Virus record (IMG/VR): IMGVR_UViG_3300048587_000396
Location: 1-57,115 of that record
Direction: 5' to 3' (one strand)
DNA: 57,115 bases
Source: a virus
In this document: in pieces, positions 1-57,115 of the stretch
Layout: each line of letters starts with the position of its first letter
Position numbering within the stretch: position 1 is the first letter of the stretch
Position numbers and translations under genes: made by a program
The notes under the pieces: model-generated
Told to the model about the DNA's origin: nothing
What the model saw: the letters and a program-made list of their open reading frames with translations, nothing else
Database searches by the model: none

Positions 1-37
1 CGGCGAAAAACCTTGGCCCAATCTACTGCAAACCGGC
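1..37. repeat. Terminal direct repeat, left copy
   Basis: The first 37 bases recur as the last 37 bases of the window with one difference: A at position 30, T at 57108. This suggests a circular or circularly permuted molecule opened between the HNH gene and the terminase genes. The mismatch is odd for a simple assembly overlap. Confidence 0.9.
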
Positions 38-111
38 GGGGGGTTCCCCAACGACGTAATGATTCAACCGGTTCTGAATGTCCACAGTAACGGATTCGAG
101 GAGCTCAAGTA

Positions 112-603
112 ATGGCGGGATTCGTTAGTGAGACGGTCAACGCGAATGGCCATGTCTTGCAGGTCTCCAAGGAGCCCATGGCGCTCGAGAAGTTCCCGCC
201 GCCAGCGGAGCTGACCAGCGCAGAGCGAGCCGTGTGGACCAACGCGCTTCGCGAGATTCCGTTGCGCGTCTTTCGCGAGCGCAACGTGCATCTGCTGCGC
301 GAATACTGCCGCGTGCGCATCCGGTTCGAAGAGAAGGACTTCGAGCCGTTCACGCGCGAATACAAGCTCGCGTTCAACTTCATTCTTCGCCTCGAAGGAC
401 TTCTCGGGATCTCCATCCCTGCGGAGTTTGCCCGTCAGCGTTACCTGTCGAGGGTCCAGACGCAGGCCGAGGCCCTGGCGCTCAAGCGCGACATGCTCAA
501 GGCTCAGCGGGAGGGCAAACTTCCGGCCGGATCTCACCAGGAGGACGCTCCCACGGGTCCGTCTCGGCAGAAATTCTCGTATGTGGGTGGGAGACCATCG
601 TGA
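112..603 (+). CDS. terS: Terminase small subunit (P27-like)
   Basis: Probable DNA-recognition subunit of the packaging motor, 163 aa. It starts at an ATG 6 bases after a GAGGAG ribosome site and overlaps the large subunit start by 4 bases. The body is helical and charged, with a P27-like layout: an N-terminal helical domain around the TSAERAVWTNALREI segment and a basic, flexible C-terminus. The function rests mainly on its place directly before a clear large subunit. In the closed circle the HNH nuclease lies just upstream, an arrangement common in cos-packaging phages. Confidence 0.75.
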   Translation: MAGFVSETVNANGHVLQVSKEPMALEKFPPPAELTSAERAVWTNALREIPLRVFRERNVHLLREYCRVRIRFEEKDFEPFTREYKLAFNFILRLEGLLGISIPAEFARQRYLSRVQTQAEALALKRDMLKAQREGKLPAGSHQEDAPTGPSRQKFSYVGGRPS

Positions 604-2237
604 AGCTGATACTTCCACCGGGGGTCGCTCGCCCGAAAGTCCCGGCCGCTCCGAAGACGCCGCGGTCGCCGGACGATTGGCCTCTAGCGGAGAAGGTCAT
701 CTTCTACATCGAGACGTTCAAGGTCCCCGACGGACCGGACGTGGGGCAGAACATCAGGCTTCGAGACTGGCAGAAGGACTTCCTCCGCGCGGTCTACAAT
801 CCGATGATGTTCACTTCCAAAGGCGACCGGGTTCGAGCGGTGCGGCAGGCCACGATGACTATCGCCCGCAAGAACGGCAAGACATCCCTCGCGGGGGCGC
901 TCCTGCTCGTTCACCTCATCGGACCCTGCGCGATCTGGAACGGACAGCTGTTCAGCGTCGCCTACGACACTGGACAGGCCGCGCTCGCCTATCGCGCTCT
1001 GTCGAGTATCGTTCGGCAGGACGCTGAGCTGTCAGAAATGGTCTTCTTGACAGATTCAGCCAAGCTGGCTCGCGCACCGCAGAGCGCGTCGAGCTACCGA
1101 GCCGTCTCGGCTGAATCTCGGAACAAGCATGGCCTCAATCCGCAGTTCGTGCTGTTCGACGAGCTCAGCCAGTTCGGCAAGGACCGCGAGCTGTTCGATG
1201 TCATGGCAACGTCCATGGGCGCTCAGCAGCAGCCGCTGATGCTCATTATCTCCACGCAGGCGTCGGACGACTCCGCGGTGCTGAGCGAGATCATCGACTA
1301 TGGCAGGAAGGTCAACACGGGCGAAGTCGTCGACCCCACGGTCCATCTGACCGAATACTCCGTGCCCAACGAACTCGACGCGTGGGACGAGGCAAACTGG
1401 AAGCTGGCGAACCCTGCTCTGGGGGATTTCCGCTCGTTGGACGAGATGCGTCAGTTCGCGCAGCGCGCACGAGCCATGCCGAGCATGGAGCTGACTTTCC
1501 GCAATCTCTACCTCAACCAGCGCGTGATGCCGACCGGCTCCTTCGTCAGCCCGGACGTGTGGGAGGCGAACGCCAGAGACATCGACCCCGAGATGTTGAT
1601 CGGCCGGACATGCTACGGCGGACTCGACCTTTCCGCCAAGACGGACTTGACCAGCTTCGAATTGGCCTTCGAGCCCGAGGAACCGGGCGAGCCGATCTGG
1701 ATATTGTCTTTCTTCTGGACGCCTGAAGGCACCCTGGAGATCCGCGAGAAGCGCGACAAGGCTCCGTATGGTCAGTGGGTCGCGGAAGGCTTCCTCGAGA
1801 CCACTCCGGGCAATGCCGTGGACTATCGCTACGTCGCCTCGCGTATTGCCGAGCTCAGCGCCCTCTACAACATCAAGTCCATCGGCTTCGACCGCTGGCG
1901 TATCGACATCATGAAGACGTGGTTCGACGAATACGGACTGGAGGTGCCGCTGATCCCCATTGGTCAGGGCTTCAAGGACGGAAGCTTGATGGTGGACGCG
2001 CTTGAGGCGGAGTTGCTGGCCGGAACGCTCGCCCACGGGGGACATCCAGTCCTTCGCTGGAACGCCGCCTCCGCGGTCATCATGCAGGACCCGTCGGGCA
2101 ACCGAAAGTTCGCCAAGAACAAGAGCCTCGGCCGCATCGACGGGATTGTCGCTATGGCGATGGCGATTCGCACACGGGAGATACTCGGTTCGATGGTTGA
2201 TCAGGCCGGATCACCCGGGATCCTTGTCCTGGGCTAA
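600..2237 (+). CDS. terL: Terminase large subunit
   Basis: ATP-driven motor and nuclease that cuts concatemers and pumps DNA into proheads. The GTG start at 600 is chosen because it overlaps the small-subunit stop (GTGA); the open frame extends upstream but there overlaps the small subunit. This gives 545 aa. A P-loop-like ATPase motif ARKNGKTS lies at residues 89-96 and a Walker B motif VLFDE near 183-187. The C-terminal nuclease half shows GGLDLS with TD following near residue 340, then GFDRWR and GRIDG. Length and motif order fit the P27-associated TerL family. Confidence 0.93.
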   Translation: MKLILPPGVARPKVPAAPKTPRSPDDWPLAEKVIFYIETFKVPDGPDVGQNIRLRDWQKDFLRAVYNPMMFTSKGDRVRAVRQATMTIARKNGKTSLAGALLLVHLIGPCAIWNGQLFSVAYDTGQAALAYRALSSIVRQDAELSEMVFLTDSAKLARAPQSASSYRAVSAESRNKHGLNPQFVLFDELSQFGKDRELFDVMATSMGAQQQPLMLIISTQASDDSAVLSEIIDYGRKVNTGEVVDPTVHLTEYSVPNELDAWDEANWKLANPALGDFRSLDEMRQFAQRARAMPSMELTFRNLYLNQRVMPTGSFVSPDVWEANARDIDPEMLIGRTCYGGLDLSAKTDLTSFELAFEPEEPGEPIWILSFFWTPEGTLEIREKRDKAPYGQWVAEGFLETTPGNAVDYRYVASRIAELSALYNIKSIGFDRWRIDIMKTWFDEYGLEVPLIPIGQGFKDGSLMVDALEAELLAGTLAHGGHPVLRWNAASAVIMQDPSGNRKFAKNKSLGRIDGIVAMAMAIRTREILGSMVDQAGSPGILVLG

Positions 2238-2246
2238 AAACGGCGC

Positions 2247-2275
2247 TTGCGCCTGGGTTTGGGCCGTGCTAGGCT
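2247..2275 (+). promoter_or_regulatory. Sigma70-like promoter for the capsid gene
   Basis: TTGCGC, 17 bases, TAGGCT. The -10 ends 38 bases before the capsid fusion ATG at 2314. It belongs to the family of twelve sites and is the only one seen inside the structural operon, as expected for boosting capsid synthesis. Confidence 0.7.
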
Positions 2276-2313
2276 GGCACAACGCCCATGGGCAGCACGG
2301 AGATCTGTTCAAA

Positions 2314-4221
2314 ATGACAATGCCCGTCGTCATTCGGGGTCAGCAGTCCGCCGCGGACCCGTGGGAGTTCGTTGCCTCCAGCGAGGCGGTCGACCGATAC
2401 GGCGACGTGGTCATGGCCTCGGCCTGGGACCTTCGCAACTTCAAGAAGAACCCCATCGCGCTGTGGCTCCACTCCGGCGCCAATCCCATTGGCGTCTGGG
2501 AGAATGTCCGCGTCGAAGGCGGAAAGCTGCTCGCCCGGCTGGTCATGGCGAAGCCCGGCACCTCCAGCGTCATCGACATGCTCCGCGGTCTGATCGAGCA
2601 GCGCATTCTGCGCGCCGTCAGCGTGGGGTTCATGCCCAAGAAGTGGGAGGATCTCGACCCCGAAAATCCCAGGGCTGGCCGCCGATACACGAAGGCCGAG
2701 CTTCTGGAGATCTCGGTGGTCACCATCCCCGCGAACCCCGAGGCCCTGGCGGTCGCCAAGTCCCTCGGCATGACCGACGAACTTCAGTCGGCCCTGTTCC
2801 TGCCCAGCGAGTCCGCCGGGTCCGTCTCCAAGTCCTTCACCCGGCCGAACGCCGAACGCACCTCCACGAGGAACACTCCGATGAAGACCCTGGCTCAGCA
2901 GATCAAGGCGCTGGAGGAGGAACTCGTTCTCCACCGCGACAAGGTCACCGAACTCTCCGCCGTCGATCCGACCGAGGAGACCGACACCGAACTGGCCGAG
3001 GCCACCGCTCAGCTGAATGCCGTGACGGACCGCCTCGAGCGCCTCCAGGCGGCGCAGGCCGCGATCGCCCGGAAGGCCGTCGCCCCGCGTGTCGAGCCCG
3101 ATGCCGACCCGAATGCGCCGACGGCGCCGCGCGTCTTCGCCCGTGCCAAGCAGAAGGCGCCGCCCGCGGACATCCTGATGAAGGCGGGCTTCGCGACCTT
3201 CCGCTCCATCGTGACCCGCACGCCGATCGACACCGTGATCAAGGACCTCTACGGCAGCGAGGCCAAGGAGATCGACGTCATCGTGCGCGCCGCGACCGCG
3301 GCGGCGAGCACCACCGTCCCGGCCTGGGCGGGGGAGCTCATCGAGGAGCAGACCGCCGAGTTCGCCACGCTGCTCGTTCCCACGTCCGTGTTCGCGGCCT
3401 TCCCGGGCTTCGGCGTCTCGTTCGACACCACCGGCAAGATCCGCATTCCGGGCCGGAACTACGCGGTCGGCGTGTCCGGCGGCTTCGTGGGCGAGGGTGG
3501 CGCCATCCCGGTGAAGGCCGGTGCGCTCACGTCCATCCTGATGACGCCGCACAAGGTCGCGGTCATCATCGCGCTGACCCGTGAGCTGGCGCAGCGGAGC
3601 TCGCCCGCCGCCCTGCCGCTGTTCCGGCAGATGGTGCTCGAGGATACCAGCATCACGCTGGACACGCTGTTCCTCGACAACACGGCGGCGGTCGCCGGCA
3701 TCCGTCCCGCCGGCATGCAGACCTTCGCCACCGGCGACAACACCCGTGCCTCGTCCGGCTCCACGCTCCAGAACATCATCGCCGATGTGAAGGACATGGT
3801 CAGTCAGATGGGCACGAACCGCCTCGGCCGTCGGCCGGTGTGGATCATGAACGAGGCCAATCGTCTCGGTCTGTCCATGCTGACCAACGACCTCGGCCAG
3901 TTCATGTTCAAGGATGAGATCGGCCGGGGGACCTTCTTCGGCTATCCCATCATCTCGTCGCTGAACGTCCCGACGGGCATCGTGTTCCTCATCGATGCCA
4001 ACGAGATCGTGAAGGCGGCGGAGGGTGCGCCGAACTTCGACGTGTCCGAGAGCGCCACGCTCCACATGGACACCGTGCCGAATGCGGACATCGCGGTTCC
4101 CACCACCGGGATCGTCAGCCTGTGGCAGACGGACCAGATGGGCCTCCGGATGATCTGGGATCTCACGTGGGCCGCGCGTCAGGCGGGTGCCGTGCAGACC
4201 CTCACCGGCGTCGCCTGGTGA
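2314..4221 (+). CDS. Prohead protease - major capsid protein fusion (HK97 fold)
   Basis: One 635-aa frame joins a U35-type prohead protease and an HK97-fold capsid protein. Residues 1-150 are the protease: His53 in WLHSGANPIG, Ser103 in AVSVGFMPKKW, then the typical ISVVTIPANPEA strand. Residues about 190-255 form a charged helical delta or scaffold segment. Residues about 285-635 are the capsid body, ending in the TWAARQAGA region. A GGAG ribosome site precedes ATG 2314; ATG 2320 is possible. An in-frame ATG at 2881 (residue 190) also has a GAGGA about 9 bases upstream, so free capsid protein might be made from it. In most HK97-like phages the portal precedes the protease; here it follows. 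The lead promoter is at 2247-2275. Confidence 0.93.
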   Translation: MTMPVVIRGQQSAADPWEFVASSEAVDRYGDVVMASAWDLRNFKKNPIALWLHSGANPIGVWENVRVEGGKLLARLVMAKPGTSSVIDMLRGLIEQRILRAVSVGFMPKKWEDLDPENPRAGRRYTKAELLEISVVTIPANPEALAVAKSLGMTDELQSALFLPSESAGSVSKSFTRPNAERTSTRNTPMKTLAQQIKALEEELVLHRDKVTELSAVDPTEETDTELAEATAQLNAVTDRLERLQAAQAAIARKAVAPRVEPDADPNAPTAPRVFARAKQKAPPADILMKAGFATFRSIVTRTPIDTVIKDLYGSEAKEIDVIVRAATAAASTTVPAWAGELIEEQTAEFATLLVPTSVFAAFPGFGVSFDTTGKIRIPGRNYAVGVSGGFVGEGGAIPVKAGALTSILMTPHKVAVIIALTRELAQRSSPAALPLFRQMVLEDTSITLDTLFLDNTAAVAGIRPAGMQTFATGDNTRASSGSTLQNIIADVKDMVSQMGTNRLGRRPVWIMNEANRLGLSMLTNDLGQFMFKDEIGRGTFFGYPIISSLNVPTGIVFLIDANEIVKAAEGAPNFDVSESATLHMDTVPNADIAVPTTGIVSLWQTDQMGLRMIWDLTWAARQAGAVQTLTGVAW

Positions 4222-4228
4222 TCTCGGC

Positions 4229-4252
4229 GGGCGGAGCTTCACGGCTCCGCCC
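4229..4252 (+). terminator. Hairpin between capsid and decoration genes
   Basis: GGGCGGAGC pairs with GCTCCGCCC across a 6-base loop, followed by a mixed pyrimidine run (TCTCCCTCTTGTC) rather than a clean T tract. It could be a partial terminator or an mRNA 3' stabiliser that keeps capsid message above that of downstream genes. Confidence 0.4.
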
Positions 4253-4281
4253 GTCTCCCTCTTGTCAGAAGGACCGTTTCG

Positions 4282-4878
4282 ATGGCTGTCGCCCCGTTCC
4301 TGCCGCGAAGCGGCACTCCCTACATTCCGCGTCCCGCGCTGGACATCATCGCGCAGAACGCGAGTGGGAATACCGTCGACATCCTGGTGGGTGGAATCAC
4401 GACCGATCTCGCCGATGGCAAGGTCACGCTTCGTGTGTTCAACCCCATGGGTGCCCGCGTGCATGATCTCCAGGAGGACGTTCTCGAAGACGAGGACGAG
4501 GTCACCTTCGCGGGGGTGACCGTCGACACTCCGGGTCCGCATCGTGTCGTGGCCGTCACCAGCCTCGGGCAGGTCGGTCGCGAGATCGTTGTCACCGCCG
4601 CTCCGGCGGCTCCCACGAATTCCGCCGTTCCGACCATCACCGGCACTCCGACGGTCGGCCAGACGCTGACCTCGGCGAACGGAGCGTGGACGGGCAGCCC
4701 GACGTTCACGCGTCAGTGGCTCGCGGATGATGTCGAGATCGCCGGCGCCACGAATACCACGCTCGTCCTCGGCGCCGAACAGGAAGGCGCCGTTATCAAG
4801 GTTCGCGTGACCGGCACGAACGCCGGAGGAAGCGCCTCGGCCACCTCCGCGGGCACCTCCGCCGTCGCTCCGGCCTGA
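4282..4878 (+). CDS. Head decoration protein with Ig-like domain
   Basis: 198-aa protein directly after the capsid gene. The N-terminal half (1-110) is beta-rich and of unknown fold. Residues about 113-195 are a bacterial/phage Ig-like domain with the hallmarks TPTVGQTLT, a tryptophan in GAWTG, QWLADD, and the closing VRVTGTNAGGSAS strand. Phage Ig domains of this type decorate capsids or tails and are thought to bind host surface or environmental carbohydrates weakly. Position next to the capsid favours a capsid surface role; that is inference. Confidence 0.7.
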   Translation: MAVAPFLPRSGTPYIPRPALDIIAQNASGNTVDILVGGITTDLADGKVTLRVFNPMGARVHDLQEDVLEDEDEVTFAGVTVDTPGPHRVVAVTSLGQVGREIVVTAAPAAPTNSAVPTITGTPTVGQTLTSANGAWTGSPTFTRQWLADDVEIAGATNTTLVLGAEQEGAVIKVRVTGTNAGGSASATSAGTSAVAPA

Positions 4879-4882
4879 TCCG

Positions 4883-6265
4883 ATGGGAGCGCTCCAGACC
4901 TTCGCGCGCGGAGCGGTGGCGCTGGTTCAGCGCTCCTTCCCCCGAACATCGGGGGAACCGACTCCGCCGCCCTGGTTCCCGACGAACTGGTGGCAGCTTG
5001 GATTGCGGGTTCCGTCCCGGGGCGTGAACCCGGTGGTCGAGTCCTGCGTCTCGGCCATCACCCAGACCGTCGCCTCGCTTCCGCTGCATCACTGGCGGAT
5101 GCTCCCGAACAACGGCCAGGAGCTCATCCTCAACAGCCCTGCCGCCCGACTGCTCCGCAAGCCGAACCGATATCAGACACGGACGGACTTCATCCTCAAC
5201 TTGCTCCGCAACGAGCTGTTCAACGGGAACGGCTATGCGGTCGGGCTCAAGGACGAGAACTTCAAGTTCGAGAGCCTGCATCTCGTCAACCCGAACTCGT
5301 GCCAGCCGCTTGTCTCGCCCGAGGGCGACGTGTTCTACCAGATCGGTCTGTCGGATATCGCCGCCGGGGTCGCCGGGGTCCAGTCGCTCGTTGTTCCGGC
5401 GGAGGACATGCTGCACATTCGCATGCAGACTCCGCGCAGCCCGCTGATCGGTGAAACTCCGCTCATGGCAGCCGCGCTGTCCATCGACGCAGGGAACGCC
5501 ATCCATCGGCATCTCGCCGGCTTCTTCTCGAACATGACGCGGCCGAGCGGCTTCCTCAAGTCGACCACCGCTCTCAAGCCCGAGCAGGCTGAGATCCTTC
5601 GGACCGAGTGGCAGCAGGCATTCGCCTCCGGAAATGCGGGCCGGGTGGCCGTGCTCCAGGGGGGACTCGACTGGCAGGCTCTGACGATGTCCGCGGTCGA
5701 TGCTGCCATCGTTGAATCCTACCGCATGACGGTGCATGACATCGCGCGCATTTTCCGTGTTCCCCTCTCCGTCATTGGCGAGCCGGGCGGCACGACCTAC
5801 GCGAACACCGAGACGCTGATCCGTCACTGGCTCAGCACCGGCCTCGGTTTCATTGTCGAACATATCGAACTGGCCCTCGACGCGTTGTTCGAGCTCCCGC
5901 CCAACGAGTTCATTTCGTTCGATCTGGAGTATCTGCTGCGAGCTGATTTCGTGGCGCGCGTCGAGGGTCTGACCAAAGGCATCCAGGGTGGCCTGTTCTC
6001 GCCGAACGAGGCCCGAGCCAAGGAAGGTCTGGCGCGTGCCGTCGATGGAGATGAGCCGAGGCTCCAGGCGCAGGTCGTGCCTCTGTCGTTCGCGTCCAAG
6101 ACGCTTCAGGCCGCGACCAACACGCCTCCCGCCGCAGGCAAGGACCCTCCGCCACCCGAAGACGAGCCCGAGGAGGACGAGACCTCCGACGAGCCCGATG
6201 AGAAGTCCACCGAGGCCCTTCACAAGGAGGCTCTCTTCGTGCTGAAGGTGAAAGCCGATGCCTGA
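4883..6265 (+). CDS. Portal protein (HK97 family)
   Basis: 460-aa portal forming the DNA channel at the capsid vertex. Family traits seen are RGVNPVVESCVSAITQTVASLPLH near the N-terminus, the NELFNGNGYAV segment near 110-120, a TPRSPLIGETPLMAA wing region, and IARIFRVPLSVIGEPGGTTYAN near 285-305. The last 50 residues are an acidic, proline-rich tail (EDEPEEDETSDEPDE) unusual for a portal core and possibly unstructured. It follows rather than precedes the protease-capsid fusion. The stop overlaps the next gene by 8 bases. Confidence 0.9.
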   Translation: MGALQTFARGAVALVQRSFPRTSGEPTPPPWFPTNWWQLGLRVPSRGVNPVVESCVSAITQTVASLPLHHWRMLPNNGQELILNSPAARLLRKPNRYQTRTDFILNLLRNELFNGNGYAVGLKDENFKFESLHLVNPNSCQPLVSPEGDVFYQIGLSDIAAGVAGVQSLVVPAEDMLHIRMQTPRSPLIGETPLMAAALSIDAGNAIHRHLAGFFSNMTRPSGFLKSTTALKPEQAEILRTEWQQAFASGNAGRVAVLQGGLDWQALTMSAVDAAIVESYRMTVHDIARIFRVPLSVIGEPGGTTYANTETLIRHWLSTGLGFIVEHIELALDALFELPPNEFISFDLEYLLRADFVARVEGLTKGIQGGLFSPNEARAKEGLARAVDGDEPRLQAQVVPLSFASKTLQAATNTPPAAGKDPPPPEDEPEEDETSDEPDEKSTEALHKEALFVLKVKADA

Positions 6266-7535
6266 GCTCACGTCCCGGGAGTTCGCTCTCCTGCGTGCGG
6301 TGGATGCCGCCCTGGACCAGCGACTCGGTGCCGTCAAGGCCGAAATCATGACCGCCTTCACGGGGGAGTTGGTCAAGCGCGATATCGAGCATCGCGAGCA
6401 GATCGTGTCGTTCCGCGAGCAGTTCATTGGACTGCGCGAGAGTCCACCGCTTGGTGAGGACGATGTCATCCGGCTCATCGGCAGCACCGTTCAGACCATC
6501 GAGGGTCCGCCCGGTGAGCGTGGGCTCGATGGAGCGCCCGGTCGTGACGGCGAGCGGGGTCCACCCGGTGAGCGTGGGCTCGATGGAGCGCCCGGTCGAG
6601 ACGGTGCGGATGGACAGCAGGGTCCGCCCGGTGAGCGTGGGATGCCTGGTGACCGGGGTCCGCCCGGCGAGCCCGGTGAGCGTGGACTGGATGGCGAGCC
6701 CGGACCTCAGGGCCTGCCCGGTGAGCGAGGGCTCGACGGAGCCCCCGGCCGAGACGGTGTCGACGGAGCCCCCGGCAAGGACGGTGAGCGTGGGCTCCAG
6801 GGCGAGCAGGGTCCGCCCGGCCGAGACGGTGTCGACGGAGCTCCCGGCCGAGACGGTGAACGTGGACTCGATGGTGCGCCCGGCCAGGACGGCGGCATCA
6901 CCAGCATCAGTCGCTGGACCGAGGACTATGTCCATCGCGGGCTCGGCCATGTCGTGCTGCACAACGGAAGCTCGTGGTCCGCGGTAGCGGATCCCGAAGG
7001 AGCGGAGCCTGGGACGGACGATCGTTGGAGATGCGTTTCGGCTGGCGTCTCCGATATCACGCTGGAGCAGTCGACTGAGGACCCTCGTAGCCTTGAGCTG
7101 TCGCTGCGTCTCGGTTCCGGTGATGTCACCACCTTCGCGCTCAGTCTGCCGGGGTTCGTGTTTCGTGGGCTGTATTCCGCGGAGGAGGTCTATGGCCTGG
7201 GGGATGTCGTGGCCTGCAACGGTGGGAGTTGGGTCGCAGTCACGGCTGGGAGGCTTGATTCGCCTGGAACCTGCCCTGCATGGGGCTTGCTGACCAAGCA
7301 AGGCAAGCCCGGCAGGCCAGGGCAGTCCGGCGAGCGTGGACCGCCAGGACTGAAGGGCGATGTCGGCCCTCCCGGCACTGGGATCTCGAACATCATGCTC
7401 GAGGGATCGCACTTCGTGGTGGAACTGTCCACGGGGGATGTCAAGACGCTTCCGGTTCCGGGCCTGGAGTCGCTGTTCCATAGGCTCAGCGCCGTCGAAG
7501 CGCATCTCAGCGGGGAGTCGGGCCATGTTTCCTGA
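6258..7535 (+). CDS. Collagen-like virion protein
   Basis: 425 aa. Residues 1-75 are a helical, charged head. Residues about 82-210 are Gly-X-Y triplets (GPPGERGLDGAPGRDGERG style) expected to form a trimeric collagen helix. Residues 215-340 are a non-collagen domain, a second short GPPG tract follows near 350-375, then a C-terminal cap. The DNA under the triplets is itself a near-tandem repeat. The gene overlaps the portal stop and the connector start, so it is co-translated with head and neck genes. It may be a head or neck whisker; its role is not known. Confidence 0.8.
   Translation: MPELTSREFALLRAVDAALDQRLGAVKAEIMTAFTGELVKRDIEHREQIVSFREQFIGLRESPPLGEDDVIRLIGSTVQTIEGPPGERGLDGAPGRDGERGPPGERGLDGAPGRDGADGQQGPPGERGMPGDRGPPGEPGERGLDGEPGPQGLPGERGLDGAPGRDGVDGAPGKDGERGLQGEQGPPGRDGVDGAPGRDGERGLDGAPGQDGGITSISRWTEDYVHRGLGHVVLHNGSSWSAVADPEGAEPGTDDRWRCVSAGVSDITLEQSTEDPRSLELSLRLGSGDVTTFALSLPGFVFRGLYSAEEVYGLGDVVACNGGSWVAVTAGRLDSPGTCPAWGLLTKQGKPGRPGQSGERGPPGLKGDVGPPGTGISNIMLEGSHFVVELSTGDVKTLPVPGLESLFHRLSAVEAHLSGESGHVS
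6508..6895 (+). repeat. Near-tandem repeats under the collagen-like tract
   Basis: Repeating 9-base codon triplets with longer near-identical units, for example the GGTGAGCGTGGGCTCGATGG string near 6512 and again near 6565. Such arrays can gain or lose units in frame and change fibre length. Confidence 0.75.
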
Positions 7536-8169
7536 GCTCACGCCGCCGGACCCCATTCCGCCGTTGATGTCCACGGCCGATCTTCGTGCGCTTCTCGGCC
7601 TGACCGGTGCGACGGAACCCACCGATGCTCAGATTGAGTTCGCTCGGGACGTTGCGACGAGTGTCATCCGTGATCACACGGGTCGGCTCCTGTCCTTCGG
7701 CTCCTACGTGGACAAGTTCCTCGGAGTGGTTCCGAGGTTCCAGCTGGTCACTTCGGAGTTCCCCATCAAGACGGTCTCCGGAGTGACGGTCAACGGAAGC
7801 CCGCTCGACCTGGCGAACATGGAGATTCGCCCGCATCTGGGGATGTTCAATCTCAAGTTCTCGTCCTCGTTCTCCGAAGTCGTGATCACTTACGACGGTG
7901 GATACGAAAAGATGCCGGCGAATCTCCAGGCGGTAATCCTGGAGTTCACGCGGCGCCAGCTTCAGGCGATGGGCTTGCCGACAGGCGCGGTCACGCTCGA
8001 TGCGCCAGTCAAGGGAGTTTCCATCGGCAATCTGCGCATGGACTACGCCATTGCACCGACTGCGGACTACATGCCGGGAACTCTGTCGCCGGTCGTGACC
8101 GACGTCAATAGCGCGTTCACCGACACGCTTGATCGCTATCGCCATCCGCGGATACTGGGAGCGTTCTGA
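7525..8169 (+). CDS. Head-tail connector (gp6-like adaptor)
   Basis: 214-aa protein from the ATG at 7525, which overlaps the collagen-like stop by 11 bases. The N-terminal part (STADLRALLGL...TDAQIEFARDVATSVIRDHTGR) is the helical segment of phage head-tail adaptors. It is followed by a beta region with VVITYDGGYEKMPANLQAVILEFTRRQ, typical of HK97 gp6-like and YqbG-like connectors. It likely forms the first ring below the portal. The longer upstream open frame is discarded because it overlaps the collagen gene. Confidence 0.75.
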   Translation: MFPELTPPDPIPPLMSTADLRALLGLTGATEPTDAQIEFARDVATSVIRDHTGRLLSFGSYVDKFLGVVPRFQLVTSEFPIKTVSGVTVNGSPLDLANMEIRPHLGMFNLKFSSSFSEVVITYDGGYEKMPANLQAVILEFTRRQLQAMGLPTGAVTLDAPVKGVSIGNLRMDYAIAPTADYMPGTLSPVVTDVNSAFTDTLDRYRHPRILGAF

Positions 8170-8486
8170 TGGCGCTGCCACTCGATCTCATCTCGCCTCT
8201 CCGAAAGCTGATTGGCCTGTTCGGGGAGAGCGTGACCTACACGTCGCCCGACGGAACCGAGACGTGGACCATCGTGGCGTCGGTTCAGGTGCCGGTCGAG
8301 GCGCAACTCATGCAGGACTTCGACCAGAACGCGCTGATGGTGTTCGTTGTGGCGGCCGATGTCAATGTCGTGCCCGTGTCCATGGGAACCGTTCTGGTTC
8401 GTGGACGCACACGGACAGTGGAGGAGGTAGTGGTGGAGGCTCCGCAGGGAATCGCCATTTACTATCGCCTGAGGGTGCGCGGATGA
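8169..8486 (+). CDS. Head closure / head-tail joining protein
   Basis: 105-aa beta-rich protein starting with a one-base overlap (TGATG). Size, position after the adaptor, and the pattern of a short helix followed by five strands (VTYTSPDG..., TVLVRGRTRTVEEVVVEAP) match phage stopper proteins of the SPP1 gp16 / HK97 gp9 type. The call rests on context more than motif. Confidence 0.6.
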   Translation: MALPLDLISPLRKLIGLFGESVTYTSPDGTETWTIVASVQVPVEAQLMQDFDQNALMVFVVAADVNVVPVSMGTVLVRGRTRTVEEVVVEAPQGIAIYYRLRVRG

Positions 8487-8908
8487 GCTCGAACACCGTT
8501 CGCGAAGCCTTTCGTATGGGATGGCCGGTCCTCACGCCGACGCTGCCCTACATCGAAACCCTCAACGTTCCGATCTCCGATGCGGAAGCGGAAGCACTCC
8601 CCGACGTCTGGGGGAGTTTCGCGTTCAACGCAGAGCGAGATGCCGCCATCACCATGGGCTCGCGTCCGTGGTATGAAGAGACCGGGACTGCCTCGGTTAT
8701 GATCTTCGCCAAGTCCGGCAAAGGAGATCTGGCAGCGGCCGCGATGGCCGAACAGGTGAAAGTCGCTTGGTCCGCATGGATCAACGATGCGAAAGACGTC
8801 TGGGTGCGTGAGACTGCGGGTCCGCGTCCCTACCTCGACTCCTCCGTGGGAAATTGGCTGGTGATCACGGTGGATCTTTCCTACATCTACCAGCGTCGAA
8901 CCCCATAG
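8483..8908 (+). CDS. Tail terminator protein
   Basis: 141 aa, starting with a 4-base ATGA overlap. N-terminal helix VREAFRMGWP, then YIETLNVPISDAEAEALPDVWGSF, the ordering seen in lambda gpU-like and gp17-like tail terminators; the C-terminus is a beta strand (NWLVITVDLSYIYQ). It would cap the tail tube and join it to the head. Position directly before the tube protein supports this. Confidence 0.7.
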   Translation: MSSNTVREAFRMGWPVLTPTLPYIETLNVPISDAEAEALPDVWGSFAFNAERDAAITMGSRPWYEETGTASVMIFAKSGKGDLAAAAMAEQVKVAWSAWINDAKDVWVRETAGPRPYLDSSVGNWLVITVDLSYIYQRRTP

Positions 8909-8922
8909 GAAAGGAAGACACC

Positions 8923-9570
8923 ATGGCCCGCGAAAGCACCATTGGTTCGATGTTCTACCTCGAGGCCTCCCGTGCAACGGCCGTCGCCTTCTCGGCCGTC
9001 ACCAAGGGAGCCACCACCAGCCTCACCGTTGCGTCCGCTCCGCCGGGCGTCGAGGCAGGATCCTGGATTGTGATCAGCGGCAGCGACCTTCCGTCGCTCG
9101 ATCGCACGAGCCCGCATCGCGTGATCAGCGCCAGCGCATCGGCCGTGGTCGTCGACACCGACACGACGGCCGACGTTCCGGCAGGGACCGCGGGGGAGCT
9201 CGTGCTCCTGACGATGCAGGAGGTCTGCCTGACCGAATTCACGCCGAGCGCGCCCGAGCCGGGCGAGGTCGATGTCACCACGATGTGTGATACGGTGCGT
9301 CGGACGGTCGCGGGTCTGTCCAGCCCCGGTTCGATCTCGTTCGGCGGTCCGTTCGACATGGAGGAGGCCGGAATGCTGGCCCTCATCGCAGCGCAGAAGG
9401 ACGGCGTGGCGCGCGGGTTCTCCTGGGTCACGCGTGGTGGTCAGGCCGCCAGCATGTTCGGTCAGGTGGCGAGCTTCGTGGGCGCTCCGCAGGGCGTCGA
9501 GCAGGCCGTCACCTACTCCGGCAGCTTCCAGGTCCAGGATGGACCGTTCTACTACAAGGAGCTTCCCTGA
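8923..9570 (+). CDS. Major tail tube protein
   Basis: 215-aa tube subunit with its own strong ribosome site (AGGAAAGGAAG). The sequence is rich in small residues and beta strands: an N-terminal ESTIGSMFYLEA segment, an inserted Ig-like/carbohydrate-type loop region around 30-90, and a C-terminal VTYSGSFQVQDGPFYYKELP. Location between tail terminator and frameshifted chaperones is the usual place for the tube gene. Confidence 0.78.
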   Translation: MARESTIGSMFYLEASRATAVAFSAVTKGATTSLTVASAPPGVEAGSWIVISGSDLPSLDRTSPHRVISASASAVVVDTDTTADVPAGTAGELVLLTMQEVCLTEFTPSAPEPGEVDVTTMCDTVRRTVAGLSSPGSISFGGPFDMEEAGMLALIAAQKDGVARGFSWVTRGGQAASMFGQVASFVGAPQGVEQAVTYSGSFQVQDGPFYYKELP

Positions 9571-9857
9571 TGCTGCGTGAGATCGATGTCGAAGCGCCCT
9601 CCTGGCAGGAGGGCGTCACTCGCATTCGAGAGCCCCGAGTGCGCGATTTCATCGCCGCTCGGAAGATCGACGACGAGCAGGAGCGGACAGTCAACTTGCT
9701 CGGCGCGATGGTGCTGGACAAGGATGGCAAGCCGGTCGGTGTGGAGGCGATCCTCGAAGCTTCGGTTGCGGCCCTCGAGGAGCTCGCGACGGTCGTGCCT
9801 CGTCTTCTGAAGCGCGAGGTCACGGCTGATCCCCCTTTGGACCAGACGAGCGGCTGA
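9570..9857 (+). CDS. Tail assembly chaperone (gpG analogue)
   Basis: 95-aa product of unshifted translation. The charged N-terminus (REIDVEAPSWQEGVTRIREPRVRDFI) and helical C-terminus match lambda-gpG-like chaperones that coat the tape measure before tube polymerisation. It starts with a 1-base overlap with the tube stop. Near its end lies a slippery heptamer from which the longer product is made. Confidence 0.75.
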   Translation: MLREIDVEAPSWQEGVTRIREPRVRDFIAARKIDDEQERTVNLLGAMVLDKDGKPVGVEAILEASVAALEELATVVPRLLKREVTADPPLDQTSG

Positions 9858-10168
9858 GCTTCCGTCTGGCCCTGTCGCTGGGAATGACTGTCGAGGAGCT
9901 CCACAATCGCATGTCTCTGGGGGAGTTCCGTCGCTGGGCTATGTTCCTGTCCGAGGAGCCGACGGTAGGGGAGCGCATTGATCTTGTCGGGGGCATCATA
10001 GCGTCGACCCTCGCCAATATCAATCGGGGCAAGACTAGCAAAGTCTACGTCCCTACGGACTTCATGCCCATCGCGGCGAGACAGCGAGAGGCTGCCGAGG
10101 ACGCACTTAGCGAAGAGGAGTTCGCCGCGCTTCAACTCAAGAAGTTCCGCGCAGCTATGGGAGGGTGA
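9570..10168 (+). CDS. Tail assembly chaperone, -1 frameshift product (gpGT analogue)
   Basis: Frame 1 runs 9570-9839 and, after a -1 shift on CCCTTTG, continues 9839-10168, giving about 199 aa. The second frame is open from just after a TGA at 9827-9829 and encodes RLSFRLALSLGMTVEELHNR, a segment typical of the T domain, well before any ATG (first at 9884). Absence of a separate start for this conserved part and the ideal slippery site argue for programmed frameshifting. Known family practice is a low fixed G:GT ratio. Confidence 0.8.
9833..9839 (+). promoter_or_regulatory. Programmed -1 ribosomal frameshift slippery site
   Basis: C CCT TTG in the zero frame is a perfect X XXY YYZ heptamer. 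After the shift the tRNAs read CCC and TTT. It sits 18 bases before the zero-frame stop, as in lambda-like G/T pairs. Confidence 0.8.
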
Positions 10169-10174
10169 TGTATC

Positions 10175-10651
10175 GTGGCTTCGGGTGTGACAGTCACTGG
10201 AGTGCCGGAGCTCCTGGCCTCCCTTCGGAAGCTCCCGGACAACCTTCAGAAGAAGGTGCTGAAAGCCTGGACCATGAGGAAGGCGCGCGAGGCTGCCAAG
10301 GCGGCTCAGGCCGCGGCTCCGCGAGGACGGACAGGCAATCTTCGCAAGGGAATCTCCGCCAAGGCATCCGGCCCCGGGAAGCTCCGTAAGATGGGCAGTC
10401 TGGCCCGAGCGGTGGTGATCGGTAAGAAGCCCGCCTATCATTTTCATCTGGTCAACCTCGGCGTGTCGAGGTCCCGGCAAACCGAGTCGGGGGCTAATCG
10501 CGGCACGATGCCGGCGAACCCCTTCTTCCAGCGGTCTGCTCAGCCCATCCTGTCTCAGGCACAGGCGGATGTCAAGACGGAGCTGGCCCGAGAAGTTCAG
10601 CGTCTTCTTGACTCAGCGGTCAAGCGGACCATGGCGCGTGGAGGCCGCTGA
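10175..10651 (+). CDS. HK97 gp10-like tail completion protein
   Basis: 158 aa from a GTG start (GGAGGG 8 bases upstream; the ATG at 10168 is out of frame). It shows the HK97 gp10 pattern: a short N-terminal strand, helix LLASLRKLPDNLQKKVLKAW, then AAPRGRTGNLRKGI, a central AYHFHLVNLGVSRSR region, and PANPFFQRSAQPILSQAQ. The family usually lies between head closure and tail terminator. Here it lies between tail chaperones and tape measure, which is unusual. Confidence 0.75.
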   Translation: MASGVTVTGVPELLASLRKLPDNLQKKVLKAWTMRKAREAAKAAQAAAPRGRTGNLRKGISAKASGPGKLRKMGSLARAVVIGKKPAYHFHLVNLGVSRSRQTESGANRGTMPANPFFQRSAQPILSQAQADVKTELAREVQRLLDSAVKRTMARGGR

Positions 10652-12849
10652 TGGCTAGTGCAGACCTCGTAATCGCATTCGACGCACGCATCGGCAACCT
10701 TGAGGCCGCGCTGCGTAGAACCGAGACATCACTTCGCAGGACCGAACAGCAGGCGAAGGAGACAGGGTCCGCCATGGCGGCGGCCCTCACGGCCGGAGCA
10801 TCGAGCGCAGGAAATTCGCTGCTACTTCTGTCGCGTAATCTGCTTGGCGTCGGCCTGGGCTTCCTCGCCCTTCAGCGCGCGGGGCAGGCCATTGGCGGCG
10901 CGCTCTCGGCCATCGACGCACTCGCGGACGAGGCCGCTTCCATCGGCGCCACCACGAACCAGCTTCGAGCTCTTCAGGTGGCGTTCGAGGAGGCCGGAGG
11001 CAACGGAGACAAGGCGGCCGATGCTTTCGGTAAGCTGAACAACATCATCGGTCAGGCCGGAGACGGAACTGAATCCGCCATCAATCGCTTCGCTTCCTTG
11101 GGAGTCGCTTTCCGCAACACTGACGGAACTCTACGAGGCTCCGCTGACGTCTTCGATGACATCATTGAGAAGCTGCAAGGCATGGAGTCTGCTGCGGAGC
11201 AGATGGCCGTTGCTCAGGAGTTCTTTGGTCGTGGCGCCGCCCGCACCGTAATCGCCGCTCTTGGTGAGATGGAGGGCGGGCTCACGGCAGTTGAGCAACG
11301 ACTCCGCGACATGGGTGCGGCTCTGGGGGACGAGACTCCACAGAGGCTAGACGCTCTGGGAACGGCCTTCGCCAATCTCGGTCGCGTGCTCGGCTCAGCC
11401 ATTGCGAATGCCATCGCGTATGTATCTCCCGTCATTGTGTCGTTCCTGGAGTGGCTCACGGCGCGAGTCGCTGATGCCATCAGATTCATCGAGCGCGTCG
11501 TGCTGGCCGTCGAGCGGATGGCTCGTAGAATTGGTCAGGCATTCGGTGTCATCACGACCACTCCACTGGAGGCTGCTGAGCGCAATCTCCAGGCGCTCGA
11601 GACCCGGATGCAGGGGACCCTTCAGCAGGAACAGCGTCTCCTTGCAGCGCAGCAGAACGCCGCCCGAGACCCAGACTCGTATGCTGCCCGGCTGAACGCC
11701 ACGAACTTGGCGCGTGTCCAGGAGGAGGCTCGCACCGCGACGGATGCCATCGCTATCGCCCGTCGTGAACTGGCCGGTCTTCGTCGTGATGCCGAGCTTC
11801 CGACTCCGCCTACGGTTCCCCCTCTGGCCGCCGCGCCTCCGCAGGCTGTCGGGGGTGGAGGTGGAGGGTCGACTCAGGTTGACGAAATGATTAAGATGGC
11901 GGAGCGACTGTATGAACAGACCCGCACTCCGCTTGAGCGTTTCCGTATTGAGTCGTCTCAGGCAGTAGCGATTTGGAACTCCCGTAACCCCGAAGTTCAG
12001 GCCGCACTCGGCGGGTTCGACACGATCCAGCGTGCGGTGGTGGAGTATGCCGAGAACGCCTATCAGGCTCAGCTTGGTCTGGGTCGCACTTCGGCGGAAG
12101 CTCAGGCCGCCATTCAGCAGTCGATCACTGCCACGGGGGAACTTCTGGTCGGACGAGGCGCTCTGTCGTGGGAGCAATGGGCTCAGGTTGCCACGGCAGC
12201 GAATGCCGCAGTCGGGCGAGCGGCTGACGACACCGCGAAAAGAACGCAGCAGTCCATCGATTCGGCGGCAGGAGCTATCAACGGAGCTCTTTCCAGTTCT
12301 TTCGTTGCTCTCGGCACCGGAGCTGCGACCATCGAGGATACGTGGAAGAAGCTGCTGTCCAACATCCTGCAGACGGTCATCCAGTTCGTGTATGAGATGA
12401 CCATCCAGGCTGCCATCCTGAGACTTCTGAAGTCGGCCTTCTCGGCTTTCGGTGGCGCGTTCACCGGAACAAGTGATCCAACCCCCATTCCGGGAGGCGG
12501 GGGCGGATTGGGTCTGCTGTCTTTCTCCGGATTTTCCGAGACCTCCGGCGCCTTGCTCGGCGACGGAGAGGCGGCGACGTTCGCCTCGTCCCTGACGGCA
12601 GGAGGCGGGGCTGCTGGTGTCGGTCGCGGTCTGGTGACCGTTGAGCCGAGACAGGACACTGAGGTGAACGTCGCCGTCTACAATAACTCGTCAAACACCA
12701 CTACTCGCCAACAGGAACGGACCAATGGTCTCGGCGGGAAGGAGGTCGATATCTACATCGAGAATGTGGTCCGTCAGGGACTGATGACCGGGCGCTACGA
12801 TAACGTCATGGGTCAGTCCTTCGGGGCCTCTCGTAGGGGAGTCGTCTGA
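10651..12849 (+). CDS. Tape measure protein
   Basis: 732-aa protein that sets tail length and may help DNA entry. The N-terminus is a coiled coil (NLEAALRRTETSLRRTEQQAKE). Residues about 55-95 and 245-285 are hydrophobic helices, and the middle is alanine- and glutamine-rich helix. A PPLAAAPPQAVGGGGGG linker near 390-405 separates the two halves. The C-terminal third has another hydrophobic segment (LSNILQTVIQFVYEMTIQAAIL). By the usual 1.5 Å per residue rule the tail would be near 110 nm; this is an estimate. Confidence 0.85.
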   Translation: MASADLVIAFDARIGNLEAALRRTETSLRRTEQQAKETGSAMAAALTAGASSAGNSLLLLSRNLLGVGLGFLALQRAGQAIGGALSAIDALADEAASIGATTNQLRALQVAFEEAGGNGDKAADAFGKLNNIIGQAGDGTESAINRFASLGVAFRNTDGTLRGSADVFDDIIEKLQGMESAAEQMAVAQEFFGRGAARTVIAALGEMEGGLTAVEQRLRDMGAALGDETPQRLDALGTAFANLGRVLGSAIANAIAYVSPVIVSFLEWLTARVADAIRFIERVVLAVERMARRIGQAFGVITTTPLEAAERNLQALETRMQGTLQQEQRLLAAQQNAARDPDSYAARLNATNLARVQEEARTATDAIAIARRELAGLRRDAELPTPPTVPPLAAAPPQAVGGGGGGSTQVDEMIKMAERLYEQTRTPLERFRIESSQAVAIWNSRNPEVQAALGGFDTIQRAVVEYAENAYQAQLGLGRTSAEAQAAIQQSITATGELLVGRGALSWEQWAQVATAANAAVGRAADDTAKRTQQSIDSAAGAINGALSSSFVALGTGAATIEDTWKKLLSNILQTVIQFVYEMTIQAAILRLLKSAFSAFGGAFTGTSDPTPIPGGGGGLGLLSFSGFSETSGALLGDGEAATFASSLTAGGGAAGVGRGLVTVEPRQDTEVNVAVYNNSSNTTTRQQERTNGLGGKEVDIYIENVVRQGLMTGRYDNVMGQSFGASRRGVV

Positions 12850-13205
12850 TGTCCGGTTCATACTCCACTTGGCCCTTCTCGTGCCCGCGCTCCTGGGTTC
12901 GGATGCCGAAGCCGTCCCTTGTTCGCAGCTCTGTCGAGGATGGATATCCCAAGGTCCGCCGTAGGTTCACGAAGTCCTGGGACGAATATCAGGCTGAATG
13001 GCTGTTGGAATGGGACCAGGAACAAGATCTCATCAACTTCTTCACGAACGACTGCCAGGATGGAGCCTACCCATTCTACCTCGAAGATCCATACACCGAG
13101 CAGCCGATCTTGGTCCGATGGAAGGAACCTCCGACGGTAGTTGGAGGCGTCGACTCGAAACCTGTGATTAGAGTTTCCGGCAATCTGGAACGGGTGTTCT
13201 CCTGA
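12849..13205 (+). CDS. Minor tail protein (distal tail)
   Basis: 118 aa, begins with the stop-start overlap TGATG. It shows PKVRRRFTKSWDEYQAEWLLEWDQEQDLINFF and AYPFYLEDPYTEQPILVRW, the pattern of the small phage tail protein found after the tape measure in this tail type (lambda gpM-like position). It probably builds the hub below the tube. Confidence 0.6.
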   Translation: MSGSYSTWPFSCPRSWVRMPKPSLVRSSVEDGYPKVRRRFTKSWDEYQAEWLLEWDQEQDLINFFTNDCQDGAYPFYLEDPYTEQPILVRWKEPPTVVGGVDSKPVIRVSGNLERVFS

Positions 13206-13684
13206 TGCCTCGCTCGCTGACCATACCGGCCATTCGCCAAGCGCAGAGCGAGCACGGTGATGATCCATTTCTGGTGTTGATTGCCATCGAGGCGGGAACT
13301 CCGGGCACCTACATTCGGGTGGTCAACAATACGGAGAACATCATCTCCAGAGGAGAGACCTTCATCGGGTGCCCGTTCAGCCTGTCCCTGCCCGATGTGA
13401 CGGACACTGGACTTTCAGATTTCTCGATCAGCGTTGACAATGTCGATCCACAGATCTGGCAGGGAATCCGTGCGCTGAACGCAGCTCCTCTGGTGTTCAT
13501 AGAGGTCATTCTGGCTAGCGATCCGGACACTCCGCTGCTAACCACGAGCGGGCTTCGCCTGAGAGAGGCGAGTGCGACTGCTCAGGTCATTACCGGGAAG
13601 CTGGTGCCAGACACGATGTGGCAGCTCGGCTTTCCGGCCCACGAATTCGATCCGTCGCAGAACGCAGGAATGTTCGGGACATGA
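13205..13684 (+). CDS. Minor tail protein, DUF1833-like
   Basis: 159 aa, one-base overlap with the previous gene. The sequence LVLIAIEAGTPGTYIRVVNNTENIISRGETFIGCPFSLSLPD resembles DUF1833-type tail proteins, which sit between the tail hub and the NlpC/P60 protein (lambda gpL position). It is likely a structural hub subunit. No cysteine cluster of the gpL iron-sulfur type is visible. Confidence 0.65.
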   Translation: MPRSLTIPAIRQAQSEHGDDPFLVLIAIEAGTPGTYIRVVNNTENIISRGETFIGCPFSLSLPDVTDTGLSDFSISVDNVDPQIWQGIRALNAAPLVFIEVILASDPDTPLLTTSGLRLREASATAQVITGKLVPDTMWQLGFPAHEFDPSQNAGMFGT

Positions 13685-14070
13685 TCAACGCCGCTTTCAT
13701 CGGTATCCCGTATGTCAATCGTGGCTCCACGTTCCAGGGCTGCGATTGTTGGGGATTGGTGTGGCTCTATCATGCCGAAGTCCTACATAAGCTGATCCCT
13801 CGTTACGACGGATACGAGAACGCCGAGTCGCCAGATATGGGCGGATACATATCAGAGCGATGGAACCAGTGGGAGACGGTAGAGCCGGCGAACATGGAGC
13901 CGGGGGATGTAGTCGCGCTGCGTCTGGGCAGACTTCCCGTTCATTGCGGTGTCTATGTGGGAGGTGGCCGGATGCTTCACATACTTGAGGGCCGCATGTC
14001 GTGCTTGGAGCGCGTCAACGTGGGGTTCTGGAAGACAGCAATCGCGAGGATTGGTCGATGGAAGTCGTAA
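13681..14070 (+). CDS. Tail tip NlpC/P60 peptidase
   Basis: 129-aa cysteine peptidase from the ATG at 13681 (ATGA overlap). Catalytic Cys23 in GCDCWGL, His88 in LPVHCGVYVG and a second His100 in GRMLH give the NlpC/P60 Cys-His pattern; a beta strand GDVVALR precedes the histidine. This is the lambda gpK N-terminal-like enzyme, here without a JAB domain. It probably opens peptidoglycan locally during DNA entry or takes part in tip assembly. Confidence 0.85.
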   Translation: MINAAFIGIPYVNRGSTFQGCDCWGLVWLYHAEVLHKLIPRYDGYENAESPDMGGYISERWNQWETVEPANMEPGDVVALRLGRLPVHCGVYVGGGRMLHILEGRMSCLERVNVGFWKTAIARIGRWKS

Positions 14071-17000
14071 CCCGCGAGAAGTTCATCTCGTCCCATCAAG
14101 AAACCCACTCCCTTCCTGAGGGTCTCACGATCGACGAGATGCTGGCCTCAATCTCGTGGAGCCGTGAGCTGCATCAGTGGACCTATGTGTCGATTGGCGG
14201 CAGGGAGGTTCCCGCAGAATTCTGGAAGCAGGTTCGGCCGAAGCAGGGACATCAAATTCTGGTGGCGCTTCGTCCGGCTGGCGGAGGCGGAGGAGGCGGC
14301 GGAAGCGGAAAGCAGATCCTCACGGCTGTAGCGGCGGTCGCTATCGCGGTGGTCGCGTGGTATGCTGCTCCAGCTATCGTGGGGGCCTTCGCAGGCGTCA
14401 GTGCTGCGACAGCCTCGGCGACCATGGGGACTGCAGTCGCGCTCACTCAGGCTGGTCTGGCTATCGCCGGCACTCTGGCTCTTGGGGCTCTCGTCAAGCC
14501 GGGGCGTTTGGGAGCTCAGACGCTTACGAACTCCGGTTCGGCTGGGAACGGTCCTCAGGAGAGCGCGACCTACGGAGTTTCCGGTGCCCAGAATGCGATC
14601 AATAGATACGGTGTCGTTCCCAGGGTCTATGGCCGACATCGTGTCACGCCGCCCATGGCCGCCGAGCCGTATGTCGTATCTTCGGGCACCACTCAGACGA
14701 TCAATATCCTACTGGACTTCGGCTATGGCCCGCTTCTGGTGGAGGACATTCGTATCGGCAACACGCCGATAACTCAGTTCCCGACCGCGCGGTGGTGGGT
14801 TCATCCGAACTTCCTTCCAGGTCAGGCGTTGCAGTTCTATCAGAACGACCAGTCGACCCTTCAGGTGGGAGCCATCTTGGCCGAGGGAACCAACAATGTC
14901 CGGGTGGTCCCCCAGGATGGGTCGTTCATCACCTTGGAGTTCCAGTTCCCGAATGGCCTGATCCGGTTCAACGAACAGGGAGGGTCCTTCCAGCAGAACG
15001 AAAACGTCGCCATCTTCGCTGCTCCGGCCGGGGGGACTTATCAGCCCATTGCGGATTTTCACCCCTATGCGCTGTTCGGCGGCGAGGGCGGCGTCCAGAC
15101 GGCCGGTCCCGTTCAGCAGGGGTCTGTCGGGATTGTGCGATGGAGCCGCGGAACGACTTCCGGTCTCCCTCAAGGCTTCACGTCCAGCGATCCCGCTGTC
15201 CTCCAGATGCAGATCGGTTCGACGCTCACCTACAACGGAGTTCAGTATACGATCCTTGGAATATCCGACACTCCAGGGGAGCCGGGCGATCGCGTAGTCG
15301 AGCTGAGCGCTGTTCCCCCCGATGTGTCGTGGATCTATACTAACACCGGCATCATTCCGGGACAGGAGGGCTGGCCGGGGACGTTCATTCTGCCGGGGTC
15401 GGCAGGGACATTCGGTCCCCTGTGGGTGACCTTCGGTCCGGGCATTCAGGACGTGGCCTTTCATGGTCAGACCCGGACTCCCCGCACGATCTCAATCTGC
15501 ATGCAGATGCCCTACGAATCTGAGTGGCAGGTCCTGGTCGTTCGCACGAGCCCGGTCAGCACCAGTCAGCTTGTCGCCAATCAGATCATCTGGTCCACTC
15601 TGCGGTCCAGTCGCGGCAACATGCCGATCGCGCCCCGCAAGGGTCGCACGATCATGGAGGTGCAGGTCACGGCATCCGAGCAGATCAGCGGTCAGGTGCA
15701 GAATATCAACGCTCTCTGCACGTCTATTCTGTATGATCCACGCTTGAATGCCTGGGTTCCAACCCGTAATCCTGCATGGGTCTACGCCGACATACTGACG
15801 GGCTCGGCCAATCCCCGAGCGGTGCCTTGGTCTCAGCTGGATGTTCCAAAGCTGATCGAGTTTGCGAATAAGTGCGACGCCCTCACGGTGCAGGGAGACA
15901 TCTTCGCCACATGCGATATGGTGGTGGACTTCCGCACCACGATTGGTGAGCTGTCTCAGACCGTGTGCAGCGCAGGGCGGGCCGCACCGGCAATGCTAGA
16001 CGGTCTCTACAGCGTGTTTCTAGAGGACGAAGACCGCGATCCGGTTCAGATGTTCACGAACCGAAACGCGTCGAACTTCTCTGCGACACGTTCCTGGGTG
16101 GATCAGCCGCACGCTTTGAACGTGAAGTATCTGTCGGAATGGTCCTGGGATCGCCAGGAGCTGGTGGTCTATGCGGACGGATACGACGCGCTGAATGCGA
16201 CCAAGTTCGAAACCCTGGAGTTGATGGGCATTACTCGCGCTCCTCAGGCTTGGAGGTTCGGTCGTTATTTCCTGGCGGCGGCCACTCTGCGCCGTGAGCG
16301 TCTGTCGATTCAAACTGACGTGGAAAATCTGGTCTGCCAGCGGGGGGACTTGGTTCGCATCGCCCATGATCGCCTGTTGCAGAATTTCGCTGCCCGAGCT
16401 CGCGTGATCGAGAGCGCCGTCATCGAGATGGACGCCTTCCTGGTCACTGAGATGTTCAGCAATTCGTTCTTCATCAACGAAGCGAACACCGGAGTCAGCG
16501 GTTGGCCCACGGGCTGGTCTGGCGGAAATCTGACCCCTCCCGCAATCGGGTTTGCATGGCTCGGCCGCGGAGTCGATGAGCGAGGCAGAGCGTATCTAGA
16601 CATACGCATGGCGAAGGCCGCCGCCGGGGGGTCGACTAACTCCTACTCTATCTGGCCCACCATATTCATGGGGGAAGTGAACTCCGATGATCAGATAGTT
16701 TCGGACTGGGAGGTCGAACTACTGGATCAGGTTAACTTCGTCAGTGACTATATTCGGATCAACACTCAGCCCACGAACAGCACAGGGGGGACCGGGCTGG
16801 GAAGTCCGAATGCCCTCAAATCATGGCCGTCTGTAGGGGAGAGAAAGTCGCTTACGGACTCCAAGATCCTGGGCAGCACCTTAGGTCTGGTCAATGGTTG
16901 GAGGCCGAATATTGAATTCGCATGGCAGCCTACCACCGACTATCCGTGCTCGATGGACATTCGCATATTCACCCCCCGCTTCTGGATCAACAACCCTAAG

Positions 17001-19268
17001 CCCAGCCTTCTGTCGCGTGTTGAGGATGCGGGCGTCAATACGATCCCGAACGCTGCGGCCGCCGGGGCAGTCCTAGGCGTCCTTGGCTCGGGGGGCGCCC
17101 TACCGACTGGATGGTTCCTGGGGCTCAGCACCGGATGGACCTGCACTATCGCCCGTATCGATCAGGTGTGGGAATACTGGGACTTCGACATTCGGATCCA
17201 GGCCCCTGCTGGGACGGGTTCGTTGGTGATCACTTTGAACCCCAGCCAGGACCTGCCGGTTTCCAAGATCGTGTATGGATCTGTTCAGCTTCGCCGGGTG
17301 GCGCTTACCGGGACCGCTGCTCCCGTATATCTCCGCATGACGGCTAGGACCGCGGGCGATGTCCACGTGGCTGATTTCACCACCGCTGCTCTGTCGCTGA
17401 ACACAACGAACGAAACTCGCCAGGTGACGGGGGCGGCGAACTTCACTGCTCATGCGACGGCGGCGAAGTATCGTTTTTCGATAGTGGTCACTCCCGCCCC
17501 CGGCGATGCTACGGACATGACGATCCGTATCCGCCTGCCCCTCGCCGGCGCTTCTGATCCGGCCACCGACTTGCCGGCAGTTCCAAACGCCGAAGCGATC
17601 TATTGTCAGCTGCGGACTCAGGACGGGGTGCTGACTGACTCCCTGCCTATCCTCGCTCGCCCAGCGGAAGACGAGATCATGTTGGCGGACTCGGACGCTG
17701 CCCTGGTCAGCCCAGGCGATGTCCTTGCTATCGGCACGCTGGACACCGAGACGAGCGACTGGCTGGTGGACAAGATCACGCCCGGCCCAGACTTCGCCGC
17801 GAACATCGAGTTCATCGAGTATGCTCCTGCCGTGCTGGACGCGGACAAGGGGCCTATTCCGCCCTATGTCCCCGCGAATGGCAACGGCATCCTGGTGGAC
17901 CTGCCTCCGGTTCGTAACCTGATGATGAGCTCCACGCTCTACATTTACACGACCGACGGGGTGCCTAATCACACGATCCTGCTACAGTGGGATCCTCCGT
18001 CGTTCCAGGTAGCCTTCTATATCGTTTCGCGGCTGTATGTCGTGGCTGACCCTGGAATGGGGGTGTCTCCTCCCTATCAAAGCGAGAATGTTCTGCTGGA
18101 AATTGCACGAGTCCAGAACACTGAGTATGTGGACACGATCGACACCCGAACCCTTCGTCGAGCAGGCACCACGCTCCGCTATTTCGTCGTGCCAGTCTCC
18201 GTAAGCGGCCGCAGGGGGGAGAGCGAGGACGTAGAGGACATCTTCTTCCCGGATACCACTCCGCCCCCGGCGGTCGTGTTCAATACGAACGTCCTGTCCG
18301 AAACGACGATGCTCATCTGGGAGAGGCCGAATATCCCTGACTTGGCCGGCTATCAGGTTCGGTTCATCGATCAGACTTGGGCTCCGGTCAACCCCTCGTG
18401 GGAACAGATGGTCTCGGCGGTTGATTCAATCAGTCCAGGGCTGACCTCGCTGACCGTTCATATCCAGACCGGCATCTACGCTATTCGGGCATTTGACACG
18501 AGCGGGAACTTTGGTCCGCCTTCGTACTCGCTGACGAAGGTGGAACTGCTCCCGCACGTGGATGAGGTGACTCGGCTGACCGAGGGGCCTACCTGGACTG
18601 GCACCTTTGACCGGACAGTGATCGTCGACGATGAGCTCCGTCTGGCCACCGATCTGGACGGAAACTACTACTCCACCGGATGGTTCTACTCGGACTCCGC
18701 GGTGTCCTACGATGACTCGTGGTTGTTCCGGGTCCGGGGGGCGTTCGAATCGTATTCGTTCCCTGTTGGTCCCGACCCCGAGGGCGACTGGAATGCTCAG
18801 ATCTGGGTGGCGATCCAGCGTGAAGCACCGAAGCTTGACAGCCCGTGGTTCGACCCGTTGACGACGGCTGATCCGCTGGCGGGCGGGGTGGGCGTCTATA
18901 TTCCGCTCGGCAACGTGGCGCAGACAGACCTCGTGGGGCGCCTGATCAATTGGGCTGTTCGCCTCACCAGCAATCGAGTGGACCTCACGCCATCGGTGGT
19001 CCACGCTACGTTGATCGTGGATCACTCCGAGCGCACGGAGTTCGGCGACGATGTGCCAACAGGGACCGGGGGGTTGAACATTCCGTTCAGCAGTCCGTTC
19101 TTCACGCCCCCTACGGCAGCGGTTACGCTGAACAACGGGCAGAGCGGGGATCGCATCGTCAAGTCTACCTCGACCACGGCATTGACCGTGGAGGTCTTCA
19201 ACGCCGCCGGGACTTCGGTCGACCGAAGTATCGACTGGCAGGTCATCGGCTACGGCAGAGGAATCTAG
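14058..19268 (+). CDS. Tail tip / host specificity protein (gpJ-like)
   Basis: 1736-aa central tip protein; ATG at 14058 with AGGA upstream. Residues 1-90 form an I-like N-terminus (MEVVTREKF...), then a glycine run (nine Gly near 95) and a long hydrophobic Ala/Val segment at about 105-160, which recalls lambda gpI fused to gpJ. Residues 185-800 hold the conserved J core (NAINRYGVVPRVYGRHRVTPP start). A carbohydrate-like beta region lies around 830-1160, then two fibronectin-type III-like stretches near 1300-1450, and a variable C-terminus (about 1500-1736) likely to contact the receptor. In-frame fusion and length are consistent with J-type proteins. Confidence 0.85.
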   Translation: MEVVTREKFISSHQETHSLPEGLTIDEMLASISWSRELHQWTYVSIGGREVPAEFWKQVRPKQGHQILVALRPAGGGGGGGGSGKQILTAVAAVAIAVVAWYAAPAIVGAFAGVSAATASATMGTAVALTQAGLAIAGTLALGALVKPGRLGAQTLTNSGSAGNGPQESATYGVSGAQNAINRYGVVPRVYGRHRVTPPMAAEPYVVSSGTTQTINILLDFGYGPLLVEDIRIGNTPITQFPTARWWVHPNFLPGQALQFYQNDQSTLQVGAILAEGTNNVRVVPQDGSFITLEFQFPNGLIRFNEQGGSFQQNENVAIFAAPAGGTYQPIADFHPYALFGGEGGVQTAGPVQQGSVGIVRWSRGTTSGLPQGFTSSDPAVLQMQIGSTLTYNGVQYTILGISDTPGEPGDRVVELSAVPPDVSWIYTNTGIIPGQEGWPGTFILPGSAGTFGPLWVTFGPGIQDVAFHGQTRTPRTISICMQMPYESEWQVLVVRTSPVSTSQLVANQIIWSTLRSSRGNMPIAPRKGRTIMEVQVTASEQISGQVQNINALCTSILYDPRLNAWVPTRNPAWVYADILTGSANPRAVPWSQLDVPKLIEFANKCDALTVQGDIFATCDMVVDFRTTIGELSQTVCSAGRAAPAMLDGLYSVFLEDEDRDPVQMFTNRNASNFSATRSWVDQPHALNVKYLSEWSWDRQELVVYADGYDALNATKFETLELMGITRAPQAWRFGRYFLAAATLRRERLSIQTDVENLVCQRGDLVRIAHDRLLQNFAARARVIESAVIEMDAFLVTEMFSNSFFINEANTGVSGWPTGWSGGNLTPPAIGFAWLGRGVDERGRAYLDIRMAKAAAGGSTNSYSIWPTIFMGEVNSDDQIVSDWEVELLDQVNFVSDYIRINTQPTNSTGGTGLGSPNALKSWPSVGERKSLTDSKILGSTLGLVNGWRPNIEFAWQPTTDYPCSMDIRIFTPRFWINNPKPSLLSRVEDAGVNTIPNAAAAGAVLGVLGSGGALPTGWFLGLSTGWTCTIARIDQVWEYWDFDIRIQAPAGTGSLVITLNPSQDLPVSKIVYGSVQLRRVALTGTAAPVYLRMTARTAGDVHVADFTTAALSLNTTNETRQVTGAANFTAHATAAKYRFSIVVTPAPGDATDMTIRIRLPLAGASDPATDLPAVPNAEAIYCQLRTQDGVLTDSLPILARPAEDEIMLADSDAALVSPGDVLAIGTLDTETSDWLVDKITPGPDFAANIEFIEYAPAVLDADKGPIPPYVPANGNGILVDLPPVRNLMMSSTLYIYTTDGVPNHTILLQWDPPSFQVAFYIVSRLYVVADPGMGVSPPYQSENVLLEIARVQNTEYVDTIDTRTLRRAGTTLRYFVVPVSVSGRRGESEDVEDIFFPDTTPPPAVVFNTNVLSETTMLIWERPNIPDLAGYQVRFIDQTWAPVNPSWEQMVSAVDSISPGLTSLTVHIQTGIYAIRAFDTSGNFGPPSYSLTKVELLPHVDEVTRLTEGPTWTGTFDRTVIVDDELRLATDLDGNYYSTGWFYSDSAVSYDDSWLFRVRGAFESYSFPVGPDPEGDWNAQIWVAIQREAPKLDSPWFDPLTTADPLAGGVGVYIPLGNVAQTDLVGRLINWAVRLTSNRVDLTPSVVHATLIVDHSERTEFGDDVPTGTGGLNIPFSSPFFTPPTAAVTLNNGQSGDRIVKSTSTTALTVEVFNAAGTSVDRSIDWQVIGYGRGI

Positions 19269-19271
19269 ATC

Positions 19272-20879
19272 ATGGCACAGTTCTCCCGTCCTTCCCTCGT
19301 CGCGGCTATCGACGACGGCATCACTCTCTCGACCAAGGCGAACGGCGCCTGGGAGGCGCTCTACACGAACCACGCCGGGGCGGCACCGCCCCCCGATCCT
19401 GAGAAGGGGCAGGTGTGGGTTGACATCAGCGAGGAGGCGGGGTCTCCCAACCGGCACGAGCTGAAGATCTACACTGGATCGGTGTGGAGGCTCATGGGCA
19501 CGCTCAATCTCACCACGGGCGCCTACTCAGTCGCTGGCAACCTTCCGCTGGCGGGGGGAACAGTGACGGGGCCGATTCTGTTTCCGGCGGGGACCGCGGC
19601 TGCCCCCGCAGTGACTTTCGATGCGGACACGAACACGGGCATCTATCGTATCGGCGCTGACCGTCTAGGGTTCAGCACGAACGGCGTCATCCGAATGGAG
19701 ATCAACGCTGCCGGTCAGATCGGCATGAACAACGTCGCGGTTGATCCATTCCGGCTGTATGTCGCCCAGGCAGCGGCGGACGCCGTTGTCGCAAGTCGCA
19801 ATCGCTTCATCAACCTCAACACGGCGAACGATGCTTCGGTGAACCTGGAGTTCGCCACGGCCTCCGGCGCGCTGCGCGGTGCGGTGCGCGGTCAGCGCGA
19901 GGGCGGCACGAACCATGGTCGACTGATCTTGTCCTCGGCTCTCAGCGGCGCTCAGGTCGATGTGCTGACCCTGGCTTCTGATGGGGACGTCTACCCCTTC
20001 AACCAAATCAAGCTCAACAACGACAAACCGATTTACTTCGGCGGCGTTGCGTCCATCCAGCGTCAGGCTGCTGGGCATGTGATCTTCAATAGGGACACAA
20101 ACTATCGCGATTGGTGGAGTGCCACGGACGGCGCGTGGCGCTGGCAGGGCGGGACCTCTTACGGCACGACGCTGATGACGCTAAACGCCGCAGGCACGCT
20201 CGTTGTCGGCATCATATATAGCCCCCTCCTTCGTGGAGGGCCCAACGACGCTGGACATCTGAACTGCTGGGGAAGTTCAGGTCAGGTGAACTTCCGCTGG
20301 CACGGGGGTATTTCGGGTCTAGCGCAGCGAGTGAACGAAGCTTTAGAGGAGCGGATCTGCACGGCTGTTAACGCTGGGAATCTCGGATACGTCGGCGGCA
20401 GCGGCGGCCCGACTGGTATTGCACTGAACGGACAAGCCTTCGACGGAACGCTGTTCGGCATCTTCGTCGACGCTATATCCGACGAGCGCATCAAGGACAA
20501 TATCCGGAACACCGATCATGATGCGCTAGATACAGTCATGTCGGTGCCTGTTCGGGCATTCGACGTGAAGGGTGAGGTCGCGGCTTGGCAGCGCAGCGTC
20601 GGCTTGACTCCTGAGCAGCGCGCGGAAGCCTTGCTGAACGCGGAGCCTGTTCCGGTCCCTATTGGCTTCGTCACTCAGGAGCTCCAGGCGAAGGTCCCGG
20701 AAGCGGTGCGGGTTCCCCCCGTCGGGCACAAGCAGCCAGAAGGAAGCCCGCTTCCCGATGACGTTCAGACCTATTCACCTGAGACGCTCGTTCCCTATCT
20801 GTGGCGGGCGATCCAACAGCAGCAGGAGATCATCGACACCCTGACGGCACGGGTCGCCTCGCTGGAGGGAAAGACATGA
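19272..20879 (+). CDS. Tail fibre with C-terminal S74 chaperone
   Basis: 535 aa. The N-terminus (about 1-90) is a short attachment region, the middle contains GIYRIGADRLGFSTNGVIRMEINAAG, a repeat typical of trimeric fibre shafts. The C-terminal 130 residues start at SDERIKDNIR, the signature of the peptidase S74 intramolecular chaperone, and end in a coiled coil (IQQQQEIIDTLTARVASLEGK). Known S74 domains trimerise the fibre and then cut themselves off just before the Ser of the SDxRxK motif. The fibre lies 3 bases after the tip protein and overlaps the next gene. Confidence 0.85.
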   Translation: MAQFSRPSLVAAIDDGITLSTKANGAWEALYTNHAGAAPPPDPEKGQVWVDISEEAGSPNRHELKIYTGSVWRLMGTLNLTTGAYSVAGNLPLAGGTVTGPILFPAGTAAAPAVTFDADTNTGIYRIGADRLGFSTNGVIRMEINAAGQIGMNNVAVDPFRLYVAQAAADAVVASRNRFINLNTANDASVNLEFATASGALRGAVRGQREGGTNHGRLILSSALSGAQVDVLTLASDGDVYPFNQIKLNNDKPIYFGGVASIQRQAAGHVIFNRDTNYRDWWSATDGAWRWQGGTSYGTTLMTLNAAGTLVVGIIYSPLLRGGPNDAGHLNCWGSSGQVNFRWHGGISGLAQRVNEALEERICTAVNAGNLGYVGGSGGPTGIALNGQAFDGTLFGIFVDAISDERIKDNIRNTDHDALDTVMSVPVRAFDVKGEVAAWQRSVGLTPEQRAEALLNAEPVPVPIGFVTQELQAKVPEAVRVPPVGHKQPEGSPLPDDVQTYSPETLVPYLWRAIQQQQEIIDTLTARVASLEGKT

Positions 20880-21151
20880 GTGATCAGACCCCGAGATCGA
20901 CAACTGAAATCTCCACGAAGGAGACGATCGTGGGCGGAGTCACCACATCGCTCAAGCGATTGGACCCGAACATGCTGGCGGTGCTCATGCTTGTCATGGT
21001 CCTGAACGGGCTGTTTTTCTGGGCCTATTCCGAGAACCTCAAGCTGAAGCATCAGGAGTTTCTGGTGGCGATTCAGTCCTGCAATGTGTCGGGGTCGAAT
21101 CTCCTTTCCAGAGTTCTTGGATCGTCCATTCCTGGAGGACTCGACCGATGA
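20876..21151 (+). CDS. Putative holin-like small membrane protein
   Basis: 91 aa, ATGA overlap with the fibre gene and with the endolysin. A charged N-terminus (about 1-33) is followed by one membrane segment, NMLAVLMLVMVLNGLFFWAY, then a periplasmic or cytoplasmic tail. Position directly before the endolysin supports a lysis role. With a single segment it would be a class III-like or pinholin-like protein, or an accessory lysis protein. Confidence 0.55.
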   Translation: MSDQTPRSTTEISTKETIVGGVTTSLKRLDPNMLAVLMLVMVLNGLFFWAYSENLKLKHQEFLVAIQSCNVSGSNLLSRVLGSSIPGGLDR

Positions 21152-21843
21152 TTCAGTGGCCGACGCAAGCTGAAGTTCAGGCGTTCTTTGGACCGCCTGC
21201 GCAGAACCAGGTGATGATGAACACTCCCTATCCCTTCCGTCTGGCGTGGGATAGATCCGTCATCGTGAATCGCTTTCAGTGTCATGCCAAGGTTCACGAC
21301 ACCTTCCATGAGGTGTTCAAGCGGACGCTCGAGCACTACGGGATCGGTCGCATCGTCGAACTTCGCTTGGACATGTTCGGTGGATGCTTCAACCATCGAG
21401 CCATGCGCGGGGGATCTCAGCTGTCGATGCATTCGTGGGGCATCGCCATCGATCTCGATCCGGAGCGCAATCAACTCAGCTGGAACCGCTCACGAGCGGC
21501 TTTCGCGCAGCCGGAATACGAGCCGTTCTGGGAGATAGTCGAAAGCCAGGGCCTCGTTTCGCTGGGCCGCGAACGCGACTTCGACTGGATGCACTTCCAG
21601 GCTGCTCGCCTGTCCGGGGGAGCAGCTACCTCCGGTGCGAATACGAAAGCGGCTCCGCTCGCCACTCGAGAACAGATCATCGAAGCTCAGCGTCGACTCG
21701 GGGTGACGCCTGACGGCATCGTCGGACCGCGCACTCGCGCGGCGACGGAGGACTTCCAGCGCAGCAAGGGGATGCAGGTAACTGGCGTGATTGGTCCATT
21801 GACGCTCGCCGCTCTCGGTATCACGCCGAGCGACGCAGGATAA
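21148..21843 (+). CDS. Endolysin: M15 peptidase with peptidoglycan-binding domain
   Basis: 231 aa. Residues 30-155 are a D-Ala-D-Ala carboxypeptidase-like (VanY/M15) zinc peptidase: His95 and Asp102 in SMHSWGIAIDLD, and His149 in DWMHF. Residues 175-225 are a PG_binding_1 domain (IIEAQRRLGVTPDGIVGPRTRAATEDFQ). No signal peptide is seen, so release depends on a holin. The gene ends the structural operon, with the stop just before a new promoter. Confidence 0.88.
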   Translation: MIQWPTQAEVQAFFGPPAQNQVMMNTPYPFRLAWDRSVIVNRFQCHAKVHDTFHEVFKRTLEHYGIGRIVELRLDMFGGCFNHRAMRGGSQLSMHSWGIAIDLDPERNQLSWNRSRAAFAQPEYEPFWEIVESQGLVSLGRERDFDWMHFQAARLSGGAATSGANTKAAPLATREQIIEAQRRLGVTPDGIVGPRTRAATEDFQRSKGMQVTGVIGPLTLAALGITPSDAG

Positions 21844-21850
21844 AAGGCGC

Positions 21851-21878
21851 TTGCTCAACTGCCGCGCCGTGCTACGCT
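21851..21878 (+). promoter_or_regulatory. Sigma70-like promoter for the exported-protein genes
   Basis: TTGCTC, 16 bases, TACGCT; the surrounding GGCGCTTGC...GCCGTGCTA.GCTGG string closely matches the capsid promoter at 2247. A leader hairpin (TGCTCGG/CCGAGCA) follows, then AGGAGA before the ATG at 21932. Confidence 0.6.
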
Positions 21879-21931
21879 GGTAACGCTACCGTGCTCGGCG
21901 GCTCCCGAGCAATTTCACAGGAGACGTTTCC

Positions 21932-22372
21932 ATGCGTTCCAAGTTCCTTGCGGCCTGCGCTGCTCTCGCCTTGCTCGCCGTCCCCGTCACGGCGGCCGAG
22001 ATCGGCATCGGCCTCGGCTCGCTCACCACGGGAGCCGGAGCCGCCGGTGTGACCGGCGCGCAGTCCGCGACCCAGGGTGGCTCGCTGTCGGCGATCGCCG
22101 GCATCACCGCCGGAGGCGTCACCGCTGGCCAGACCTCCTCCACCACCGGCCTCGCCGGCGGGCAGGCGTCCTGCACCAGCGGGCCGAACTGCACGTCCAT
22201 CGCCGAACAGACCGGCACGTCGGGCACGACCGGCGGGGTCACGTCGTTCAGCGGTTCGCTCGGTCTCGCCGGAACGGTCGCCGCCGGGCAGGCGACGGGC
22301 GCGGCGGGCGGCGTCCAGGCCGGTCAGGCCGGGACGACCTTCAACTATCTGAACCTGTTCGCGAACCCGTGA
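21932..22372 (+). CDS. Exported glycine/alanine-rich protein
   Basis: 146 aa. A clear Sec signal peptide (MRSKFLAACAALALLAVPVTAA) should be cut after about residue 22. The mature part is almost only Gly, Ala, Thr, Ser and Gln, with repeated AGQ motifs (VTAGQTSST, VAAGQATG, VQAGQAG) and two cysteines (ASCTSGPNCTS) that could form a disulfide. I do not recognise a family. Its own promoter and leader suggest strong, independent expression. It might act in the periplasm or at the cell surface. Confidence 0.75.
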   Translation: MRSKFLAACAALALLAVPVTAAEIGIGLGSLTTGAGAAGVTGAQSATQGGSLSAIAGITAGGVTAGQTSSTTGLAGGQASCTSGPNCTSIAEQTGTSGTTGGVTSFSGSLGLAGTVAAGQATGAAGGVQAGQAGTTFNYLNLFANP

Positions 22373-22454
22373 TGGCGCGGCGTCCGTGAGGACGTCCGTC
22401 GGCGGATTCGGCCCCCCAGGCGCTTGGACAGGTGCCTTCCCGGCTGAATCAAGT

Positions 22455-22488
22455 CCTGGTGATCCGACCGGGGGGTAGGATCACCAGG
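22455..22488 (+). terminator. 11-bp perfect hairpin between the exported-protein genes
   Basis: CCTGGTGATCC (22455-22465) pairs with GGATCACCAGG (22478-22488) over a 12-base loop holding six G. There is no T tract, so it may be a translation or RNA-stability element rather than a terminator. Confidence 0.4.
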
Positions 22489-22513
22489 CACTCTCCAACA
22501 TGGGAAAAACGAA

Positions 22514-23209
22514 ATGACCATCCATCGCATTTTTCGCTTGGGACTGATGGCTGCTTTCATCAGCGCTCCCCTGGCGGTTCACGCGCAGACGGCGACCGGC
22601 ACCGGACAGGCGGCGGCTGGAGCGACCGCTGGCGCCGGAGCTCAGAGCGGCTCGGCTGCGATCATCCAGCAGACCTTCACCAGTCCCGGCCAGCAGAGCC
22701 TCACCTACGGTGGCGGGACGACGAACCGCGTGATCCAGGAAGGCGGATATCGGCAGGACTATCGGGCCACCATCCGCAACACGCCGGACGCCTATGCGCC
22801 GAACGTCAGCGGCGGCACGAACTCCTGCCTCGTCGGCATGAGCGGCGCCGGGTCGGTCGCCGGCTTCGGCATCGGTCTCGGCGGGAACTGGTCGGACCCG
22901 GACTGCGAGAGGCGTCAGCTCGCCGCCCTGGCGCACAATACCGGGCAGACTGCCCTCGCGCAGGAAGTTCTGTGCGGATCGCGTGACGTCCGTGAAGCAC
23001 GCGCCAGACTCGGCCAGCCGTGCCTCGCTGACGTCCAGCGTCAGCAGGCGGCCGCAGTTCAGCAGCCTGTCGCCGTGGTCCAGCCGACTCCCGTGGCCTA
23101 TCGGGAAGTCGTGGGTGGCGGCGCGCCCCCCGCCGTGCGGACGGTGCCCGACTGGTGCGCGACGGCCAGCGCGGCCGAACGTCGCCAGTATCGCTCGACC
23201 TGCGGCTGA
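22514..23209 (+). CDS. Exported cysteine-containing protein, unknown function
   Basis: 231 aa. A signal peptide (MTIHRIFRLGLMAAFISAPLAVHAQ) ends near residue 25. The mature N-terminus is again Gly/Ala/Gln-rich, like its neighbour, while the C-terminal half has a folded look with cysteines in NSCLVG, DPDCERRQ, EVLCGS, QPCLADV, DWCAT and the final STCG. Six or more Cys suggest disulfides in the periplasm. No family is recognised. Sharing leader style and position with the upstream exported protein suggests they act together. Confidence 0.75.
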   Translation: MTIHRIFRLGLMAAFISAPLAVHAQTATGTGQAAAGATAGAGAQSGSAAIIQQTFTSPGQQSLTYGGGTTNRVIQEGGYRQDYRATIRNTPDAYAPNVSGGTNSCLVGMSGAGSVAGFGIGLGGNWSDPDCERRQLAALAHNTGQTALAQEVLCGSRDVREARARLGQPCLADVQRQQAAAVQQPVAVVQPTPVAYREVVGGGAPPAVRTVPDWCATASAAERRQYRSTCG

Positions 23210-23224
23210 CGGAGGACAGGACCG

Positions 23225-23452
23225 ATGAACCCCGCCGAAGTCCTGATCCACCGCATCAACGTAGCCGAGCAGCACAAGCGGATCTCCGAGTTCGAGATCG
23301 CCGAGGCCGAGCGTCAGCTCGAGGCAGTCGCCAGAATTCCGGGCGTCGTGGTCGCCAACGAGGTGATCGAGGGCCTTCTGCCCGAAGCGCGAAATCGAGT
23401 TCTCCCGCGCCTGAACCTCACCGGCCGCTTCGCCTATCTGGGGCGGACGTGA
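23225..23452 (+). CDS. Small helical protein, unknown
   Basis: 75 aa, GAGGACAGG ribosome site, 15 bases after the previous stop. It has a helical heptad-like N-terminus (VLIHRINVAEQHKRISEFEIAEAERQLEAVAR), probably a short coiled coil. It is the last gene of the rightward late block, just before paired hairpins. Confidence 0.6.
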   Translation: MNPAEVLIHRINVAEQHKRISEFEIAEAERQLEAVARIPGVVVANEVIEGLLPEARNRVLPRLNLTGRFAYLGRT

Positions 23453-23456
23453 TCGA

Positions 23457-23534
23457 TTGCTCGCGCTAGATCCCTCACGTTCCCCTGCGGGAGGCGCGAG
23501 CAACGGCTGGCGGGGCTTCGATCTCCGCCAGCCG
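23457..23534. terminator. Tandem hairpins between convergent gene blocks
   Basis: Two adjacent perfect stems: TTGCTCGCGC/GCGCGAGCAA (23457-23466 with 23494-23503) and CGGCTGGCGG/CCGCCAGCCG (23504-23513 with 23525-23534). They lie between a rightward stop at 23452 and a leftward stop at 23541, so they probably end transcription from both sides. Confidence 0.65.
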
Positions 23535-23540
23535 CCCTAT

Positions 23541-24410
23541 TCAATCCTCACGAATACCTAGGAACACCGGGAACCGCGGCTTCTCTTTGATGCCCGTGGG
23601 CTGGAAGCGATACTTGACAATCTTGCCTACCGGGGGGTTCGCCCAGAACTCGGCTCTCGTTGCCTCGTCCATCCCCGTTCCAATCTCGAACTCGATGCCG
23701 GTCACCAGGTCTCGCACGCGAAGCGAGCCAGTGGTTCCCTTGGGATGGCGGTTCGCCTTGTGGCTGGAGCGCTTCATGGTCCCAAGCGCATTCCTCACTT
23801 GCTCGTTGTCGTTGCGCATCTGCTCGTCGATGCTGAGTATGAGCGCCTCGCTGTCCTCGAACCTCTTAAGCTTGAGGAGCTCGCCCGTGCGGGCGCTGGC
23901 CCGGCCAAACTTGTAGAGGCTCATCGGATCACGCAGCATGATGCCCTCGTATCCCTTCGACAGGATGTGGGCTTCGTAGTCCAGGACCTCAGCCACGGAG
24001 GCGACCTTGACTTGCTGAAGCTTGCGAACGGTGATGTGGCCATCCGGGTCCGCGTCGAACGTTGAGGGCAGACGGGCGAAGCGCGAGACGAATGCGTCCT
24101 GCGGCATATCGAACCTGTCGAATACCCAGAAGCTCACGCGGGGGACGCCATCCTCGCTCATGACCGCCGAGGTCGTGCGATGGAATGCCTGCGGATGCCA
24201 CGATGGCGACGTCACCAGTTCGCCGTCCAGACCGTTGTGCGCGTGGTCCCCCAGATGCGTCTGGAGATAGACGTTGGGGATGGGCTTGATGCGTCTGCTG
24301 ATCAACACTCCGTCGATTACCAGGGCGCGGATGCCGTCCAGCTTGGGACTGGCGAGTAGCGGGAAGGTGAGGCGGTCGATGACCGCTTTTCCTGAGAGCA
24401 TAGGCTTCAT
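23541..24410 (-). CDS. ATP-dependent DNA ligase
   Basis: 289-aa compact ligase. The adenylated lysine is Lys23 in motif I, SPKLDGIRAL; motif III-like VSFWVFDRFD and motif IV EGIMLRDP follow, then LLKLKRFED (motif V). The C-terminal half is the OB fold (SLRVRDLVTGIEFEIGTG, KYRF). No extra DNA-binding domain is present, as in T7-like phage ligases. It overlaps the next upstream gene's stop by 4 bases. Confidence 0.9.
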   Translation of the reverse strand: MKPMLSGKAVIDRLTFPLLASPKLDGIRALVIDGVLISRRIKPIPNVYLQTHLGDHAHNGLDGELVTSPSWHPQAFHRTTSAVMSEDGVPRVSFWVFDRFDMPQDAFVSRFARLPSTFDADPDGHITVRKLQQVKVASVAEVLDYEAHILSKGYEGIMLRDPMSLYKFGRASARTGELLKLKRFEDSEALILSIDEQMRNDNEQVRNALGTMKRSSHKANRHPKGTTGSLRVRDLVTGIEFEIGTGMDEATRAEFWANPPVGKIVKYRFQPTGIKEKPRFPVFLGIRED

Positions 24411-25066
24411 GGCTGTAGCGTAACCCCATGGCGTTCGTTAAGCAAGCGCCAGCGGCTCCCTATGAACCGCTGATCGGCCTCGCTGATTGCGACTGGTTGA
24501 GCGTATCTCGCGGCCACCTCCTCCGTGGTTTCGAACTTCCCAGCGTTCATCTTCGTGGAGCGCGTTGGAATTCGCCAGTCTCCAGCGCGGCGCGGCAACG
24601 GTAGCCCCGCCAACACGCTTGCGATGTTCGCCACAAGCTCCTCATAACGAATGTGGTGACGCTTGAGCGGGTGAGTGTAGGACCTGAGCTTCTCGTGATA
24701 GAGCTCCAGCAGCGACGGATAGGTGTGATAGAACACCTGGTCACGGGGGATCGCTATCCACGGCGCTCGAATGAACTCGCTGAACGTCGCCTGCACCGGG
24801 CTCTCGCGATGCTGGATGTTGAAGTCCACCTTGATCGTGCTCTTGCGCGACATCTCGTAAGGACGCCGATACATCGAGACGAGCCAGTTCTCAGGACGCT
24901 TGGAGATCGTCAGGCAGAACACTTGATCGTGCTCGGGAACAAGGTTGATCCTGCCGTGCTTCCATCCAAGTCTGTCCGTCAGTTCGACATCGAAGTTCGC
25001 CTTGATGAGCTGCGACAGGAAACGAGTTCCCGTGTTCCGCTCACCGTAGATCTTACAGCGCATCAC
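24407..25066 (-). CDS. Sulfotransferase-like protein
   Basis: 219 aa. The start IYGERNTGTRFLSQLIKANF matches the 5'-phosphosulfate-binding loop of phage and bacterial PAPS sulfotransferases (GER.SGT pattern at 8-14). CLTISKRPENWLVSMYRRPY near 50-70 resembles the 3'-phosphate-binding motif (R-P-..W..S). Substrate is unknown: it could be a glycan, a cell-surface molecule or modified DNA. It lies between ligase and an SNF2-type helicase with small overlaps, so it is expressed with DNA genes. Confidence 0.65.
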   Translation of the reverse strand: MMRCKIYGERNTGTRFLSQLIKANFDVELTDRLGWKHGRINLVPEHDQVFCLTISKRPENWLVSMYRRPYEMSRKSTIKVDFNIQHRESPVQATFSEFIRAPWIAIPRDQVFYHTYPSLLELYHEKLRSYTHPLKRHHIRYEELVANIASVLAGLPLPRRAGDWRIPTRSTKMNAGKFETTEEVAARYAQPVAISEADQRFIGSRWRLLNERHGVTLQP

Positions 25067-26522
25067 GCCACCTTCCTTCCATCACCATCGCTGCCAGTGA
25101 CTCCTTCTTGACCCGCTGAGAGCGGATCTTGATCTCGACCGTTCCACGAGTGAACATGTCGATGATGTTGAGATGCTTCGTCTGACCGATACGGTGAGCG
25201 CGATCCTCGGCCTGCCAGCGCACCTCAGCGTCGTCCACGTCGTTGACGAATATCATGGTGTCCGCCACGGCGAGGTTCAAGCCGATGCCGCCCGAATGCG
25301 GGTTCCCGAGGAACACGTCAGGTCCGTTGGGATCGTTGAAGTCGCGCACCGCCTGAGTGTTCCCCCGTGCGAAGCGGACATAGCGGACGCCAGCCTTCTT
25401 GAACTCCTCCTCGATGCGCTCCAGCGAGTAAATGAACGAACTCCACACGATGGACTTGCCGGGGGCATTCTCCAGCTGATCGAGCATCATGTCGAAGCGG
25501 TTCGTCTTGATCGGATGAGCGACCCTGTTCTCGTCAATGAGGAAGCCGATGGCTATCTGTCGCAGCTTCGTGCGAGCGGCGGAGACTGCGTTCACCTTCG
25601 CAAGGAGGTCCAACTCCGGCAGTTCGCGCTCCAATCGGACGAACAGCTCCTCCTTCATGGACTCGTAGGCTTGCGTCTGCTCGTCAGTGAACGGAACGTG
25701 GACCTTCGACGGGATCTTGTCCGGCAGGTCCAGACAGTCCACCTTCCGCAGGATGCGAACGTGAGGCTCGATCTTCTGCATCAAGTTCGAGACGTTACGA
25801 TAGCCGGTGATCCGCTTGCCGACTATCCGCTTGCCGACCACCTTCCCGCGGAACATGCGGTTCACAATCACAGGCTGAGTCTTGCAGTAGAGCGCCTTGA
25901 ACCCAGTGAATGTCTTGCAGTTGATGATCGACGGAGAGAGGAACTCGAACTGCGACCAGAGGTTCTCGAATCCCTTGACCAGGGGGGTTCCGCTTAGGAT
26001 GCGGCGGTAGGCGGCTTTCGGTGCCAGCTCCAGCAGAGCCTTGGTTCGCTCAGCTCGGTGGTTCCGGATCTTGGTGGACTCGTCGATGATGAGGAGGCAG
26101 CGGAGTTCTTCGAGCAGCCACTCCACGAAATTGAATCCACGCTCGGCGTTCACCGCTTCGATGTTGATCGCCACGAACAGCAGACGTCCGTGTTTCCGCG
26201 CTCTGGCGATGGTGGCGTTCGCCTCACGTTTGAACGTCTGTCCTCCCCCGGAGCGGTAGAGCAGCGACTCATACTCGAGATTGAGCGGCGCATGTTCCGG
26301 TATCTGCTCCTCGATCCACTGTTCGTGGACTCCGTTTGGAGCAATGACAACGACGCACTGGATCTCGTCTCGTAACCAGAGCTCGCCGGCCAGGTCAATC
26401 GAGAGTTTCGTTTTCCCGGTGCCGGGCTCCATGAAGTATCCGAAGAACTTCTGGCCGAAGGTCTCGCGAAGGATATTGCGTTGATGATCGTAGGGCGGGA
26501 TGCGAAACTTGACGGTCAGCAT
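25053..26522 (-). CDS. SNF2/DEAD-like superfamily 2 helicase
   Basis: 489 aa from ATG 26522 (TGATG overlap with the upstream gene). Motif I is MEPGTGKTK at 31-39, motif II is IIDEST near 155 (DEST variant of DEAH), motif III is LSGTP, and motif VI is QAEDRAHRIGQTK near 445. The RAHRIGQ motif marks the SNF2/RapA-like group. Phage SNF2 enzymes are thought to remodel or unwind DNA in replication or to displace host proteins. The ORF extension upstream to 26660 overlaps the preceding gene and is rejected. Confidence 0.85.
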   Translation of the reverse strand: MLTVKFRIPPYDHQRNILRETFGQKFFGYFMEPGTGKTKLSIDLAGELWLRDEIQCVVVIAPNGVHEQWIEEQIPEHAPLNLEYESLLYRSGGGQTFKREANATIARARKHGRLLFVAINIEAVNAERGFNFVEWLLEELRCLLIIDESTKIRNHRAERTKALLELAPKAAYRRILSGTPLVKGFENLWSQFEFLSPSIINCKTFTGFKALYCKTQPVIVNRMFRGKVVGKRIVGKRITGYRNVSNLMQKIEPHVRILRKVDCLDLPDKIPSKVHVPFTDEQTQAYESMKEELFVRLERELPELDLLAKVNAVSAARTKLRQIAIGFLIDENRVAHPIKTNRFDMMLDQLENAPGKSIVWSSFIYSLERIEEEFKKAGVRYVRFARGNTQAVRDFNDPNGPDVFLGNPHSGGIGLNLAVADTMIFVNDVDDAEVRWQAEDRAHRIGQTKHLNIIDMFTRGTVEIKIRSQRVKKESLAAMVMEGRWRDAL

Positions 26523-26851
26523 CACCACCTCCGCGGACGCTTGCCGAAGTTGAACTGTTCGTTGGGATCGTAGCCTTCCCGATAGATCACGGAGCAGGGA
26601 CCGAGGTAGCGGAACTTGCCGATGACGGAGGGGGACGCTTTCGCCCATCCGCAATCCCACTCATCCTGCGTCGAGTCCCAGAGCAGGGCGAATCGCTTGC
26701 CCGTCGTGGGGTCCTCGACGCAGAAGTATCCGTCTCGATCGTAGTGATGCGGCCAGCCAGGGCGACCGGGATGCGGCCAGTTCCGCACTCGATCGGGGAA
26801 CTTCCCCCGCGAGGCCGGCTCGGGCTTTCGGGGTTGAACAGCGAGCTTCAC
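26522..26851 (-). CDS. Hypothetical protein
   Basis: 109 aa from a GTG start with AAGGAGG 6 bases upstream. It is rich in aromatic residues and Pro (RNWPHPGRPGWPHHYDRDGYFC) with two cysteines elsewhere (DCGW, GPCSV). No family recognised. First gene of the leftward operon that includes the helicase and ligase; its promoter lies just upstream. Confidence 0.6.
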   Translation of the reverse strand: MKLAVQPRKPEPASRGKFPDRVRNWPHPGRPGWPHHYDRDGYFCVEDPTTGKRFALLWDSTQDEWDCGWAKASPSVIGKFRYLGPCSVIYREGYDPNEQFNFGKRPRRW

Positions 26852-26873
26852 GCGGACCCTCCTTGAAAGCCCT

Positions 26874-26902
26874 AGCCTAGCACGGCGCGGCGCCTAGCGC
26901 CA
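26874..26902 (-). promoter_or_regulatory. Sigma70-like promoter, helicase-ligase operon
   Basis: On the minus strand: TGGCGC, 17 bases, TAGGCT, with the -10 ending 22 bases before the GTG at 26851. Confidence 0.7.
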
Positions 26903-27112
26903 GCCTAGCGCCCTGCTCACCTCGCTGGGAAGGTAGCTCAGCTGATCTCCCTCAGCCAGATAGAGAATGCCGTTGACGACCGTCGAGCGATCGCTGGTCG
27001 AGTATTCAAACGGATAGGTCGGTTGCATGGCGATCCGCACTTCGGTTTCGCCGGGCAGATCGTGCTCCTCGGTGAGGTCGTCGAGGAGCTGCTTGAGTTC
27101 GTCGAGGGTCAT
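26894..27112 (-). CDS. Small acidic protein, unknown
   Basis: 72 aa from ATG 27112 (CGGAG 8 bases upstream); ATG 27130 is possible but would place its ribosome site inside a terminator hairpin. It opens with an acidic helix TLDELKQLLDDLTEEHDL and continues with ETEVRIAMQPTYPFEYS, which looks like a small beta domain seen in many phage hypothetical proteins. Its 3' end overlaps the promoter at 26874-26902. Confidence 0.6.
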   Translation of the reverse strand: MTLDELKQLLDDLTEEHDLPGETEVRIAMQPTYPFEYSTSDRSTVVNGILYLAEGDQLSYLPSEVSRALGWR

Positions 27113-27133
27113 GTTCGTTGCTCCGGTCATGGG

Positions 27134-27164
27134 AAAAGTCCCCCGGCATCGCTGCCAGGGGGAC
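27134..27164 (-). terminator. Intrinsic terminator
   Basis: Read leftwards: GTCCCCC, TGGCA, loop GCGA, TGCC, GGGGGAC, then TTTT. A strong GC stem with T tract just after the stop of the 27174-27710 gene. Confidence 0.75.
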
Positions 27165-27173
27165 CGAGGATCC

Positions 27174-27710
27174 CTACGCCTTGATGCGGATTGCACCACG
27201 ACGCAGGAAGTTCTTGAGGACGCCAGGGAAAGACCCCGGCTTGCGCCGAGTGGCGAGATACTCCTTCTCGAAGTCGGCAACCGTCATGCCGTCCTCGATC
27301 AGGCGATACCACCTCAGCAGCATGTTCTTGTCGCTTTCGCGGAACGGCTTGAAGTCAGCGCACTTGACGATCTTGCGCTTGTCGTTCGCGCTGCGCGATT
27401 TGGACTTCGGCTCCTCGTCGACGGGCTGAGGCTCGTCTTCGTCCTCCTGCTCGTCTTCGATCTCCTCCTCGTCGGAGGGAGGCTCCTCGATCTCGGTTTC
27501 CTCCTGCTCGTCGGCGGGAGGCTCCTCGATCTCGGTTTCCTCGGAGGGAGGCGTTTCGATCGGCTGCTCGACCTGCTCCTGGTCGGGCTCGGCTTCGATC
27601 TCCTGCTCGTTGCGTTCCGCATCGGCGGACGCCTCGAGCTGCGGAGGCGCGTCGCTGGCGGGAGCCTCCACGATCGGCGGCTTCGTGCGAGCGCGATTTC
27701 GCTTGCTCAT
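27174..27710 (-). CDS. Acidic-linker protein with C-terminal domain shared with 44943-45929
   Basis: 178 aa; ATG 27710 with GGAAA upstream. A basic N-terminus (SKRNRARTKPP) is followed by a long Glu/Pro/Asp linker with repeats (ETEIEEPPADEQEETEIEEPP). The last 60 residues form a folded helical domain including EDGMTVADFEKEYLA and LKNFLRRGAIRIKA. The same core, EDGMT...KP...G...L.RRG, ends the protein at 44943-45929. A winged-helix-like DNA-binding tail is possible, but not proven. Confidence 0.65.
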   Translation of the reverse strand: MSKRNRARTKPPIVEAPASDAPPQLEASADAERNEQEIEAEPDQEQVEQPIETPPSEETEIEEPPADEQEETEIEEPPSDEEEIEDEQEDEDEPQPVDEEPKSKSRSANDKRKIVKCADFKPFRESDKNMLLRWYRLIEDGMTVADFEKEYLATRRKPGSFPGVLKNFLRRGAIRIKA

Positions 27711-28047
27711 CGTGATTTCCTTTTCAAAGAGCGTTTGCTGGCGATGCTGCCAGCCCGTGAAGCCTGCCAGCCGGGGCCTCCCGGCGCAAGTGTTGCCGAC
27801 CGGCCACAGTGAGGTGGCAAATCTGCAACAGATCGCGGCCAGGGCGCCAGCCGGGGGGCTCCCCAGCCCTGCCTCGGCCGTAAAGCCTCCCAGGCCGACG
27901 CTGGCGCCGCGAGGCCCTGGCGCCATGCTGCCCTAGCCTCGAACTTCGCAGGGCGCCTCTGGCGTCGGTTAGCAATATATACCTACGGCGAAAGGCCCGA
28001 CTCCGGGTGGCAATCCCTAAAATGTGAGCCGGCGATCAATTTAACGA

Positions 28048-28209
28048 TTGCATCATTACGGAAGTAATCGCTATTCGCGCGCACCCTCGCGCTGGCGCCT
28101 TCCGCCGGTGGACCGCCCTGGCGGCGAACCGTTGCGCTGGCGGCTCAGCCCTGGCGTTCGGCCGCCCTGGCGCCCTCCGCCGGCACGTCGCGGCAGGCGT
28201 CGTTTTTTG
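28048..28209 (+). ncRNA. Candidate small RNA unit (weak)
   Basis: TTGCAT (28048-28053), 18 bases, TATTCG (28072-28077) resembles a promoter. A run of six T at 28203-28208 follows a GC-rich segment with only short stems (CGCC/GGCG and GCCG/CGGC). A transcript of about 120 bases could arise. No homology is known to me. Confidence 0.2.
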
Positions 28210-28245
28210 ATTGGCCTGCGGAGGCCCTGGAGGTAGAACAACTTC

Positions 28246-28301
28246 ACCGGGGGGCGGCACCCTCCGGGCGGTTCCCAGGGCAAGGGGTTCCGCCCCCCGG
28301 T
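28246..28301. other. 12-bp perfect inverted repeat
   Basis: ACCGGGGGGCGG at 28246-28257 and CCGCCCCCCGGT at 28290-28301, with a 32-base loop that can form further stems. No T tract follows on either strand. It may be an RNA structure or a protein-binding site. Confidence 0.5.
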
Positions 28302-28586
28302 AATCCCCCGGCCAGGGTCCGGGGCGCAGGGTTAGCAGCCCGAAAAGCGAAACAAAGCCCTCCCGGTAGTTGACCGGGGAGTAATTTGGCAGCATGGTCC
28401 TACGTGCGCCCTGCGGGCTCCGGCCCTGGCGGTAGGGAAATCTGGTCAAGTGAACCCAGCGAGGCAGTCGTCACGGCCTGCTCTGCTCCTTCGGTGTCCG
28501 GTCCAAACGGCGCCATAGGGCAGGACGGCTAACCGTGCGGCGGGGAGGGTCAAACCGTGGCCTCGCATCACAACGAAAAATGAGAC

Positions 28587-28645
28587 AGGCGGCTTCGGCC
28601 GCCTCACTCTCCAAGCCGCCGGTCAATTCGGCGGTTTCGAGAGTG
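28587..28645 (+). promoter_or_regulatory. Two-hairpin leader element, copy 1
   Basis: Hairpin A: AGGCGGC, loop TTCG, GCCGCCT (28587-28604). Hairpin B: CACTCTC, C, AAGCCGCCG, 7-base loop, CGGCGGTTT, C, GAGAGTG (28605-28645), with a C/C mismatch between outer and inner stems. It ends 36 bases before the ATG at 28682. Confidence 0.75.
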
Positions 28646-28681
28646 TGCAATCATGCATCACTCAGTCAAGGGAATTCTATC

Positions 28682-28942
28682 ATGTCCACTTCCAACCTGC
28701 GTTGCGGCGAGTTCAAGTTCGACTTCACCGGCGTCAAGCCGAAGGTCACGCGCTACCGTGGCAAGGTCGCCAATACCGTCAAGAACTTCGCGCTCATGCG
28801 CGTCTGCAAGGACTACGCCGGCTATGTCGCCGCCTGCCAGCGTCGCGGTCAGTCCCGCGCTCACGCGTGGGGCATGGTGGACTGGGCCGCGCGTCGCGGC
28901 CTGCTCCGCACTCCGGGCACCGAGGCGTGGCGCGGGGAGTAA
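28682..28942 (+). CDS. Small basic protein, unknown
   Basis: 86 aa; AAGGGA before the ATG. Basic and aromatic, with two cysteines (LRCGE, MRVCKDYAGYVAACQ). The segment NTVKNFALMRVCKDYAGYVAACQRRGQSRAHAWGMVDWAARRG is helical and could bind nucleic acid. First gene of the rightward island and preceded by leader copy 1. Confidence 0.6.
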   Translation: MSTSNLRCGEFKFDFTGVKPKVTRYRGKVANTVKNFALMRVCKDYAGYVAACQRRGQSRAHAWGMVDWAARRGLLRTPGTEAWRGE

Positions 28943-28958
28943 TCCCTGCGCTGCGTCA

Positions 28959-29021
28959 GGGGGAACCTCAGCGTTCCCCCGGTCGCCAAAGTCGCCGGTT
29001 AATCTGGCGGCTCCGGCGACC
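28959..29021 (+). promoter_or_regulatory. Two-hairpin leader element, copy 2
   Basis: Hairpin A: GGGGGAAC, loop CTCAGC, GTTCCCCC (28959-28980). Hairpin B: GGTCGCC, AAA, GTCGCCG, 7-base loop, TGGCGGC, TCC, GGCGACC (28981-29021). The internal loop is larger than in the other copies. It ends 33 bases before GTG 29055. Confidence 0.7.
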
Positions 29022-29054
29022 GGAAATCCTTCCGGTCATTCGCAGGAGGCCATC

Positions 29055-29315
29055 GTGGCGAAGCGAAAGTATCAGCGCATCAACATCACGCTCAACGCGC
29101 GCCAGCGCGACGCCATCATCAAGCGCGTCCGCGCTGACAAGTTGATCGGCATCGGCACCTGCTCGTCAATCGACGAGTGCATGACCGACGAGGAAGTCAT
29201 CGAATACTGCGAGCGCCTCGGCATCAGCGGCGCTTGCATGGCGGTCGCCGAACTGCGCCGCAAGGAAGCCCTCTACCGCGAGATGGAACGCTCCGTCCGC
29301 AACGAAATCTTCTGA
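29055..29315 (+). CDS. Small helical protein, unknown
   Basis: 86 aa from GTG 29055 with a strong AGGAGG site. The N-terminus (VAKRKYQRINITLNARQRDAIIKRVRADKL) looks like a ribbon-helix-helix or small DNA-binding start; the rest is helical with Cys in GTCSS, DECMT, EYCERL and GACMA. Function unknown. It follows leader copy 2. Confidence 0.6.
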   Translation: MAKRKYQRINITLNARQRDAIIKRVRADKLIGIGTCSSIDECMTDEEVIEYCERLGISGACMAVAELRRKEALYREMERSVRNEIF

Positions 29316-29327
29316 AAGGAAATCAGC

Positions 29328-29573
29328 ATGTCACCGTTCGAGAGAGTTCTGGCCGCGTTCGAGGCGGATGTCGGCGTCAAGTATGACCAGGCTCAGCGCA
29401 CGCTGGCCGCGTTCGAGTGGGGGAAACTCCCCGTCTCGGATGTCGCCTTCGTCAACAGCCTCACCGACGAACAGCTCGACGAGCTCTGCAACGCGGATCC
29501 CGAGGAGCGCCCCTACATCAGCGACGAGCTGCACGCGGCTCTCGAGGAAATCTTCGAAATCATCGGTTCGTGA
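29328..29573 (+). CDS. Small acidic protein, unknown
   Basis: 81 aa; GAAAGGAAA before the ATG, 12 bases after the preceding stop and with no leader element. Mostly helical and acidic (TDEQLDELCNADPEERPYISDELHAALEEIFEIIG). Possibly an anti-host or DNA-mimic type protein by charge, which is only inference. Confidence 0.55.
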   Translation: MSPFERVLAAFEADVGVKYDQAQRTLAAFEWGKLPVSDVAFVNSLTDEQLDELCNADPEERPYISDELHAALEEIFEIIGS

Positions 29574-29587
29574 AAGGAACCTCCATC

Positions 29588-29803
29588 ATGCCGAAATTCA
29601 TCGTCGTCTCGTCCAAGGAAAACGAGATCAAGGGGCTCGCGTGGTATCTGCGCGGCACGACCTGGGCGGGCTCCACGGAGCGCGCCGACAAGTTCGACTC
29701 GCGCGAGGCGGCGCAGGCTGCGCTCGACCGAGCCAAGAAGTTCAGCGTCCGGCGCATCTACAAGGACTGGTTCATCCGGGAGCTGGGCGACGTCCACGTC
29801 TAA
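29588..29803 (+). CDS. Small hypothetical protein
   Basis: 71 aa; GAAAGGAACC before the ATG. Begins KFIVVSSKENEIKGLAWYLRG and contains a DKFDSREAAQAALDRAKKF helix, reminiscent of small phage proteins with a beta-alpha-beta layout. No function assigned. Confidence 0.55.
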   Translation: MPKFIVVSSKENEIKGLAWYLRGTTWAGSTERADKFDSREAAQAALDRAKKFSVRRIYKDWFIRELGDVHV

Positions 29804-29810
29804 CGGCCTC

Positions 29811-29871
29811 GCGGGGGAGTTCGCGCTCCCCCGCTCGCTCGAGCCGCCTCGCGGGGCGGTTCCAGCGAGCG
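29811..29871 (+). promoter_or_regulatory. Two-hairpin leader element, copy 3
   Basis: Hairpin A: GCGGGGGAG, 6-base loop, CTCCCCCGC (29811-29834). Hairpin B: GCTCGCT, C, GAGCCGCC, 6-base loop, GGCGGTTC, C, AGCGAGC (29833-29870). A and B share bases 29832-29834, so full forms may exclude each other. Ends 32 bases before ATG 29903. Confidence 0.8.
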
Positions 29872-29902
29872 GTATCCGCTGCTCGAGTTCAGGAGAAACG
29901 AA

Positions 29903-30121
29903 ATGATCACGCACATCACCAAGGACCACGCCGTCGAGGTGTTCATCCACGACTTCAGCGCCTTCGCGTCGGACCTCGGCTGGCCTCCCGGCACGGTCCC
30001 GACCAAGGTCGGCACCGATCTCGGCAATCGCCAGCCCTTCCTGCTCGCGAAGGCGGACGGCGAGATGTTCGTCTATCAGCAGGCGAACGGCTGCATCAGC
30101 CTCACCGTGTTCAACGACTAG
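29903..30121 (+). CDS. Small hypothetical protein
   Basis: 72 aa; TTCAGGAGAAACG site before the ATG. Contains HAVEVFIHDFSAFASDLGWPPG and a short beta region ending ISLTVFND. No known family. Follows leader copy 3 at the same distance as copy 4 precedes its gene. Confidence 0.6.
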   Translation: MITHITKDHAVEVFIHDFSAFASDLGWPPGTVPTKVGTDLGNRQPFLLAKADGEMFVYQQANGCISLTVFND

Positions 30122-30131
30122 AGCTCGCGCG

Positions 30132-30160
30132 TTGCGCGACGCTCAACAGCCTGCTACCAT
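30132..30160 (+). promoter_or_regulatory. Sigma70-like promoter inside the small-gene island
   Basis: TTGCGC, 17 bases, TACCAT, starting 11 bases after the preceding stop. A hairpin (GCCGGGGG/CCCCCGGC) and CAGGAG site follow before GTG 30215. Confidence 0.6.
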
Positions 30161-30214
30161 GCGCCAGCCGGGGGGGCGCACCTCCCCCGGCGCTCTTCAA
30201 CAGGAGATCCCAAC

Positions 30215-30919
30215 GTGGATAAGATAGTCGCCCGTATCAAGAAGCTGCTCGCCCTCGCCGGGAACAACTCGAGCGAGGCCGAGGCCCTGCTCGCCATGGA
30301 AAAGGCCCACGAGCTGCTCGCGCAGCACGGCCTCAGCATGTCGAGCGTCACGCAGGAGCACGCCGAGAAGCGGCTCAACCAGCCTCAGCGCGTCATGCGG
30401 ATGCCGTGGGAGATCACGGTCTTCAGCGCGCTCGGCAAGCTGAACTTCTGCTCCACCTACACGATGCGCTACGGCGGAGGCAAGACGGTCTTCTTCGTGG
30501 GTCGCGAGTCGAGCATCGAGACCGCGCGCCTCATGGCGGAGTTCGTCATCGAGACCATCACCCGGCTGTCCAGCGAGGCCGCTCGGGAGTTCCGCAAGGC
30601 GGAGGGCGCCACCGAAAAGCAATGGTTCGACTATCGCCGGTCGTTCCGCTTCGCGGCCGCGACCCGCATCCACGAACGCTGCCTCGACCTTCGCCGGGAG
30701 CGCGAAGCCGGTCCGACGACCACCTCCTCGGGCACGAACCTCCCCGCCCTGGCCTCGCTCTACTCGCAGGAAACCAAGGCGAACCAGCTCACGCTCCAGC
30801 AGCACGGCATCACCCTCAAGAAGGGACCGGCCAGCCGCATCAAGCTCAAGTCGAGCAGCGGATATGCGGCGGGTCGTGCGGCGGGGGACACCATCGCACT
30901 CAACCGACAGGTCCGGTGA
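30215..30919 (+). CDS. DUF2786-type protein
   Basis: 234 aa from GTG 30215. The N-terminus KIVARIKKLLALAGNNSSEAEALLAMEKAHELLAQHGL is the DUF2786 signature, a helical domain found in phages and plasmids. The rest contains a beta region (GGGKTVFFVGRESS, not a P-loop) and a basic C-terminus (KKGPASRIKLKSSSG). Function of the family is not known to me. It has its own promoter. Confidence 0.7.
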   Translation: MDKIVARIKKLLALAGNNSSEAEALLAMEKAHELLAQHGLSMSSVTQEHAEKRLNQPQRVMRMPWEITVFSALGKLNFCSTYTMRYGGGKTVFFVGRESSIETARLMAEFVIETITRLSSEAAREFRKAEGATEKQWFDYRRSFRFAAATRIHERCLDLRREREAGPTTTSSGTNLPALASLYSQETKANQLTLQQHGITLKKGPASRIKLKSSSGYAAGRAAGDTIALNRQVR

Positions 30920-30923
30920 CGGG

Positions 30924-30979
30924 CAGGGGGAACTTCCCCCTGATCCCCCGAGCCGCCTTGCGGGGCGGTTCCGGGGATC
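30924..30979 (+). promoter_or_regulatory. Two-hairpin leader element, copy 4
   Basis: Hairpin A: CAGGGGG, loop AACTT, CCCCCTG (30924-30942). Hairpin B: GATCCCC, C, GAGCCGCC, 6-base loop, GGCGGTTC, C, GGGGATC (30942-30979). The inner stem is nearly identical to copy 3, while the outer stem is fully different yet paired. Ends 32 bases before ATG 31012. Confidence 0.8.
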
Positions 30980-31011
30980 GGCATCCCGCCGTCCATTCAG
31001 GAGAACGGAAA

Positions 31012-31299
31012 ATGAACAGCGTCATGAACGCCATGCGGGACAGGCTGCACCGTCAGGTGACCGCCTTCACCGGATGGAAGCTCGACTGGAGCGAGACCGA
31101 CGTCTCCGACCTGGTGACCGAGGCGTCGTTCGAGATCCCGGATCGGGACTTCAACCTCTGGGTCGAGCTTCGGCCCGCGAACAAGGTTCGCCTCGCCTTC
31201 TTCAACGAGCAGGACGAGGACATCCAGGACGCCATGCCCGAGATGCTTCCCCGTCTGATCGGCGAGCTCACCCTCGCCGGCTTCCAGGTGGAGGGCTGA
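31012..31299 (+). CDS. Small hypothetical protein
   Basis: 95 aa; ATTCAGGAGAACGG site. Sequence begins MRDRLHRQVTAFTGWKLDWSETDVSD, with a beta-rich middle (FEIPDRDFNLWVELRPANKVRLAFF) and a helical end. No family recognised. Follows leader copy 4. Confidence 0.6.
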   Translation: MNSVMNAMRDRLHRQVTAFTGWKLDWSETDVSDLVTEASFEIPDRDFNLWVELRPANKVRLAFFNEQDEDIQDAMPEMLPRLIGELTLAGFQVEG

Positions 31300-31300
31300 C

Positions 31301-31636
31301 ATGGGCGTGCTCAAGATCATGGGGATCGCCAGCGCGGCGATCGTCGGGTGGTATGTCGTCGACGTCAAGGTGCTCGGCAACGAGCCCGCTCCCCCGGAGC
31401 GCACGCCGGAGTTGCAACGGCGATGCGAGGCGCTCGGCGTCATCGCTGAGACCGCGTTCGAGGCGAAGCTGCGAGGCGTCCCCCTGGAGGCCTATCGCGC
31501 CATCGTGGATCAGCAGGCGCGGGCGAACCGCACCAGCGACGCCAATCGCCAGAGCATCAGGGAAGCGGCGTCCATCGGATACGAGACCCGGACCAGGGAG
31601 GGCGCTCGCCACCGCGCCGTCACGCTATGCCGGTGA
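31301..31636 (+). CDS. Membrane-anchored protein; possible inner-membrane spanin
   Basis: 111 aa. A short N-terminal membrane segment (LKIMGIASAAIVGWYVVDV) is followed by a helical soluble part (ELQRRCEALGVIAETAFEAKLRGV...). Its 3' end overlaps the start of a lipoprotein gene by 10 bases. An N-anchored helical protein paired with a small lipoprotein recalls Rz/Rz1 spanins, but the pair lies far from the holin-endolysin genes. Confidence 0.45.
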   Translation: MGVLKIMGIASAAIVGWYVVDVKVLGNEPAPPERTPELQRRCEALGVIAETAFEAKLRGVPLEAYRAIVDQQARANRTSDANRQSIREAASIGYETRTREGARHRAVTLCR

Positions 31637-31863
31637 GGCTCCCCGCCCTGGCGGCGCTCGCATTCCTCACGGGATGCGGGCTGCCTCCGCCGAACAGCAC
31701 CCTCGGCCGTCACTACCGCCTTCAGGCGACGGCTGACTGCCCCGAGCTCGCCCGACCGGGGGAATCTCATGCGGCCTGCATCGAGAGACTTGCGGCGGCG
31801 CGATATGAGTCTTGGATCAACACGCCTCCCCCGGAGCGCGTCTACGTAGTGAGGGTTCGATGA
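31627..31863 (+). CDS. Small lipoprotein; possible outer-membrane spanin
   Basis: 78 aa. Signal peptide with lipobox LTGC (MPVRLPALAALAFLTGC), mature protein about 62 aa with prolines (GLPPPNST, NTPPPERV) and two further cysteines. Start lies inside the previous gene. Size and lipobox suit an Rz1-like protein; other small lipoproteins are equally possible. Confidence 0.5.
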   Translation: MPVRLPALAALAFLTGCGLPPPNSTLGRHYRLQATADCPELARPGESHAACIERLAAARYESWINTPPPERVYVVRVR

Positions 31864-32048
31864 GCACCGAGCGCGTCCACTTCCGCCTGATCCAGATGCC
31901 GTGCTGCAAGCATCTGTTCTGCAACGTGAACCCGCGTCTACCGAGCTACTGCCCGGAGTGCGGGACGCACGTCTATTCCGAGATCAGGGCGTGCATCCTG
32001 ATCAGCGATGACAACGCGACCCTCAAGTATCGGGAGATCAAGCCGTGA
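31860..32048 (+). CDS. Small zinc-ribbon-like protein
   Basis: 62 aa, ATGA overlap with the lipoprotein stop. Cysteines in PCCKHLFCN and YCPECGTHVY suggest one zinc-binding site of four Cys (or Cys/His). Function unknown. Confidence 0.55.
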   Translation: MSTERVHFRLIQMPCCKHLFCNVNPRLPSYCPECGTHVYSEIRACILISDDNATLKYREIKP

Positions 32049-32245
32049 CAGTCGGACCAGTGAGGGCGCACCATCGCGTGCGCCTTCCGTATCAGCGAGT
32101 GAGGCCGCTGGAGCGCGCCGAGCTCGAGACCATGATCCGCAGGCTGCGTCGCGCCGGCGACCACCTTGCCCTCCGCATGGCCGTTGCTGCCCTGGAGCAC
32201 TACCGTAATGAATGCCAGGGCATTGAATCGCATAAGAGCCCCTAG
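32045..32245 (+). CDS. Small basic protein, unknown
   Basis: 66 aa from GTG 32045 (GTGA overlap). Mainly one basic helix (ERAELETMIRRLRRAGDHLALRMAVAALEHYRN). Last gene of the rightward island; the repeat array begins at its stop. Confidence 0.5.
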   Translation: MTVGPVRAHHRVRLPYQRVRPLERAELETMIRRLRRAGDHLALRMAVAALEHYRNECQGIESHKSP

Positions 32246-32486
32246 GGCCGACGCCTAGAGCCCTCCACGGCGCCCCGGTATGGCGCCCCGCGCCTAGGCG
32301 CCCCGGCTGGCGCCCTGCCCTGCCCTGGCGGCGCCCTGGCGCCCTCTAGGCTGGCGCCCTGCCCTGCCCTGGCGCCCCGGCTGGCGCCCCGGCTGGCGCC
32401 CTGCCCTGGGAGGCGCCCTGCCCTGGCGCCCCGGCTGGCGAGGCCCGGCTGGCGCCCTGCCCTGCCCTGGCGCGGTCGGGACCGCC
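32246..32486. repeat. GGCGCC-rich repeat array
   Basis: About 240 bases built from CCCTGCCCTGG, CGCCCCGGCTGGCGCC and CCCTGGCGCC units; GGCGCC or CGCC strings recur many times. A 17-base unit occurs at 32301-32317 and 32387-32403, and inverted at 27840-27856. It separates the rightward island from the leftward block. A minus open frame across it (32242-32538) is low-complexity Arg/Gly/Pro and is not called as a gene. Confidence 0.8.
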
Positions 32487-32618
32487 CTAGCGTGGCCTCC
32501 CGATGATGGCCGCGATCAGCCCTGCCATCGCGAACCATGCGGCCTTCCCCGGCTGTCCCGAGAACAGGCTCAGCATCGCGCCCATGAACGCGAGCACCAT
32601 CGCTAGAGCGGTCAGCAC
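32487..32618 (-). CDS. Small membrane protein
   Basis: 43 aa from GTG 32618, with CCGGAG 6 bases upstream overlapping the dUTPase end. Two hydrophobic helices (LTALAMVLAFMGAMLSLF and AAWFAMAGLIAAIIG) split by SGQPGK. Too short for clear family; could be a membrane regulator. Confidence 0.45.
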   Translation of the reverse strand: MLTALAMVLAFMGAMLSLFSGQPGKAAWFAMAGLIAAIIGRPR

Positions 32619-32619
32619 G

Positions 32620-33048
32620 TCAGACTCCGGTGCTGCCGAATCCCCCTGCACCGCGCTCGGTGGGTGACAACTCCGGGACGTGGTTGAGGCTCGCCCGAAT
32701 GAACGGAGCAAGGACAGCCTGCGCGATGCGATCGCCGCGAGTGACCTCGTAATTCGCGTCGCCCAGGTTCATGAGCACGATGAACAGCTCCCCGCGATAG
32801 TCGTAGTCCAGAGTGCCGGGCGAGTTGAGCACGAAAATCTTGTGCTTCGCCGCGAGGCCCGATCGGCTGCGGATCTGCAACTCGTATCCGGGCGGCACCT
32901 CGAACATCAGGCCGGTGCGATAGATGCGGTGCATCCCGTAGTAGATCGTTCCCGTATCGGCGCTGGAGATGTCCATCCCTGCCGAGCCGTCGGTGGCATA
33001 CTCCGGGAGACGAACGTAGTGCTCCAGTGTCGCGATTTTGATTTCCAC
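32620..33048 (-). CDS. dut: dUTP diphosphatase (dUTPase)
   Basis: 142 aa, trimeric-type dUTPase that turns dUTP into dUMP. All five motifs are visible: DGSAGMDI, RSRSGLA, GTLDYDYRGE, GDRIAQAVLAPF and the C-terminal RGAGGFGSTG. It keeps uracil out of DNA and feeds dUMP to the thymidylate synthase-like enzyme at 39195-40160. Confidence 0.93.
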   Translation of the reverse strand: MEIKIATLEHYVRLPEYATDGSAGMDISSADTGTIYYGMHRIYRTGLMFEVPPGYELQIRSRSGLAAKHKIFVLNSPGTLDYDYRGELFIVLMNLGDANYEVTRGDRIAQAVLAPFIRASLNHVPELSPTERGAGGFGSTGV

Positions 33049-33070
33049 GAGTCAGCTCCTTGTTGGATTG

Positions 33071-34963
33071 TCAATCAACTTCCACCGTCTTGCCCTGTCC
33101 CCAGGACGGGCCGACCTCCAGGTCACAGACGACCGGCACCAGAAGCTCGGCCGCGCTGTTCATGACCTTGGCGCATTCACGTGCCTCATCCTCCGATTCC
33201 ACCGCGAAGCCGAGCTCGTCGTGGACCGACACCAGCACGCGGAACCCCGCCTTGTCAGCTGCGATCATAGCCGCCTTGGTCATGTCGGCCGCCGAGCCCT
33301 GGATCAGCTTGTTGAACGCCTTGTGGAGATACCACCGTTCACCCGCGACCATCGGGAAGCGGCACTTCCGACCGAGCAGCGTCTTGATGTAGCCTCGGCG
33401 CCTCGCCGCCTTGCCGACCTCGTTGGACAATTCGCGCATGAACGGAACGAGCTCGTCGTATTTCTCCAGAAGCTCCTCCCCCTCAGGCCCTGGCCGCAGG
33501 ACCACCCGCTTCTTCGCCGCCCACCAATCCTCGGTGAACGGCAGGCCGAGCGCCGCGCACAGACTGCCGGCTCCCTGCCCATACATCTGCGCGAGGTTGA
33601 GGATCTTGGCCTTCTTGCGGGGGATCTCCATCAAGTCAGCCACGAGCTGGTGAAGGTCGAGGCGCGGGTTCTCGCGATACTTGGCCGCGAGCTCGAGCGC
33701 GCTCTCGATCTCGATGGCAGCGCCGAAATGCACGGCGAGTCGTGGCTCCTGCGAGGAGTAGTCGCACGCCGCCCAGAGCGGCTTGTCCTCGTCTCCGACG
33801 AACAGACCGCGGACAGCCCTCGCCGCTTCCTCGTCTCGCGCTGGAAGCTGCTGGAGGTTCGGATCGGAACACGAGAAGCGACCGGTGACGGTGCCTCCGT
33901 CTTCGCCACGCAGAGACGAGAAGCTGGCGTGGATGCGTCCGTTGTGATGGTGATCGAAGATGAGCCGCTCGACGAATGTCACCCGTTGTCGATCGACGCG
34001 CCGCAGACGCAGGATGGATTGAGCCACGTCGTTGTCCGTCAGCGATTCCAGCCATCCCGCCTTGAGCGACGGATCGCCCTTCACCTTGGTCAGGGGGAAT
34101 TCCTCGATGCCGCTCTTTCGCAGCGCAGCGATCTGGACCTCGGTGTCCCACGGGCTGATGGTCTCCCCCGTGATCTCCAGCAGATGCGCGCTGACCTCCT
34201 CCTGCTCGATGATCAGCTTCTCGTGCAGCTTCTTCGCCTTGCTGAGCGAGACTGCCACGCCGCGCCGCCGCATACGATAGAGCACCGCGAGGAGCTCCAT
34301 CTCCATGTCGTAGATCTCGCGCACCTCGTCGTTGTCCAGCATCGGCATGAAGTGCTGGTGAAGACGCCACGTGACTTCCACATCCTGCTCGGCGTAGGGA
34401 CCGATAATCGTGCTCGGCATCATGTGGATGTTCGCGCCTCGCTTGCTCTTCTTGATGCCGTAGGCTTTCGCCCAATCGTCCATCAGCGAGGTGTCCTTGC
34501 CGACACCGAGATAGTCCTTGCCGAGATTGTCCAGAGAATATGACCGGCGATATTCGTCGAGAAGCGGAGCCTGCACCTGGACATCGTGGATGGCGCCCGC
34601 GAACAAGACCCCCTCGTTCTCGAGCCAGCCGATATCGTAGTTCGCGTTGGCGAAACACCACGAAAGGTCCTTGCGCTTCGCCTGATACGCGAGCCAGCTG
34701 AAGAAGCTCAGCTCGGACTTGTGCCAGTTATTCCCGCCGCGGTGACGGAGCGGATAGTAGAGCGGTGGAGTGTTGTTGACTTTCAGCGCCACGCCCACGA
34801 TGTGTCCGTTGTCGAACGCCCATCCCGGTCCACGCTCGATGAGCTCAGGGTCCTTGGTCTCGGTATCGCAGGCGATCACCGATCCCTCGGGGATGTCGGG
34901 CAGCTCACGCGGGGGAACCCAGCTGACATCCACCTTGTAGTCTCCTCTGAGTTTGACTTTCAT
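33071..34963 (-). CDS. Family A DNA polymerase
   Basis: 630-aa replicative polymerase. The 3'-5' exonuclease starts with ACDTETKD (31-38), continues with NANYDIGW (106-113) and YAEQDVEVTW. Polymerase motif A is CDYSSQEPRLA (400-410), motif B KAKILNLAQMYGQG (451-464), motif C SVHDELGF near 578-586. There is no 5'-3' exonuclease domain, as in phage replicases. Leftward operon neighbours are dUTPase downstream and a zinc protein upstream. Confidence 0.95.
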   Translation of the reverse strand: MKVKLRGDYKVDVSWVPPRELPDIPEGSVIACDTETKDPELIERGPGWAFDNGHIVGVALKVNNTPPLYYPLRHRGGNNWHKSELSFFSWLAYQAKRKDLSWCFANANYDIGWLENEGVLFAGAIHDVQVQAPLLDEYRRSYSLDNLGKDYLGVGKDTSLMDDWAKAYGIKKSKRGANIHMMPSTIIGPYAEQDVEVTWRLHQHFMPMLDNDEVREIYDMEMELLAVLYRMRRRGVAVSLSKAKKLHEKLIIEQEEVSAHLLEITGETISPWDTEVQIAALRKSGIEEFPLTKVKGDPSLKAGWLESLTDNDVAQSILRLRRVDRQRVTFVERLIFDHHHNGRIHASFSSLRGEDGGTVTGRFSCSDPNLQQLPARDEEAARAVRGLFVGDEDKPLWAACDYSSQEPRLAVHFGAAIEIESALELAAKYRENPRLDLHQLVADLMEIPRKKAKILNLAQMYGQGAGSLCAALGLPFTEDWWAAKKRVVLRPGPEGEELLEKYDELVPFMRELSNEVGKAARRRGYIKTLLGRKCRFPMVAGERWYLHKAFNKLIQGSAADMTKAAMIAADKAGFRVLVSVHDELGFAVESEDEARECAKVMNSAAELLVPVVCDLEVGPSWGQGKTVEVD

Positions 34964-34967
34964 GGGA

Positions 34968-35186
34968 CTAGAAGCCCTCCCGGCCGGAGCAGATGTCCCC
35001 CTGCTGACAGAGGTCAGCCGCCTCGTCGATCGTGGCGGTGCGGATTATGCGGCCGCAATCCAGACACCGGAAGTGGCTGCCCTCACGGAGCAGGCCAGAC
35101 GTATTCGAGGTCGGTGCCTTCGGTCCATCCGTTGAGGGAGTAGTAGAGGGCGTCTTTTCGGAGGAGGTTGGATCGGTGGGATGCAT
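34968..35186 (-). CDS. Small zinc-binding protein
   Basis: 72 aa, ATG 35186 with CGGAG upstream, starting inside the 3' end of the next upstream gene (overlap about 104 bases). A Ser/Thr/Pro-rich N-terminus is followed by HFRCLDCGRIIRTATIDEAADLC, a C2-type zinc ribbon with further Cys. The start is uncertain because no closer start codon exists in frame. Confidence 0.5.
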   Translation of the reverse strand: MHPTDPTSSEKTPSTTPSTDGPKAPTSNTSGLLREGSHFRCLDCGRIIRTATIDEAADLCQQGDICSGREGF

Positions 35187-35859
35187 GGAAGTCTGGGTCT
35201 CCGAACCAGGGTGGAAGGACGTAGACTCGAGGTTTGAGGAGCAGCATCGTGTTGCGGAAACCTCGACGTCGCCACTCCTTGATGCAGACATCGGAATACT
35301 TGGCGAGCGCCGCCTCGTAGCCTCGCCACATGCGGGTCGCTGGATGATTACGCCAGCCTCGCGACACTCCCGTCAACGCATTGAGGATCTGGCGCGCTTC
35401 GAGTCGCTGTTTGCCAAGGCGCTTGTCGTCGAGCACGCGAGCAGATGCATGGAAGTCGGGGTATGGAAGAAATGTTTGGATTGGGTCTCTCCTTGCTTCT
35501 CTCCATTGACGCAGAGCAGCTTCTCGCAGTTTCTGTTTCGTCGCCTCTGACTTAGGACGACCCAACATGAACGCTCGAGCGGCTGCGGCAGTTCCCGGCT
35601 TCTTAAGACCGGCATGGTGATATCTGTGATGGCAGGTGACGCACATTAATTCGAGATTCGACAGGAAGTTATCTGCGGGGTTCCCATTAACGTGATGAAC
35701 GTGACCAGATCCACGAGTAGTCCCCAGCTGAGATATTTGAAGTCCGCACCTAGCGCACGACAGGGGGAGGTCGTTGAACAGTGTCCACAGGGATCTCGCT
35801 ATTGCAGCGGATCCACCAGCGTGCTCCCCGCTTCTGACTGAGTGTATCACCTTGACCAT
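35083..35859 (-). CDS. HNH/NUMOD3 homing endonuclease fused to pyrimidine-dimer DNA glycosylase
   Basis: 258 aa. Residues 35-82 form an HNH nuclease: CARCG, HVHHVNGNPADNFLSNLE, CVTCHHRYHH. Residues about 99-118 (GRPKSEATKQKLREAAL) match the NUMOD3 DNA-binding motif of homing endonucleases. Residues 127-258 match the MSMEG_6728/Pyr_excise family: TFLPYPDFHASARVLDDKRLGKQR, GWRNHPATRMWRGYEAAL, SHRSNLLRKD, YVWP. This looks like a mobile nuclease inserted at the start of a repair gene and kept in frame. The nuclease part is less GC-rich than its neighbours. Its promoter is at 35901-35929. Confidence 0.85.
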   Translation of the reverse strand: MVKVIHSVRSGEHAGGSAAIARSLWTLFNDLPLSCARCGLQISQLGTTRGSGHVHHVNGNPADNFLSNLELMCVTCHHRYHHAGLKKPGTAAAARAFMLGRPKSEATKQKLREAALRQWREARRDPIQTFLPYPDFHASARVLDDKRLGKQRLEARQILNALTGVSRGWRNHPATRMWRGYEAALAKYSDVCIKEWRRRGFRNTMLLLKPRVYVLPPWFGDPDFHASHRSNLLRKDALYYSLNGWTEGTDLEYVWPAP

Positions 35860-35900
35860 GTTGTCCCTGCCGCGGACCCCCTATTTGAGCGCCTAGCGCA

Positions 35901-35929
35901 AGCCTAGCCTGCCACGGTGCGGCGCGCAA
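35901..35929 (-). promoter_or_regulatory. Sigma70-like promoter before the HNH-glycosylase gene
   Basis: Minus strand: TTGCGC, 17 bases, TAGGCT; followed by CAGGGAC before the ATG at 35859. One of the best consensus matches. Confidence 0.75.
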
Positions 35930-35931
35930 GC

Positions 35932-36546
35932 CTACGAGGTGGCGCTCACTCCCAGGATGTTCACGTCATGGACATGGGCGTCGATCCACGATTGGAACTC
36001 CTCTTCCTGGCCCGGTCGAACCTTCGTGCGAAGCTCTTCGATGCCCGTCTCGACGGATTGGGTGAATTCGTAGAGCGTGGCTCGGCGGCCCTCCTTCCAC
36101 GCCTCTAGCTTCTGGTGCGGACCCAGGTGATATACGATGTTGTTCCGCGTCTCGACAGCGAACCGCTTCGCCATGTAGACCAGGGTCACGCCCGGATTGC
36201 GATCCAGGGGGGTTCCGTCGACGGTGGTGTCGGTCTCGATCCGCTTTCGCTTCGGGTTCAGCATGAACGGGCAGGTCTGGACCGAGAAACGGGCGCAGTC
36301 GAGGTGCATCGGAGGCTCGGTGCAGATGCGGCTGAACAAGGACATGGGGCCGAGCACGAAGGTGCGCTTTCCCTCGGCCATCGGCCCGCCGCAGATCCAG
36401 CAGAGTCCCCGGACGTAGGCATCTAACGGACGGCGCGGATTGATGTGGACGAAGTCAGGTTCGCCTTTCTCGTTCGTCTCGGTGACGAACCACGGGATTG
36501 GCCTCCCCCGGCTGTCCTTCGGCAGATTGGCGAGAGCTGATCTCAT
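35932..36546 (-). CDS. Hypothetical zinc-motif protein
   Basis: 204 aa. Contains a possible zinc site: LCWICGG and later RICTEPPMHLDCARFSVQTCPF. The middle (GVTLVYMAKRFAVE) and C-terminal region are of unknown fold. Overlaps the next upstream stop by 4 bases. A function cannot be named. Confidence 0.65.
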   Translation of the reverse strand: MRSALANLPKDSRGRPIPWFVTETNEKGEPDFVHINPRRPLDAYVRGLCWICGGPMAEGKRTFVLGPMSLFSRICTEPPMHLDCARFSVQTCPFMLNPKRKRIETDTTVDGTPLDRNPGVTLVYMAKRFAVETRNNIVYHLGPHQKLEAWKEGRRATLYEFTQSVETGIEELRTKVRPGQEEEFQSWIDAHVHDVNILGVSATS

Positions 36547-36776
36547 GAGGGCGTAACCTTCTCGGTGGTGGTCAGGCGGACGTTCATGTGGAGGTGGATG
36601 TTCTCCTCCGCTCCATGACGTCCCTGCGACCAGACGAGATCCACCTTCTCGTGGGGGACGCCATCCATGTGCGTCGAGAAGTCGGCGCAGAAGCCCATAT
36701 GGATCTGCGTCATGTGATGCTCGCGGGCAAGCGCCACGACAGCCTTCGCGAACGCGACATGCTTCGGGTGGATCAT
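36543..36776 (-). CDS. Small hypothetical protein
   Basis: 77 aa from ATG 36776 (GGAGG 5 bases upstream). Helix HPKHVAFAKAVVALAREHHM is followed by strands with several His (IHMGFCADFSTHMDG, HMNVRL). Unknown function; 4-base overlaps on both sides. Confidence 0.6.
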   Translation of the reverse strand: MIHPKHVAFAKAVVALAREHHMTQIHMGFCADFSTHMDGVPHEKVDLVWSQGRHGAEENIHLHMNVRLTTTEKVTPS

Positions 36777-37039
36777 ACTGGCCTCCATCCAGGGATCCAC
36801 GAGCAATCGTGCTCGGGTTGAACGAGAAGGTAGCCTCCGAGCCGCCCGACGTAGGGAAAGACCGGCACCGAGTAGGTCTCGATGGGTCCGACAGTCTCGG
36901 GAGGCGGAGTGACCGTGAGCTTCACGGGCTTGCGGACCACGAGATACTTCGTGTCGGACTCGACGATCGTTCTCTCGCAGTGACCCACGAGAATGATGTC
37001 GCCGTTGGGAGCGCGCCTCCGCACGTCTTGGATGATCAT
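36773..37039 (-). CDS. Small hypothetical protein
   Basis: 88 aa. Beta-rich start (VRRRAPNGDIILVGHCERTIVESDTKYLVVRKPVKLTVTPP) and a hydrophobic C-terminus. No family recognised. 4-base overlaps with both neighbours. Confidence 0.6.
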   Translation of the reverse strand: MIIQDVRRRAPNGDIILVGHCERTIVESDTKYLVVRKPVKLTVTPPPETVGPIETYSVPVFPYVGRLGGYLLVQPEHDCSWIPGWRPV

Positions 37040-37368
37040 GACCGGGTCACCGAACGGATGCGATATTCGGCGTTCTGCAGCGCGACGCAGAGACTGCCGA
37101 TCTTCATGGTTCGCGACTCGGTGTGCGGCATGTTGATCACGAGCATGAGGTCACGCAGCGCCTCGGCGATCTCAGCCGCCGCCAGAGCATAGGCCGATTT
37201 GACGGAGGCTTCCGGCGGGGGAGCGATCTGCACCGTCGGATGCATGAAGCCCAGCGCGATCGCCCCCCGGTCTGCGAGCAGCGCAGCCGAAGGAACCATC
37301 GTGCCGTCTTCGGTCTGGATCCAGGCGTCCTTCGTGTAGAACTCGAGGACCTTGGCGAGAGCGCTCAC
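37036..37368 (-). CDS. Hypothetical protein
   Basis: 110 aa from GTG 37368, which overlaps the upstream stop (GTGA). Contains FYTKDAWIQTEDGTMVPSAALLADRGAIALGF and a helix EASVKSAYALAAAEIAEALRDLML. The longer upstream frame (to 37527) is rejected because it overlaps the coiled-coil gene. Confidence 0.6.
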   Translation of the reverse strand: MSALAKVLEFYTKDAWIQTEDGTMVPSAALLADRGAIALGFMHPTVQIAPPPEASVKSAYALAAAEIAEALRDLMLVINMPHTESRTMKIGSLCVALQNAEYRIRSVTRS

Positions 37369-37754
37369 GTCGGTTCCTCCGACAGACCATCCAGGGTGTC
37401 GGCGTGATCCATCGTGGGTTCGCCGATGTCTTCGGGGATGGTGATCTCCAAAGCGTCCGGGATGTCGGCGCTCTGCAGTTCGTCGATCCATGAGCTCACA
37501 GCGTCTCCCTTCTCGCCCTCCTGCCACTTCTCCGACTTCTCGTCGTAGGCATCCTGCGCCTCGGTGGCGATGGCGTCCACGAACTCCTTGGCGCTTTCGA
37601 GCTTCGCGTCGTATTCCTCGACCGCGGTGCGGAGCTCGGCCAAGGCGGCGTTCGCTGCTTCAACCTTCTCCTTCACCTGCTCGGCGGCGTCGTTGAGGCC
37701 TTTTGAGAAGCCGTCGCGCTCCTTCAACTGCGCTTTGGTCATCTTGAATGCCAT
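37365..37754 (-). CDS. Acidic coiled-coil protein
   Basis: 129 aa. Residues about 10-80 are a long charged helix (GLNDAAEQVKEKVEAANAALAELRTAVEEYDAKLESAKEF), likely a coiled coil, ending in an acidic tail (DALEITIPEDIGEPTMDH). Function unknown. Confidence 0.65.
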   Translation of the reverse strand: MAFKMTKAQLKERDGFSKGLNDAAEQVKEKVEAANAALAELRTAVEEYDAKLESAKEFVDAIATEAQDAYDEKSEKWQEGEKGDAVSSWIDELQSADIPDALEITIPEDIGEPTMDHADTLDGLSEEPT

Positions 37755-37756
37755 CG

Positions 37757-37957
37757 CTACTTCTCCACCTTGATGATGAACACCCGACGCCCTGGACGGA
37801 GCGCCTTCTCCTCGCGCGCGATCTGCTTCGCTTGCTCCTCGGTGAAGCGACCCGCCTGCTCGCGAGTGACTTCGGCCATCCCCTTGTAGCTGATTGCGAA
37901 CAGCGAAGGGAAGTGGTCGCTTCGAAGTTCGACGATATACGGAATGGGAACCTCCAT
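37757..37957 (-). CDS. Small hypothetical protein
   Basis: 66 aa from ATG 37957. The only other in-frame start (38002) lies upstream of the promoter -10, so 37957 is preferred. The promoter leaves a leader of about 10 bases with no clear ribosome site. Contains MEVPIPYIVELRSDHFPSLFAISYKG and a helix TEEQAKQIAREEK. Confidence 0.5.
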   Translation of the reverse strand: MEVPIPYIVELRSDHFPSLFAISYKGMAEVTREQAGRFTEEQAKQIAREEKALRPGRRVFIIKVEK

Positions 37958-37973
37958 GCGTTGCGCCAGCCCT

Positions 37974-38002
37974 AGCCTAGCCCGGCGGGCCTCCAGCCGC
38001 AA
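37974..38002 (-). promoter_or_regulatory. Sigma70-like promoter
   Basis: Minus strand: TTGCGG, 17 bases, TAGGCT, 16 bases before the ATG at 37957. Confidence 0.65.
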
Positions 38003-38360
38003 GTAGCAGCCGCTCCAGAGACATCTTCGCGATGCTCAACAGCTCTGGGGAGCCGGTGTCATCGAACGTCGCGATGAGCGCGATGATCGCTTGCTCCTCC
38101 GCCCCCAGATCTCCGTTGGCGTCCAGATACTCCCCGATGGAGATGGGAGCGATGGGGTTCCTGCTCACGTCGATCAACTTGTCCAGGAAGTGCGCGGCCT
38201 TCTGCAGATCCTGGATGCCGTTCTTCTTGCGCCAGCGGGCGACATACTTGGTGATCTGCCCGCCGAGATAGGACATGTCTCGACTGGACACGAGATCCCA
38301 ATGCTGGATCGGCGACTGATAGTGATCGCCGCCGACTTGACGCTCGTTGGGGTCGCTCAT
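37977..38360 (-). CDS. DUF3310 family protein
   Basis: 127 aa from ATG 38360. VGGDHYQSPIQHWDLVSSRDMSYLGGQITKYVARWRKKNG...DLQKAAHFLDKLI is the DUF3310 pattern, common in phages and often labelled nucleotide kinase without proof. Its place beside the HD-domain protein suggests nucleotide metabolism. Its 3' end carries the promoter at 37974-38002. Confidence 0.8.
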   Translation of the reverse strand: MSDPNERQVGGDHYQSPIQHWDLVSSRDMSYLGGQITKYVARWRKKNGIQDLQKAAHFLDKLIDVSRNPIAPISIGEYLDANGDLGAEEQAIIALIATFDDTGSPELLSIAKMSLERLLLAAGGPPG

Positions 38361-39202
38361 AGCAGTCCTGCCTCCTTCGCGTAATACCACAGCTCGCGGG
38401 GGATTTCCCGCTCGCTTCGTTGCAGATAGTCGGCGATGCGCAACGACACCGCGACGTAGTTCTGGTTGCCGAGCTTCATCTCTCGCAGAGTGTAGAGGCC
38501 CGCCTCGATGAGGTCCGCCCACTCCAGCCACGGACGGAGCTTCGGGGGAACGTCCCTCAGGCCCATCATCTTGGACATGACAATCTCGAGATTCTTGTGA
38601 TCGTCAGTTCGGCCGGGGCGCGGCATGTCGCCGATCTCCCCCTCGACCAGGTCATGGTCGAGCGCCGCCTCGACGAGCGTCAGCCTGTCCTTCGCGGAGC
38701 CTGGGAACAGCCGAGACAGCAGGAAGGCGACCGCCCACGAATGCTCGGCGATGGTCTGGCGATGCAGCGACTGCATCGTGTGCCAGCGCGTGACCGAGTG
38801 TCCGTAGTCGATCAGTGTAGAGATGTCGGCCGGGCCTCCTTCCTTGGAGGGCTGCTCCCTCGATGGCGCATGAGCAGGTCGGACAGTATCGTGTCCACCT
38901 CGGCCACCGTCGTCCCCGAGTGCAGGAGTTCCCAGAGCATCACCTCCACTCGGCGAAGGGTTATCTCCGAGGACTCCCCCGTCGGGAGCATCGGTGTCTT
39001 GTGATGCTCGTTCTGAATCCGCTGAAGCGATCGGCAATGTCGGCACGCGCAGCCTCCTACGTTGATCTTCGGGGACATTGTGATAGGCCCTCCATAGATG
39101 ATGGTCGCAATACGGACGGCCCTGAACAATTGGATCTCCGCACATTCTGTCGTCTTCGATCCATTGGCAAGTTCCGGGGGGCGAACTTATGTATCTAGGC
39201 AC
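38357..39202 (-). CDS. GcrA-like zinc motif fused to HD-domain nucleotidase
   Basis: 281 aa in one open frame from GTG 39202, which overlaps the thymidylate synthase-like stop. Residues 12-40 show C12, C21, C32 and H35 in TCQWIEDDRMCGDPI and GRPYCDHHLWRAY, like the C-terminal zinc part of the alphaproteobacterial regulator GcrA. Residues 136-281 are a YfbR-like HD domain: RWHTMQSLHRQTIAEHSW (H154 within) and LDHDLVEGEIGD (H183, D184), known in relatives for 5'-deoxynucleotidase activity. Residues 45-128 are a low-complexity linker that is overprinted by another gene. An alternative is that the HD part starts independently near 38830 from a non-ATG codon behind AAGGAAGGAGG. Confidence 0.65.
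   Translation of the reverse strand: MPRYISSPPGTCQWIEDDRMCGDPIVQGRPYCDHHLWRAYHNVPEDQRRRLRVPTLPIASADSERASQDTDAPDGGVLGDNPSPSGGDALGTPALGDDGGRGGHDTVRPAHAPSREQPSKEGGPADISTLIDYGHSVTRWHTMQSLHRQTIAEHSWAVAFLLSRLFPGSAKDRLTLVEAALDHDLVEGEIGDMPRPGRTDDHKNLEIVMSKMMGLRDVPPKLRPWLEWADLIEAGLYTLREMKLGNQNYVAVSLRIADYLQRSEREIPRELWYYAKEAGLL
38812..39078 (-). CDS. Overprinted gene within the GcrA-like/HD frame
   Basis: 88 aa from ATG 39078 with ATGGAGGGCC (GGAGG about 9 bases upstream). The frame differs from the HD gene and has mostly G/C third positions, unlike the other frame over the same stretch. Contains CACRHCRSLQRIQNEH, possibly zinc-binding, and a helix RVEVMLWELLHSG...VDTILSDLLMRHR. It begins just after the zinc motif and ends at the first residues of the HD domain. 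Function unknown. Confidence 0.55.
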   Translation of the reverse strand: MSPKINVGGCACRHCRSLQRIQNEHHKTPMLPTGESSEITLRRVEVMLWELLHSGTTVAEVDTILSDLLMRHRGSSPPRKEARPTSLH

Positions 39203-40160
39203 GACGGTTGAGCCACCTCCTCGCTGCTACGATCCAGTCGTTGTTGGTCTCGGGCAGGATATCGACCGCCTGAGTGTCGCCCTTCTTGTGCTCGCGATGG
39301 GCGTGGACCATCGGAACGACCACCGACTGGAAGAAGTGAGACGTGAACTGGCTCGGATTGATGGGCGCTCGTGCGGTGAGCAGGCTCATCAGGACGTTGG
39401 CATCCTCGAGCGTGACCTCGGGGGAGAGGGTCGCCAGAGGAGTCGAGTAGACCTCGCCGGTATCATATTCCGTCGAGACCGCATCAGGTATCGATTGGAG
39501 ATTCTTGCCCGGCCCGAAGCCCGTGTAGATGTGCGCGTTCGTGCTGATCTGCGTCAGCGTGCCGACCCTGGTCTGGGTGGATGCCGACAGATACTCCAGC
39601 AGGAAGCTGAACTGCACGATGTTGGCGCCGAGCATTCCCCAGAACAGGTCGTTGCTCCGATTGAAGACGGTGAGGTGCATCGTGTCGTCGATGATGCGCG
39701 GGACCGCCATCAGGTTGCAGGGAATGTCGCGGCTGACAATGCCTAGATCTCGCTCCGCCTCCCAGATGCTCAGCACAGCTCGCCGGTTTCCTGGTTCCTG
39801 GTTGAGCATCATGACGACTTCCGAGAACTGCTCGTGGAGGCGCGCTCCGTAATGCCCCCGGAGGGTCTGGCCGTCGTCGCTGAACGTGTAGAACCGGTCG
39901 GCGATGTCTGCCAGGGGAATCACGGAGTCCACCTTGCTGAGGATCGACAGGCCGTCGACGAGGTGCAGGAACGGATTGATCTTGCGCCACGGGTTGAACA
40001 TCACCCGCTCGACGGGATTCAGCGTCTCGACAGCGAACGGTCCCGGATGGGAGATCACGTCGCCGTTGCGCGAGCCCTGCCGAACTCCGAAGTTCGACAG
40101 CCTCCGAGCCGCCTGGAACAGCAGATGGTCGCCGTTGCGACCGGTCAAGTGACTGAACAT
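39195..40160 (-). CDS. Thymidylate synthase-like enzyme (possible dUMP hydroxymethyltransferase)
   Basis: 321 aa. Catalytic Cys148 in SRDIPCNLMA (PCN in place of the usual PCH), FNRSNDLFWGMLGANIVQF for the QRS..D..lG....N pattern, with Asn180 at the position that selects dUMP rather than dCMP, and HIYTG near 215. Folate-dependent methylation of dUMP is the default; hydroxymethylation is equally possible and is favoured by the base-modification genes next door. The promoter at 40185-40213 drives this gene and those downstream. Confidence 0.8.
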   Translation of the reverse strand: MFSHLTGRNGDHLLFQAARRLSNFGVRQGSRNGDVISHPGPFAVETLNPVERVMFNPWRKINPFLHLVDGLSILSKVDSVIPLADIADRFYTFSDDGQTLRGHYGARLHEQFSEVVMMLNQEPGNRRAVLSIWEAERDLGIVSRDIPCNLMAVPRIIDDTMHLTVFNRSNDLFWGMLGANIVQFSFLLEYLSASTQTRVGTLTQISTNAHIYTGFGPGKNLQSIPDAVSTEYDTGEVYSTPLATLSPEVTLEDANVLMSLLTARAPINPSQFTSHFFQSVVVPMVHAHREHKKGDTQAVDILPETNNDWIVAARRWLNRRA

Positions 40161-40184
40161 GATGGTCCCCTGTTGCGTGCGCCT

Positions 40185-40213
40185 AGCCTAGCGCGGCCTG
40201 CCGCCGCGCGCCA
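40185..40213 (-). promoter_or_regulatory. Sigma70-like promoter for the thymidylate synthase-like gene
   Basis: Minus strand: TGGCGC, 17 bases, TAGGCT; leader with GGGGA before ATG 40160. Confidence 0.7.
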
Positions 40214-40217
40214 GCCC

Positions 40218-41141
40218 CTACAACTCCTTGGCTACGAAGTCGGCCAGGATACGCGCGACAGTCGCTGGATCATGGTGGCTCCTCAGATAGTCGTAGGCGT
40301 CCACCGGCTTCCGAGAGCGGTCACGCATGAGATCGATGATGTCCTGCGCCGACGAGATCGGCACAACGTAGTCCTGCAGAGGGCTCGGCCACGCCTTCAG
40401 CCAATCCGCAGCGACTGCCGTGATGCAGCCCGCCTTCAGACCGTAGAGGGTCGCATATTCGCTACCTCCGCCATCGCCCTTCCACGGCTTCGTCAGATTG
40501 AACGCGATCTCCGTGCTCGCTGCCAGAGCGCCCGTCTCGTCAGGCTCGTAGGCCATCTGGTCGTCGGGAGCGAAGCCGGGCCAGGGCGGATTGCCGAAAT
40601 GCTTGCGGAGGTAGTGGAACGCGTAGAGGCGGCTGATCTCGCCACGGAACTGCACCGGCTCCTTCCTGAGCCAGATGTTCGCCTCCATGATGAGCTCGAT
40701 GTTCTTGCGCGAAGTGACGCGCGTGAACGACATCCCCCGGAACTTGCGGGCAGGGGGAATCGGCTTCGCCGAGATCGGATGCGGCACGAACTGGCAGCCG
40801 GGATAGCGGCTCGCATACGACTCGCGGATCACGAACGTCTTCTCGTTGGGATATTCGGAGAGGACCTTGCAGTGATCCTGCTCGGTGGAATTGTGCAGGA
40901 AGCGATAGAAGCCCGCGTCCAGCATCCGCCGCTGATCGTCCTCCGAATGTGACTGATAGTTCGTGTGGAGTAGGATCTTCGGGCCTCGCTCCGCCAGAAT
41001 GTCGGCGAGCGTCTCGTCGCGGCTCATGGTCCAGAAGCGATACGGGATCTTCGCGCGCTTGAACCCGAGCACCATGTATCGCATGAACGGGCCGATACCG
41101 TTGCGGCGATGTTTCATGCCCTGCGAAATGAGGTGGATCAC
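40218..41141 (-). CDS. Glycosyltransferase (GT4-like)
   Basis: 307 aa. Two-lobed layout: N-terminal MIHLISQGMKHRRNGIGPFMRY, a switch region SFTRVTSRKNIELIMEANIWL, and C-terminal GDGGGSEYATLYGLKAGCITAV, which resembles the nucleotide-sugar contact (E-loop) of GT-B enzymes. In this neighbourhood the acceptor may be modified DNA; a cell-surface glycan is an alternative. 4-base overlap with the next gene. Confidence 0.6.
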   Translation of the reverse strand: MIHLISQGMKHRRNGIGPFMRYMVLGFKRAKIPYRFWTMSRDETLADILAERGPKILLHTNYQSHSEDDQRRMLDAGFYRFLHNSTEQDHCKVLSEYPNEKTFVIRESYASRYPGCQFVPHPISAKPIPPARKFRGMSFTRVTSRKNIELIMEANIWLRKEPVQFRGEISRLYAFHYLRKHFGNPPWPGFAPDDQMAYEPDETGALAASTEIAFNLTKPWKGDGGGSEYATLYGLKAGCITAVAADWLKAWPSPLQDYVVPISSAQDIIDLMRDRSRKPVDAYDYLRSHHDPATVARILADFVAKEL

Positions 41142-41389
41142 GCCCGCCCCTCCAACACGTCATTGCCGAACTTCTCGAGCTCTTCGCTGAGGTTGTCCAG
41201 CAGGTTCAGGTCCTCATCGGTGATCTCGTCCGGATCTTCCGTCTCGGACAGGTGGCCCGTCATGATCCCGAGGAACGCCTGAGCTCCCGCATAGAAGGCT
41301 CGACGCATCTCCTGCCGCTGGATCGGCGGCGCCTCCTGCAACAGGGCGGCTTCGAAGGACTCCCATTGCTCCTTGATGGTCTTGCTCAT
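41138..41389 (-). CDS. Small conserved-looking phage protein
   Basis: 83 aa. Pattern TIKEQWESFEAALLQEAPPIQRQEMRRAFYAGAQAFLGIM recalls small phage proteins of unknown function found in several phages. An acidic C-terminus follows (SETEDPDEITDEDLN). Overlaps both neighbours by 4 bases. Confidence 0.6.
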   Translation of the reverse strand: MSKTIKEQWESFEAALLQEAPPIQRQEMRRAFYAGAQAFLGIMTGHLSETEDPDEITDEDLNLLDNLSEELEKFGNDVLEGRA

Positions 41390-42381
41390 TCGTAGATCTC
41401 CTTCACTCGCGGTGTGAACGGGTCCCCCTCGATGGCGCGAGCGGCCACTCGGTAGGTCGCTTCGGTAGGAGCCAGCAGCTCCTCCTTGCCGAACTTGTCG
41501 GGCAGCAGACCGGGGCGGTTCACCGCCTCGTTGCATCCCAAGCACGGAATCATTGCGCGGCCATCGTGCATCAGGATGCGGCGCGCGGCCTGGAAATGCT
41601 TGTGATTCCACAGCTCGTCGAGCGGCATCTGTCCAACGTTCGCAATCTTGTAGTGTCCAGGCCAGTCCACGCAGCAGAGAGCGACATCGCCATTCCAGCG
41701 TATCGCCAGCTCTCGGAACGGCTTCGCGCACCGCTTCTTGGCATACGACTCGTCGGGAGGCCCGCTGTTCAGCGCGTGATTGCTGAGATGCGAGTGCGTT
41801 CCCTTGGTCGAGACGCTGATGTCCTTCACCCAGACCAGCTTCTTGCCGCGATGACGCTGATGCGGATTGCCTTCCGGGTTCTCGGGATACTCGATGAACT
41901 GGACCCCGTTCACACTCCCTGGGGGATATTTCTCGCGAAGCGCCGGAACGATGCGCGCGTGCCGATAATCGTCGAGCGCGAAGGTGTTCAGGCCAGCGTC
42001 GAAGAGCTCCTGGAGCATGTTCCCCTTGAGTAGTCCCCCGCCGTTCGAGGTCACCATGATGTAAGAACGAGGGAGGTAGTGGCGGAACTTCCAGACGATG
42101 GTCGGAAGATCCTTGTTGAGCGTGGGCTCGCCGTGCATGGCGAACTCCAGACGCGGGTTCCAGCTGAGCCGCTTGATCTCCTTGGCGATGTGGGTCGCCA
42201 GATCGATGTTCATATACTTGAACGGGCCGGAGTTCCTGCCGTGGTTCATGCCGACGGAATGCGCTCCGTTCGCACGAATCGATTGGATGCCGCAGAAAGC
42301 GCAGGCGAGATTGCATCCCTCGACCGGCTCCATCTGGATGGCGAACGGTGGTGTCTGTTCAACCACGGGAATTCCTTTCAC
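41386..42381 (-). CDS. Radical SAM / SPASM-like enzyme
   Basis: 331 aa. The 4Fe-4S site is EGCNLACAFC (C23, C27, C30). A SPASM-like second cluster is likely: RCAKPFRELAIRWNGDVALCCVDW and later CLGCNE. Radical SAM enzymes occur in phage base-modification clusters, for example M6-like thymidine hypermodification. The product cannot be named from sequence. Overlaps neighbours on both sides. Confidence 0.8.
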   Translation of the reverse strand: MKGIPVVEQTPPFAIQMEPVEGCNLACAFCGIQSIRANGAHSVGMNHGRNSGPFKYMNIDLATHIAKEIKRLSWNPRLEFAMHGEPTLNKDLPTIVWKFRHYLPRSYIMVTSNGGGLLKGNMLQELFDAGLNTFALDDYRHARIVPALREKYPPGSVNGVQFIEYPENPEGNPHQRHRGKKLVWVKDISVSTKGTHSHLSNHALNSGPPDESYAKKRCAKPFRELAIRWNGDVALCCVDWPGHYKIANVGQMPLDELWNHKHFQAARRILMHDGRAMIPCLGCNEAVNRPGLLPDKFGKEELLAPTEATYRVAARAIEGDPFTPRVKEIYE

Positions 42382-42604
42382 GGAGGAGCGCGGCCAGTCG
42401 GCTGCGATGCTGAACGAGGGTCGAGGCGAAGCGGATGCAATGGCCGAGGTGGCTGTCGGTCATCTCGTGCATGTAGAAAATGACGTTGCGATCCTTGGTT
42501 CGCCATTGATCCTGGCCGCATCGCGGTTCGGTGGCCCGACGCTGAGCGTGCCAGTCTCGCTTGCCGACGCCAGAGACGCAATTCGCTTGTTTCTCGTCGA
42601 TCAT
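42359..42604 (-). CDS. Small hypothetical protein
   Basis: 81 aa from ATG 42604 (ATGA overlap). Its 3' part (YMHEMTDSHLGHCIRFASTLVQHRSRLAALLRER) is a conserved-looking phage helix pair; it overlaps the radical SAM start by 23 bases. Three Cys in the first two-thirds. Function unknown. Confidence 0.6.
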   Translation of the reverse strand: MIDEKQANCVSGVGKRDWHAQRRATEPRCGQDQWRTKDRNVIFYMHEMTDSHLGHCIRFASTLVQHRSRLAALLRERNSRG

Positions 42605-43395
42605 GTCTTGGCGCTCTTCAACGCTTGTTCCCACTTGATGCGAACGTCCTTGCGGTTACCGAACGCTCCCCCGGTGGAGTTCTGCTTCTGCACGATCTCG
42701 ACGAACGCCGGATGGAGACGCTTGAGCTCCTCCGCCGCCGCGCTCTGCTTCTCGTGGTCGCGGTAGTCGGAACACCCGCCGGGAAGCTGCGTCTGCTGCT
42801 GATCCTGCACCCAATTCGTCAAGATGAAGTTCGGGTAGCCGCGACGGAGCAATTGGAGGGTGACGTCGAAGTCCTCCATGACCGGCACTCGGCCGTGGAC
42901 GGAGGCCAGGAACGGGATCGTCTGGTATCCCAGGACGCGCAGCATTCGGCCCACGATCTTGACGGGATATTTCTTGTCGTTGTTGCGAGCGTTGTTCCCC
43001 TGGCGGATGTCCACGCTCCCGTGAGCATACTTGTTGAGGTATGCCGCCACGAGCTCGATCATCTCGACGGTCTGCTCGGGGGAGTTCCGGTGCAGATGCC
43101 AGTCTTCCAGCGACAGCCGATGGTAGAAGCGGAGGTCGTCGTCCATCATGATGAACCTGTCGCGGTCCAGCTGACGAGAGTGCTTTCCGCACCACCAGCG
43201 CGTCTTGGCGATGCCGTCCAACGGACACGACAGCAGGCTCGCACGGTGACGCTCGGCCATCTTGGCATAGCGATCTCGTTGCTCCTTGGGCACCACGAGA
43301 TAGACCGTGAAATCGCGCTTGGCGCCGTCCAGAGCCTCCAGCGTCAGGGATCGATCGAACCGAGACCGGCTCGGCACATAGACTGCGAAACTCAC
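42601..43395 (-). CDS. TET-associated-type DNA glycosyltransferase (GT-A)
   Basis: 264 aa. N-terminal FAVYVPSRSRFDRSLTLEAL, then VYLVVPKEQRDRY, GIAKTRWWCG and the metal-binding FIMMDDDLRF (DDD at 85-87), followed by VMEDFDVTLQLLRRGYPNF. This order fits the TET-associated glycosyltransferases that computational work links to sugar transfer onto hydroxymethylated bases in phage DNA. I infer thymine hydroxymethyl as acceptor because a dUMP-type synthase is encoded. Confidence 0.7.
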   Translation of the reverse strand: MSFAVYVPSRSRFDRSLTLEALDGAKRDFTVYLVVPKEQRDRYAKMAERHRASLLSCPLDGIAKTRWWCGKHSRQLDRDRFIMMDDDLRFYHRLSLEDWHLHRNSPEQTVEMIELVAAYLNKYAHGSVDIRQGNNARNNDKKYPVKIVGRMLRVLGYQTIPFLASVHGRVPVMEDFDVTLQLLRRGYPNFILTNWVQDQQQTQLPGGCSDYRDHEKQSAAAEELKRLHPAFVEIVQKQNSTGGAFGNRKDVRIKWEQALKSAKT

Positions 43396-43601
43396 TGCAC
43401 TCCCCTCCGCTTCTGCGATGCTGCGACCTTCTCTCGATGCCTCGCCGCCTCGTCGAGGTCGGTCAGGACTTCGGGATCATACGGGTTCCGCATGGACTGC
43501 GGCAGGGGGAGTCCGTAGAACCTCCCTTCCGGCATCTGAATGTGCCGATGTTCCTTATAGGCGCCCTTCGCGATGAGGGTCCCCCGGAACCGCTTCGCCA
43601 T
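43392..43601 (-). CDS. Small basic protein, unknown
   Basis: 69 aa. KRFRGTLIAKGAYKEHRHIQMPEGRFYGLPLP followed by a charged helix. 4-base overlap with the glycosyltransferase and 1-base overlap with the next gene. Confidence 0.55.
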   Translation of the reverse strand: MAKRFRGTLIAKGAYKEHRHIQMPEGRFYGLPLPQSMRNPYDPEVLTDLDEAARHREKVAASQKRRGVQ

Positions 43602-43807
43602 CAGAACGACTCCCTCTCTGCCGCCTCGCTGAGCAGCCGACCAGCTTCGGCGGTGTTGCGATCATAGGCTTTCTGATCGCCGCGCTCCAAATCCTGCGCT
43701 GCGATCCACACGCGAACTGTCGCCCGAGCCCTCAAGGCTGCGGGACTGGTGAGGATGGACTGCGTGGGTTCGGGCACCGCCCTCCCGCGAGTGTCGAGGA
43801 GCGTCAT
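43601..43807 (-). CDS. Small hypothetical protein
   Basis: 68 aa. Contains RATVRVWIAAQDLERGDQKAYDRNTAEAGRLLSEAAER, a helical segment. TGATG and ATGA overlaps show tight translational coupling. Confidence 0.55.
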   Translation of the reverse strand: MTLLDTRGRAVPEPTQSILTSPAALRARATVRVWIAAQDLERGDQKAYDRNTAEAGRLLSEAAERESF

Positions 43808-43995
43808 CCGAAGGTGGCCTTCCAGTCTTCGGCGGTCATGCCGCTCATGAGGAACTCGCGCTGGTCGGCCGTGAGGCCGGGCATGGCCTTCTGAATGAGC
43901 TCACCGGACTGCCACCGCAGAAGCTGCTCCGGAGTGACGGGGATTTCGAGAGTATTCTCGCGCTGCGTGACGGGGCTTTTTCTGGTGACGAGCAT
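43804..43995 (-). CDS. Small conserved phage protein
   Basis: 63 aa from ATG 43995 with AGGAGG. RKSPVTQRENTLEIPVTPEQLLRWQSGELIQKAMPGLTADQREFLMSGMTAEDWKATFG matches a small domain seen often in phages, rich in conserved hydrophobic positions; I do not know its role. First gene after the promoter at 44024-44052. Confidence 0.7.
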   Translation of the reverse strand: MLVTRKSPVTQRENTLEIPVTPEQLLRWQSGELIQKAMPGLTADQREFLMSGMTAEDWKATFG

Positions 43996-44023
43996 GCGAA
44001 CCTCCTGAACGTGCCGCACCGCA

Positions 44024-44052
44024 AGCATAGCGCGCCCGCGCCTCTAGGGCAA
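44024..44052 (-). promoter_or_regulatory. Sigma70-like promoter for the modification operon
   Basis: Minus strand: TTGCCC, 17 bases, TATGCT, with the best -10 of the set. Leader with AGGAGG before ATG 43995. Confidence 0.75.
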
Positions 44053-44901
44053 GTGCGGCCTGTAAACGGAACGCACGGATCCCTGGCTCAGCTGAAGTCG
44101 ACGATACTTGTCGAACTCGCAACAGCAGTTCTGCACATCGTGGAGCTCCATGCGCTCAGCGATGCGGGGGAGTTCGCGTCTTACGATCTTGAGGAGATTG
44201 ACCATCATTGGGACTGCCTCGTGCTGGAAGACCCGCTTCACGCGGAAGGTCCCCCGCAATCGTGCCAGCCCGCGAGTCGAGCCTGGTCCAAGGGGAGCCC
44301 ACTCGTAGCGGTCCTCCCATTCGCCGGGATAGACGTGGCGCAGATCGGCGACAATCTGGCCCGCCATAAAGCTGCCAAGCCCCGGCCTGCCGCGCAAGGC
44401 GCTCCACGTGGCCTCCATACTTGAGGTGTCGATCTCGGGAGGGTCATTCCACAACGGAGTCAGGATGCGCTCCACGATCTGCAGATACTTCGGGCCTCCG
44501 TAGGCTCCGTTGATGATGTAGGCTCCCGTGAATATCTTCTCGCCCTTCAACGCTCGCTTGCTCAGCGCGCGGATGTATGCGGTCGGATCGAACGGGATTG
44601 GCGGAGGGAGAGCGGCGAGGGTGTCGGGCCAGTTGATCAAGCGACCAACGGCGCACGCGAGCACGGCCTCACTCGGCGAGGAATAGATATAGCTGCGATG
44701 CCAATTGAGGAGCCAGCGGCTCACTCGATCGTCCATGCGAACGACATTGCACCAGCGAAATCTGTCGAGGAAGGGGTCGGTGGACCAGGGACGCGGGAGT
44801 CCTTGCTCTTTGCGGAGACGAACGGCCTCCCGCTCCTGTATCCAATAGAGGAACTTGTCGACTTCAGCCGGGACGAAGGCCTCGGGGGAGAGCACCTTCA
44901 T
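44044..44901 (-). CDS. Thymine-modification protein: hydroxymethyl-dU kinase helical / aGPT-PPlase superfamily
   Basis: 285 aa. The signature KFLYWIQEREAVRLRKEQGLPRPWSTDPFLDRFRWCNVVRMDDRVSRWL (residues 16-64) matches proteins once named alpha-glutamyl/putrescinyl thymine pyrophosphorylases and now split into hydroxymethyl-dU DNA kinase helical domains and amino-acid:DNA transferases. Later TGAYIINGAYGGPK and RPGLGSFMAGQIVADLRH resemble helix-hairpin-helix glycosylase folds. No P-loop kinase domain is attached. A hairpin covers its start codon. It strongly suggests hypermodified thymine in this phage. Confidence 0.75.
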   Translation of the reverse strand: MKVLSPEAFVPAEVDKFLYWIQEREAVRLRKEQGLPRPWSTDPFLDRFRWCNVVRMDDRVSRWLLNWHRSYIYSSPSEAVLACAVGRLINWPDTLAALPPPIPFDPTAYIRALSKRALKGEKIFTGAYIINGAYGGPKYLQIVERILTPLWNDPPEIDTSSMEATWSALRGRPGLGSFMAGQIVADLRHVYPGEWEDRYEWAPLGPGSTRGLARLRGTFRVKRVFQHEAVPMMVNLLKIVRRELPRIAERMELHDVQNCCCEFDKYRRLQLSQGSVRSVYRPHLP

Positions 44902-44922
44902 GGCGGCATGATCTCCCCCGAG
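44881..44922 (-). promoter_or_regulatory. Hairpin masking the ribosome site of 44044-44901
   Basis: In the message, CTCGGGGGAG (complement of 44913-44922) pairs with CTCCCCCGAG (complement of 44881-44890). The 5' arm contains the GGGGGAG ribosome site and the loop holds the ATG. Ten perfect pairs should hinder initiation. Confidence 0.6.
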
Positions 44923-44942
44923 CTCGGCTAGTCAGCCGTCGA

Positions 44943-45929
44943 TCACTCGGCGACCTTGACGCAACCGCGGCGAACGAGGTTCGAGATGATGCCGCCCGCG
45001 TTCGGCTTCTTCTCGGCGCCCTTGAAGGTCGTGTTGATGGCCTCCAGCGCGTCGCCGTAGGTCATGCCGTCCTCGAGCGCGGAGTAGGCGTCGCCCAGGA
45101 TGGAACCCTCGCGCGGCTTGCTCTCGGCGTCGTCGAGCAGCTCCAGCGTCGCATCCTTCTTGATGCGCGGCGTGAAGTCGGGCTTCTCGCCCTTCTTCGG
45201 AGCGCCCTTCTTGGGCTCCTTCGCGGCCTTCTCCACCTTCGCCGGCGCCTTGGCCGACTTCTTGGCGGGCTTGGTCTCCTCCTCCTCGATTTCCTCCTCG
45301 TTCTCCTCCGGCTCGGGCTCCTTCGTCTTGGCCTTCGCCTTGGCCTTCGGCGCGGGCTTCTCCTCCTCGATCTCCTCCTCGGTCTCCTCCTCCGGCTCGG
45401 GCTCCTTCGTCTTGGCCTTCTTGACAGGCTTCAGCGGCTCGATGGCGAGGTCGCCGTCGTCGTCGAAGAAGAGGCCCATGTTCTTCTCGGCCAGTGCCTC
45501 GGTCAGCGCCTCGCGGGCCTCGTCGTCATCCTTCGTCTTGAGGATGTTGCCGGTGACCTGCTTGAAGGCCGACTTCAGAACCGGAAGCTCCAGTTCGCTG
45601 ATATCCACGGTCTGCACGTTGGGGAATCCCTTGATGCGTGAGCCGGTCGCCAGTCGACTCAGGTTCTTCGGGGAACGGATGGCCTGGCGAATGGCCTCCG
45701 GTAGGTCAGTCCACCCCGTCTTGGGACGAGGACCGGGGGAGTAGGTGCGTCCTCGGGGGAGTGTCCGTCGGACGAGGTGGACCGCTTCGCCGTCCGCTGT
45801 CATGGTGAAGCCGGACCAGTCCGGGCCTGCCGCCTGAGCAAAGATCTCAGTGGCGACGGGTGACGGCGTCTTGAGGACGGCGACTCCCCAGCCCATTCTA
45901 TCGCGGTATCGGAACATGACAGCGAACAT
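44943..45929 (-). CDS. Acidic/basic-linker protein with shared C-terminal domain
   Basis: 328 aa. The N-terminal 165 residues are folded (SELELPVLKSAFKQVTGNILKTKDDDEAREALTE). Residues 170-250 are alternating Glu and Lys/Ala/Pro blocks (EPEPEEETEEEIEEEKPAPKAKAK). The C-terminal 65 residues include LEDGMTYGDALEAINTTF and LVRRGCVKVAE, matching the end of the 27174-27710 protein. Its promoter is so close that the message may be leaderless. Confidence 0.65.
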   Translation of the reverse strand: MFAVMFRYRDRMGWGVAVLKTPSPVATEIFAQAAGPDWSGFTMTADGEAVHLVRRTLPRGRTYSPGPRPKTGWTDLPEAIRQAIRSPKNLSRLATGSRIKGFPNVQTVDISELELPVLKSAFKQVTGNILKTKDDDEAREALTEALAEKNMGLFFDDDGDLAIEPLKPVKKAKTKEPEPEEETEEEIEEEKPAPKAKAKAKTKEPEPEENEEEIEEEETKPAKKSAKAPAKVEKAAKEPKKGAPKKGEKPDFTPRIKKDATLELLDDAESKPREGSILGDAYSALEDGMTYGDALEAINTTFKGAEKKPNAGGIISNLVRRGCVKVAE

Positions 45930-45935
45930 GCTTGA

Positions 45936-45964
45936 AGCCTATACTGCCCGGTTACTGAATGCAA
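45936..45964 (-). promoter_or_regulatory. Sigma70-like promoter, possibly giving leaderless mRNA
   Basis: Minus strand: TTGCAT, 17 bases, TAGGCT, with only 6 bases between -10 and the ATG at 45929. Transcription should start at or next to the A of ATG. Confidence 0.65.
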
Positions 45965-45972
45965 TCGGGTAT

Positions 45973-46830
45973 TTAGAACGCCGTCTTGCGACGGGTCTTC
46001 GGCTCCTTCGCTTCGTCTTCGTCCGTGGCGAGATCCGCGTCCTCCTCCTCGGAAGCGGCGACACGACCCTGGGCAGTGAGTTCGTGGAACGAGCGCGCGA
46101 CCTTGTAGAGTTCCGCTCCGCCGTCGAACACCTCCTCGCCGTTCACGTTGATGAGCTCCGACTCCAGCGAGATGATCGGGACGTGGAAGTCCCCCTGGTC
46201 GTTGGACTGGGGGCTCGACTTCATGCGGTAGATGTTCATGAAGGACGGCGCCACGAACGTATTCCCGCCCTCGTCGCGGATCTTCTGATTGGAGATCAGC
46301 GTCAGCCAGCGCCGCGAATGCGTGGCTTTCGTGCCGGTCATCGAGAACACGACGCGCTCGTATTCGCCGGACTCCTCGTCCACGATCATGAAGTAGTGCT
46401 CGGGCGTCTCGATGATCTCGTGGCCGTCCTCGGTGACCCACTTCGCCTGGGATACCTTCTCCAGCCCGTTCGTGACATCCTTGCTGTCGTGCGAACCGAC
46501 GATGCCGCCGCCCTGGTCACGGGGGATCCACTCGACCCAGCGACGGGTGAAGTAGCAAGGGATCACCAGGATGCCGGTCTCCTCGCCCTCGTAGAGCTTC
46601 TGGATGCTCGCGAGGCAGAACATGCCGGGCTTCGCACCCTTGATGAACTCGGGCCTGGTCTTCTTCGTGACGCGGCTCATCTCATGCACGAGAGTCAGTC
46701 GTGGGATGATGAGATCGGCGCTGGTGACGTTCTCCGTCCCCCGGCCTGCATCGGCGAGCGTGGAGATCGACGGCCGCTTGGCGACCGCCTGCGTCTTGTT
46801 CGTGGTGGTGGTGGTGGCGAGCTTCGCCAT
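45973..46830 (-). CDS. Conserved-looking phage protein, possibly ssDNA-binding
   Basis: 285 aa. A Thr-rich start, then DLIIPRLTLVHEMSRVTKKTRPEFIKGAKPGMF and a beta-rich core (GILVIPCYFTRRWVEWIP, YFMIVDEESGEYERVVFSMTGTK). An acidic stretch (SEEEDADLATDEDEAKEP) precedes a basic tip KTRRKTAF. I recall similar proteins in other phages without firm function. The acidic tail and gene context suggest a DNA-replication accessory such as a single-strand binding protein; weak inference. Confidence 0.55.
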   Translation of the reverse strand: MAKLATTTTTNKTQAVAKRPSISTLADAGRGTENVTSADLIIPRLTLVHEMSRVTKKTRPEFIKGAKPGMFCLASIQKLYEGEETGILVIPCYFTRRWVEWIPRDQGGGIVGSHDSKDVTNGLEKVSQAKWVTEDGHEIIETPEHYFMIVDEESGEYERVVFSMTGTKATHSRRWLTLISNQKIRDEGGNTFVAPSFMNIYRMKSSPQSNDQGDFHVPIISLESELINVNGEEVFDGGAELYKVARSFHELTAQGRVAASEEEDADLATDEDEAKEPKTRRKTAF

Positions 46831-46845
46831 GTCGGTCCAGTCCCT

Positions 46846-47112
46846 TCAGATGTTCGTGCGCGACGGGGGAAGCTTGTCGAACCCGGGAGTCGCCGCATTA
46901 TCCAGGGTCATGCGAACCACGGTGTCGTCCACCTTGATCCGCTGGATGTCGAAGAAGTGGCCGTCCGGCAGCTTGTTGTCCTCTCCGACTTTCGGCGCCA
47001 GCAGAACCTGGACGCATCCACTGAGGTAGGTCACCACGCCGGTGATCCGTCCCCGGAAGCCCGTGATGCGGTCCTCGCCGTATCGGCCGAGCAGCGAGCG
47101 TTCGTCGTTCAT
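46846..47112 (-). CDS. Small conserved-looking phage protein
   Basis: 88 aa. GEDRITGFRGRITGVVTYLSGCVQVLLAPKV resembles a small SH3-like phage domain of unknown function seen elsewhere with the pattern VTGF.G..TG...YL.GC.QV. The stop of the next upstream gene is one base away. Confidence 0.6.
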   Translation of the reverse strand: MNDERSLLGRYGEDRITGFRGRITGVVTYLSGCVQVLLAPKVGEDNKLPDGHFFDIQRIKVDDTVVRMTLDNAATPGFDKLPPSRTNI

Positions 47113-47113
47113 G

Positions 47114-47692
47114 TTATCTCCTCTTCGGTTTGACGGGCTTGACGACAGCCCGGCGAGCCTGATACAGGTTCAGGTCGTCGACGGGCAGCTTCCCTCCCTT
47201 TCGGATGAGCTCGCGCGCCCATGCCGCATAGGAGGAATGGTGAGCGGTGAGGTCCACCACGACATCCTGGTTCGTAGCCTTGCGGATGCGCCGCGCCAGA
47301 GATTCGGCTGACTCGAGATCGCCTTTCGGGAATTCGATCTGGATGGTGGCTCGGAGGATGTCTTCTCCCCCGTTCTCGTGCATGAAGGCGATGGCGCGCT
47401 CGCGCTTGTCCGGCTCCTTGGGGAGCGAGCCCTGCACGATGTCCTCGATCTTGACCTTGCGATCCTGGCTGACGAACTCCGTCATCTGAAGCTCAGCCAT
47501 CATCGTGGGCAGCTCGCGTTCGGTGATCTCGCGCAGTTCCTCCCTGCGTTTCTTGAGTTCCGTCTCCAGATGGTCGATAGCCGACTCCAGACCCAGAGAT
47601 TTGCGAACGAGGATGCCGAGTTGACCGAGTTTGTTCTCGTCGCGGGACATTCCCTTGACGTCGGCCAGTGGATTGAGAGCGACTTTCGCCAT
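47114..47692 (-). CDS. Coiled-coil phage protein, unknown
   Basis: 192 aa. Residues 25-65 form a coiled coil (SAIDHLETELKKRREELREITERELP), followed by MMAELQMTEFV and beta strands with VKIEDIVQGSLPKEPDKRERAIAFMHENGGEDILRATIQIEFPKGD. The pattern matches a phage family that often lies near ssDNA-binding or replication genes; role unknown. Promoter at 47718-47746. Confidence 0.65.
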   Translation of the reverse strand: MAKVALNPLADVKGMSRDENKLGQLGILVRKSLGLESAIDHLETELKKRREELREITERELPTMMAELQMTEFVSQDRKVKIEDIVQGSLPKEPDKRERAIAFMHENGGEDILRATIQIEFPKGDLESAESLARRIRKATNQDVVVDLTAHHSSYAAWARELIRKGGKLPVDDLNLYQARRAVVKPVKPKRR

Positions 47693-47717
47693 AGACGTCT
47701 CCTGAGCGGGCAGGCAA

Positions 47718-47746
47718 GCCTAGCAGGGCGGGCGCCGCGCGGCAAT
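47718..47746 (-). promoter_or_regulatory. Sigma70-like promoter
   Basis: Minus strand: TTGCCG, 17 bases, TAGGCT; leader with CAGGAGA before ATG 47692. A second TAGGCT just upstream (47749) lacks a good -35. Confidence 0.7.
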
Positions 47747-48075
47747 CAGCCTAGATTCTTCACGTAGGCGTCCAAGGCGATCTCCGCTTCGGTCCTCGTG
47801 CGATATGGTCCGTGTCGATTCGACCATGTCTCGTCCCAGAACCAGACCCTGTTCTGGAACAAGTGGATGGGGTCCTTCGGCAGCGAGAGACCCGCCGCCT
47901 CGATGATCGCCTTCGCGGCGTGATACTCCATGAGGATGCGGGCCTTCTGCGACGGGGGCTTTCGCTGCGCCTCCGCCTGCTCCATGCGCGCACACTCGCT
48001 GCGGAATCGCCACATCGCCTTCGCAATGGGATTCCCCTTGTCGATGAACAGCAGGAAGGCTTCGTCTTCGGTCAT
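47746..48075 (-). CDS. Hypothetical protein
   Basis: 109 aa. Helical N-terminus (TEDEAFLLFIDKGNPIAKAMWRFRSECARMEQAEAQRKPP), then AKAIIEAAGLSLPKDPIHLF and aromatic RVWFWDETWSNRHGPYRTRTEAE. No family recognised; 4-base overlap with the next downstream gene start. Confidence 0.6.
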   Translation of the reverse strand: MTEDEAFLLFIDKGNPIAKAMWRFRSECARMEQAEAQRKPPSQKARILMEYHAAKAIIEAAGLSLPKDPIHLFQNRVWFWDETWSNRHGPYRTRTEAEIALDAYVKNLG

Positions 48076-48344
48076 TCGCCGATCTCCCAGACTCGGTGAG
48101 CACGGATCATCTCGTGCTGGCGCTCGGTCAGCCGACAGGCGTGGTCAACGATCACGGCCCTACCGGTCCCGCGGATGCGATATTCCAACTCCTCCGGAAC
48201 GATGGGGTTCAGATCGAGTCTGCCCAGGTGATGAGCCAGATGTCTCGTGTATTCCCTTGCTGCGGTGGTGGGACACACGAAGAATGCGCCTCGCGGAGCG
48301 TCGAGCATCTGCTTCGTCGTTCGGCCGGTGCCGCGGTCGCTCAT
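48072..48344 (-). CDS. Small P-loop-like protein
   Basis: 90 aa from ATG 48344 (GGGAG upstream). DRGTGRTTKQMLDAPRGAFFVCP resembles a truncated Walker A (GxGRTT) and first strand of a P-loop NTPase; a later strand AVIVDHACRL could be Walker B-like. Too short for a full NTPase. Confidence 0.55.
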   Translation of the reverse strand: MSDRGTGRTTKQMLDAPRGAFFVCPTTAAREYTRHLAHHLGRLDLNPIVPEELEYRIRGTGRAVIVDHACRLTERQHEMIRAHRVWEIGE

Positions 48345-48694
48345 GACCGTGACTCCCAATATCGCCCCTCAGGGCCGCAGTTCATCTCGGCTCGCTGCTC
48401 CAAAGGAGCCGGAGTCAGCGGGGGATAGTCCACCGAGAAGCGGGCATACTGCTGACCTCGAGCGAGGGAGCACGGCATCCGCACGCTTCCGGGAGCCCCC
48501 GTGACCGGGTTCGCCGCGTGAACCGGTCCGCCGTCCATGAAGCTTGGCAGCATGTAGCCCTGGCTCGCCGCCTTAGGAGCTCCCGACAGCACCTTCGGAT
48601 GGATGCAGAGGGCGTTGCCTCCGTCTCGAAAGATGTATCGGTCGATCCAGTGGATCTTGGCCCATCGGCAGGTCATGCAGGATGGTGCTTTCAT
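48341..48694 (-). CDS. Hypothetical cysteine-rich protein
   Basis: 117 aa from ATG 48694. Cysteines in SCMTCRWAK, LCIHP, MPCSL and MNCGPEGRYW suggest zinc binding or a cluster, a layout seen in several small phage proteins. 4-base overlaps with both neighbours. Longer upstream frame rejected. Confidence 0.6.
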   Translation of the reverse strand: MKAPSCMTCRWAKIHWIDRYIFRDGGNALCIHPKVLSGAPKAASQGYMLPSFMDGGPVHAANPVTGAPGSVRMPCSLARGQQYARFSVDYPPLTPAPLEQRAEMNCGPEGRYWESRS

Positions 48695-49002
48695 CGGACG
48701 GCCCTCAGCGGCACCACCGTCGAGCGACGCTGGAGGAGCGCCGCGCGCATGGTCCTGGTGGAGTTGATCGACGGGGGAATCTGGTTGAGGCAGACGCGAT
48801 ACCATGCGTCTCGCATCGCTGCCGACTCGCAGCGGAACGGGCCTCCCTCCATCGTGCCGCACATCCAATACCCTCCGGTGAAGATTGGCGGTTCGCCGAT
48901 CCCCCGCAGTCGGTTCCAGATGGCGATGGTTTCGCGATTGGCGAAGGTGATCTGGACCCGCGAGTGGGTGAGATCCTTCTGAATGGCTTCGGTTAGCTTC
49001 AT
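48691..49002 (-). CDS. Hypothetical protein
   Basis: 103 aa; CAGGAGG site. KLTEAIQKDLTHSRVQITFANRETIAIWNRLRGIG, then a Gly/Trp/Cys region (GGYWMCGTMEGGPFRC) and a basic end. First gene after the promoter at 49032-49060. Confidence 0.6.
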   Translation of the reverse strand: MKLTEAIQKDLTHSRVQITFANRETIAIWNRLRGIGEPPIFTGGYWMCGTMEGGPFRCESAAMRDAWYRVCLNQIPPSINSTRTMRAALLQRRSTVVPLRAVR

Positions 49003-49031
49003 GCCTTGATTGCCTCCTGAACGGCACCGCC

Positions 49032-49060
49032 AGCCTAGCGCGGCCGCGCTCGTTGAGCAA
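49032..49060 (-). promoter_or_regulatory. Sigma70-like promoter
   Basis: Minus strand: TTGCTC, 17 bases, TAGGCT; the string GCTAGGCTGGC matches the capsid promoter -10 region. Confidence 0.75.
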
Positions 49061-49460
49061 GCTGTTGATTCAGGAGAGCTTCGGCGATGCGGAGTGCGGC
49101 TCGGCCAGCCGGGCTCAACATCGATGTCCCTGGAGCCACGGGAACGCTGACTTCGATGCCAGTCTCCTCGTCACGGATGGTGAGGGTGTCCATCACGGAT
49201 GCTCGTAAAGATGCCAGACGAAACCGGTCCACCAGGATGGTCGCGCGATGCTCCAGACCGCTCTCGATCGTCCATCCGGTGCCGACGATGGAGAAAGTCC
49301 GCATGACCGACGGCTCGGTTCCCGACTCCACCTCCATCCAGATGAACAGATCGCTGCCCTGCTGGTCGAAGTGAATGAACTTCGAGTTCGCCGTCACGTG
49401 GCACCTGACGAGATTGCCAGTCGTGGGGTTCGCCAGGAACTTGTAGAAGGTGCGGCTCAT
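49035..49460 (-). CDS. DUF7352-like small protein
   Basis: 141 aa from ATG 49460. TFYKFLANPTTGNLVRCHVTANSKFIHFDQQGSDLFIWMEVES and FSIVGTGWTI follow the pattern of DUF7352 phage proteins (short beta domain with FLHV and IFGTGH-like strings). A C-terminal helix is added. Function unknown. Confidence 0.5.
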   Translation of the reverse strand: MSRTFYKFLANPTTGNLVRCHVTANSKFIHFDQQGSDLFIWMEVESGTEPSVMRTFSIVGTGWTIESGLEHRATILVDRFRLASLRASVMDTLTIRDEETGIEVSVPVAPGTSMLSPAGRAALRIAEALLNQQLAQRARPR

Positions 49461-49819
49461 GGCTTCTTGATCTCCTCGATCCACGCCAGAACGGCGGCGA
49501 TGTGCTGTTCGTTGATGATGCGGCACCGAACATCGTAGCCGGTTCGGTAGAACTTGGAGCGAGGGCCGGGCCACCGCGTTCGTTGCTCCAGCTCCCGCAG
49601 ATAGGCCACGAGCTCGCTGGGCCAGCCGAGCCACTCCTGCATGAAGCGACGGAAGTGGACCGTGCCCTTCGAGTGGAGGGCCTTGATCAGCGTTCGTCGA
49701 TCCGGCTTCGGGCGCTCGCCGAAGACATGGATCGTGTATTCGATGGAGCTTCGGCAGATGATGTCCCTGCGCGCCATGTCGTTCAGGATGGTCGGCAGAT
49801 GCAGCGGGGGAACACTCAT
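49457..49819 (-). CDS. Hypothetical protein
   Basis: 120 aa from ATG 49819 (ATGA overlap). Contains ICRSSIEYTIHVFGERPKPDRRTLIKALHSKGTVHF and a helix WLGWPSELVAYLRELEQR. No family recognised. Confidence 0.55.
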   Translation of the reverse strand: MSVPPLHLPTILNDMARRDIICRSSIEYTIHVFGERPKPDRRTLIKALHSKGTVHFRRFMQEWLGWPSELVAYLRELEQRTRWPGPRSKFYRTGYDVRCRIINEQHIAAVLAWIEEIKKP

Positions 49820-50007
49820 GGCTTCTTGATCTCCGGTTCGGGTTTCTCGGGCTTCCATCCACGATTGCCGTCGGGAACGTGGAACACGTCGCGGCTCGTG
49901 TCGCCGGTGTTGCGGATCTCCCCCGTCGTGAAGAAGCTGCAGTCGCAGCATCCCCACGCGAGGTTGTCATCCCAGAGCCGATGGCTCCCGCACTTCGGGC
50001 AGGGCAT
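49816..50007 (-). CDS. Zinc-ribbon protein
   Basis: 63 aa. MPCPKCGSHRLW and WGCCDCSFF form a clear Cys4 zinc ribbon, followed by a Pro/Lys tail. Probably a small nucleic-acid or protein-binding factor. Confidence 0.65.
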   Translation of the reverse strand: MPCPKCGSHRLWDDNLAWGCCDCSFFTTGEIRNTGDTSRDVFHVPDGNRGWKPEKPEPEIKKP

Positions 50008-50495
50008 CAGCCAGCCGGATTCAGGCTGACGTCGAGCTCGCGCTTCTGCGCCTCCGGCGTGAACAGCACGGGGGACAGCTCCTTGAACGAGTTCTTGCCC
50101 CCGAAGTCGTTGCGGTAGATCATGAACCGCGCGAACTGGCTCGGGCGGCAGACGACGATCACCACCTCGCCCATCGGGCTGGACGGGAACGGCGCGCCGA
50201 AAGCCTTGTAGAAGGCGTCGCGCGTGGGTTGATCCAGGCCGTAGGGCTGGAGGTTGAACCGCACGCGATCACGGGGCATGGACATGTGGGCGAGTATCCT
50301 TGCTTCGATTGAGGAGTAGTCGGCGTGAATCAGCGGGTCATCGATGATGACTGCGCTGGGAGTGAGGCCCTGCCATCCGGCTGAGGCGGACTCGTAGTCA
50401 ACGTAGACCACTCGGCCGGTCGGGCTCGGGCCATACATCGCGGCGAAGTTACGACGCTTCGCAGCGTGGTATCGCCAGTTCTTGGCTCGGCTCAT
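50007..50495 (-). CDS. Hypothetical protein carrying a polymerase motif-A-like string
   Basis: 162 aa from ATG 50495. RVVYVDYESASAGWQGLTPSAVIID is followed by HADYSSIEARILAHM, nearly the family A polymerase motif A. No motif B or C is present, and the rest (EVVIVVCRPSQFARFMIYRND) is unrelated. It may be a fossil or a convergent string. Overlaps neighbours by 1-4 bases. Confidence 0.5.
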   Translation of the reverse strand: MSRAKNWRYHAAKRRNFAAMYGPSPTGRVVYVDYESASAGWQGLTPSAVIIDDPLIHADYSSIEARILAHMSMPRDRVRFNLQPYGLDQPTRDAFYKAFGAPFPSSPMGEVVIVVCRPSQFARFMIYRNDFGGKNSFKELSPVLFTPEAQKRELDVSLNPAG

Positions 50496-50791
50496 TCGAT
50501 GGTCTTCCTTGCGTCGCCGCAGAGCGGGCACTTGAGGGTGATGTTCCGACGATTGACGGAGACGGTCCCCCGGCAGTCGTGGGCGTCGCCTCGCTGTTCG
50601 CAATGAACCTCGAGGAACTTCTTGTAGATCTCGGCCTCCCTGCCCTCCACCCTCGTGGGGACGTGGCAGGCATTGACCTCGCGCTTGACCTTCACTGGCT
50701 CCTCCAGGAACAGGGTTGAATCGGGGTCACGCATGAATCTCGCCCAGAAGCGGGATTGCAGGGCCAGCCAATCACTTCGTGTCCGGATCAT
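50492..50791 (-). CDS. Small zinc-motif protein
   Basis: 99 aa from ATG 50791. VNACHVPTRVEGREAEIYKKFLEVHCEQRG and a final LKCPLCGDARKTIE suggest a zinc site. 20-base overlap with the gene upstream. Confidence 0.55.
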   Translation of the reverse strand: MIRTRSDWLALQSRFWARFMRDPDSTLFLEEPVKVKREVNACHVPTRVEGREAEIYKKFLEVHCEQRGDAHDCRGTVSVNRRNITLKCPLCGDARKTIE

Positions 50792-51281
50792 GGGCCTTCC
50801 TCTGATCTGGTCGCGGGCCGGTCGCCACCAGACGGCTGCCTCCCTTCGGGACCCTGGCCCTCTGCATCTTGGCGGCCTTGATCTTCCCACGCTCGCTCGC
50901 GTTGTGCTTCGTCGAGGCATTCGCATTGTCATGCGGGGACTTGATGCGCTCGAAAGTCACACGGCAGTCGACAATGGCCGCGAACATGGACGGAAGCATT
51001 CTTCGAGCCTCCTTCTCGGCTTCTGGATTGCTCTCCTGAAGGGCGATGAGCTCGTCTCGATAGCGATCCCCGTGACCCATTCTAGAAAGGAACGCTTCGG
51101 GAGTGGGCCTCTTTCCGCAAGTCGTTCTGACGTGCGGAAACTTCTTCCACATGACTCGAGCTGCGTCAATCAGTCGAGCTCCGGACATGCCGACCCGACC
51201 CAAGGCGATCCTCAACGCTGGATATTGTCCTACCCAATCCACCAGAGGGCGAGCGTCGGACTCAGCGGCTATCTTCATCAT
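50772..51281 (-). CDS. Basic protein, unknown
   Basis: 169 aa. Helical N-terminal two-thirds (DWVGQYPALRIALGRVGMSGARLIDAARVMWKKFP), with a strongly basic tail (NASERGKIKAAKMQRARVPKGGSRL). Likely binds nucleic acid by charge. Confidence 0.55.
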   Translation of the reverse strand: MMKIAAESDARPLVDWVGQYPALRIALGRVGMSGARLIDAARVMWKKFPHVRTTCGKRPTPEAFLSRMGHGDRYRDELIALQESNPEAEKEARRMLPSMFAAIVDCRVTFERIKSPHDNANASTKHNASERGKIKAAKMQRARVPKGGSRLVATGPRPDQRKAHDPDTK

Positions 51282-51492
51282 GATTCCACTCTCCGCACCA
51301 GTCGTTCGGGCTCACCAGCGGCCAGAAGGTCTTGCTGTAGATCTCGGCGGCCGTGACCACGGTCGGGGGATATCGCCGGCACTCGAACTTGTCGATCACC
51401 AGCATTCCCTCGCGCCTGTGGATGCAGGTCCGGCACTCCCTCACAGGACCACCAGAGTGTTCTGCGATCTCGTGACCGCCGTGTAGAGCCAT
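51262..51492 (-). CDS. Small cysteine protein, unknown
   Basis: 76 aa from ATG 51492 (GGGAGGTGAGG upstream), starting inside the helicase 3' end. VRECRTCIHRREG, KFECRRYPPTVV and NDWCGEW follow a pattern of small phage proteins with C..C...CRR.PP...W...DWCGE and likely bind metal. Confidence 0.6.
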   Translation of the reverse strand: MALHGGHEIAEHSGGPVRECRTCIHRREGMLVIDKFECRRYPPTVVTAAEIYSKTFWPLVSPNDWCGEWNHDEDSR

Positions 51493-52631
51493 TGCCTCAC
51501 CTCCCTCTCGGGCATGACCCGCTTCATGCCCGCTCGTTGATCCACGACAACGACGTGCTTCCACTCGTTGCCCTGCGCTCGGTGCGCCGTGATGCAGTAA
51601 CCGAACGAGAACAGGTTCTGCCCGTCCGTATCTCGCGGCACCTTCGACGTCACCATCTGAAAGTCCTCGACCTCGACCATCTGGCCGAATTCATTACGGA
51701 CCAGCAGCGAGGGCTCCGTCGCAACGACGGTGACGATCTCGTTGTTGAGCAAGTCCCCCGCGTTCGAGCGGGAGATCAGACGTTCGCCGACCTGCGGATC
51801 CTCGCCAACGTAGCCGAGTTTCGAACGAATACGGTCGTTCCACTCGTCAACAGTGTCGTTTCGCCACGCTACGATCATTGCGTCGCCGGTCGCTATGAGC
51901 ATTCCCAGACGCTCGCCATCGACCGATTTCCGCCGGAACGGCTTCAAGTCGAACTCGTCCGAGGTCCTGATTTCCTGCGCGAGCTGCAGAATTGGCCCAT
52001 CGTGGCGATGGACATGCGTGAGGGTCACGGTGGGCTCGTAGTCGGAGTAGATGTTGCGACCCTTGACCGGGGGAAGCTGGAACTCGTCGCCGACCATCAC
52101 GATGAGGCGTCCATCGCGGCGCATCTCTTCGAAATATCCCGTGGTGACCATGGAGGATTCGTCCATGACAGCGACGGGACGGATGAACCGATCTCGCTTA
52201 TCCTGGAGCGCTCCCCGCAGGTCATCGCCCTCAAACTCGCTGATGTGCGTGAATCCCAGCTTGCGCTTTTCCTTCAGCGAGTCGCGCTTCGCCCGGACGG
52301 TCGCTATCTTGTCGACATTCTGGGGGCGTTCCGCCAGGGCTTCCTGGAGCTCGTCGTCCAACTCGCGGAACCGCTTCGTGTATTCCGATCGCGAGACGAA
52401 TTCCCCCCGGTAGAAGGTCATTGCCTCGTCGATCCCCTTCGACTGGAGGCGCCTCGCGGCAGCATTCGTGGGAGCATAGACCACCGCGTCAGTCCCGAGG
52501 CGACGCTTGAGCTCAGAGATTGTCGTGGTCTTGCCCGTCCCTGCCTGACCGTCGATGATGACCAGCCCCCGTCCCTGCTCGCGCGCTCGCAGAACAGTGG
52601 TGATGGCCTCCTCTTGACTGTCACTGAGCAC
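51441..52631 (-). CDS. RecD/Dda-like superfamily 1 helicase
   Basis: 396 aa from GTG 52631 (GGAAGG upstream). Motif I DGQAGTGKTTT near 30-40, motif Ia APTNAAARRL, motif II VMDESSMV, motif III MVGDEFQLPPV, and C-terminal motifs YCITAHRAQGNEW and WLYTAVTRSQ. No separate domain is fused. Probably unwinds DNA ahead of the phage polymerase. Confidence 0.9.
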   Translation of the reverse strand: MLSDSQEEAITTVLRAREQGRGLVIIDGQAGTGKTTTISELKRRLGTDAVVYAPTNAAARRLQSKGIDEAMTFYRGEFVSRSEYTKRFRELDDELQEALAERPQNVDKIATVRAKRDSLKEKRKLGFTHISEFEGDDLRGALQDKRDRFIRPVAVMDESSMVTTGYFEEMRRDGRLIVMVGDEFQLPPVKGRNIYSDYEPTVTLTHVHRHDGPILQLAQEIRTSDEFDLKPFRRKSVDGERLGMLIATGDAMIVAWRNDTVDEWNDRIRSKLGYVGEDPQVGERLISRSNAGDLLNNEIVTVVATEPSLLVRNEFGQMVEVEDFQMVTSKVPRDTDGQNLFSFGYCITAHRAQGNEWKHVVVVDQRAGMKRVMPEREVRQWLYTAVTRSQNTLVVL

Positions 52632-53076
52632 TGACCTTCCTCCCTGCGAGCACGAACGCGAAGGGCTCACGTTTGAGGTTGATACCCGCGTGGCAGAAGT
52701 AGAAGCGGCCAGGAACGGGTTCGGCCTTGAGCGCCAGCATGAGGACGCGAGTGGCCTCCTCGAAGGCCTCCTGCGTCGCTCGGTGTTCCGGTCCCATGAG
52801 GTCCATCAGTGCGATGATGTTCGCGGTGAAGATCGGGAGCACCTTCCGCGCCTCGTCCTCAGATATGGGCGCCGTGCTCGCAACAGCCTGATTACGCGCG
52901 AGGCCCTCGTTGTCCGCGCCGCAGATCATGAGACCGCTCCTCGTGGAGAAGGCGACGAGGCTGAGGCCCGGCAGACGAGGCTGACGCTGGATCTCGTCGA
53001 TGGCATTTCGCATTCGGTCGAGCTCCACTCCAGAGACCTCACCGATAAGCGTGTCGATTTCGCTGTTGACGTCCAT
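52621..53076 (-). CDS. Hypothetical protein
   Basis: 151 aa from ATG 53076 (CAGGAG site). Helical; contains DVNSEIDTLIGEVSGVELDRM, a strand LSLVAFSTRSGLMICGAD and a helix EEATRVLMLALKAEP. It heads the leftward block, divergent from the primase gene, so it should be made early. Function unknown. Confidence 0.6.
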   Translation of the reverse strand: MDVNSEIDTLIGEVSGVELDRMRNAIDEIQRQPRLPGLSLVAFSTRSGLMICGADNEGLARNQAVASTAPISEDEARKVLPIFTANIIALMDLMGPEHRATQEAFEEATRVLMLALKAEPVPGRFYFCHAGINLKREPFAFVLAGRKVSAQ

Positions 53077-53194
53077 GTAATGCTCCTGAACAAGCGGCGC
53101 CATGCTGCGCCCATTACTTGCTCGTGGCAAGCCTTTTACTTCATCACTACATATTGTGTCAGTGAAATGCGGTCGCACGCAAGGTATAGCGCGC

Positions 53195-53223
53195 TTGCGC
53201 TGGCGCGCCGTTGCGCCTAGCGT
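53195..53223 (+). promoter_or_regulatory. Sigma70-like promoter for the primase-helicase operon
   Basis: TTGCGC, 17 bases, TAGCGT. Confidence 0.65.
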
Positions 53224-53230
53224 AAAAGGT

Positions 53231-53257
53231 GGCCCGGAAGCACGATGCCTCCGGGCC
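53231..53257 (+). promoter_or_regulatory. Leader hairpin
   Basis: GGCCCGGA pairs with TCCGGGCC over an 11-base loop, just downstream of the predicted transcription start. TTCAGGAG follows at 53271, leading to ATG 53287, which is not in frame with the primase gene. An attenuator or a short leader peptide is possible. Confidence 0.45.
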
Positions 53258-53378
53258 GAGTTGCTCTTTGTTCAGGAGACCGCTCGATGGAGCGGGCAGG
53301 GCTCGCGCCGTGCCGCAGCACCGTAGCAGGGCGCGGTCTCTTGAGCAAGCGTGGCATGGCTCAGGGGGAATCGTGGCG

Positions 53379-54302
53379 ATGGGGGAAGTTCCGTGGTCTG
53401 TTGATGCGCCGTCAAGCATCGCGGAGTATGCCCCCGCGCTCGTTCCCATTCTACTTCGCAAATATCCAGCAATGCGGCCCGACTCGGCGAAGTGGGACGA
53501 GTTCCTGCGTGAGGTCGCCCGAAGGTGTCAGACGACAACACGAGAGGTCAACGTCCAAGCCCTCCGCTGGATCCAGATGAACGAGACCGAGAAGCGGCCG
53601 AAAGGCGACTACGACAGCCTCGGCTACTATCTCCTTCCGTCCGTCACGCAGATCAGGGCGAAGTGGACGCGATTAGAGGAAGGTCCTCGACCTTACCTCC
53701 AGTCTCGCTGCCTCTGGCCGCTCCTCCCTCAAGAGAAGGCGGTGGTGAAGTCCTGGTCCGACCTCGGCTACGGATATTCCATCGATAAGGGAGGAGGGCG
53801 CAAGGTTCCCGTGCAGTTCACTCGCAACTCGTTGATCGTGTGCATCAGCGATGGACGATCGTTGGTCGGCTTTCAGGCGCTCGCGCTCAGCTCGAACTGG
53901 ACGTGGGCCGAGACGGTCGGCGGGGGAACTAAGGACGTCAAGATCCGCTCGACGCTCCTCGAGGGAGGCCGGATGAGCGAGCATGCGGCGGTGAGGTTGT
54001 CGGCGCCGACTAGAACGGGAGTTCTAGCCGTAGCCGAAGGTGTCGAGACCGCCATGTCCTACACTCGTCTGACCGGGACGCCATGCTGGGCGAGGCTGGG
54101 CGGAAAGAACCTTGGGACCTTCACGCCTCCCCCTGGAGTGCGGAAGCTCATTCACGTTCACGATGGAGACGACGAAGCTGACCGAGCGTATGAGCGGCTC
54201 AAGCGTCGTCTGATGGGGAGGATAGAAGTGGTGTTTCACCGAGACGAGGACGGGGATATGAACGATCGGCTTGTCAGGGAGACCTCCCGTGGCGAAGGTT
54301 GA
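53379..54302 (+). CDS. Toprim-domain primase-like protein
   Basis: 307 aa from ATG 53379 (GGGGGAA 9 bases upstream; GTG 53373 possible). Residues 100-200 resemble the segment before Toprim in phage primases (RPYLQSRCLWPLLPQE...). Toprim: Glu220 in LAVAEGVETAM and Asp262/Asp264 in HVHDGDDEADRAY. No N-terminal zinc finger is visible. With the next gene it makes a split primase-helicase. Confidence 0.8.
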   Translation: MGEVPWSVDAPSSIAEYAPALVPILLRKYPAMRPDSAKWDEFLREVARRCQTTTREVNVQALRWIQMNETEKRPKGDYDSLGYYLLPSVTQIRAKWTRLEEGPRPYLQSRCLWPLLPQEKAVVKSWSDLGYGYSIDKGGGRKVPVQFTRNSLIVCISDGRSLVGFQALALSSNWTWAETVGGGTKDVKIRSTLLEGGRMSEHAAVRLSAPTRTGVLAVAEGVETAMSYTRLTGTPCWARLGGKNLGTFTPPPGVRKLIHVHDGDDEADRAYERLKRRLMGRIEVVFHRDEDGDMNDRLVRETSRGEG

Positions 54303-55863
54303 GTTTGAGGACCAATCCAGCAAGGACTGTCCACTGTCGCCACTCGTCGAAGAGAACGTTGAGGCGATGCGGGCTCACATGACATCTGCGGATGACATCT
54401 TCCGACAGGGTGAGTTTCTGGTGCGAGTATATCAGTCACCTGAGACGGGTGAGTTCGAGATCGTGCGCATCACGCCCAATCTACTGCGAGTCTACGCGGC
54501 ACGACACATCCACTTCTACGTGGTCAAGAAGAGCGAGCGGATACGAGTGTCGGTCCCCATTGATGCAGCACGAGCCTATCTCGACGCTCCGGGGGACACT
54601 CCTCATAAGACATTCGGTGGGCTGACGAACTCCCCGATCATCGATCATCGTTCCGGCAAGGTGGTGTCGAAACAGGGCTACGACATTCGCTCGCGGCTCT
54701 ACGTTGACTCCCCCGCCGTTGAAATCCCCGACAAGCCCACGAAGGTCCAAGCGAAGGAGGCCCTGCTCAAGCTGCGTCACGCCTTCCGCACGCTGCCCTA
54801 TGCTGATAGTGAGCGGTGCAGTGACGAGGACGGGAATAACAGCGTGCGACTGGATCTCGACCCCGGAGACGACGAAAGCTCGTTCCTCATCGGAGGTGTT
54901 CTGTCAGCGGTGGCCCGAGCCTCGGTGCCGCTGTCACCTCTGCTGGTGCTGGATGCACCGTCGAGCTCAGGCTCCGGTGTCGGCAAGGGATTAGCGACTC
55001 ACGCGTGTTCAGTGCTCTCGCAAGGACGGAAGGCTCTGCCCATCACGTTCGGCGATACTCAGGAGGAGTTCGACAAGCGGCTGACTGCCACGGTGATGTC
55101 TGGCGCTCCCACGCTCATGCTGGATAACTTCAACGCTCGACACCTCGGCGGCTCCACGCTGAACTCGTTGCTGACTGAATCGCCGTCACGCATCCGTCCT
55201 CTCGGTTCGTCCAACATGATCGACATTCACCACCGGATGTGGGCGTGCGCGAACGGCACCGGAATCCGCATCAGGGAGGACTTGGCGCGAAGGTCTGTTC
55301 TCTGCACGCTCGACTCCCATGTTGAGCATCCAGAGGGACGGAAGTTCACGTTCAACCTCCTGCATGAGATCGCGGAGAGGCGCGCGGAGCTGCTGAGCGC
55401 AGCCTTCCTGATACTTCGCTGGGGAGTGCAGAATCCGTGTCCCCCTGGCGATTCGCTCGGCTCCTTCGAGGTGTGGTCCCGTCTGGTCCGGGATCCTCTC
55501 ATCGCTCTGGGCTGTCGAGATCCAGCAAAGCTCAGGGCGAAAATCAAGGAACAGGACCCCGAGCGTGAGATGTGGACCGAGATCCTCGAGCTCTGGTGGC
55601 AGCATCACAAGAACGCAGCCGTCTGTTTCAGCAGGCACGAGAAGGGATACACCATGATGCATCCCGAGTTGAGGCACATGCTCTACGAGGCATTGACGCC
55701 GAAAATGGACCCTGACTCGTTGGTCGCCAAGCGAACACTCGGTCGAATACTCGGTGGAAAGAACCGCATGATGTTGAATGACTATCGGCTGTCCGTGATC
55801 CCGCGCAAGAACAGCAGGGCTCAGGCTGAGTATCGCATCGAGCAAGTCGCGGCCAAATCCTAG
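54289..55863 (+). CDS. P-loop ATPase, helicase half of a split primase-helicase
   Basis: 524 aa from GTG 54289 (AGGGAG 8 bases upstream), overlapping the primase-like gene by 14 bases. Walker A SGSGVGKG at 227-234, Walker B PTLMLDNFN near 275-283, and a sensor/arginine-finger-like region (WACANGTGIRIREDLARRSV). The layout resembles DUF927/VapE-like or superfamily 3 helicases of phages and mobile elements. Likely the replicative helicase loader or helicase. Confidence 0.7.
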   Translation: MAKVEFEDQSSKDCPLSPLVEENVEAMRAHMTSADDIFRQGEFLVRVYQSPETGEFEIVRITPNLLRVYAARHIHFYVVKKSERIRVSVPIDAARAYLDAPGDTPHKTFGGLTNSPIIDHRSGKVVSKQGYDIRSRLYVDSPAVEIPDKPTKVQAKEALLKLRHAFRTLPYADSERCSDEDGNNSVRLDLDPGDDESSFLIGGVLSAVARASVPLSPLLVLDAPSSSGSGVGKGLATHACSVLSQGRKALPITFGDTQEEFDKRLTATVMSGAPTLMLDNFNARHLGGSTLNSLLTESPSRIRPLGSSNMIDIHHRMWACANGTGIRIREDLARRSVLCTLDSHVEHPEGRKFTFNLLHEIAERRAELLSAAFLILRWGVQNPCPPGDSLGSFEVWSRLVRDPLIALGCRDPAKLRAKIKEQDPEREMWTEILELWWQHHKNAAVCFSRHEKGYTMMHPELRHMLYEALTPKMDPDSLVAKRTLGRILGGKNRMMLNDYRLSVIPRKNSRAQAEYRIEQVAAKS

Positions 55864-55868
55864 GGCGT

Positions 55869-56003
55869 TGTGGCAACAGTGGCATGAGTGGCATCTCGAT
55901 ACCCCACTACAGACCATAGAACGAATACACACCATCCTTGCAACAATTCAGTTCGCGCTCTAAAGGGGTTATGGCTGTTGCCACTCATGCCACTGTTGCC
56001 ACA
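55869..56003. repeat. 25-bp perfect inverted repeat with iterons; candidate replication origin
   Basis: Left arm 55869-55893 and right arm 55979-56003 are perfect inverse copies separated by 85 bases. Each arm holds three GTGGCA hexamers spaced 9 bases apart (GTGGCA ACA GTGGCA TGA GTGGCA). The loop is AT-richer than the flanks. It follows the helicase gene directly. Iteron spacing near one helical turn suggests initiator binding. Confidence 0.65.
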
Positions 56004-56107
56004 TTTCCGACTGTAGTGCTGCGATTGTTGCTTGACGCTCTACGACTCACGTCGCTCGGGGGAAAAGAGCGATTGCATTCCGCGCTGGCGATATGCCAGG
56101 GTGGCAC

Positions 56108-56734
56108 ATGAAGGTCCACACGAGAGAGTCGATAGTCCATCAGAAGATAAGGCGGGTGGCCCGACTCCGACCTGACGTGCGAGTGAAACGGATAGAGAAC
56201 CTCACCGATGTAGGGATGCCCGACATGGTCGTTCTGCTCGGGGGAGTCACCTACTTCGTGGAGGCCAAGATGGGGAGGCTCAGGGTCAACGATGTCCCAG
56301 CAGTCCACGTCCGTCCATCTCAGGTCAATTGGATAGAGGGCTGGAGCGAGGCAGGAGGCCACGTCCTAGTGATAGTCGCACTCCCTGATGGGAGCCTGCA
56401 CTCAGTCGGGCCTGAGTTCGTGCGAGGACTACGACTGGAAGGACTACGGAGCGAGTTCGTCGTGCGGTCCGTGCGGGGACAGCTGACTTACGAGGGATTG
56501 TATTCGCTGTTGAGCGCGTGCCAGTATGGCGCCCATGTCAAAACGCCCAGGTCCTCCAAGGTGGAAATCCCAGGGTCGCGCAGAGAGCGCGCCGATGCCA
56601 CCCGATTGGCCGCGCGTTCGCGCTCAGGTGTTGCGAGAGGAGCCGATGTGCCGTTCGTGCTCGAACAACCTGAGACGAAGTCCGTCAGAGGAAGTGGATC
56701 ACATCGTGCCTCGATCTCAAGGAGGGTCCGATGA
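56108..56734 (+). CDS. VRR-NUC nuclease
   Basis: 208 aa from ATG 56108 (CCAGGG about 8 bases upstream). VRR-NUC core: RVKRIENLTDVGMPDMVVL, FVEAKMG (E52, K54), RPSQVNWIEGW and VLVIVALPDG. Known relatives resolve DNA junctions or cut flap DNA. From codon 139 the frame overlaps the HNH gene by about 209 bases, and the tail there looks non-native, so the true product may end sooner by frameshift or the tail may be tolerated. Confidence 0.8.
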   Translation: MKVHTRESIVHQKIRRVARLRPDVRVKRIENLTDVGMPDMVVLLGGVTYFVEAKMGRLRVNDVPAVHVRPSQVNWIEGWSEAGGHVLVIVALPDGSLHSVGPEFVRGLRLEGLRSEFVVRSVRGQLTYEGLYSLLSACQYGAHVKTPRSSKVEIPGSRRERADATRLAARSRSGVARGADVPFVLEQPETKSVRGSGSHRASISRRVR

Positions 56735-56939
56735 CCGAGCGAACCTTCAAGCACTCTGTCGTGAGTGTCACGGATTCAAAACGGTGAGGGAGTCTCACAA
56801 CCTCCCCCCTAAGCCGACCATCACCTGGACTGGTGCGCCGGAAGGCGAGTGGGCTCGCGCGACTCCGGCTCTGCCTCAGTCCTCTCCGCAGAACCTGCTG
56901 AAACGTTTCCGTCAGCGGAAGAAGCCGGACTTCTCGTGA
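56526..56939 (+). CDS. HNH endonuclease (packaging-associated)
   Basis: 137 aa; ATG 56526 or 56535, neither with a good ribosome site. HNH motif: CRSCSNNL, EVDHIVPRSQGGSDDRANLQALCRECHGFKT. In the closed circle it lies just before the terminase genes, the usual place of packaging HNH proteins that act with TerL at cos sites. Translation may be coupled to the upstream VRR-NUC gene. Confidence 0.85.
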   Translation: MAPMSKRPGPPRWKSQGRAESAPMPPDWPRVRAQVLREEPMCRSCSNNLRRSPSEEVDHIVPRSQGGSDDRANLQALCRECHGFKTVRESHNLPPKPTITWTGAPEGEWARATPALPQSSPQNLLKRFRQRKKPDFS

Positions 56940-57078
56940 TGGCTGGAGCAGGGAGTCATTACGAGTCCGGTTCATGCCGTTCCCGCACGGATTCGACTAT
57001 TGAATGCGGTTCTGCAATGAACATCGCAAAGCGATCACAAATGGGCACCAAAATCAGCGGGGGACCTCGCCGGGGGGG
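56940..57078. other. Non-coding end region; candidate packaging site
   Basis: No gene. With bases 1-111 it makes a gap of about 290 bases between HNH and terminase genes in the circle. It contains ATCGCAAAGCGAT (short inverted repeat), and G-rich runs (GCGGGGGACC, GGGGGGGCGG) next to an A5 string. A cos or pac site is expected here. Confidence 0.5.
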
Positions 57079-57115
57079 CGGCGAAAAACCTTGGCCCAAT
57101 CTACTGCTAACCGGC
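57079..57115. repeat. Terminal direct repeat, right copy
   Basis: Matches bases 1-37 except T at 57108 in place of A at 30. Confidence 0.9.

Follow-up and report, generated by a model that had tools for sequence, protein, structure and literature searches.

Four two-hairpin RNA elements between small genes of a phage genome: candidate intercistronic mRNA-processing or protection elements

Introduction

Small genes on one strand of a phage genome can be preceded by folded elements of a common plan, and the question raised by the locus described here is what four such elements do for the messages in which they lie. To our knowledge, few RNA elements are known to govern early phage operons with no dedicated protein involved. 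The locus belongs to the IMG/VR virus record IMGVR_UViG_3300048587_000396, whose 57,115 bases were analysed as a whole and are called the window below. The large terminase of this record is of the HK97 type (best named match, 42.7%), and its family A DNA polymerase bears a distant likeness to the enzymes of Pseudomonas siphophages (35–38%); used as a single query, the polymerase had no match in viral contigs. The genes around the elements are mostly on the − strand, while a + strand island of small genes extends from 28,682 to about 32,250. Between these small genes four folded elements, each made of a hairpin A and, directly next to it, a longer hairpin B, are confirmed. Their most likely role, inferred from sequence and placement, is in cutting, protecting or controlling the messages of the downstream genes.

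Structure of the elements

Reading and folding of the + strand bear out the shared plan given in the initial annotation, in which hairpin A is directly followed by hairpin B. The elements are E1 (28,587–28,645), E2 (28,959–29,021), E3 (29,811–29,870) and E4 (30,924–30,979); three of these positions agree with the annotation, and the end given there for E3, 29,871, was one base too long. A and B together span 56–63 nt. Hairpin B consists of a 7 bp outer stem, a 1×1 mismatch, an 8 bp inner stem and a loop of 6 or 9, and the inner stem, which contains a G.U pair, is near-constant across the four copies. In E1, hairpin A (28,587–28,604) is a 7 bp stem, AGGCGGC/GCCGCCT, closed by a UUCG loop, and hairpin B (28,605–28,645) has the outer stem CACTCTC/GAGAGTG, a C.C mismatch and the inner stem AAGCCGCC/GGCGGTTT. 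In E2, an 8 bp hairpin A, GGGGGAAC/GTTCCCCC (28,959–28,980), is followed by hairpin B (28,981–29,021) with the outer stem GGTCGCC/GGCGACC, an A.C mismatch and the inner stem AAGTCGCC/GGCGGCTC. Hairpin A of E3 (29,811–29,834) has 10 bp as scored, with the core GGGGGAG/CTCCCCC, and that of E4 (30,924–30,942) is CAGGGGGA/TCCCCCTG; the B hairpins of these two elements (29,833–29,870 and 30,942–30,979) have the same inner stem, GAGCCGCC/GGCGGTTC, with a C.C mismatch, and the outer stems GCTCGCT/AGCGAGC and GATCCCC/GGGGATC, respectively. The C.C mismatch between the two stems is thus present in three copies, as annotated. One terminator-like site on the − strand lies at hairpin A of E1.

It had been proposed that A and B share bases in two copies and may exclude each other. 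The sharing is correct, as the longest A stem overlaps B by 2 bases in E3 and by 1 base in E4, but mutual exclusion is weak since only these 1–2 bases in two copies are common to both. A possible and likelier competitor than A is a hairpin C that lies 3′ of B and shares its outer 3′ arm. Weak candidates are found in E1 (28,641–28,663, using the outer 3′ arm of B), E2 (29,018–29,037) and E3 (29,867–29,884), and the candidate in E4 (30,974–30,987) does no better than shuffles, all on the + strand. The gain from hairpin C relative to dinucleotide shuffles has P values of 0.05, 0.05, 0.09 and 0.86 for E1 to E4, with E3 taken one base off; as the gain is only marginally above shuffles, hairpin C is regarded as unproven.

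Placement relative to genes

The elements are placed regularly with respect to the coding sequences. E1 is at the front of the island, with no + strand cistron preceding its A hairpin, and is followed by an ORFan gene of 86 aa (28,682–28,942); E2 is followed by a second ORFan gene with a GTG start (29,055–29,315), E3 by an ORFan gene of 72 aa (29,903–30,121) and E4 by one of 95 aa (31,012–31,299), all on the + strand. The distance from the end of B to the start codon is 36, 33, 32 and 32 nt in E1 to E4, which agrees with the annotated 32–36 bases, and the stop codon before E2, E3 and E4 is followed by hairpin A at a distance of 16, 7 and 4 nt, respectively. Four gaps in the island are longer than 90 nt. 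Three of them hold A and B together (E2, E3 and E4), and the fourth holds a lone A-type hairpin without B (30,167–30,191, + strand), ahead of a + strand gene of 234 aa (30,215–30,919). The A hairpins and this single hairpin differ from each other in sequence. Short gaps of 12, 14 and 1 nt are without elements, including the 12–14 nt gaps before the genes 29,328–29,573 and 29,588–29,803, which follow the second ORFan gene. The Shine-Dalgarno site lies about 20 nt downstream of the element and is not strongly occluded, with a mean unpaired probability of 0.46–0.65.

In a family scan, nearly all island proteins were without a family, the exception being the product of gene 30,215–30,919 (DUF2786/DUF7168, phrog_421), and none of the scanned island proteins matched an RNA-binding family. 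Structure predictions for two island proteins gave mean pLDDT values of 53 and 59, a low confidence that is too poor for use. The genes starting at 30,215 and 29,903 had no relatives in viral contigs, and those starting at 28,682, 29,055 and 29,903 had none among named phages; distant relatives of gene 30,215 are present in 15 phage records, the best at 38.8%. A scan of 27.7–32.7 kb detected no sigma-70-like promoter, and no + strand terminator-like site was detected at E1–E4, so co-transcription of the island is plausible.

Covariation and chance expectation

The initial annotation held that the fold of the RNA matters, and the compensatory changes in hairpin B support selection on the fold. 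Across the 15 pairs of the four-copy alignment of B, standard pairs occupy 59 of 60 cells, and both sides have changed in 8 pairs; when the partner is slid by 1–3 columns as a control, 33–47% of cells are paired, a comparison that favours the unslid version, the structure having been derived from the same four sequences. The covariation score of B was reached by 0 of 500 shuffles. As the copies are paralogues within one genome, these counts rest on few independent events. The outer stems had been described as completely different between copies yet paired. Their pairing stands, with all differences compensated, but the difference is not complete: E2 differs from E3 and from E4 in 2 of 7 pairs and E3 from E4 in 3, so that these copies have 4–5 of 7 pairs in common, while E1 is set apart, with 6, 7 and 4 of 7 pairs differing from E2, E3 and E4, respectively. 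Preservation of the B fold itself under selection is therefore supported. The + strand, which is the sense strand, also gives the more stable fold in each of the four elements, ahead of its complement by 1.4–2.9 kcal/mol for A and B together and by 2.8–3.7 kcal/mol for B alone.

A scan of the 57 kb window for two-part (composite) hairpins returned exactly E1–E4. Over 1,492,045 bases of loci, both strands included, 55 distinct two-part hairpins were found, among which those of the window rank 1, 2, 3 and 9 by energy; 8 of the 55 reach an energy of −22 or lower and directly adjoin a stem of 6 bp or more, and since four of these 8 lie outside the window, similar structures do occur in other places. 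Among 20,000 random positions in other loci, 5.6% have a stem of 7 bp or more directly next to them, versus 4 of 4 elements. The covariance model that the annotation had proposed to build from the four copies (R1) matched only those four in the window, with scores of 50–54 bits, compared with 29–34 bits for their own complements and 13 bits for the next match. Membership of an Rfam family is ruled out, as no match in the window exceeded its gathering threshold in Rfam 15 (best, mir-3130 at 23.8 bits, gathering 95). This negative does not test put RNA, since Rfam is also without a match in the HK022 early region.

Relatives and look-alikes

Among viral contigs (IMG/VR), 18 relatives of the terminase were found, and none was found in genome contigs. 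One of them, the 44 kb record G006, is syntenic with the window (polymerase, 52%). Within 36 of its 44.4 kb, the island genes had no match, homologues of the genes flanking the island on both sides are close together, and neither the DUF2786 protein nor the element models matched anywhere in the whole record; thus, the island was probably gained later here or lost in G006. Another terminase relative, G005, has simple hairpins just ahead of Shine-Dalgarno sites and starts.

Pattern scans of viral contigs with the inner stem matched 27, 40 and 52 stretches, and the exact core of E3 and E4 had 0 matches in GTDB species genomes. When 59 distinct inner-stem matches were scored for an outer stem, the cut was passed by the window's four elements and by L005, L078 and L092, of which the last two carry T-run tails, as do terminators. 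Four matches behind capsid-like genes (L006, L007, L018 and L027) are rejected as members, having larger internal loops and weaker outer stems. Among 53 distinct pattern matches with both mismatch C's, L144 and L141 have outer stems of at least 5 pairs (7 and 5, respectively; permuted mean 0.37, P 0.046 for two such stems among 53); their inner stem and C.C mismatch are no evidence, since both were selected for. In L141, a 7 bp stem abuts on the 5′ side according to the script; in L144, a 7 bp stem, TGGCCGG/CCGGCCA, abuts there according to the fold and was scored 0 by the script owing to its long loop. The distance to the next start codon is 26 nt in L144 and 15 nt in L141, shorter than in the window. 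The two records have almost nothing in common with the window in the parts compared (one 32% match), and pair counts with L144 and L141 added are biased because R1 ranked both partly by their outer stems. The gene behind the L144 element has homologues in 6 records, of which 3 regions were examined and are without the element, and a Blast search with the L144 leader gave a single match of 26 nt, shared by five Aeromonas phages. The suggestion is that L144 and L141, in two unrelated virus records, may be true relatives of the element. In the literature covered, which lay mostly outside subscription journals and included the available parts of PMC9378689, PMC3203893, PMC12699233, PMC4858673 and PMC3014915, the element is not described.

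Comparison with put RNA and other known systems

The paired hairpins had been compared with the HK022 put RNAs. Antitermination by put acts through the β′ zinc-binding domain of RNA polymerase. In HK022, putL was located by agreement with 23 of the 23 residues quoted in the available part of PMC9378689 (next best, 15), and records annotating putL match this location. A model of seven put sequences (R3) scored putL at 92.8 bits and putR at 41.1 bits on HK022, which is a sanity check only, as near-identical copies are in the model. Applied to the window, R3 left all four elements unmatched up to E 10, and the element model R2 likewise matched none of the known put sites; by the direct test with R3, the elements do not belong to the HK022 put family. 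The likeness is therefore general. Both are two adjacent stem-loops, of about 70 nt in put. In put, 19 pairs are predicted, of which 6 have changed on both sides, five of those in the outer stem; hairpin II of put joins a near-constant inner part to a covarying outer part, as in B. Both are also near early genes, and putR of HK75 ends 39 nt ahead of cII. In contrast, hairpin I is conserved in put (CGAACGGC..), whereas A varies among the elements, and there is one put per early operon versus four copies here.

Other systems share single features with the elements. According to the available part of PMC3203893, the ESAS of cluster K mycobacteriophages are inverted repeats that precede the start codons of some of the non-structural genes, with no known function. 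ESAS arms, unlike those of the elements, have a conserved sequence and are linked to the 13 bp SAS (GGGATAGGAGCCC). With up to 3 mismatches, SAS had 21 matches in the window versus 22.4 expected, none at the starts behind E1–E4, which rules out this identity. Intergenic intrinsic terminators of phages (CAAGCCGCC..GGCGGTTTC followed by a T run) have nearly the same inner stem and often lie just ahead of a Shine-Dalgarno site and start, but the elements have, instead of the T run, an outer stem plus an adjoining hairpin A; in the absence of a T run and of a + strand site at E1–E4, this identity is also rejected.

Possible function

The multiplicity and placement of the elements fit best with the processing of a polycistronic early transcript, and they are tentatively regarded as candidate intercistronic mRNA-processing or protection elements in the style of T7 early mRNA, a reading held at somewhat less than even confidence. 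The elements would be RNA structures acting in cis, placed between the genes and at the front of a single polycistronic transcript of the + strand, where hairpin A would close the 3′ end of the preceding message and hairpin B would shield the 5′ end of the following one. An endonuclease of the RNase III type may cut in or beside the B helix, that is, two short helices around a mismatch, and the outcome would be mRNAs of one or a few cistrons, folded at the 5′ end and with the Shine-Dalgarno site left free. Recognition would fall on the constant inner stem, including the mismatch and the G.U pair, while the outer stem would need only to pair. Consistent with processing, only long gaps hold the hairpins, A lies just past a stop codon and B at a set distance ahead of a start, outer sequences change with pairing retained, co-transcription is plausible, and G005 has its own hairpins ahead of starts. 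Against it, a nuclease sensing double-stranded shape alone would have no need of a constant inner sequence, hairpin A of E1 has no message to close, a terminating ribosome would presumably cover A near the stop codons in E3 and E4, and island promoters invisible to the scan may exist. In addition, a classical RNase III substrate is longer than the 15–17 bp of B, and the helix of the elements is likewise shorter than that of the T7 RNase III sites. It has been reported, in the available part of PMC4858673, that the T7 early polycistronic transcript is cut at several RNase III sites into mono- and dicistronic messages. As in T7, multiple hairpins lie between genes and upstream of starts, with co-transcription here only plausible; the elements differ in adding a constant inner sequence and hairpin A.

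A nuclease, a protein or RNA polymerase could each be the reader of the constant core. Put-like action is possible, since put too retains its pairs while the outer part of hairpin II changes: A and B may on their own bind the elongating host RNA polymerase and, without the put sequence, suppress pausing and termination along the island. The two abutting hairpins, the shared logic of hairpin II and the position of put RNAs just after early promoters or ahead of cII agree with this, as does L144, which lies between what we take to be a gene resembling an HTH regulator and a small gene. It is nevertheless rather unlikely, as R3 recovers putL and putR and none of the elements, the hairpin conserved in put is the variable one here, and four copies within 2.4 kb would be unneeded if one could act over 10 kb, as reported for a single put in the available part of PMC9378689. 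An RNA operator, in which a phage or host RNA-binding protein would read the inner stem, mismatch and G.U pair included, and jointly control translation of the small genes, with the outer stem as a clamp, is judged unlikely; the near-constant inner stem beside a free outer stem, the near-constant distance to the start codon and the possible switch between B and C would suit it, but occlusion of the Shine-Dalgarno region is not strong, the island proteins scanned offer no RNA-binding family and only two low-confidence structures, and hairpin C is marginal.

The inner-stem likeness might also reflect recent copying, with the hairpins as passive insulators that keep the ribosome binding site from pairing with upstream sequence and block 3′ exonucleases without specific recognition. 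The varied A-type hairpins, the 82% likeness of E3 and E4 over 50 nt and the frequency of CAAGCCGCC..GGCGGTTTC type hairpins in phage leaders point that way, but recent copying alone does not give compensated outer arms together with a near-constant inner stem, mismatch and G.U pair, and this explanation is improbable. An element acting in DNA, as a recombination or cassette-joining site or an operator, is very improbable: repeats ahead of small ORFan genes, in an island absent at the same place in a syntenic relative, would be expected of it, but the G.U pairs on the sense strand, the better folding of that strand in 4 of 4 elements and the fixed orientation and spacing to start codons argue for RNA.

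A broader proposal, considered doubtful, is that the elements represent a new class of phage early-gene RNA across unrelated phages, with a variable A and a B made of a fixed core and a covarying clamp, which would act alone on host RNA polymerase or a nuclease and here stand four in a row, one per gene cassette. The covariance model from the four copies provides a means of finding further elements, and the four copies, with their built-in compensatory changes, are natural variants for testing what the element requires.

Hairpins in Put RNAs and Upstream of Start Codons

Known put antiterminator RNAs, aligned from the put sites in loci L176–L181, show covariation from one phage to another in the outer portion of hairpin II.

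Several phage contigs carry a terminator-like hairpin, CAAGCCGCC..GGCGGTTTC followed by a T run, which lies directly upstream of a Shine-Dalgarno site and start codon; this arrangement is found at L114, L119, L127, L143, L147, L159, and L162. In the window, a hairpin with a 13 bp stem is located at 4226–4255, beginning 4 nt past the end of an ORF at 4221, and a match to a Shine-Dalgarno site plus start codon lies 26 nt downstream of it. In the terminase relative G005 (locus L185), simple G+C hairpins occur at 11188 and 12184, immediately upstream of a Shine-Dalgarno site and start codon.

Flanks of the Plus-Strand Island and Other ORFs

The gap preceding the island of small plus-strand genes contains a near-perfect palindrome of 56 nt (28246–28301; ACCGGGGGGCGGC...GCCCCCCGGT), and folding of the window ranks it among the strongest folds. 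Repeats rich in CTGGCGCC/CCCTGCCCTG are present on both flanks of this island, at 27840–28230 and 32250–32480. Elsewhere, an ORF in the structural region (6258–7535) has collagen-like G-x-x repeats, and the minus-strand ORF at 24407–25066, judging by its N-terminus, may encode a sulfotransferase-type protein.

Follow-up and report, generated by a model that had tools for sequence, protein, structure and literature searches.

A phage gene cluster predicted to attach a sugar to modified thymine in DNA and to alter it with a radical enzyme

Introduction

How does a phage complete a hypermodified thymine when its thymine genes are accompanied by two glycosyltransferases, and the DNA kinase is missing? 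The question is raised by an uncultured phage, IMG/VR virus record IMGVR_UViG_3300048587_000396, of which positions 1 to 57,115 form the window, i.e. the whole stretch of 57,115 nucleotides analysed here. An earlier note on this DNA had predicted a thymine hypermodification cluster at 38357-44901, and held that a mix of two glycosyltransferases without a P-loop DNA kinase fits no pathway known to its author. Our analysis agrees on both counts: the genes lie at this place, all on the minus strand and mostly abutting or overlapping (gaps of -34 to +57 nt), and profile searches and a structure model placed all families that had been named. The two glycosyltransferases and the missing kinase are the key point of this cluster, and the gene set as a whole is predicted to attach a sugar to modified thymine in phage DNA, which is then altered by a radical enzyme. 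Since dozens of environmental phages keep the same set, whereas a search of about 50,700 deposited phage records did not find it, it probably represents an unrecognised phage route for disguising DNA.

Results

The thymidylate-synthase (TS)-like enzyme (39195..40160, minus strand; PF00303, E 7e-13; phrog_5131, E 6e-71), a predicted dUMP 5-hydroxymethylase, carries residues C148 and N180 and can be aligned with gp58 of Pseudomonas phage M6. C148 is invariant in the homologue alignment, as is N180, the Asn already noted at the dUMP-selecting position, in 29/29 aligned homologues, M6 included; N180 was matched to N177 of E. coli TS by motif (RSND...GAN), because the corresponding loop of E. coli TS is shorter by one residue. 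By homology the enzyme belongs with the 5-hmdUMP synthases of M6/SP10-type pathways, and it is predicted to make 5-hmdUMP rather than dTMP; hydroxymethylases of this kind and thymidylate synthases are not separable from sequence alone (PMC5977210). Could the modified pyrimidine instead be 5-hydroxymethylcytosine (hmC), glycosylated as in T-even phages? The nearest solved structure is the CMP 5-hydroxymethylase MilA, and it is chiefly from hmC phages that TAGT and AGT-like enzymes are known. However, all 29 sequences have Asn where a dCMP-type hydroxymethylase would have Asp, including M6 with its modified thymidine in DNA, while HMUDK_hel is a thymidine-pathway protein and a dUTPase is present, all of which makes hmC improbable.

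An HD-domain, YfbR-like nucleotidase (38357..39202, minus strand; domain from about residue 136; PF12917, E 7e-11; phrog_6047; phrog_7076) adjoins the TS gene, as claimed before, and is predicted to shape the dNTP pool; it is present in 53/80 related loci, namely those of the best 80 IMG/VR matches to the radical SAM gene. The dUTPase (32626..33018, minus strand; PF00692, E 4e-27), a predicted source of dUMP, is present as the earlier note had it, but lies downstream of the cluster in the direction of transcription, not upstream. DNA polymerase I (33071..34963, minus strand; phrog_17, E 3e-109) has homologues in 66 of the loci compared.

At the other end of the cluster lies the 285-aa HMUDK_hel protein (44044..44901, minus strand; PF18723, formerly aGPT-PPlase1; E 3e-39). 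It had been described as a hydroxymethyl-dU kinase/aGPT-pyrophosphorylase superfamily protein; the family stands, but the protein is a stand-alone helical domain and homologue of M6 gp55, and not a kinase. Its AlphaFold2 model (pLDDT 91.6) matches the C-terminal part of the SP10 5-hmdU kinase and a PhiW-14 protein. A sequence profile of HMUDK_hel found no match in the PDB, and the best matches of its fold there, HhH 8-oxoguanine glycosylases, are not significant (E 0.29), for which reason we take this likeness as a lead only. We propose that HMUDK_hel binds or presents the modified base as the partner of a DNA-modifying transferase.

If HMUDK_hel is not the kinase, is there one elsewhere? We compared whole records of the window and 31 relatives (n=32) with M6-type controls (n=3), with the provision that most virus records may be incomplete. 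The 5-hmdU DNA kinase PF18748 was detected in 3/3 controls versus 0/32 records, and the amino acid:DNA transferase (ADDT) PF18724 in 3/3 versus 0/32 over cut-off. Profile searches across the whole window record found neither of these nor PF18747, in keeping with the kinase absence proposed earlier; the note had also suggested comparison with profiles of this kind, among which those of HMUDK_hel and TAGT matched and PF18724 did not. None of the 31 relatives had PF18747 or PF18748 over cut-off, one of them (L042) having a single weak P-loop protein under the PF18747 cut-off. A hidden M6-type kinase in the window was sought with PF18748, PF18747, PF18724, AAA_33 and the Pam3 kinase, all below cut-off, and the sub-threshold AAA_33 match proved to be a Dda-like helicase (51441-52670), not a DNA kinase. 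It is thus barely credible that a diverged kinase runs an M6-type pathway here, in which 5-hmdU is phosphorylated and substituted with an amino acid or amine while the glycosyltransferases have another purpose. In favour of such a pathway, M6, Pam3 and RHph_TM26 also have HMUDK_hel, TS and either HD nucleotidase or DUF3310, in the order seen here, but the same profiles that detect PF18748 and PF18724 in every M6-type control find no kinase or ADDT over cut-off in the window and 31 relatives, and PLP and SplB-like enzymes are absent from the window.

What these records do share are HMUDK_hel (31/32) and a glycosyltransferase (32/32), and since the kinase is found in 0/32, HMUDK_hel is common to the known kinase branch and to a glycosyltransferase branch. 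Among loci anchored on HMUDK_hel, TAGT occurs in 50, the kinase in 13, and both in 0. Brevibacterium phage LuckyBarnes, with TS, two TAGT and HMUDK_hel and without a kinase, shows that a glycosyltransferase-only branch exists. We infer, with strong support, that 5-hmdU is glycosylated in place of being phosphorylated.

The first of the two glycosyltransferases, a GT-A enzyme of 264 aa (42601..43395, minus strand; PF20691, E 1e-18; phrog_842, E 9e-49), belongs to the TAGT family at 68.3 bits against a curated cut-off of 27.5. The DDD metal motif reported for this TET-associated-type enzyme corresponds to D85-87 and is invariant in 28/28. TAGT is predicted to move a sugar to a hydroxymethylpyrimidine in DNA, or to its glucoside, and a published report names it as the likely enzyme for adding the second glucose to glucosyl-hmC in T6-like phages (PMC13390438). 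The other glycosyltransferase (307 aa; 40218..41141, minus strand) has no Pfam or PHROG match, nor a match for its sequence profile in the PDB. Its AlphaFold2 model (pLDDT 86.8), however, finds GT-B enzymes as best solved matches in Foldseek (prob 1.00, E 1e-8 to 1e-6, TM ~0.6-0.69), upholding the GT-B assignment. Among them is T4 DNA alpha-glucosyltransferase (AGT, 1ya6/1y8z; E 4e-7, TM 0.67), solved with HMU-containing DNA.

IMG/VR searches with the single GT-B and TAGT sequences of the window gave no match; as both are divergent, relatives were reached via the radical SAM gene as anchor. The best 80 have HMUDK_hel in 68, TAGT in 70 and TS in 72 loci. In whole records, TAGT is present in 28/32, and a GT-B stands in for it in all four others. 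Likewise, after dereplication (60% identity), 22 clusters hold both TS and HMUDK_hel, and none of them is without a glycosyltransferase: 18 have TAGT, and the remaining 4 have GT-B (Fisher p 0.0096). The HMUDK_hel and TAGT profiles are rare (372 and 464 of 50,697 phage records), yet occur together here and in dozens of relatives, which is not chance. Close DNA relatives of the window were not found among deposited phages, and 84,980 bacterial genomes gave one match, in a Patescibacteria MAG; its contig is itself phage-like, and so uninformative on the host.

The enzyme that sets this cluster apart is a radical SAM protein of 331 aa (41386..42381, minus strand; PF04055 and PF13186). The radical SAM/SPASM assignment made earlier can be refined to a BtrN-like enzyme with a twitch/SPASM domain, unlike the SplB-like one of M6: it has CX3CX2C (C23, C27, C30) and one auxiliary cluster, C218, C236, C280 and C283, spaced C-X17-C-X43-C-X2-C (C-X17-C-X43/44-C-X2-C for the BtrN-like twitch). 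These cysteines, and an extra C237, are invariant in 84/84. The nearest solved structure to the family is BtrN (E 8e-23, low identity), a sugar-alcohol dehydrogenase of butirosin biosynthesis (2-DOIA) whose substrate is a free aminocyclitol. C237 occupies the position aligned to a Phe of BtrN, so that an epimerase is possible; HygY and NeoN are twitch epimerases with a cysteine hydrogen donor. Plausibly, then, the phage enzyme oxidises a cyclitol or sugar alcohol, or epimerises it, if its substrate resembles that of its nearest solved relative.

Where it would act is less certain. Since BtrN takes a small molecule, the phage enzyme could take a free or nucleotide-bound sugar, and many phages with TS, HMUDK_hel and TAGT have no radical SAM gene, which makes it an add-on. 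Both observations suit a pathway in which 5-hmdU is glycosylated, and the substrate of the radical SAM enzyme is the NDP-sugar that serves as donor, the base or its 5-hydroxymethyl carbon, or a free metabolite later attached. We hold this to be rather unlikely: the gene follows glycosyltransferases and not the kinase branch, both loci in which the radical SAM gene is present twice (L081, L084) have a second TAGT gene as well, and no sugar-nucleotide biosynthesis gene was found among the selected neighbours profiled. Action on the DNA-bound sugar is our preferred reading.

A few relatives (L046, L049, L059) have the radical SAM gene without HMUDK_hel, and L046 has a GT-B neighbour among structural genes, so that 5-hmdU may not be the acceptor in every case. 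Relatives of this sort, which have the radical SAM gene but not TS or HMUDK_hel, could indicate that DNA is not modified at all, the TS being an ordinary one and the glycosyltransferases and radical SAM enzyme decorating virion or host-surface glycans. This seems very improbable to us, as TS, HMUDK_hel and Pol I accompany these genes in nearly all cases, TAGT is a DNA glycosyltransferase family, and the TS profile is nearest to a hydroxymethylase. Among isolate phages, the window radical SAM protein found none at E<=1e-8, and a marine homologue as query found four distant matches (22-25%), including the 'BtrN' of a Campylobacter phage.

The intervals of the cluster hold small open reading frames, all on the minus strand: three putative, short overlapping ORFs (69, 68 and 74 aa; 43392..44028) between HMUDK_hel and TAGT, a possible gene of 91 aa (42359..42634) between TAGT and radical SAM, and between radical SAM and GT-B a protein of 82 aa (41138..41386; start MSKTIKEQWE), the in-frame tail of ORF 41138-42316, which overlaps its neighbours by 1 and 4 nt.

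Discussion

Taken together, we consider it somewhat probable that the product of this cluster is a glycosylated thymine in phage DNA, edited by the radical SAM enzyme. In such a pathway, dUTPase and HD nucleotidase would provide dUMP and deplete the dTTP pool, and the TS homologue, judging by its family and N180, would convert dUMP to 5-hydroxymethyl-dUMP, to be phosphorylated (by host kinases, we assume) to 5-hmdUTP, which the phage Pol I would build into DNA. Once the DNA is complete, HMUDK_hel may present 5-hmdU to TAGT and/or GT-B, which would form a mono- or disaccharide on the 5-hydroxymethyl group by transfer of one or more hexoses. Where pathways of the M6 and SP10 type phosphorylate with the 5-hmdU DNA kinase, this one would transfer sugar. 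The BtrN-like enzyme could then abstract a hydrogen at a carbinol carbon of the DNA-bound sugar, which would be oxidised to a ketone, as by BtrN, or epimerised, with C237 as candidate hydrogen donor, as in HygY and NeoN. The modified DNA would be protected from restriction and other DNA-targeting defences, and its final base is plausibly new.

More tentatively, and here our doubts slightly prevail, this would constitute a further thymine branch: a DNA glycosyltransferase would stand in for the 5-hmdU DNA kinase, the sugar would be oxidised or epimerised by a BtrN-like enzyme while attached to intact DNA, and HMUDK_hel would be a general hmdU-presenting factor and not part of a kinase. If true, the product would be a keto- or epi-sugar thymine glycoside of a kind not known in nature. 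To our knowledge, no radical SAM enzyme is known to work on a sugar bound to DNA, and such an activity would be the first of its kind. As new enzymology it would also provide tools for labelling DNA, given that a keto sugar is a chemical handle. The prediction concerns a specific, measurable and new class of DNA base in uncultured environmental phages. It also reassigns HMUDK_hel (aGPT-PPlase1), a marker for annotating 'kinase-type' hypermodification, to a role in two chemistries; an M6 pathway read from TS and aGPT-PPlase1 alone would be the wrong annotation for these phages.

How does the cluster relate to known systems? M6, and also Pam3 and RHph_TM26, share with it a TS homologue, HMUDK_hel, HD nucleotidase and/or DUF3310, and Pol I in the same order. 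However, M6 has a 5-hmdU DNA kinase, ADDT, a PLP enzyme and a SplB-like radical SAM enzyme, in place of which the window carries TAGT, GT-B and a BtrN-like one. In pelagiphages of the HTVC023P type, TS and aG/PT-PPlase1 were described, in some cases with a deoxynucleotidase and a beta-glucosyl-HMC-alpha-glucosyltransferase (PMC9599517), so that TS, HMUDK_hel, HD and TAGT types occur together. The term 'radical SAM' is nowhere in the text of that paper, whose authors likened the set to M6 and, in the parts we consulted, made no proposal of glycosylation for phosphorylation (PMC9599517). In Yersinia phage YerA41, an oligosaccharide on thymidine, a substitution of ~1 kDa, was observed (PMC9023294), which is a similarly sugar-like thymidine substitution in phage DNA, though the genes responsible are not established. 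The cultured LuckyBarnes has the same TS, TAGT and HMUDK_hel types and likewise lacks the kinase, but is without a radical SAM or GT-B gene; our literature search found no report on its DNA chemistry. In T-even glucosylation (AGT, and TAGT of T6), a hydroxymethyl-pyrimidine is also made before replication, and related enzymes attach the sugar once it is in DNA, whereas the TS homologue of the window is of the dUMP type, and HMUDK_hel and radical SAM are extra. Base J of kinetoplastids, a glucosyl-hydroxymethyluracil, resembles the expected first glycosylated product, but arises by JBP oxidation of T in DNA and not from 5-hmdUMP. BtrN, HygY and NeoN, finally, share the radical SAM and twitch domains and carbinol chemistry on sugars or cyclitols, with identical auxiliary cysteine spacing in BtrN; what distinguishes the phage family is its extra invariant cysteine beside a cluster ligand, and its linkage to DNA-modification genes.

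Gene content of the cluster

The genes of the cluster all lie on the minus strand, from 38357 to 44901, most of them overlapping or abutting. Profile searches of the window, a virus record of 57,115 bases, confirmed the families that the earlier note had named for an HD nucleotidase (38357-39202), a thymidylate synthase (TS)-like enzyme (39195-40160), a radical SAM/SPASM enzyme (41386-42381), a GT-A glycosyltransferase of the TAGT family (PF20691; 42601-43395) and the stand-alone helical domain protein HMUDK_hel (PF18723; 44044-44901). The gene at 40218-41141 has no match among Pfam or PHROG profiles; its designation as a GT-B glycosyltransferase is backed by an AlphaFold2 model (14 homologues, pLDDT 86.8) that matches solved GT-B enzymes, including the DNA-bound T4 alpha-glucosyltransferase. 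A dUTPase is indeed encoded nearby (32626-33018), but it sits downstream of the cluster in transcription order rather than upstream. Compared with gp59 of phage M6, the HD protein is longer at its N-terminus, with an extension of about 130 residues that begins Cys/His-rich (CQW...C...YCDHH) and includes a linker of low complexity.

The closest solved protein to the TS homologue is the CMP hydroxymethylase MilA, yet the Asn noted earlier at the dUMP-selecting position is kept in 29/29 sequences, M6 included. Work on PhiW-14 illustrates how such pathways run in general: hydroxymethyl-dUMP is made before replication, with further modification afterwards (PMC5977210).

Glycosyltransferases without the DNA kinase

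Phages M6, Pam3 and RHph_TM26, in which thymidine hypermodification is kinase-based, resemble the window in gene order (TS, HD nucleotidase and/or DUF3310, Pol I). In these three genomes, genes that adjoin HMUDK_hel or lie near it encode the P-loop 5-hmdU DNA kinase (PF18748; gp54 in M6) and an amino acid:DNA transferase (ADDT; PF18724, gp51 in M6). PF18748, the related PF18747 and PF18724 were all not found by profile search of the window record, in line with the earlier remark that no P-loop DNA kinase was visible. In whole-record searches of the window and 31 relatives, the kinase was found in 0/32 and ADDT exceeded the cut-off in 0/32, versus 3/3 M6-type controls for each, whereas TAGT exceeded it in 28/32 versus 0/3; HMUDK_hel was present in 31/32. 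All four records lacking TAGT carry GT-B (one a diverged member with a weak Glycos_transf_1 match), so that TAGT and GT-B look interchangeable within the gene set; the window has both.

Scanning IMG/VR with the window radical SAM protein gave 117 relatives, the best 80 of which (39-48% identity) were retrieved. Within about 9 kb of the radical SAM gene, these 80 loci contain TS in 72, TAGT in 70, HMUDK_hel in 68, HD in 53 and GT-B in 16, and a weak kinase-like protein in one. Dereplication at 60% identity left 27 loci, and 22/22 of those with TS and HMUDK_hel have a glycosyltransferase, 18 of them TAGT and exactly the other four GT-B (Fisher p 0.0096). The gene cluster is real, and the core reading of the earlier note, a predicted thymine hypermodification cluster, is correct; that the modification is of DNA thymine we regard as very probable, and the predicted base is, with good though lesser confidence, a glycosylated 5-hmdU.

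With the window protein as query, no member of the radical SAM family turned up at E<=1e-8 in 50,697 deposited phage records. Among 84,980 prokaryote genomes the family occurred in one, on a phage-like contig (L166) with HMUDK_hel, TS, HD and lysis-type genes; its place in a Patescibacteria MAG probably reflects either a binning error or a phage of CPR bacteria. One neighbour on that contig (361 aa, 7059-8144) has no profile match and may represent a third glycosyltransferase type. In L020 (14824-15285) a pyrimidine-dimer-glycosylase-like protein (PF03013) is close to the cluster, and this family occurs in 30 related loci.

In the public record, M6 gp54 (L004, 8411-8974; PF18748 E 8e-18) is labelled 'terminase small subunit', a label also found under HMUDK_hel matches in several related Pseudomonas phage records; this misannotation seems to have spread.

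HMUDK_hel, probably shared by two chemistries

Among the 80 HMUDK_hel-anchored loci closest to the window protein, out of at least 566 and therefore no population estimate, TAGT occurs in 50 and the kinase in 13, never together; after dereplication (21 loci) the counts are 8 versus 6 (p 0.046). Brevibacterium phage LuckyBarnes, which is in culture, carries genes for TS and HMUDK_hel (gp38, PF18723 E 5e-68) along with two for TAGT, and none for the kinase. A minimal set of TS, TAGT and HD occurs in MW202897 (L085, 9992-12290), where HMUDK_hel was not found in the stretch read, and TAGT may thus not always need it. 5-hmdU in DNA would be the substrate common to the kinase and the glycosyltransferases, and the most fitting role for HMUDK_hel is therefore that of a factor handling such DNA on behalf of either transferase. 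A structural model of the protein (pLDDT 91.6) has a match in the 5-hmdU kinase of SP10 and weak ones in amino acid:DNA transferases. The top PDB matches, HhH 8-oxoguanine glycosylases, are not significant, which makes base flipping only a lead.

A BtrN-like radical SAM enzyme

BtrN, named 2-DOIA dehydrogenase (PMC10991966), is the top solved match of the radical SAM family profile (E 8e-23), far ahead of all others. The auxiliary cysteines (C218-X17-C236-X43-C280-X2-C283) have the same spacing as in BtrN, while position 237 is Cys in 84/84 phage sequences and Phe in BtrN. BtrN oxidises a cyclitol alcohol, and from this likeness we infer a sugar-carbinol reaction, which would be a dehydrogenation or epimerisation. 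This is supported by the gene going with glycosyltransferases, not kinases, in the best 80 of 117 loci, and by two phage loci (L081, L084) each having two radical SAM copies and two TAGT genes. It is made less certain by a locus with neither TS nor HMUDK_hel (L046, 7964-9987), and by BtrN itself acting on a free small molecule. We consider it somewhat more likely than not that the phage enzyme acts on this sugar in its DNA-bound form.

In L046 the BtrN-like gene overlaps a GT-B gene near structural genes; TS and HMUDK_hel are likewise missing beside it in L045, L049 and L059, and a different acceptor is possible for loci of this type. On L084, a 95 kb virus contig, the tandem copies (4634-9996) are accompanied by a B12-binding radical SAM protein, without HMUDK_hel, possibly for a more elaborate sugar modification. 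Large Campylobacter phages (OP654737, MW074125, MW373745) encode distant (22%) BtrN-like proteins, one of them annotated BtrN.

Comparison with known systems

The open literature that was searched gave no account of a gene set that includes the radical SAM enzyme. The finding is read as a widespread and apparently unrecognised branch of thymine hypermodification that would rely on glycosyltransferases and be extended by a radical SAM enzyme. In pelagiphages, TS, aG/PT-PPlase1, a deoxynucleotidase and a TAGT-type gene have been described together and likened to M6, in a set that, unlike that of the window, has no radical SAM gene (PMC9599517). In T6-like phages, TAGT is regarded as the probable transferase of the second glucose on glucosyl-hmC (PMC13390438), and YerA41 carries an oligosaccharide-like substitution of thymidine (PMC9023294).
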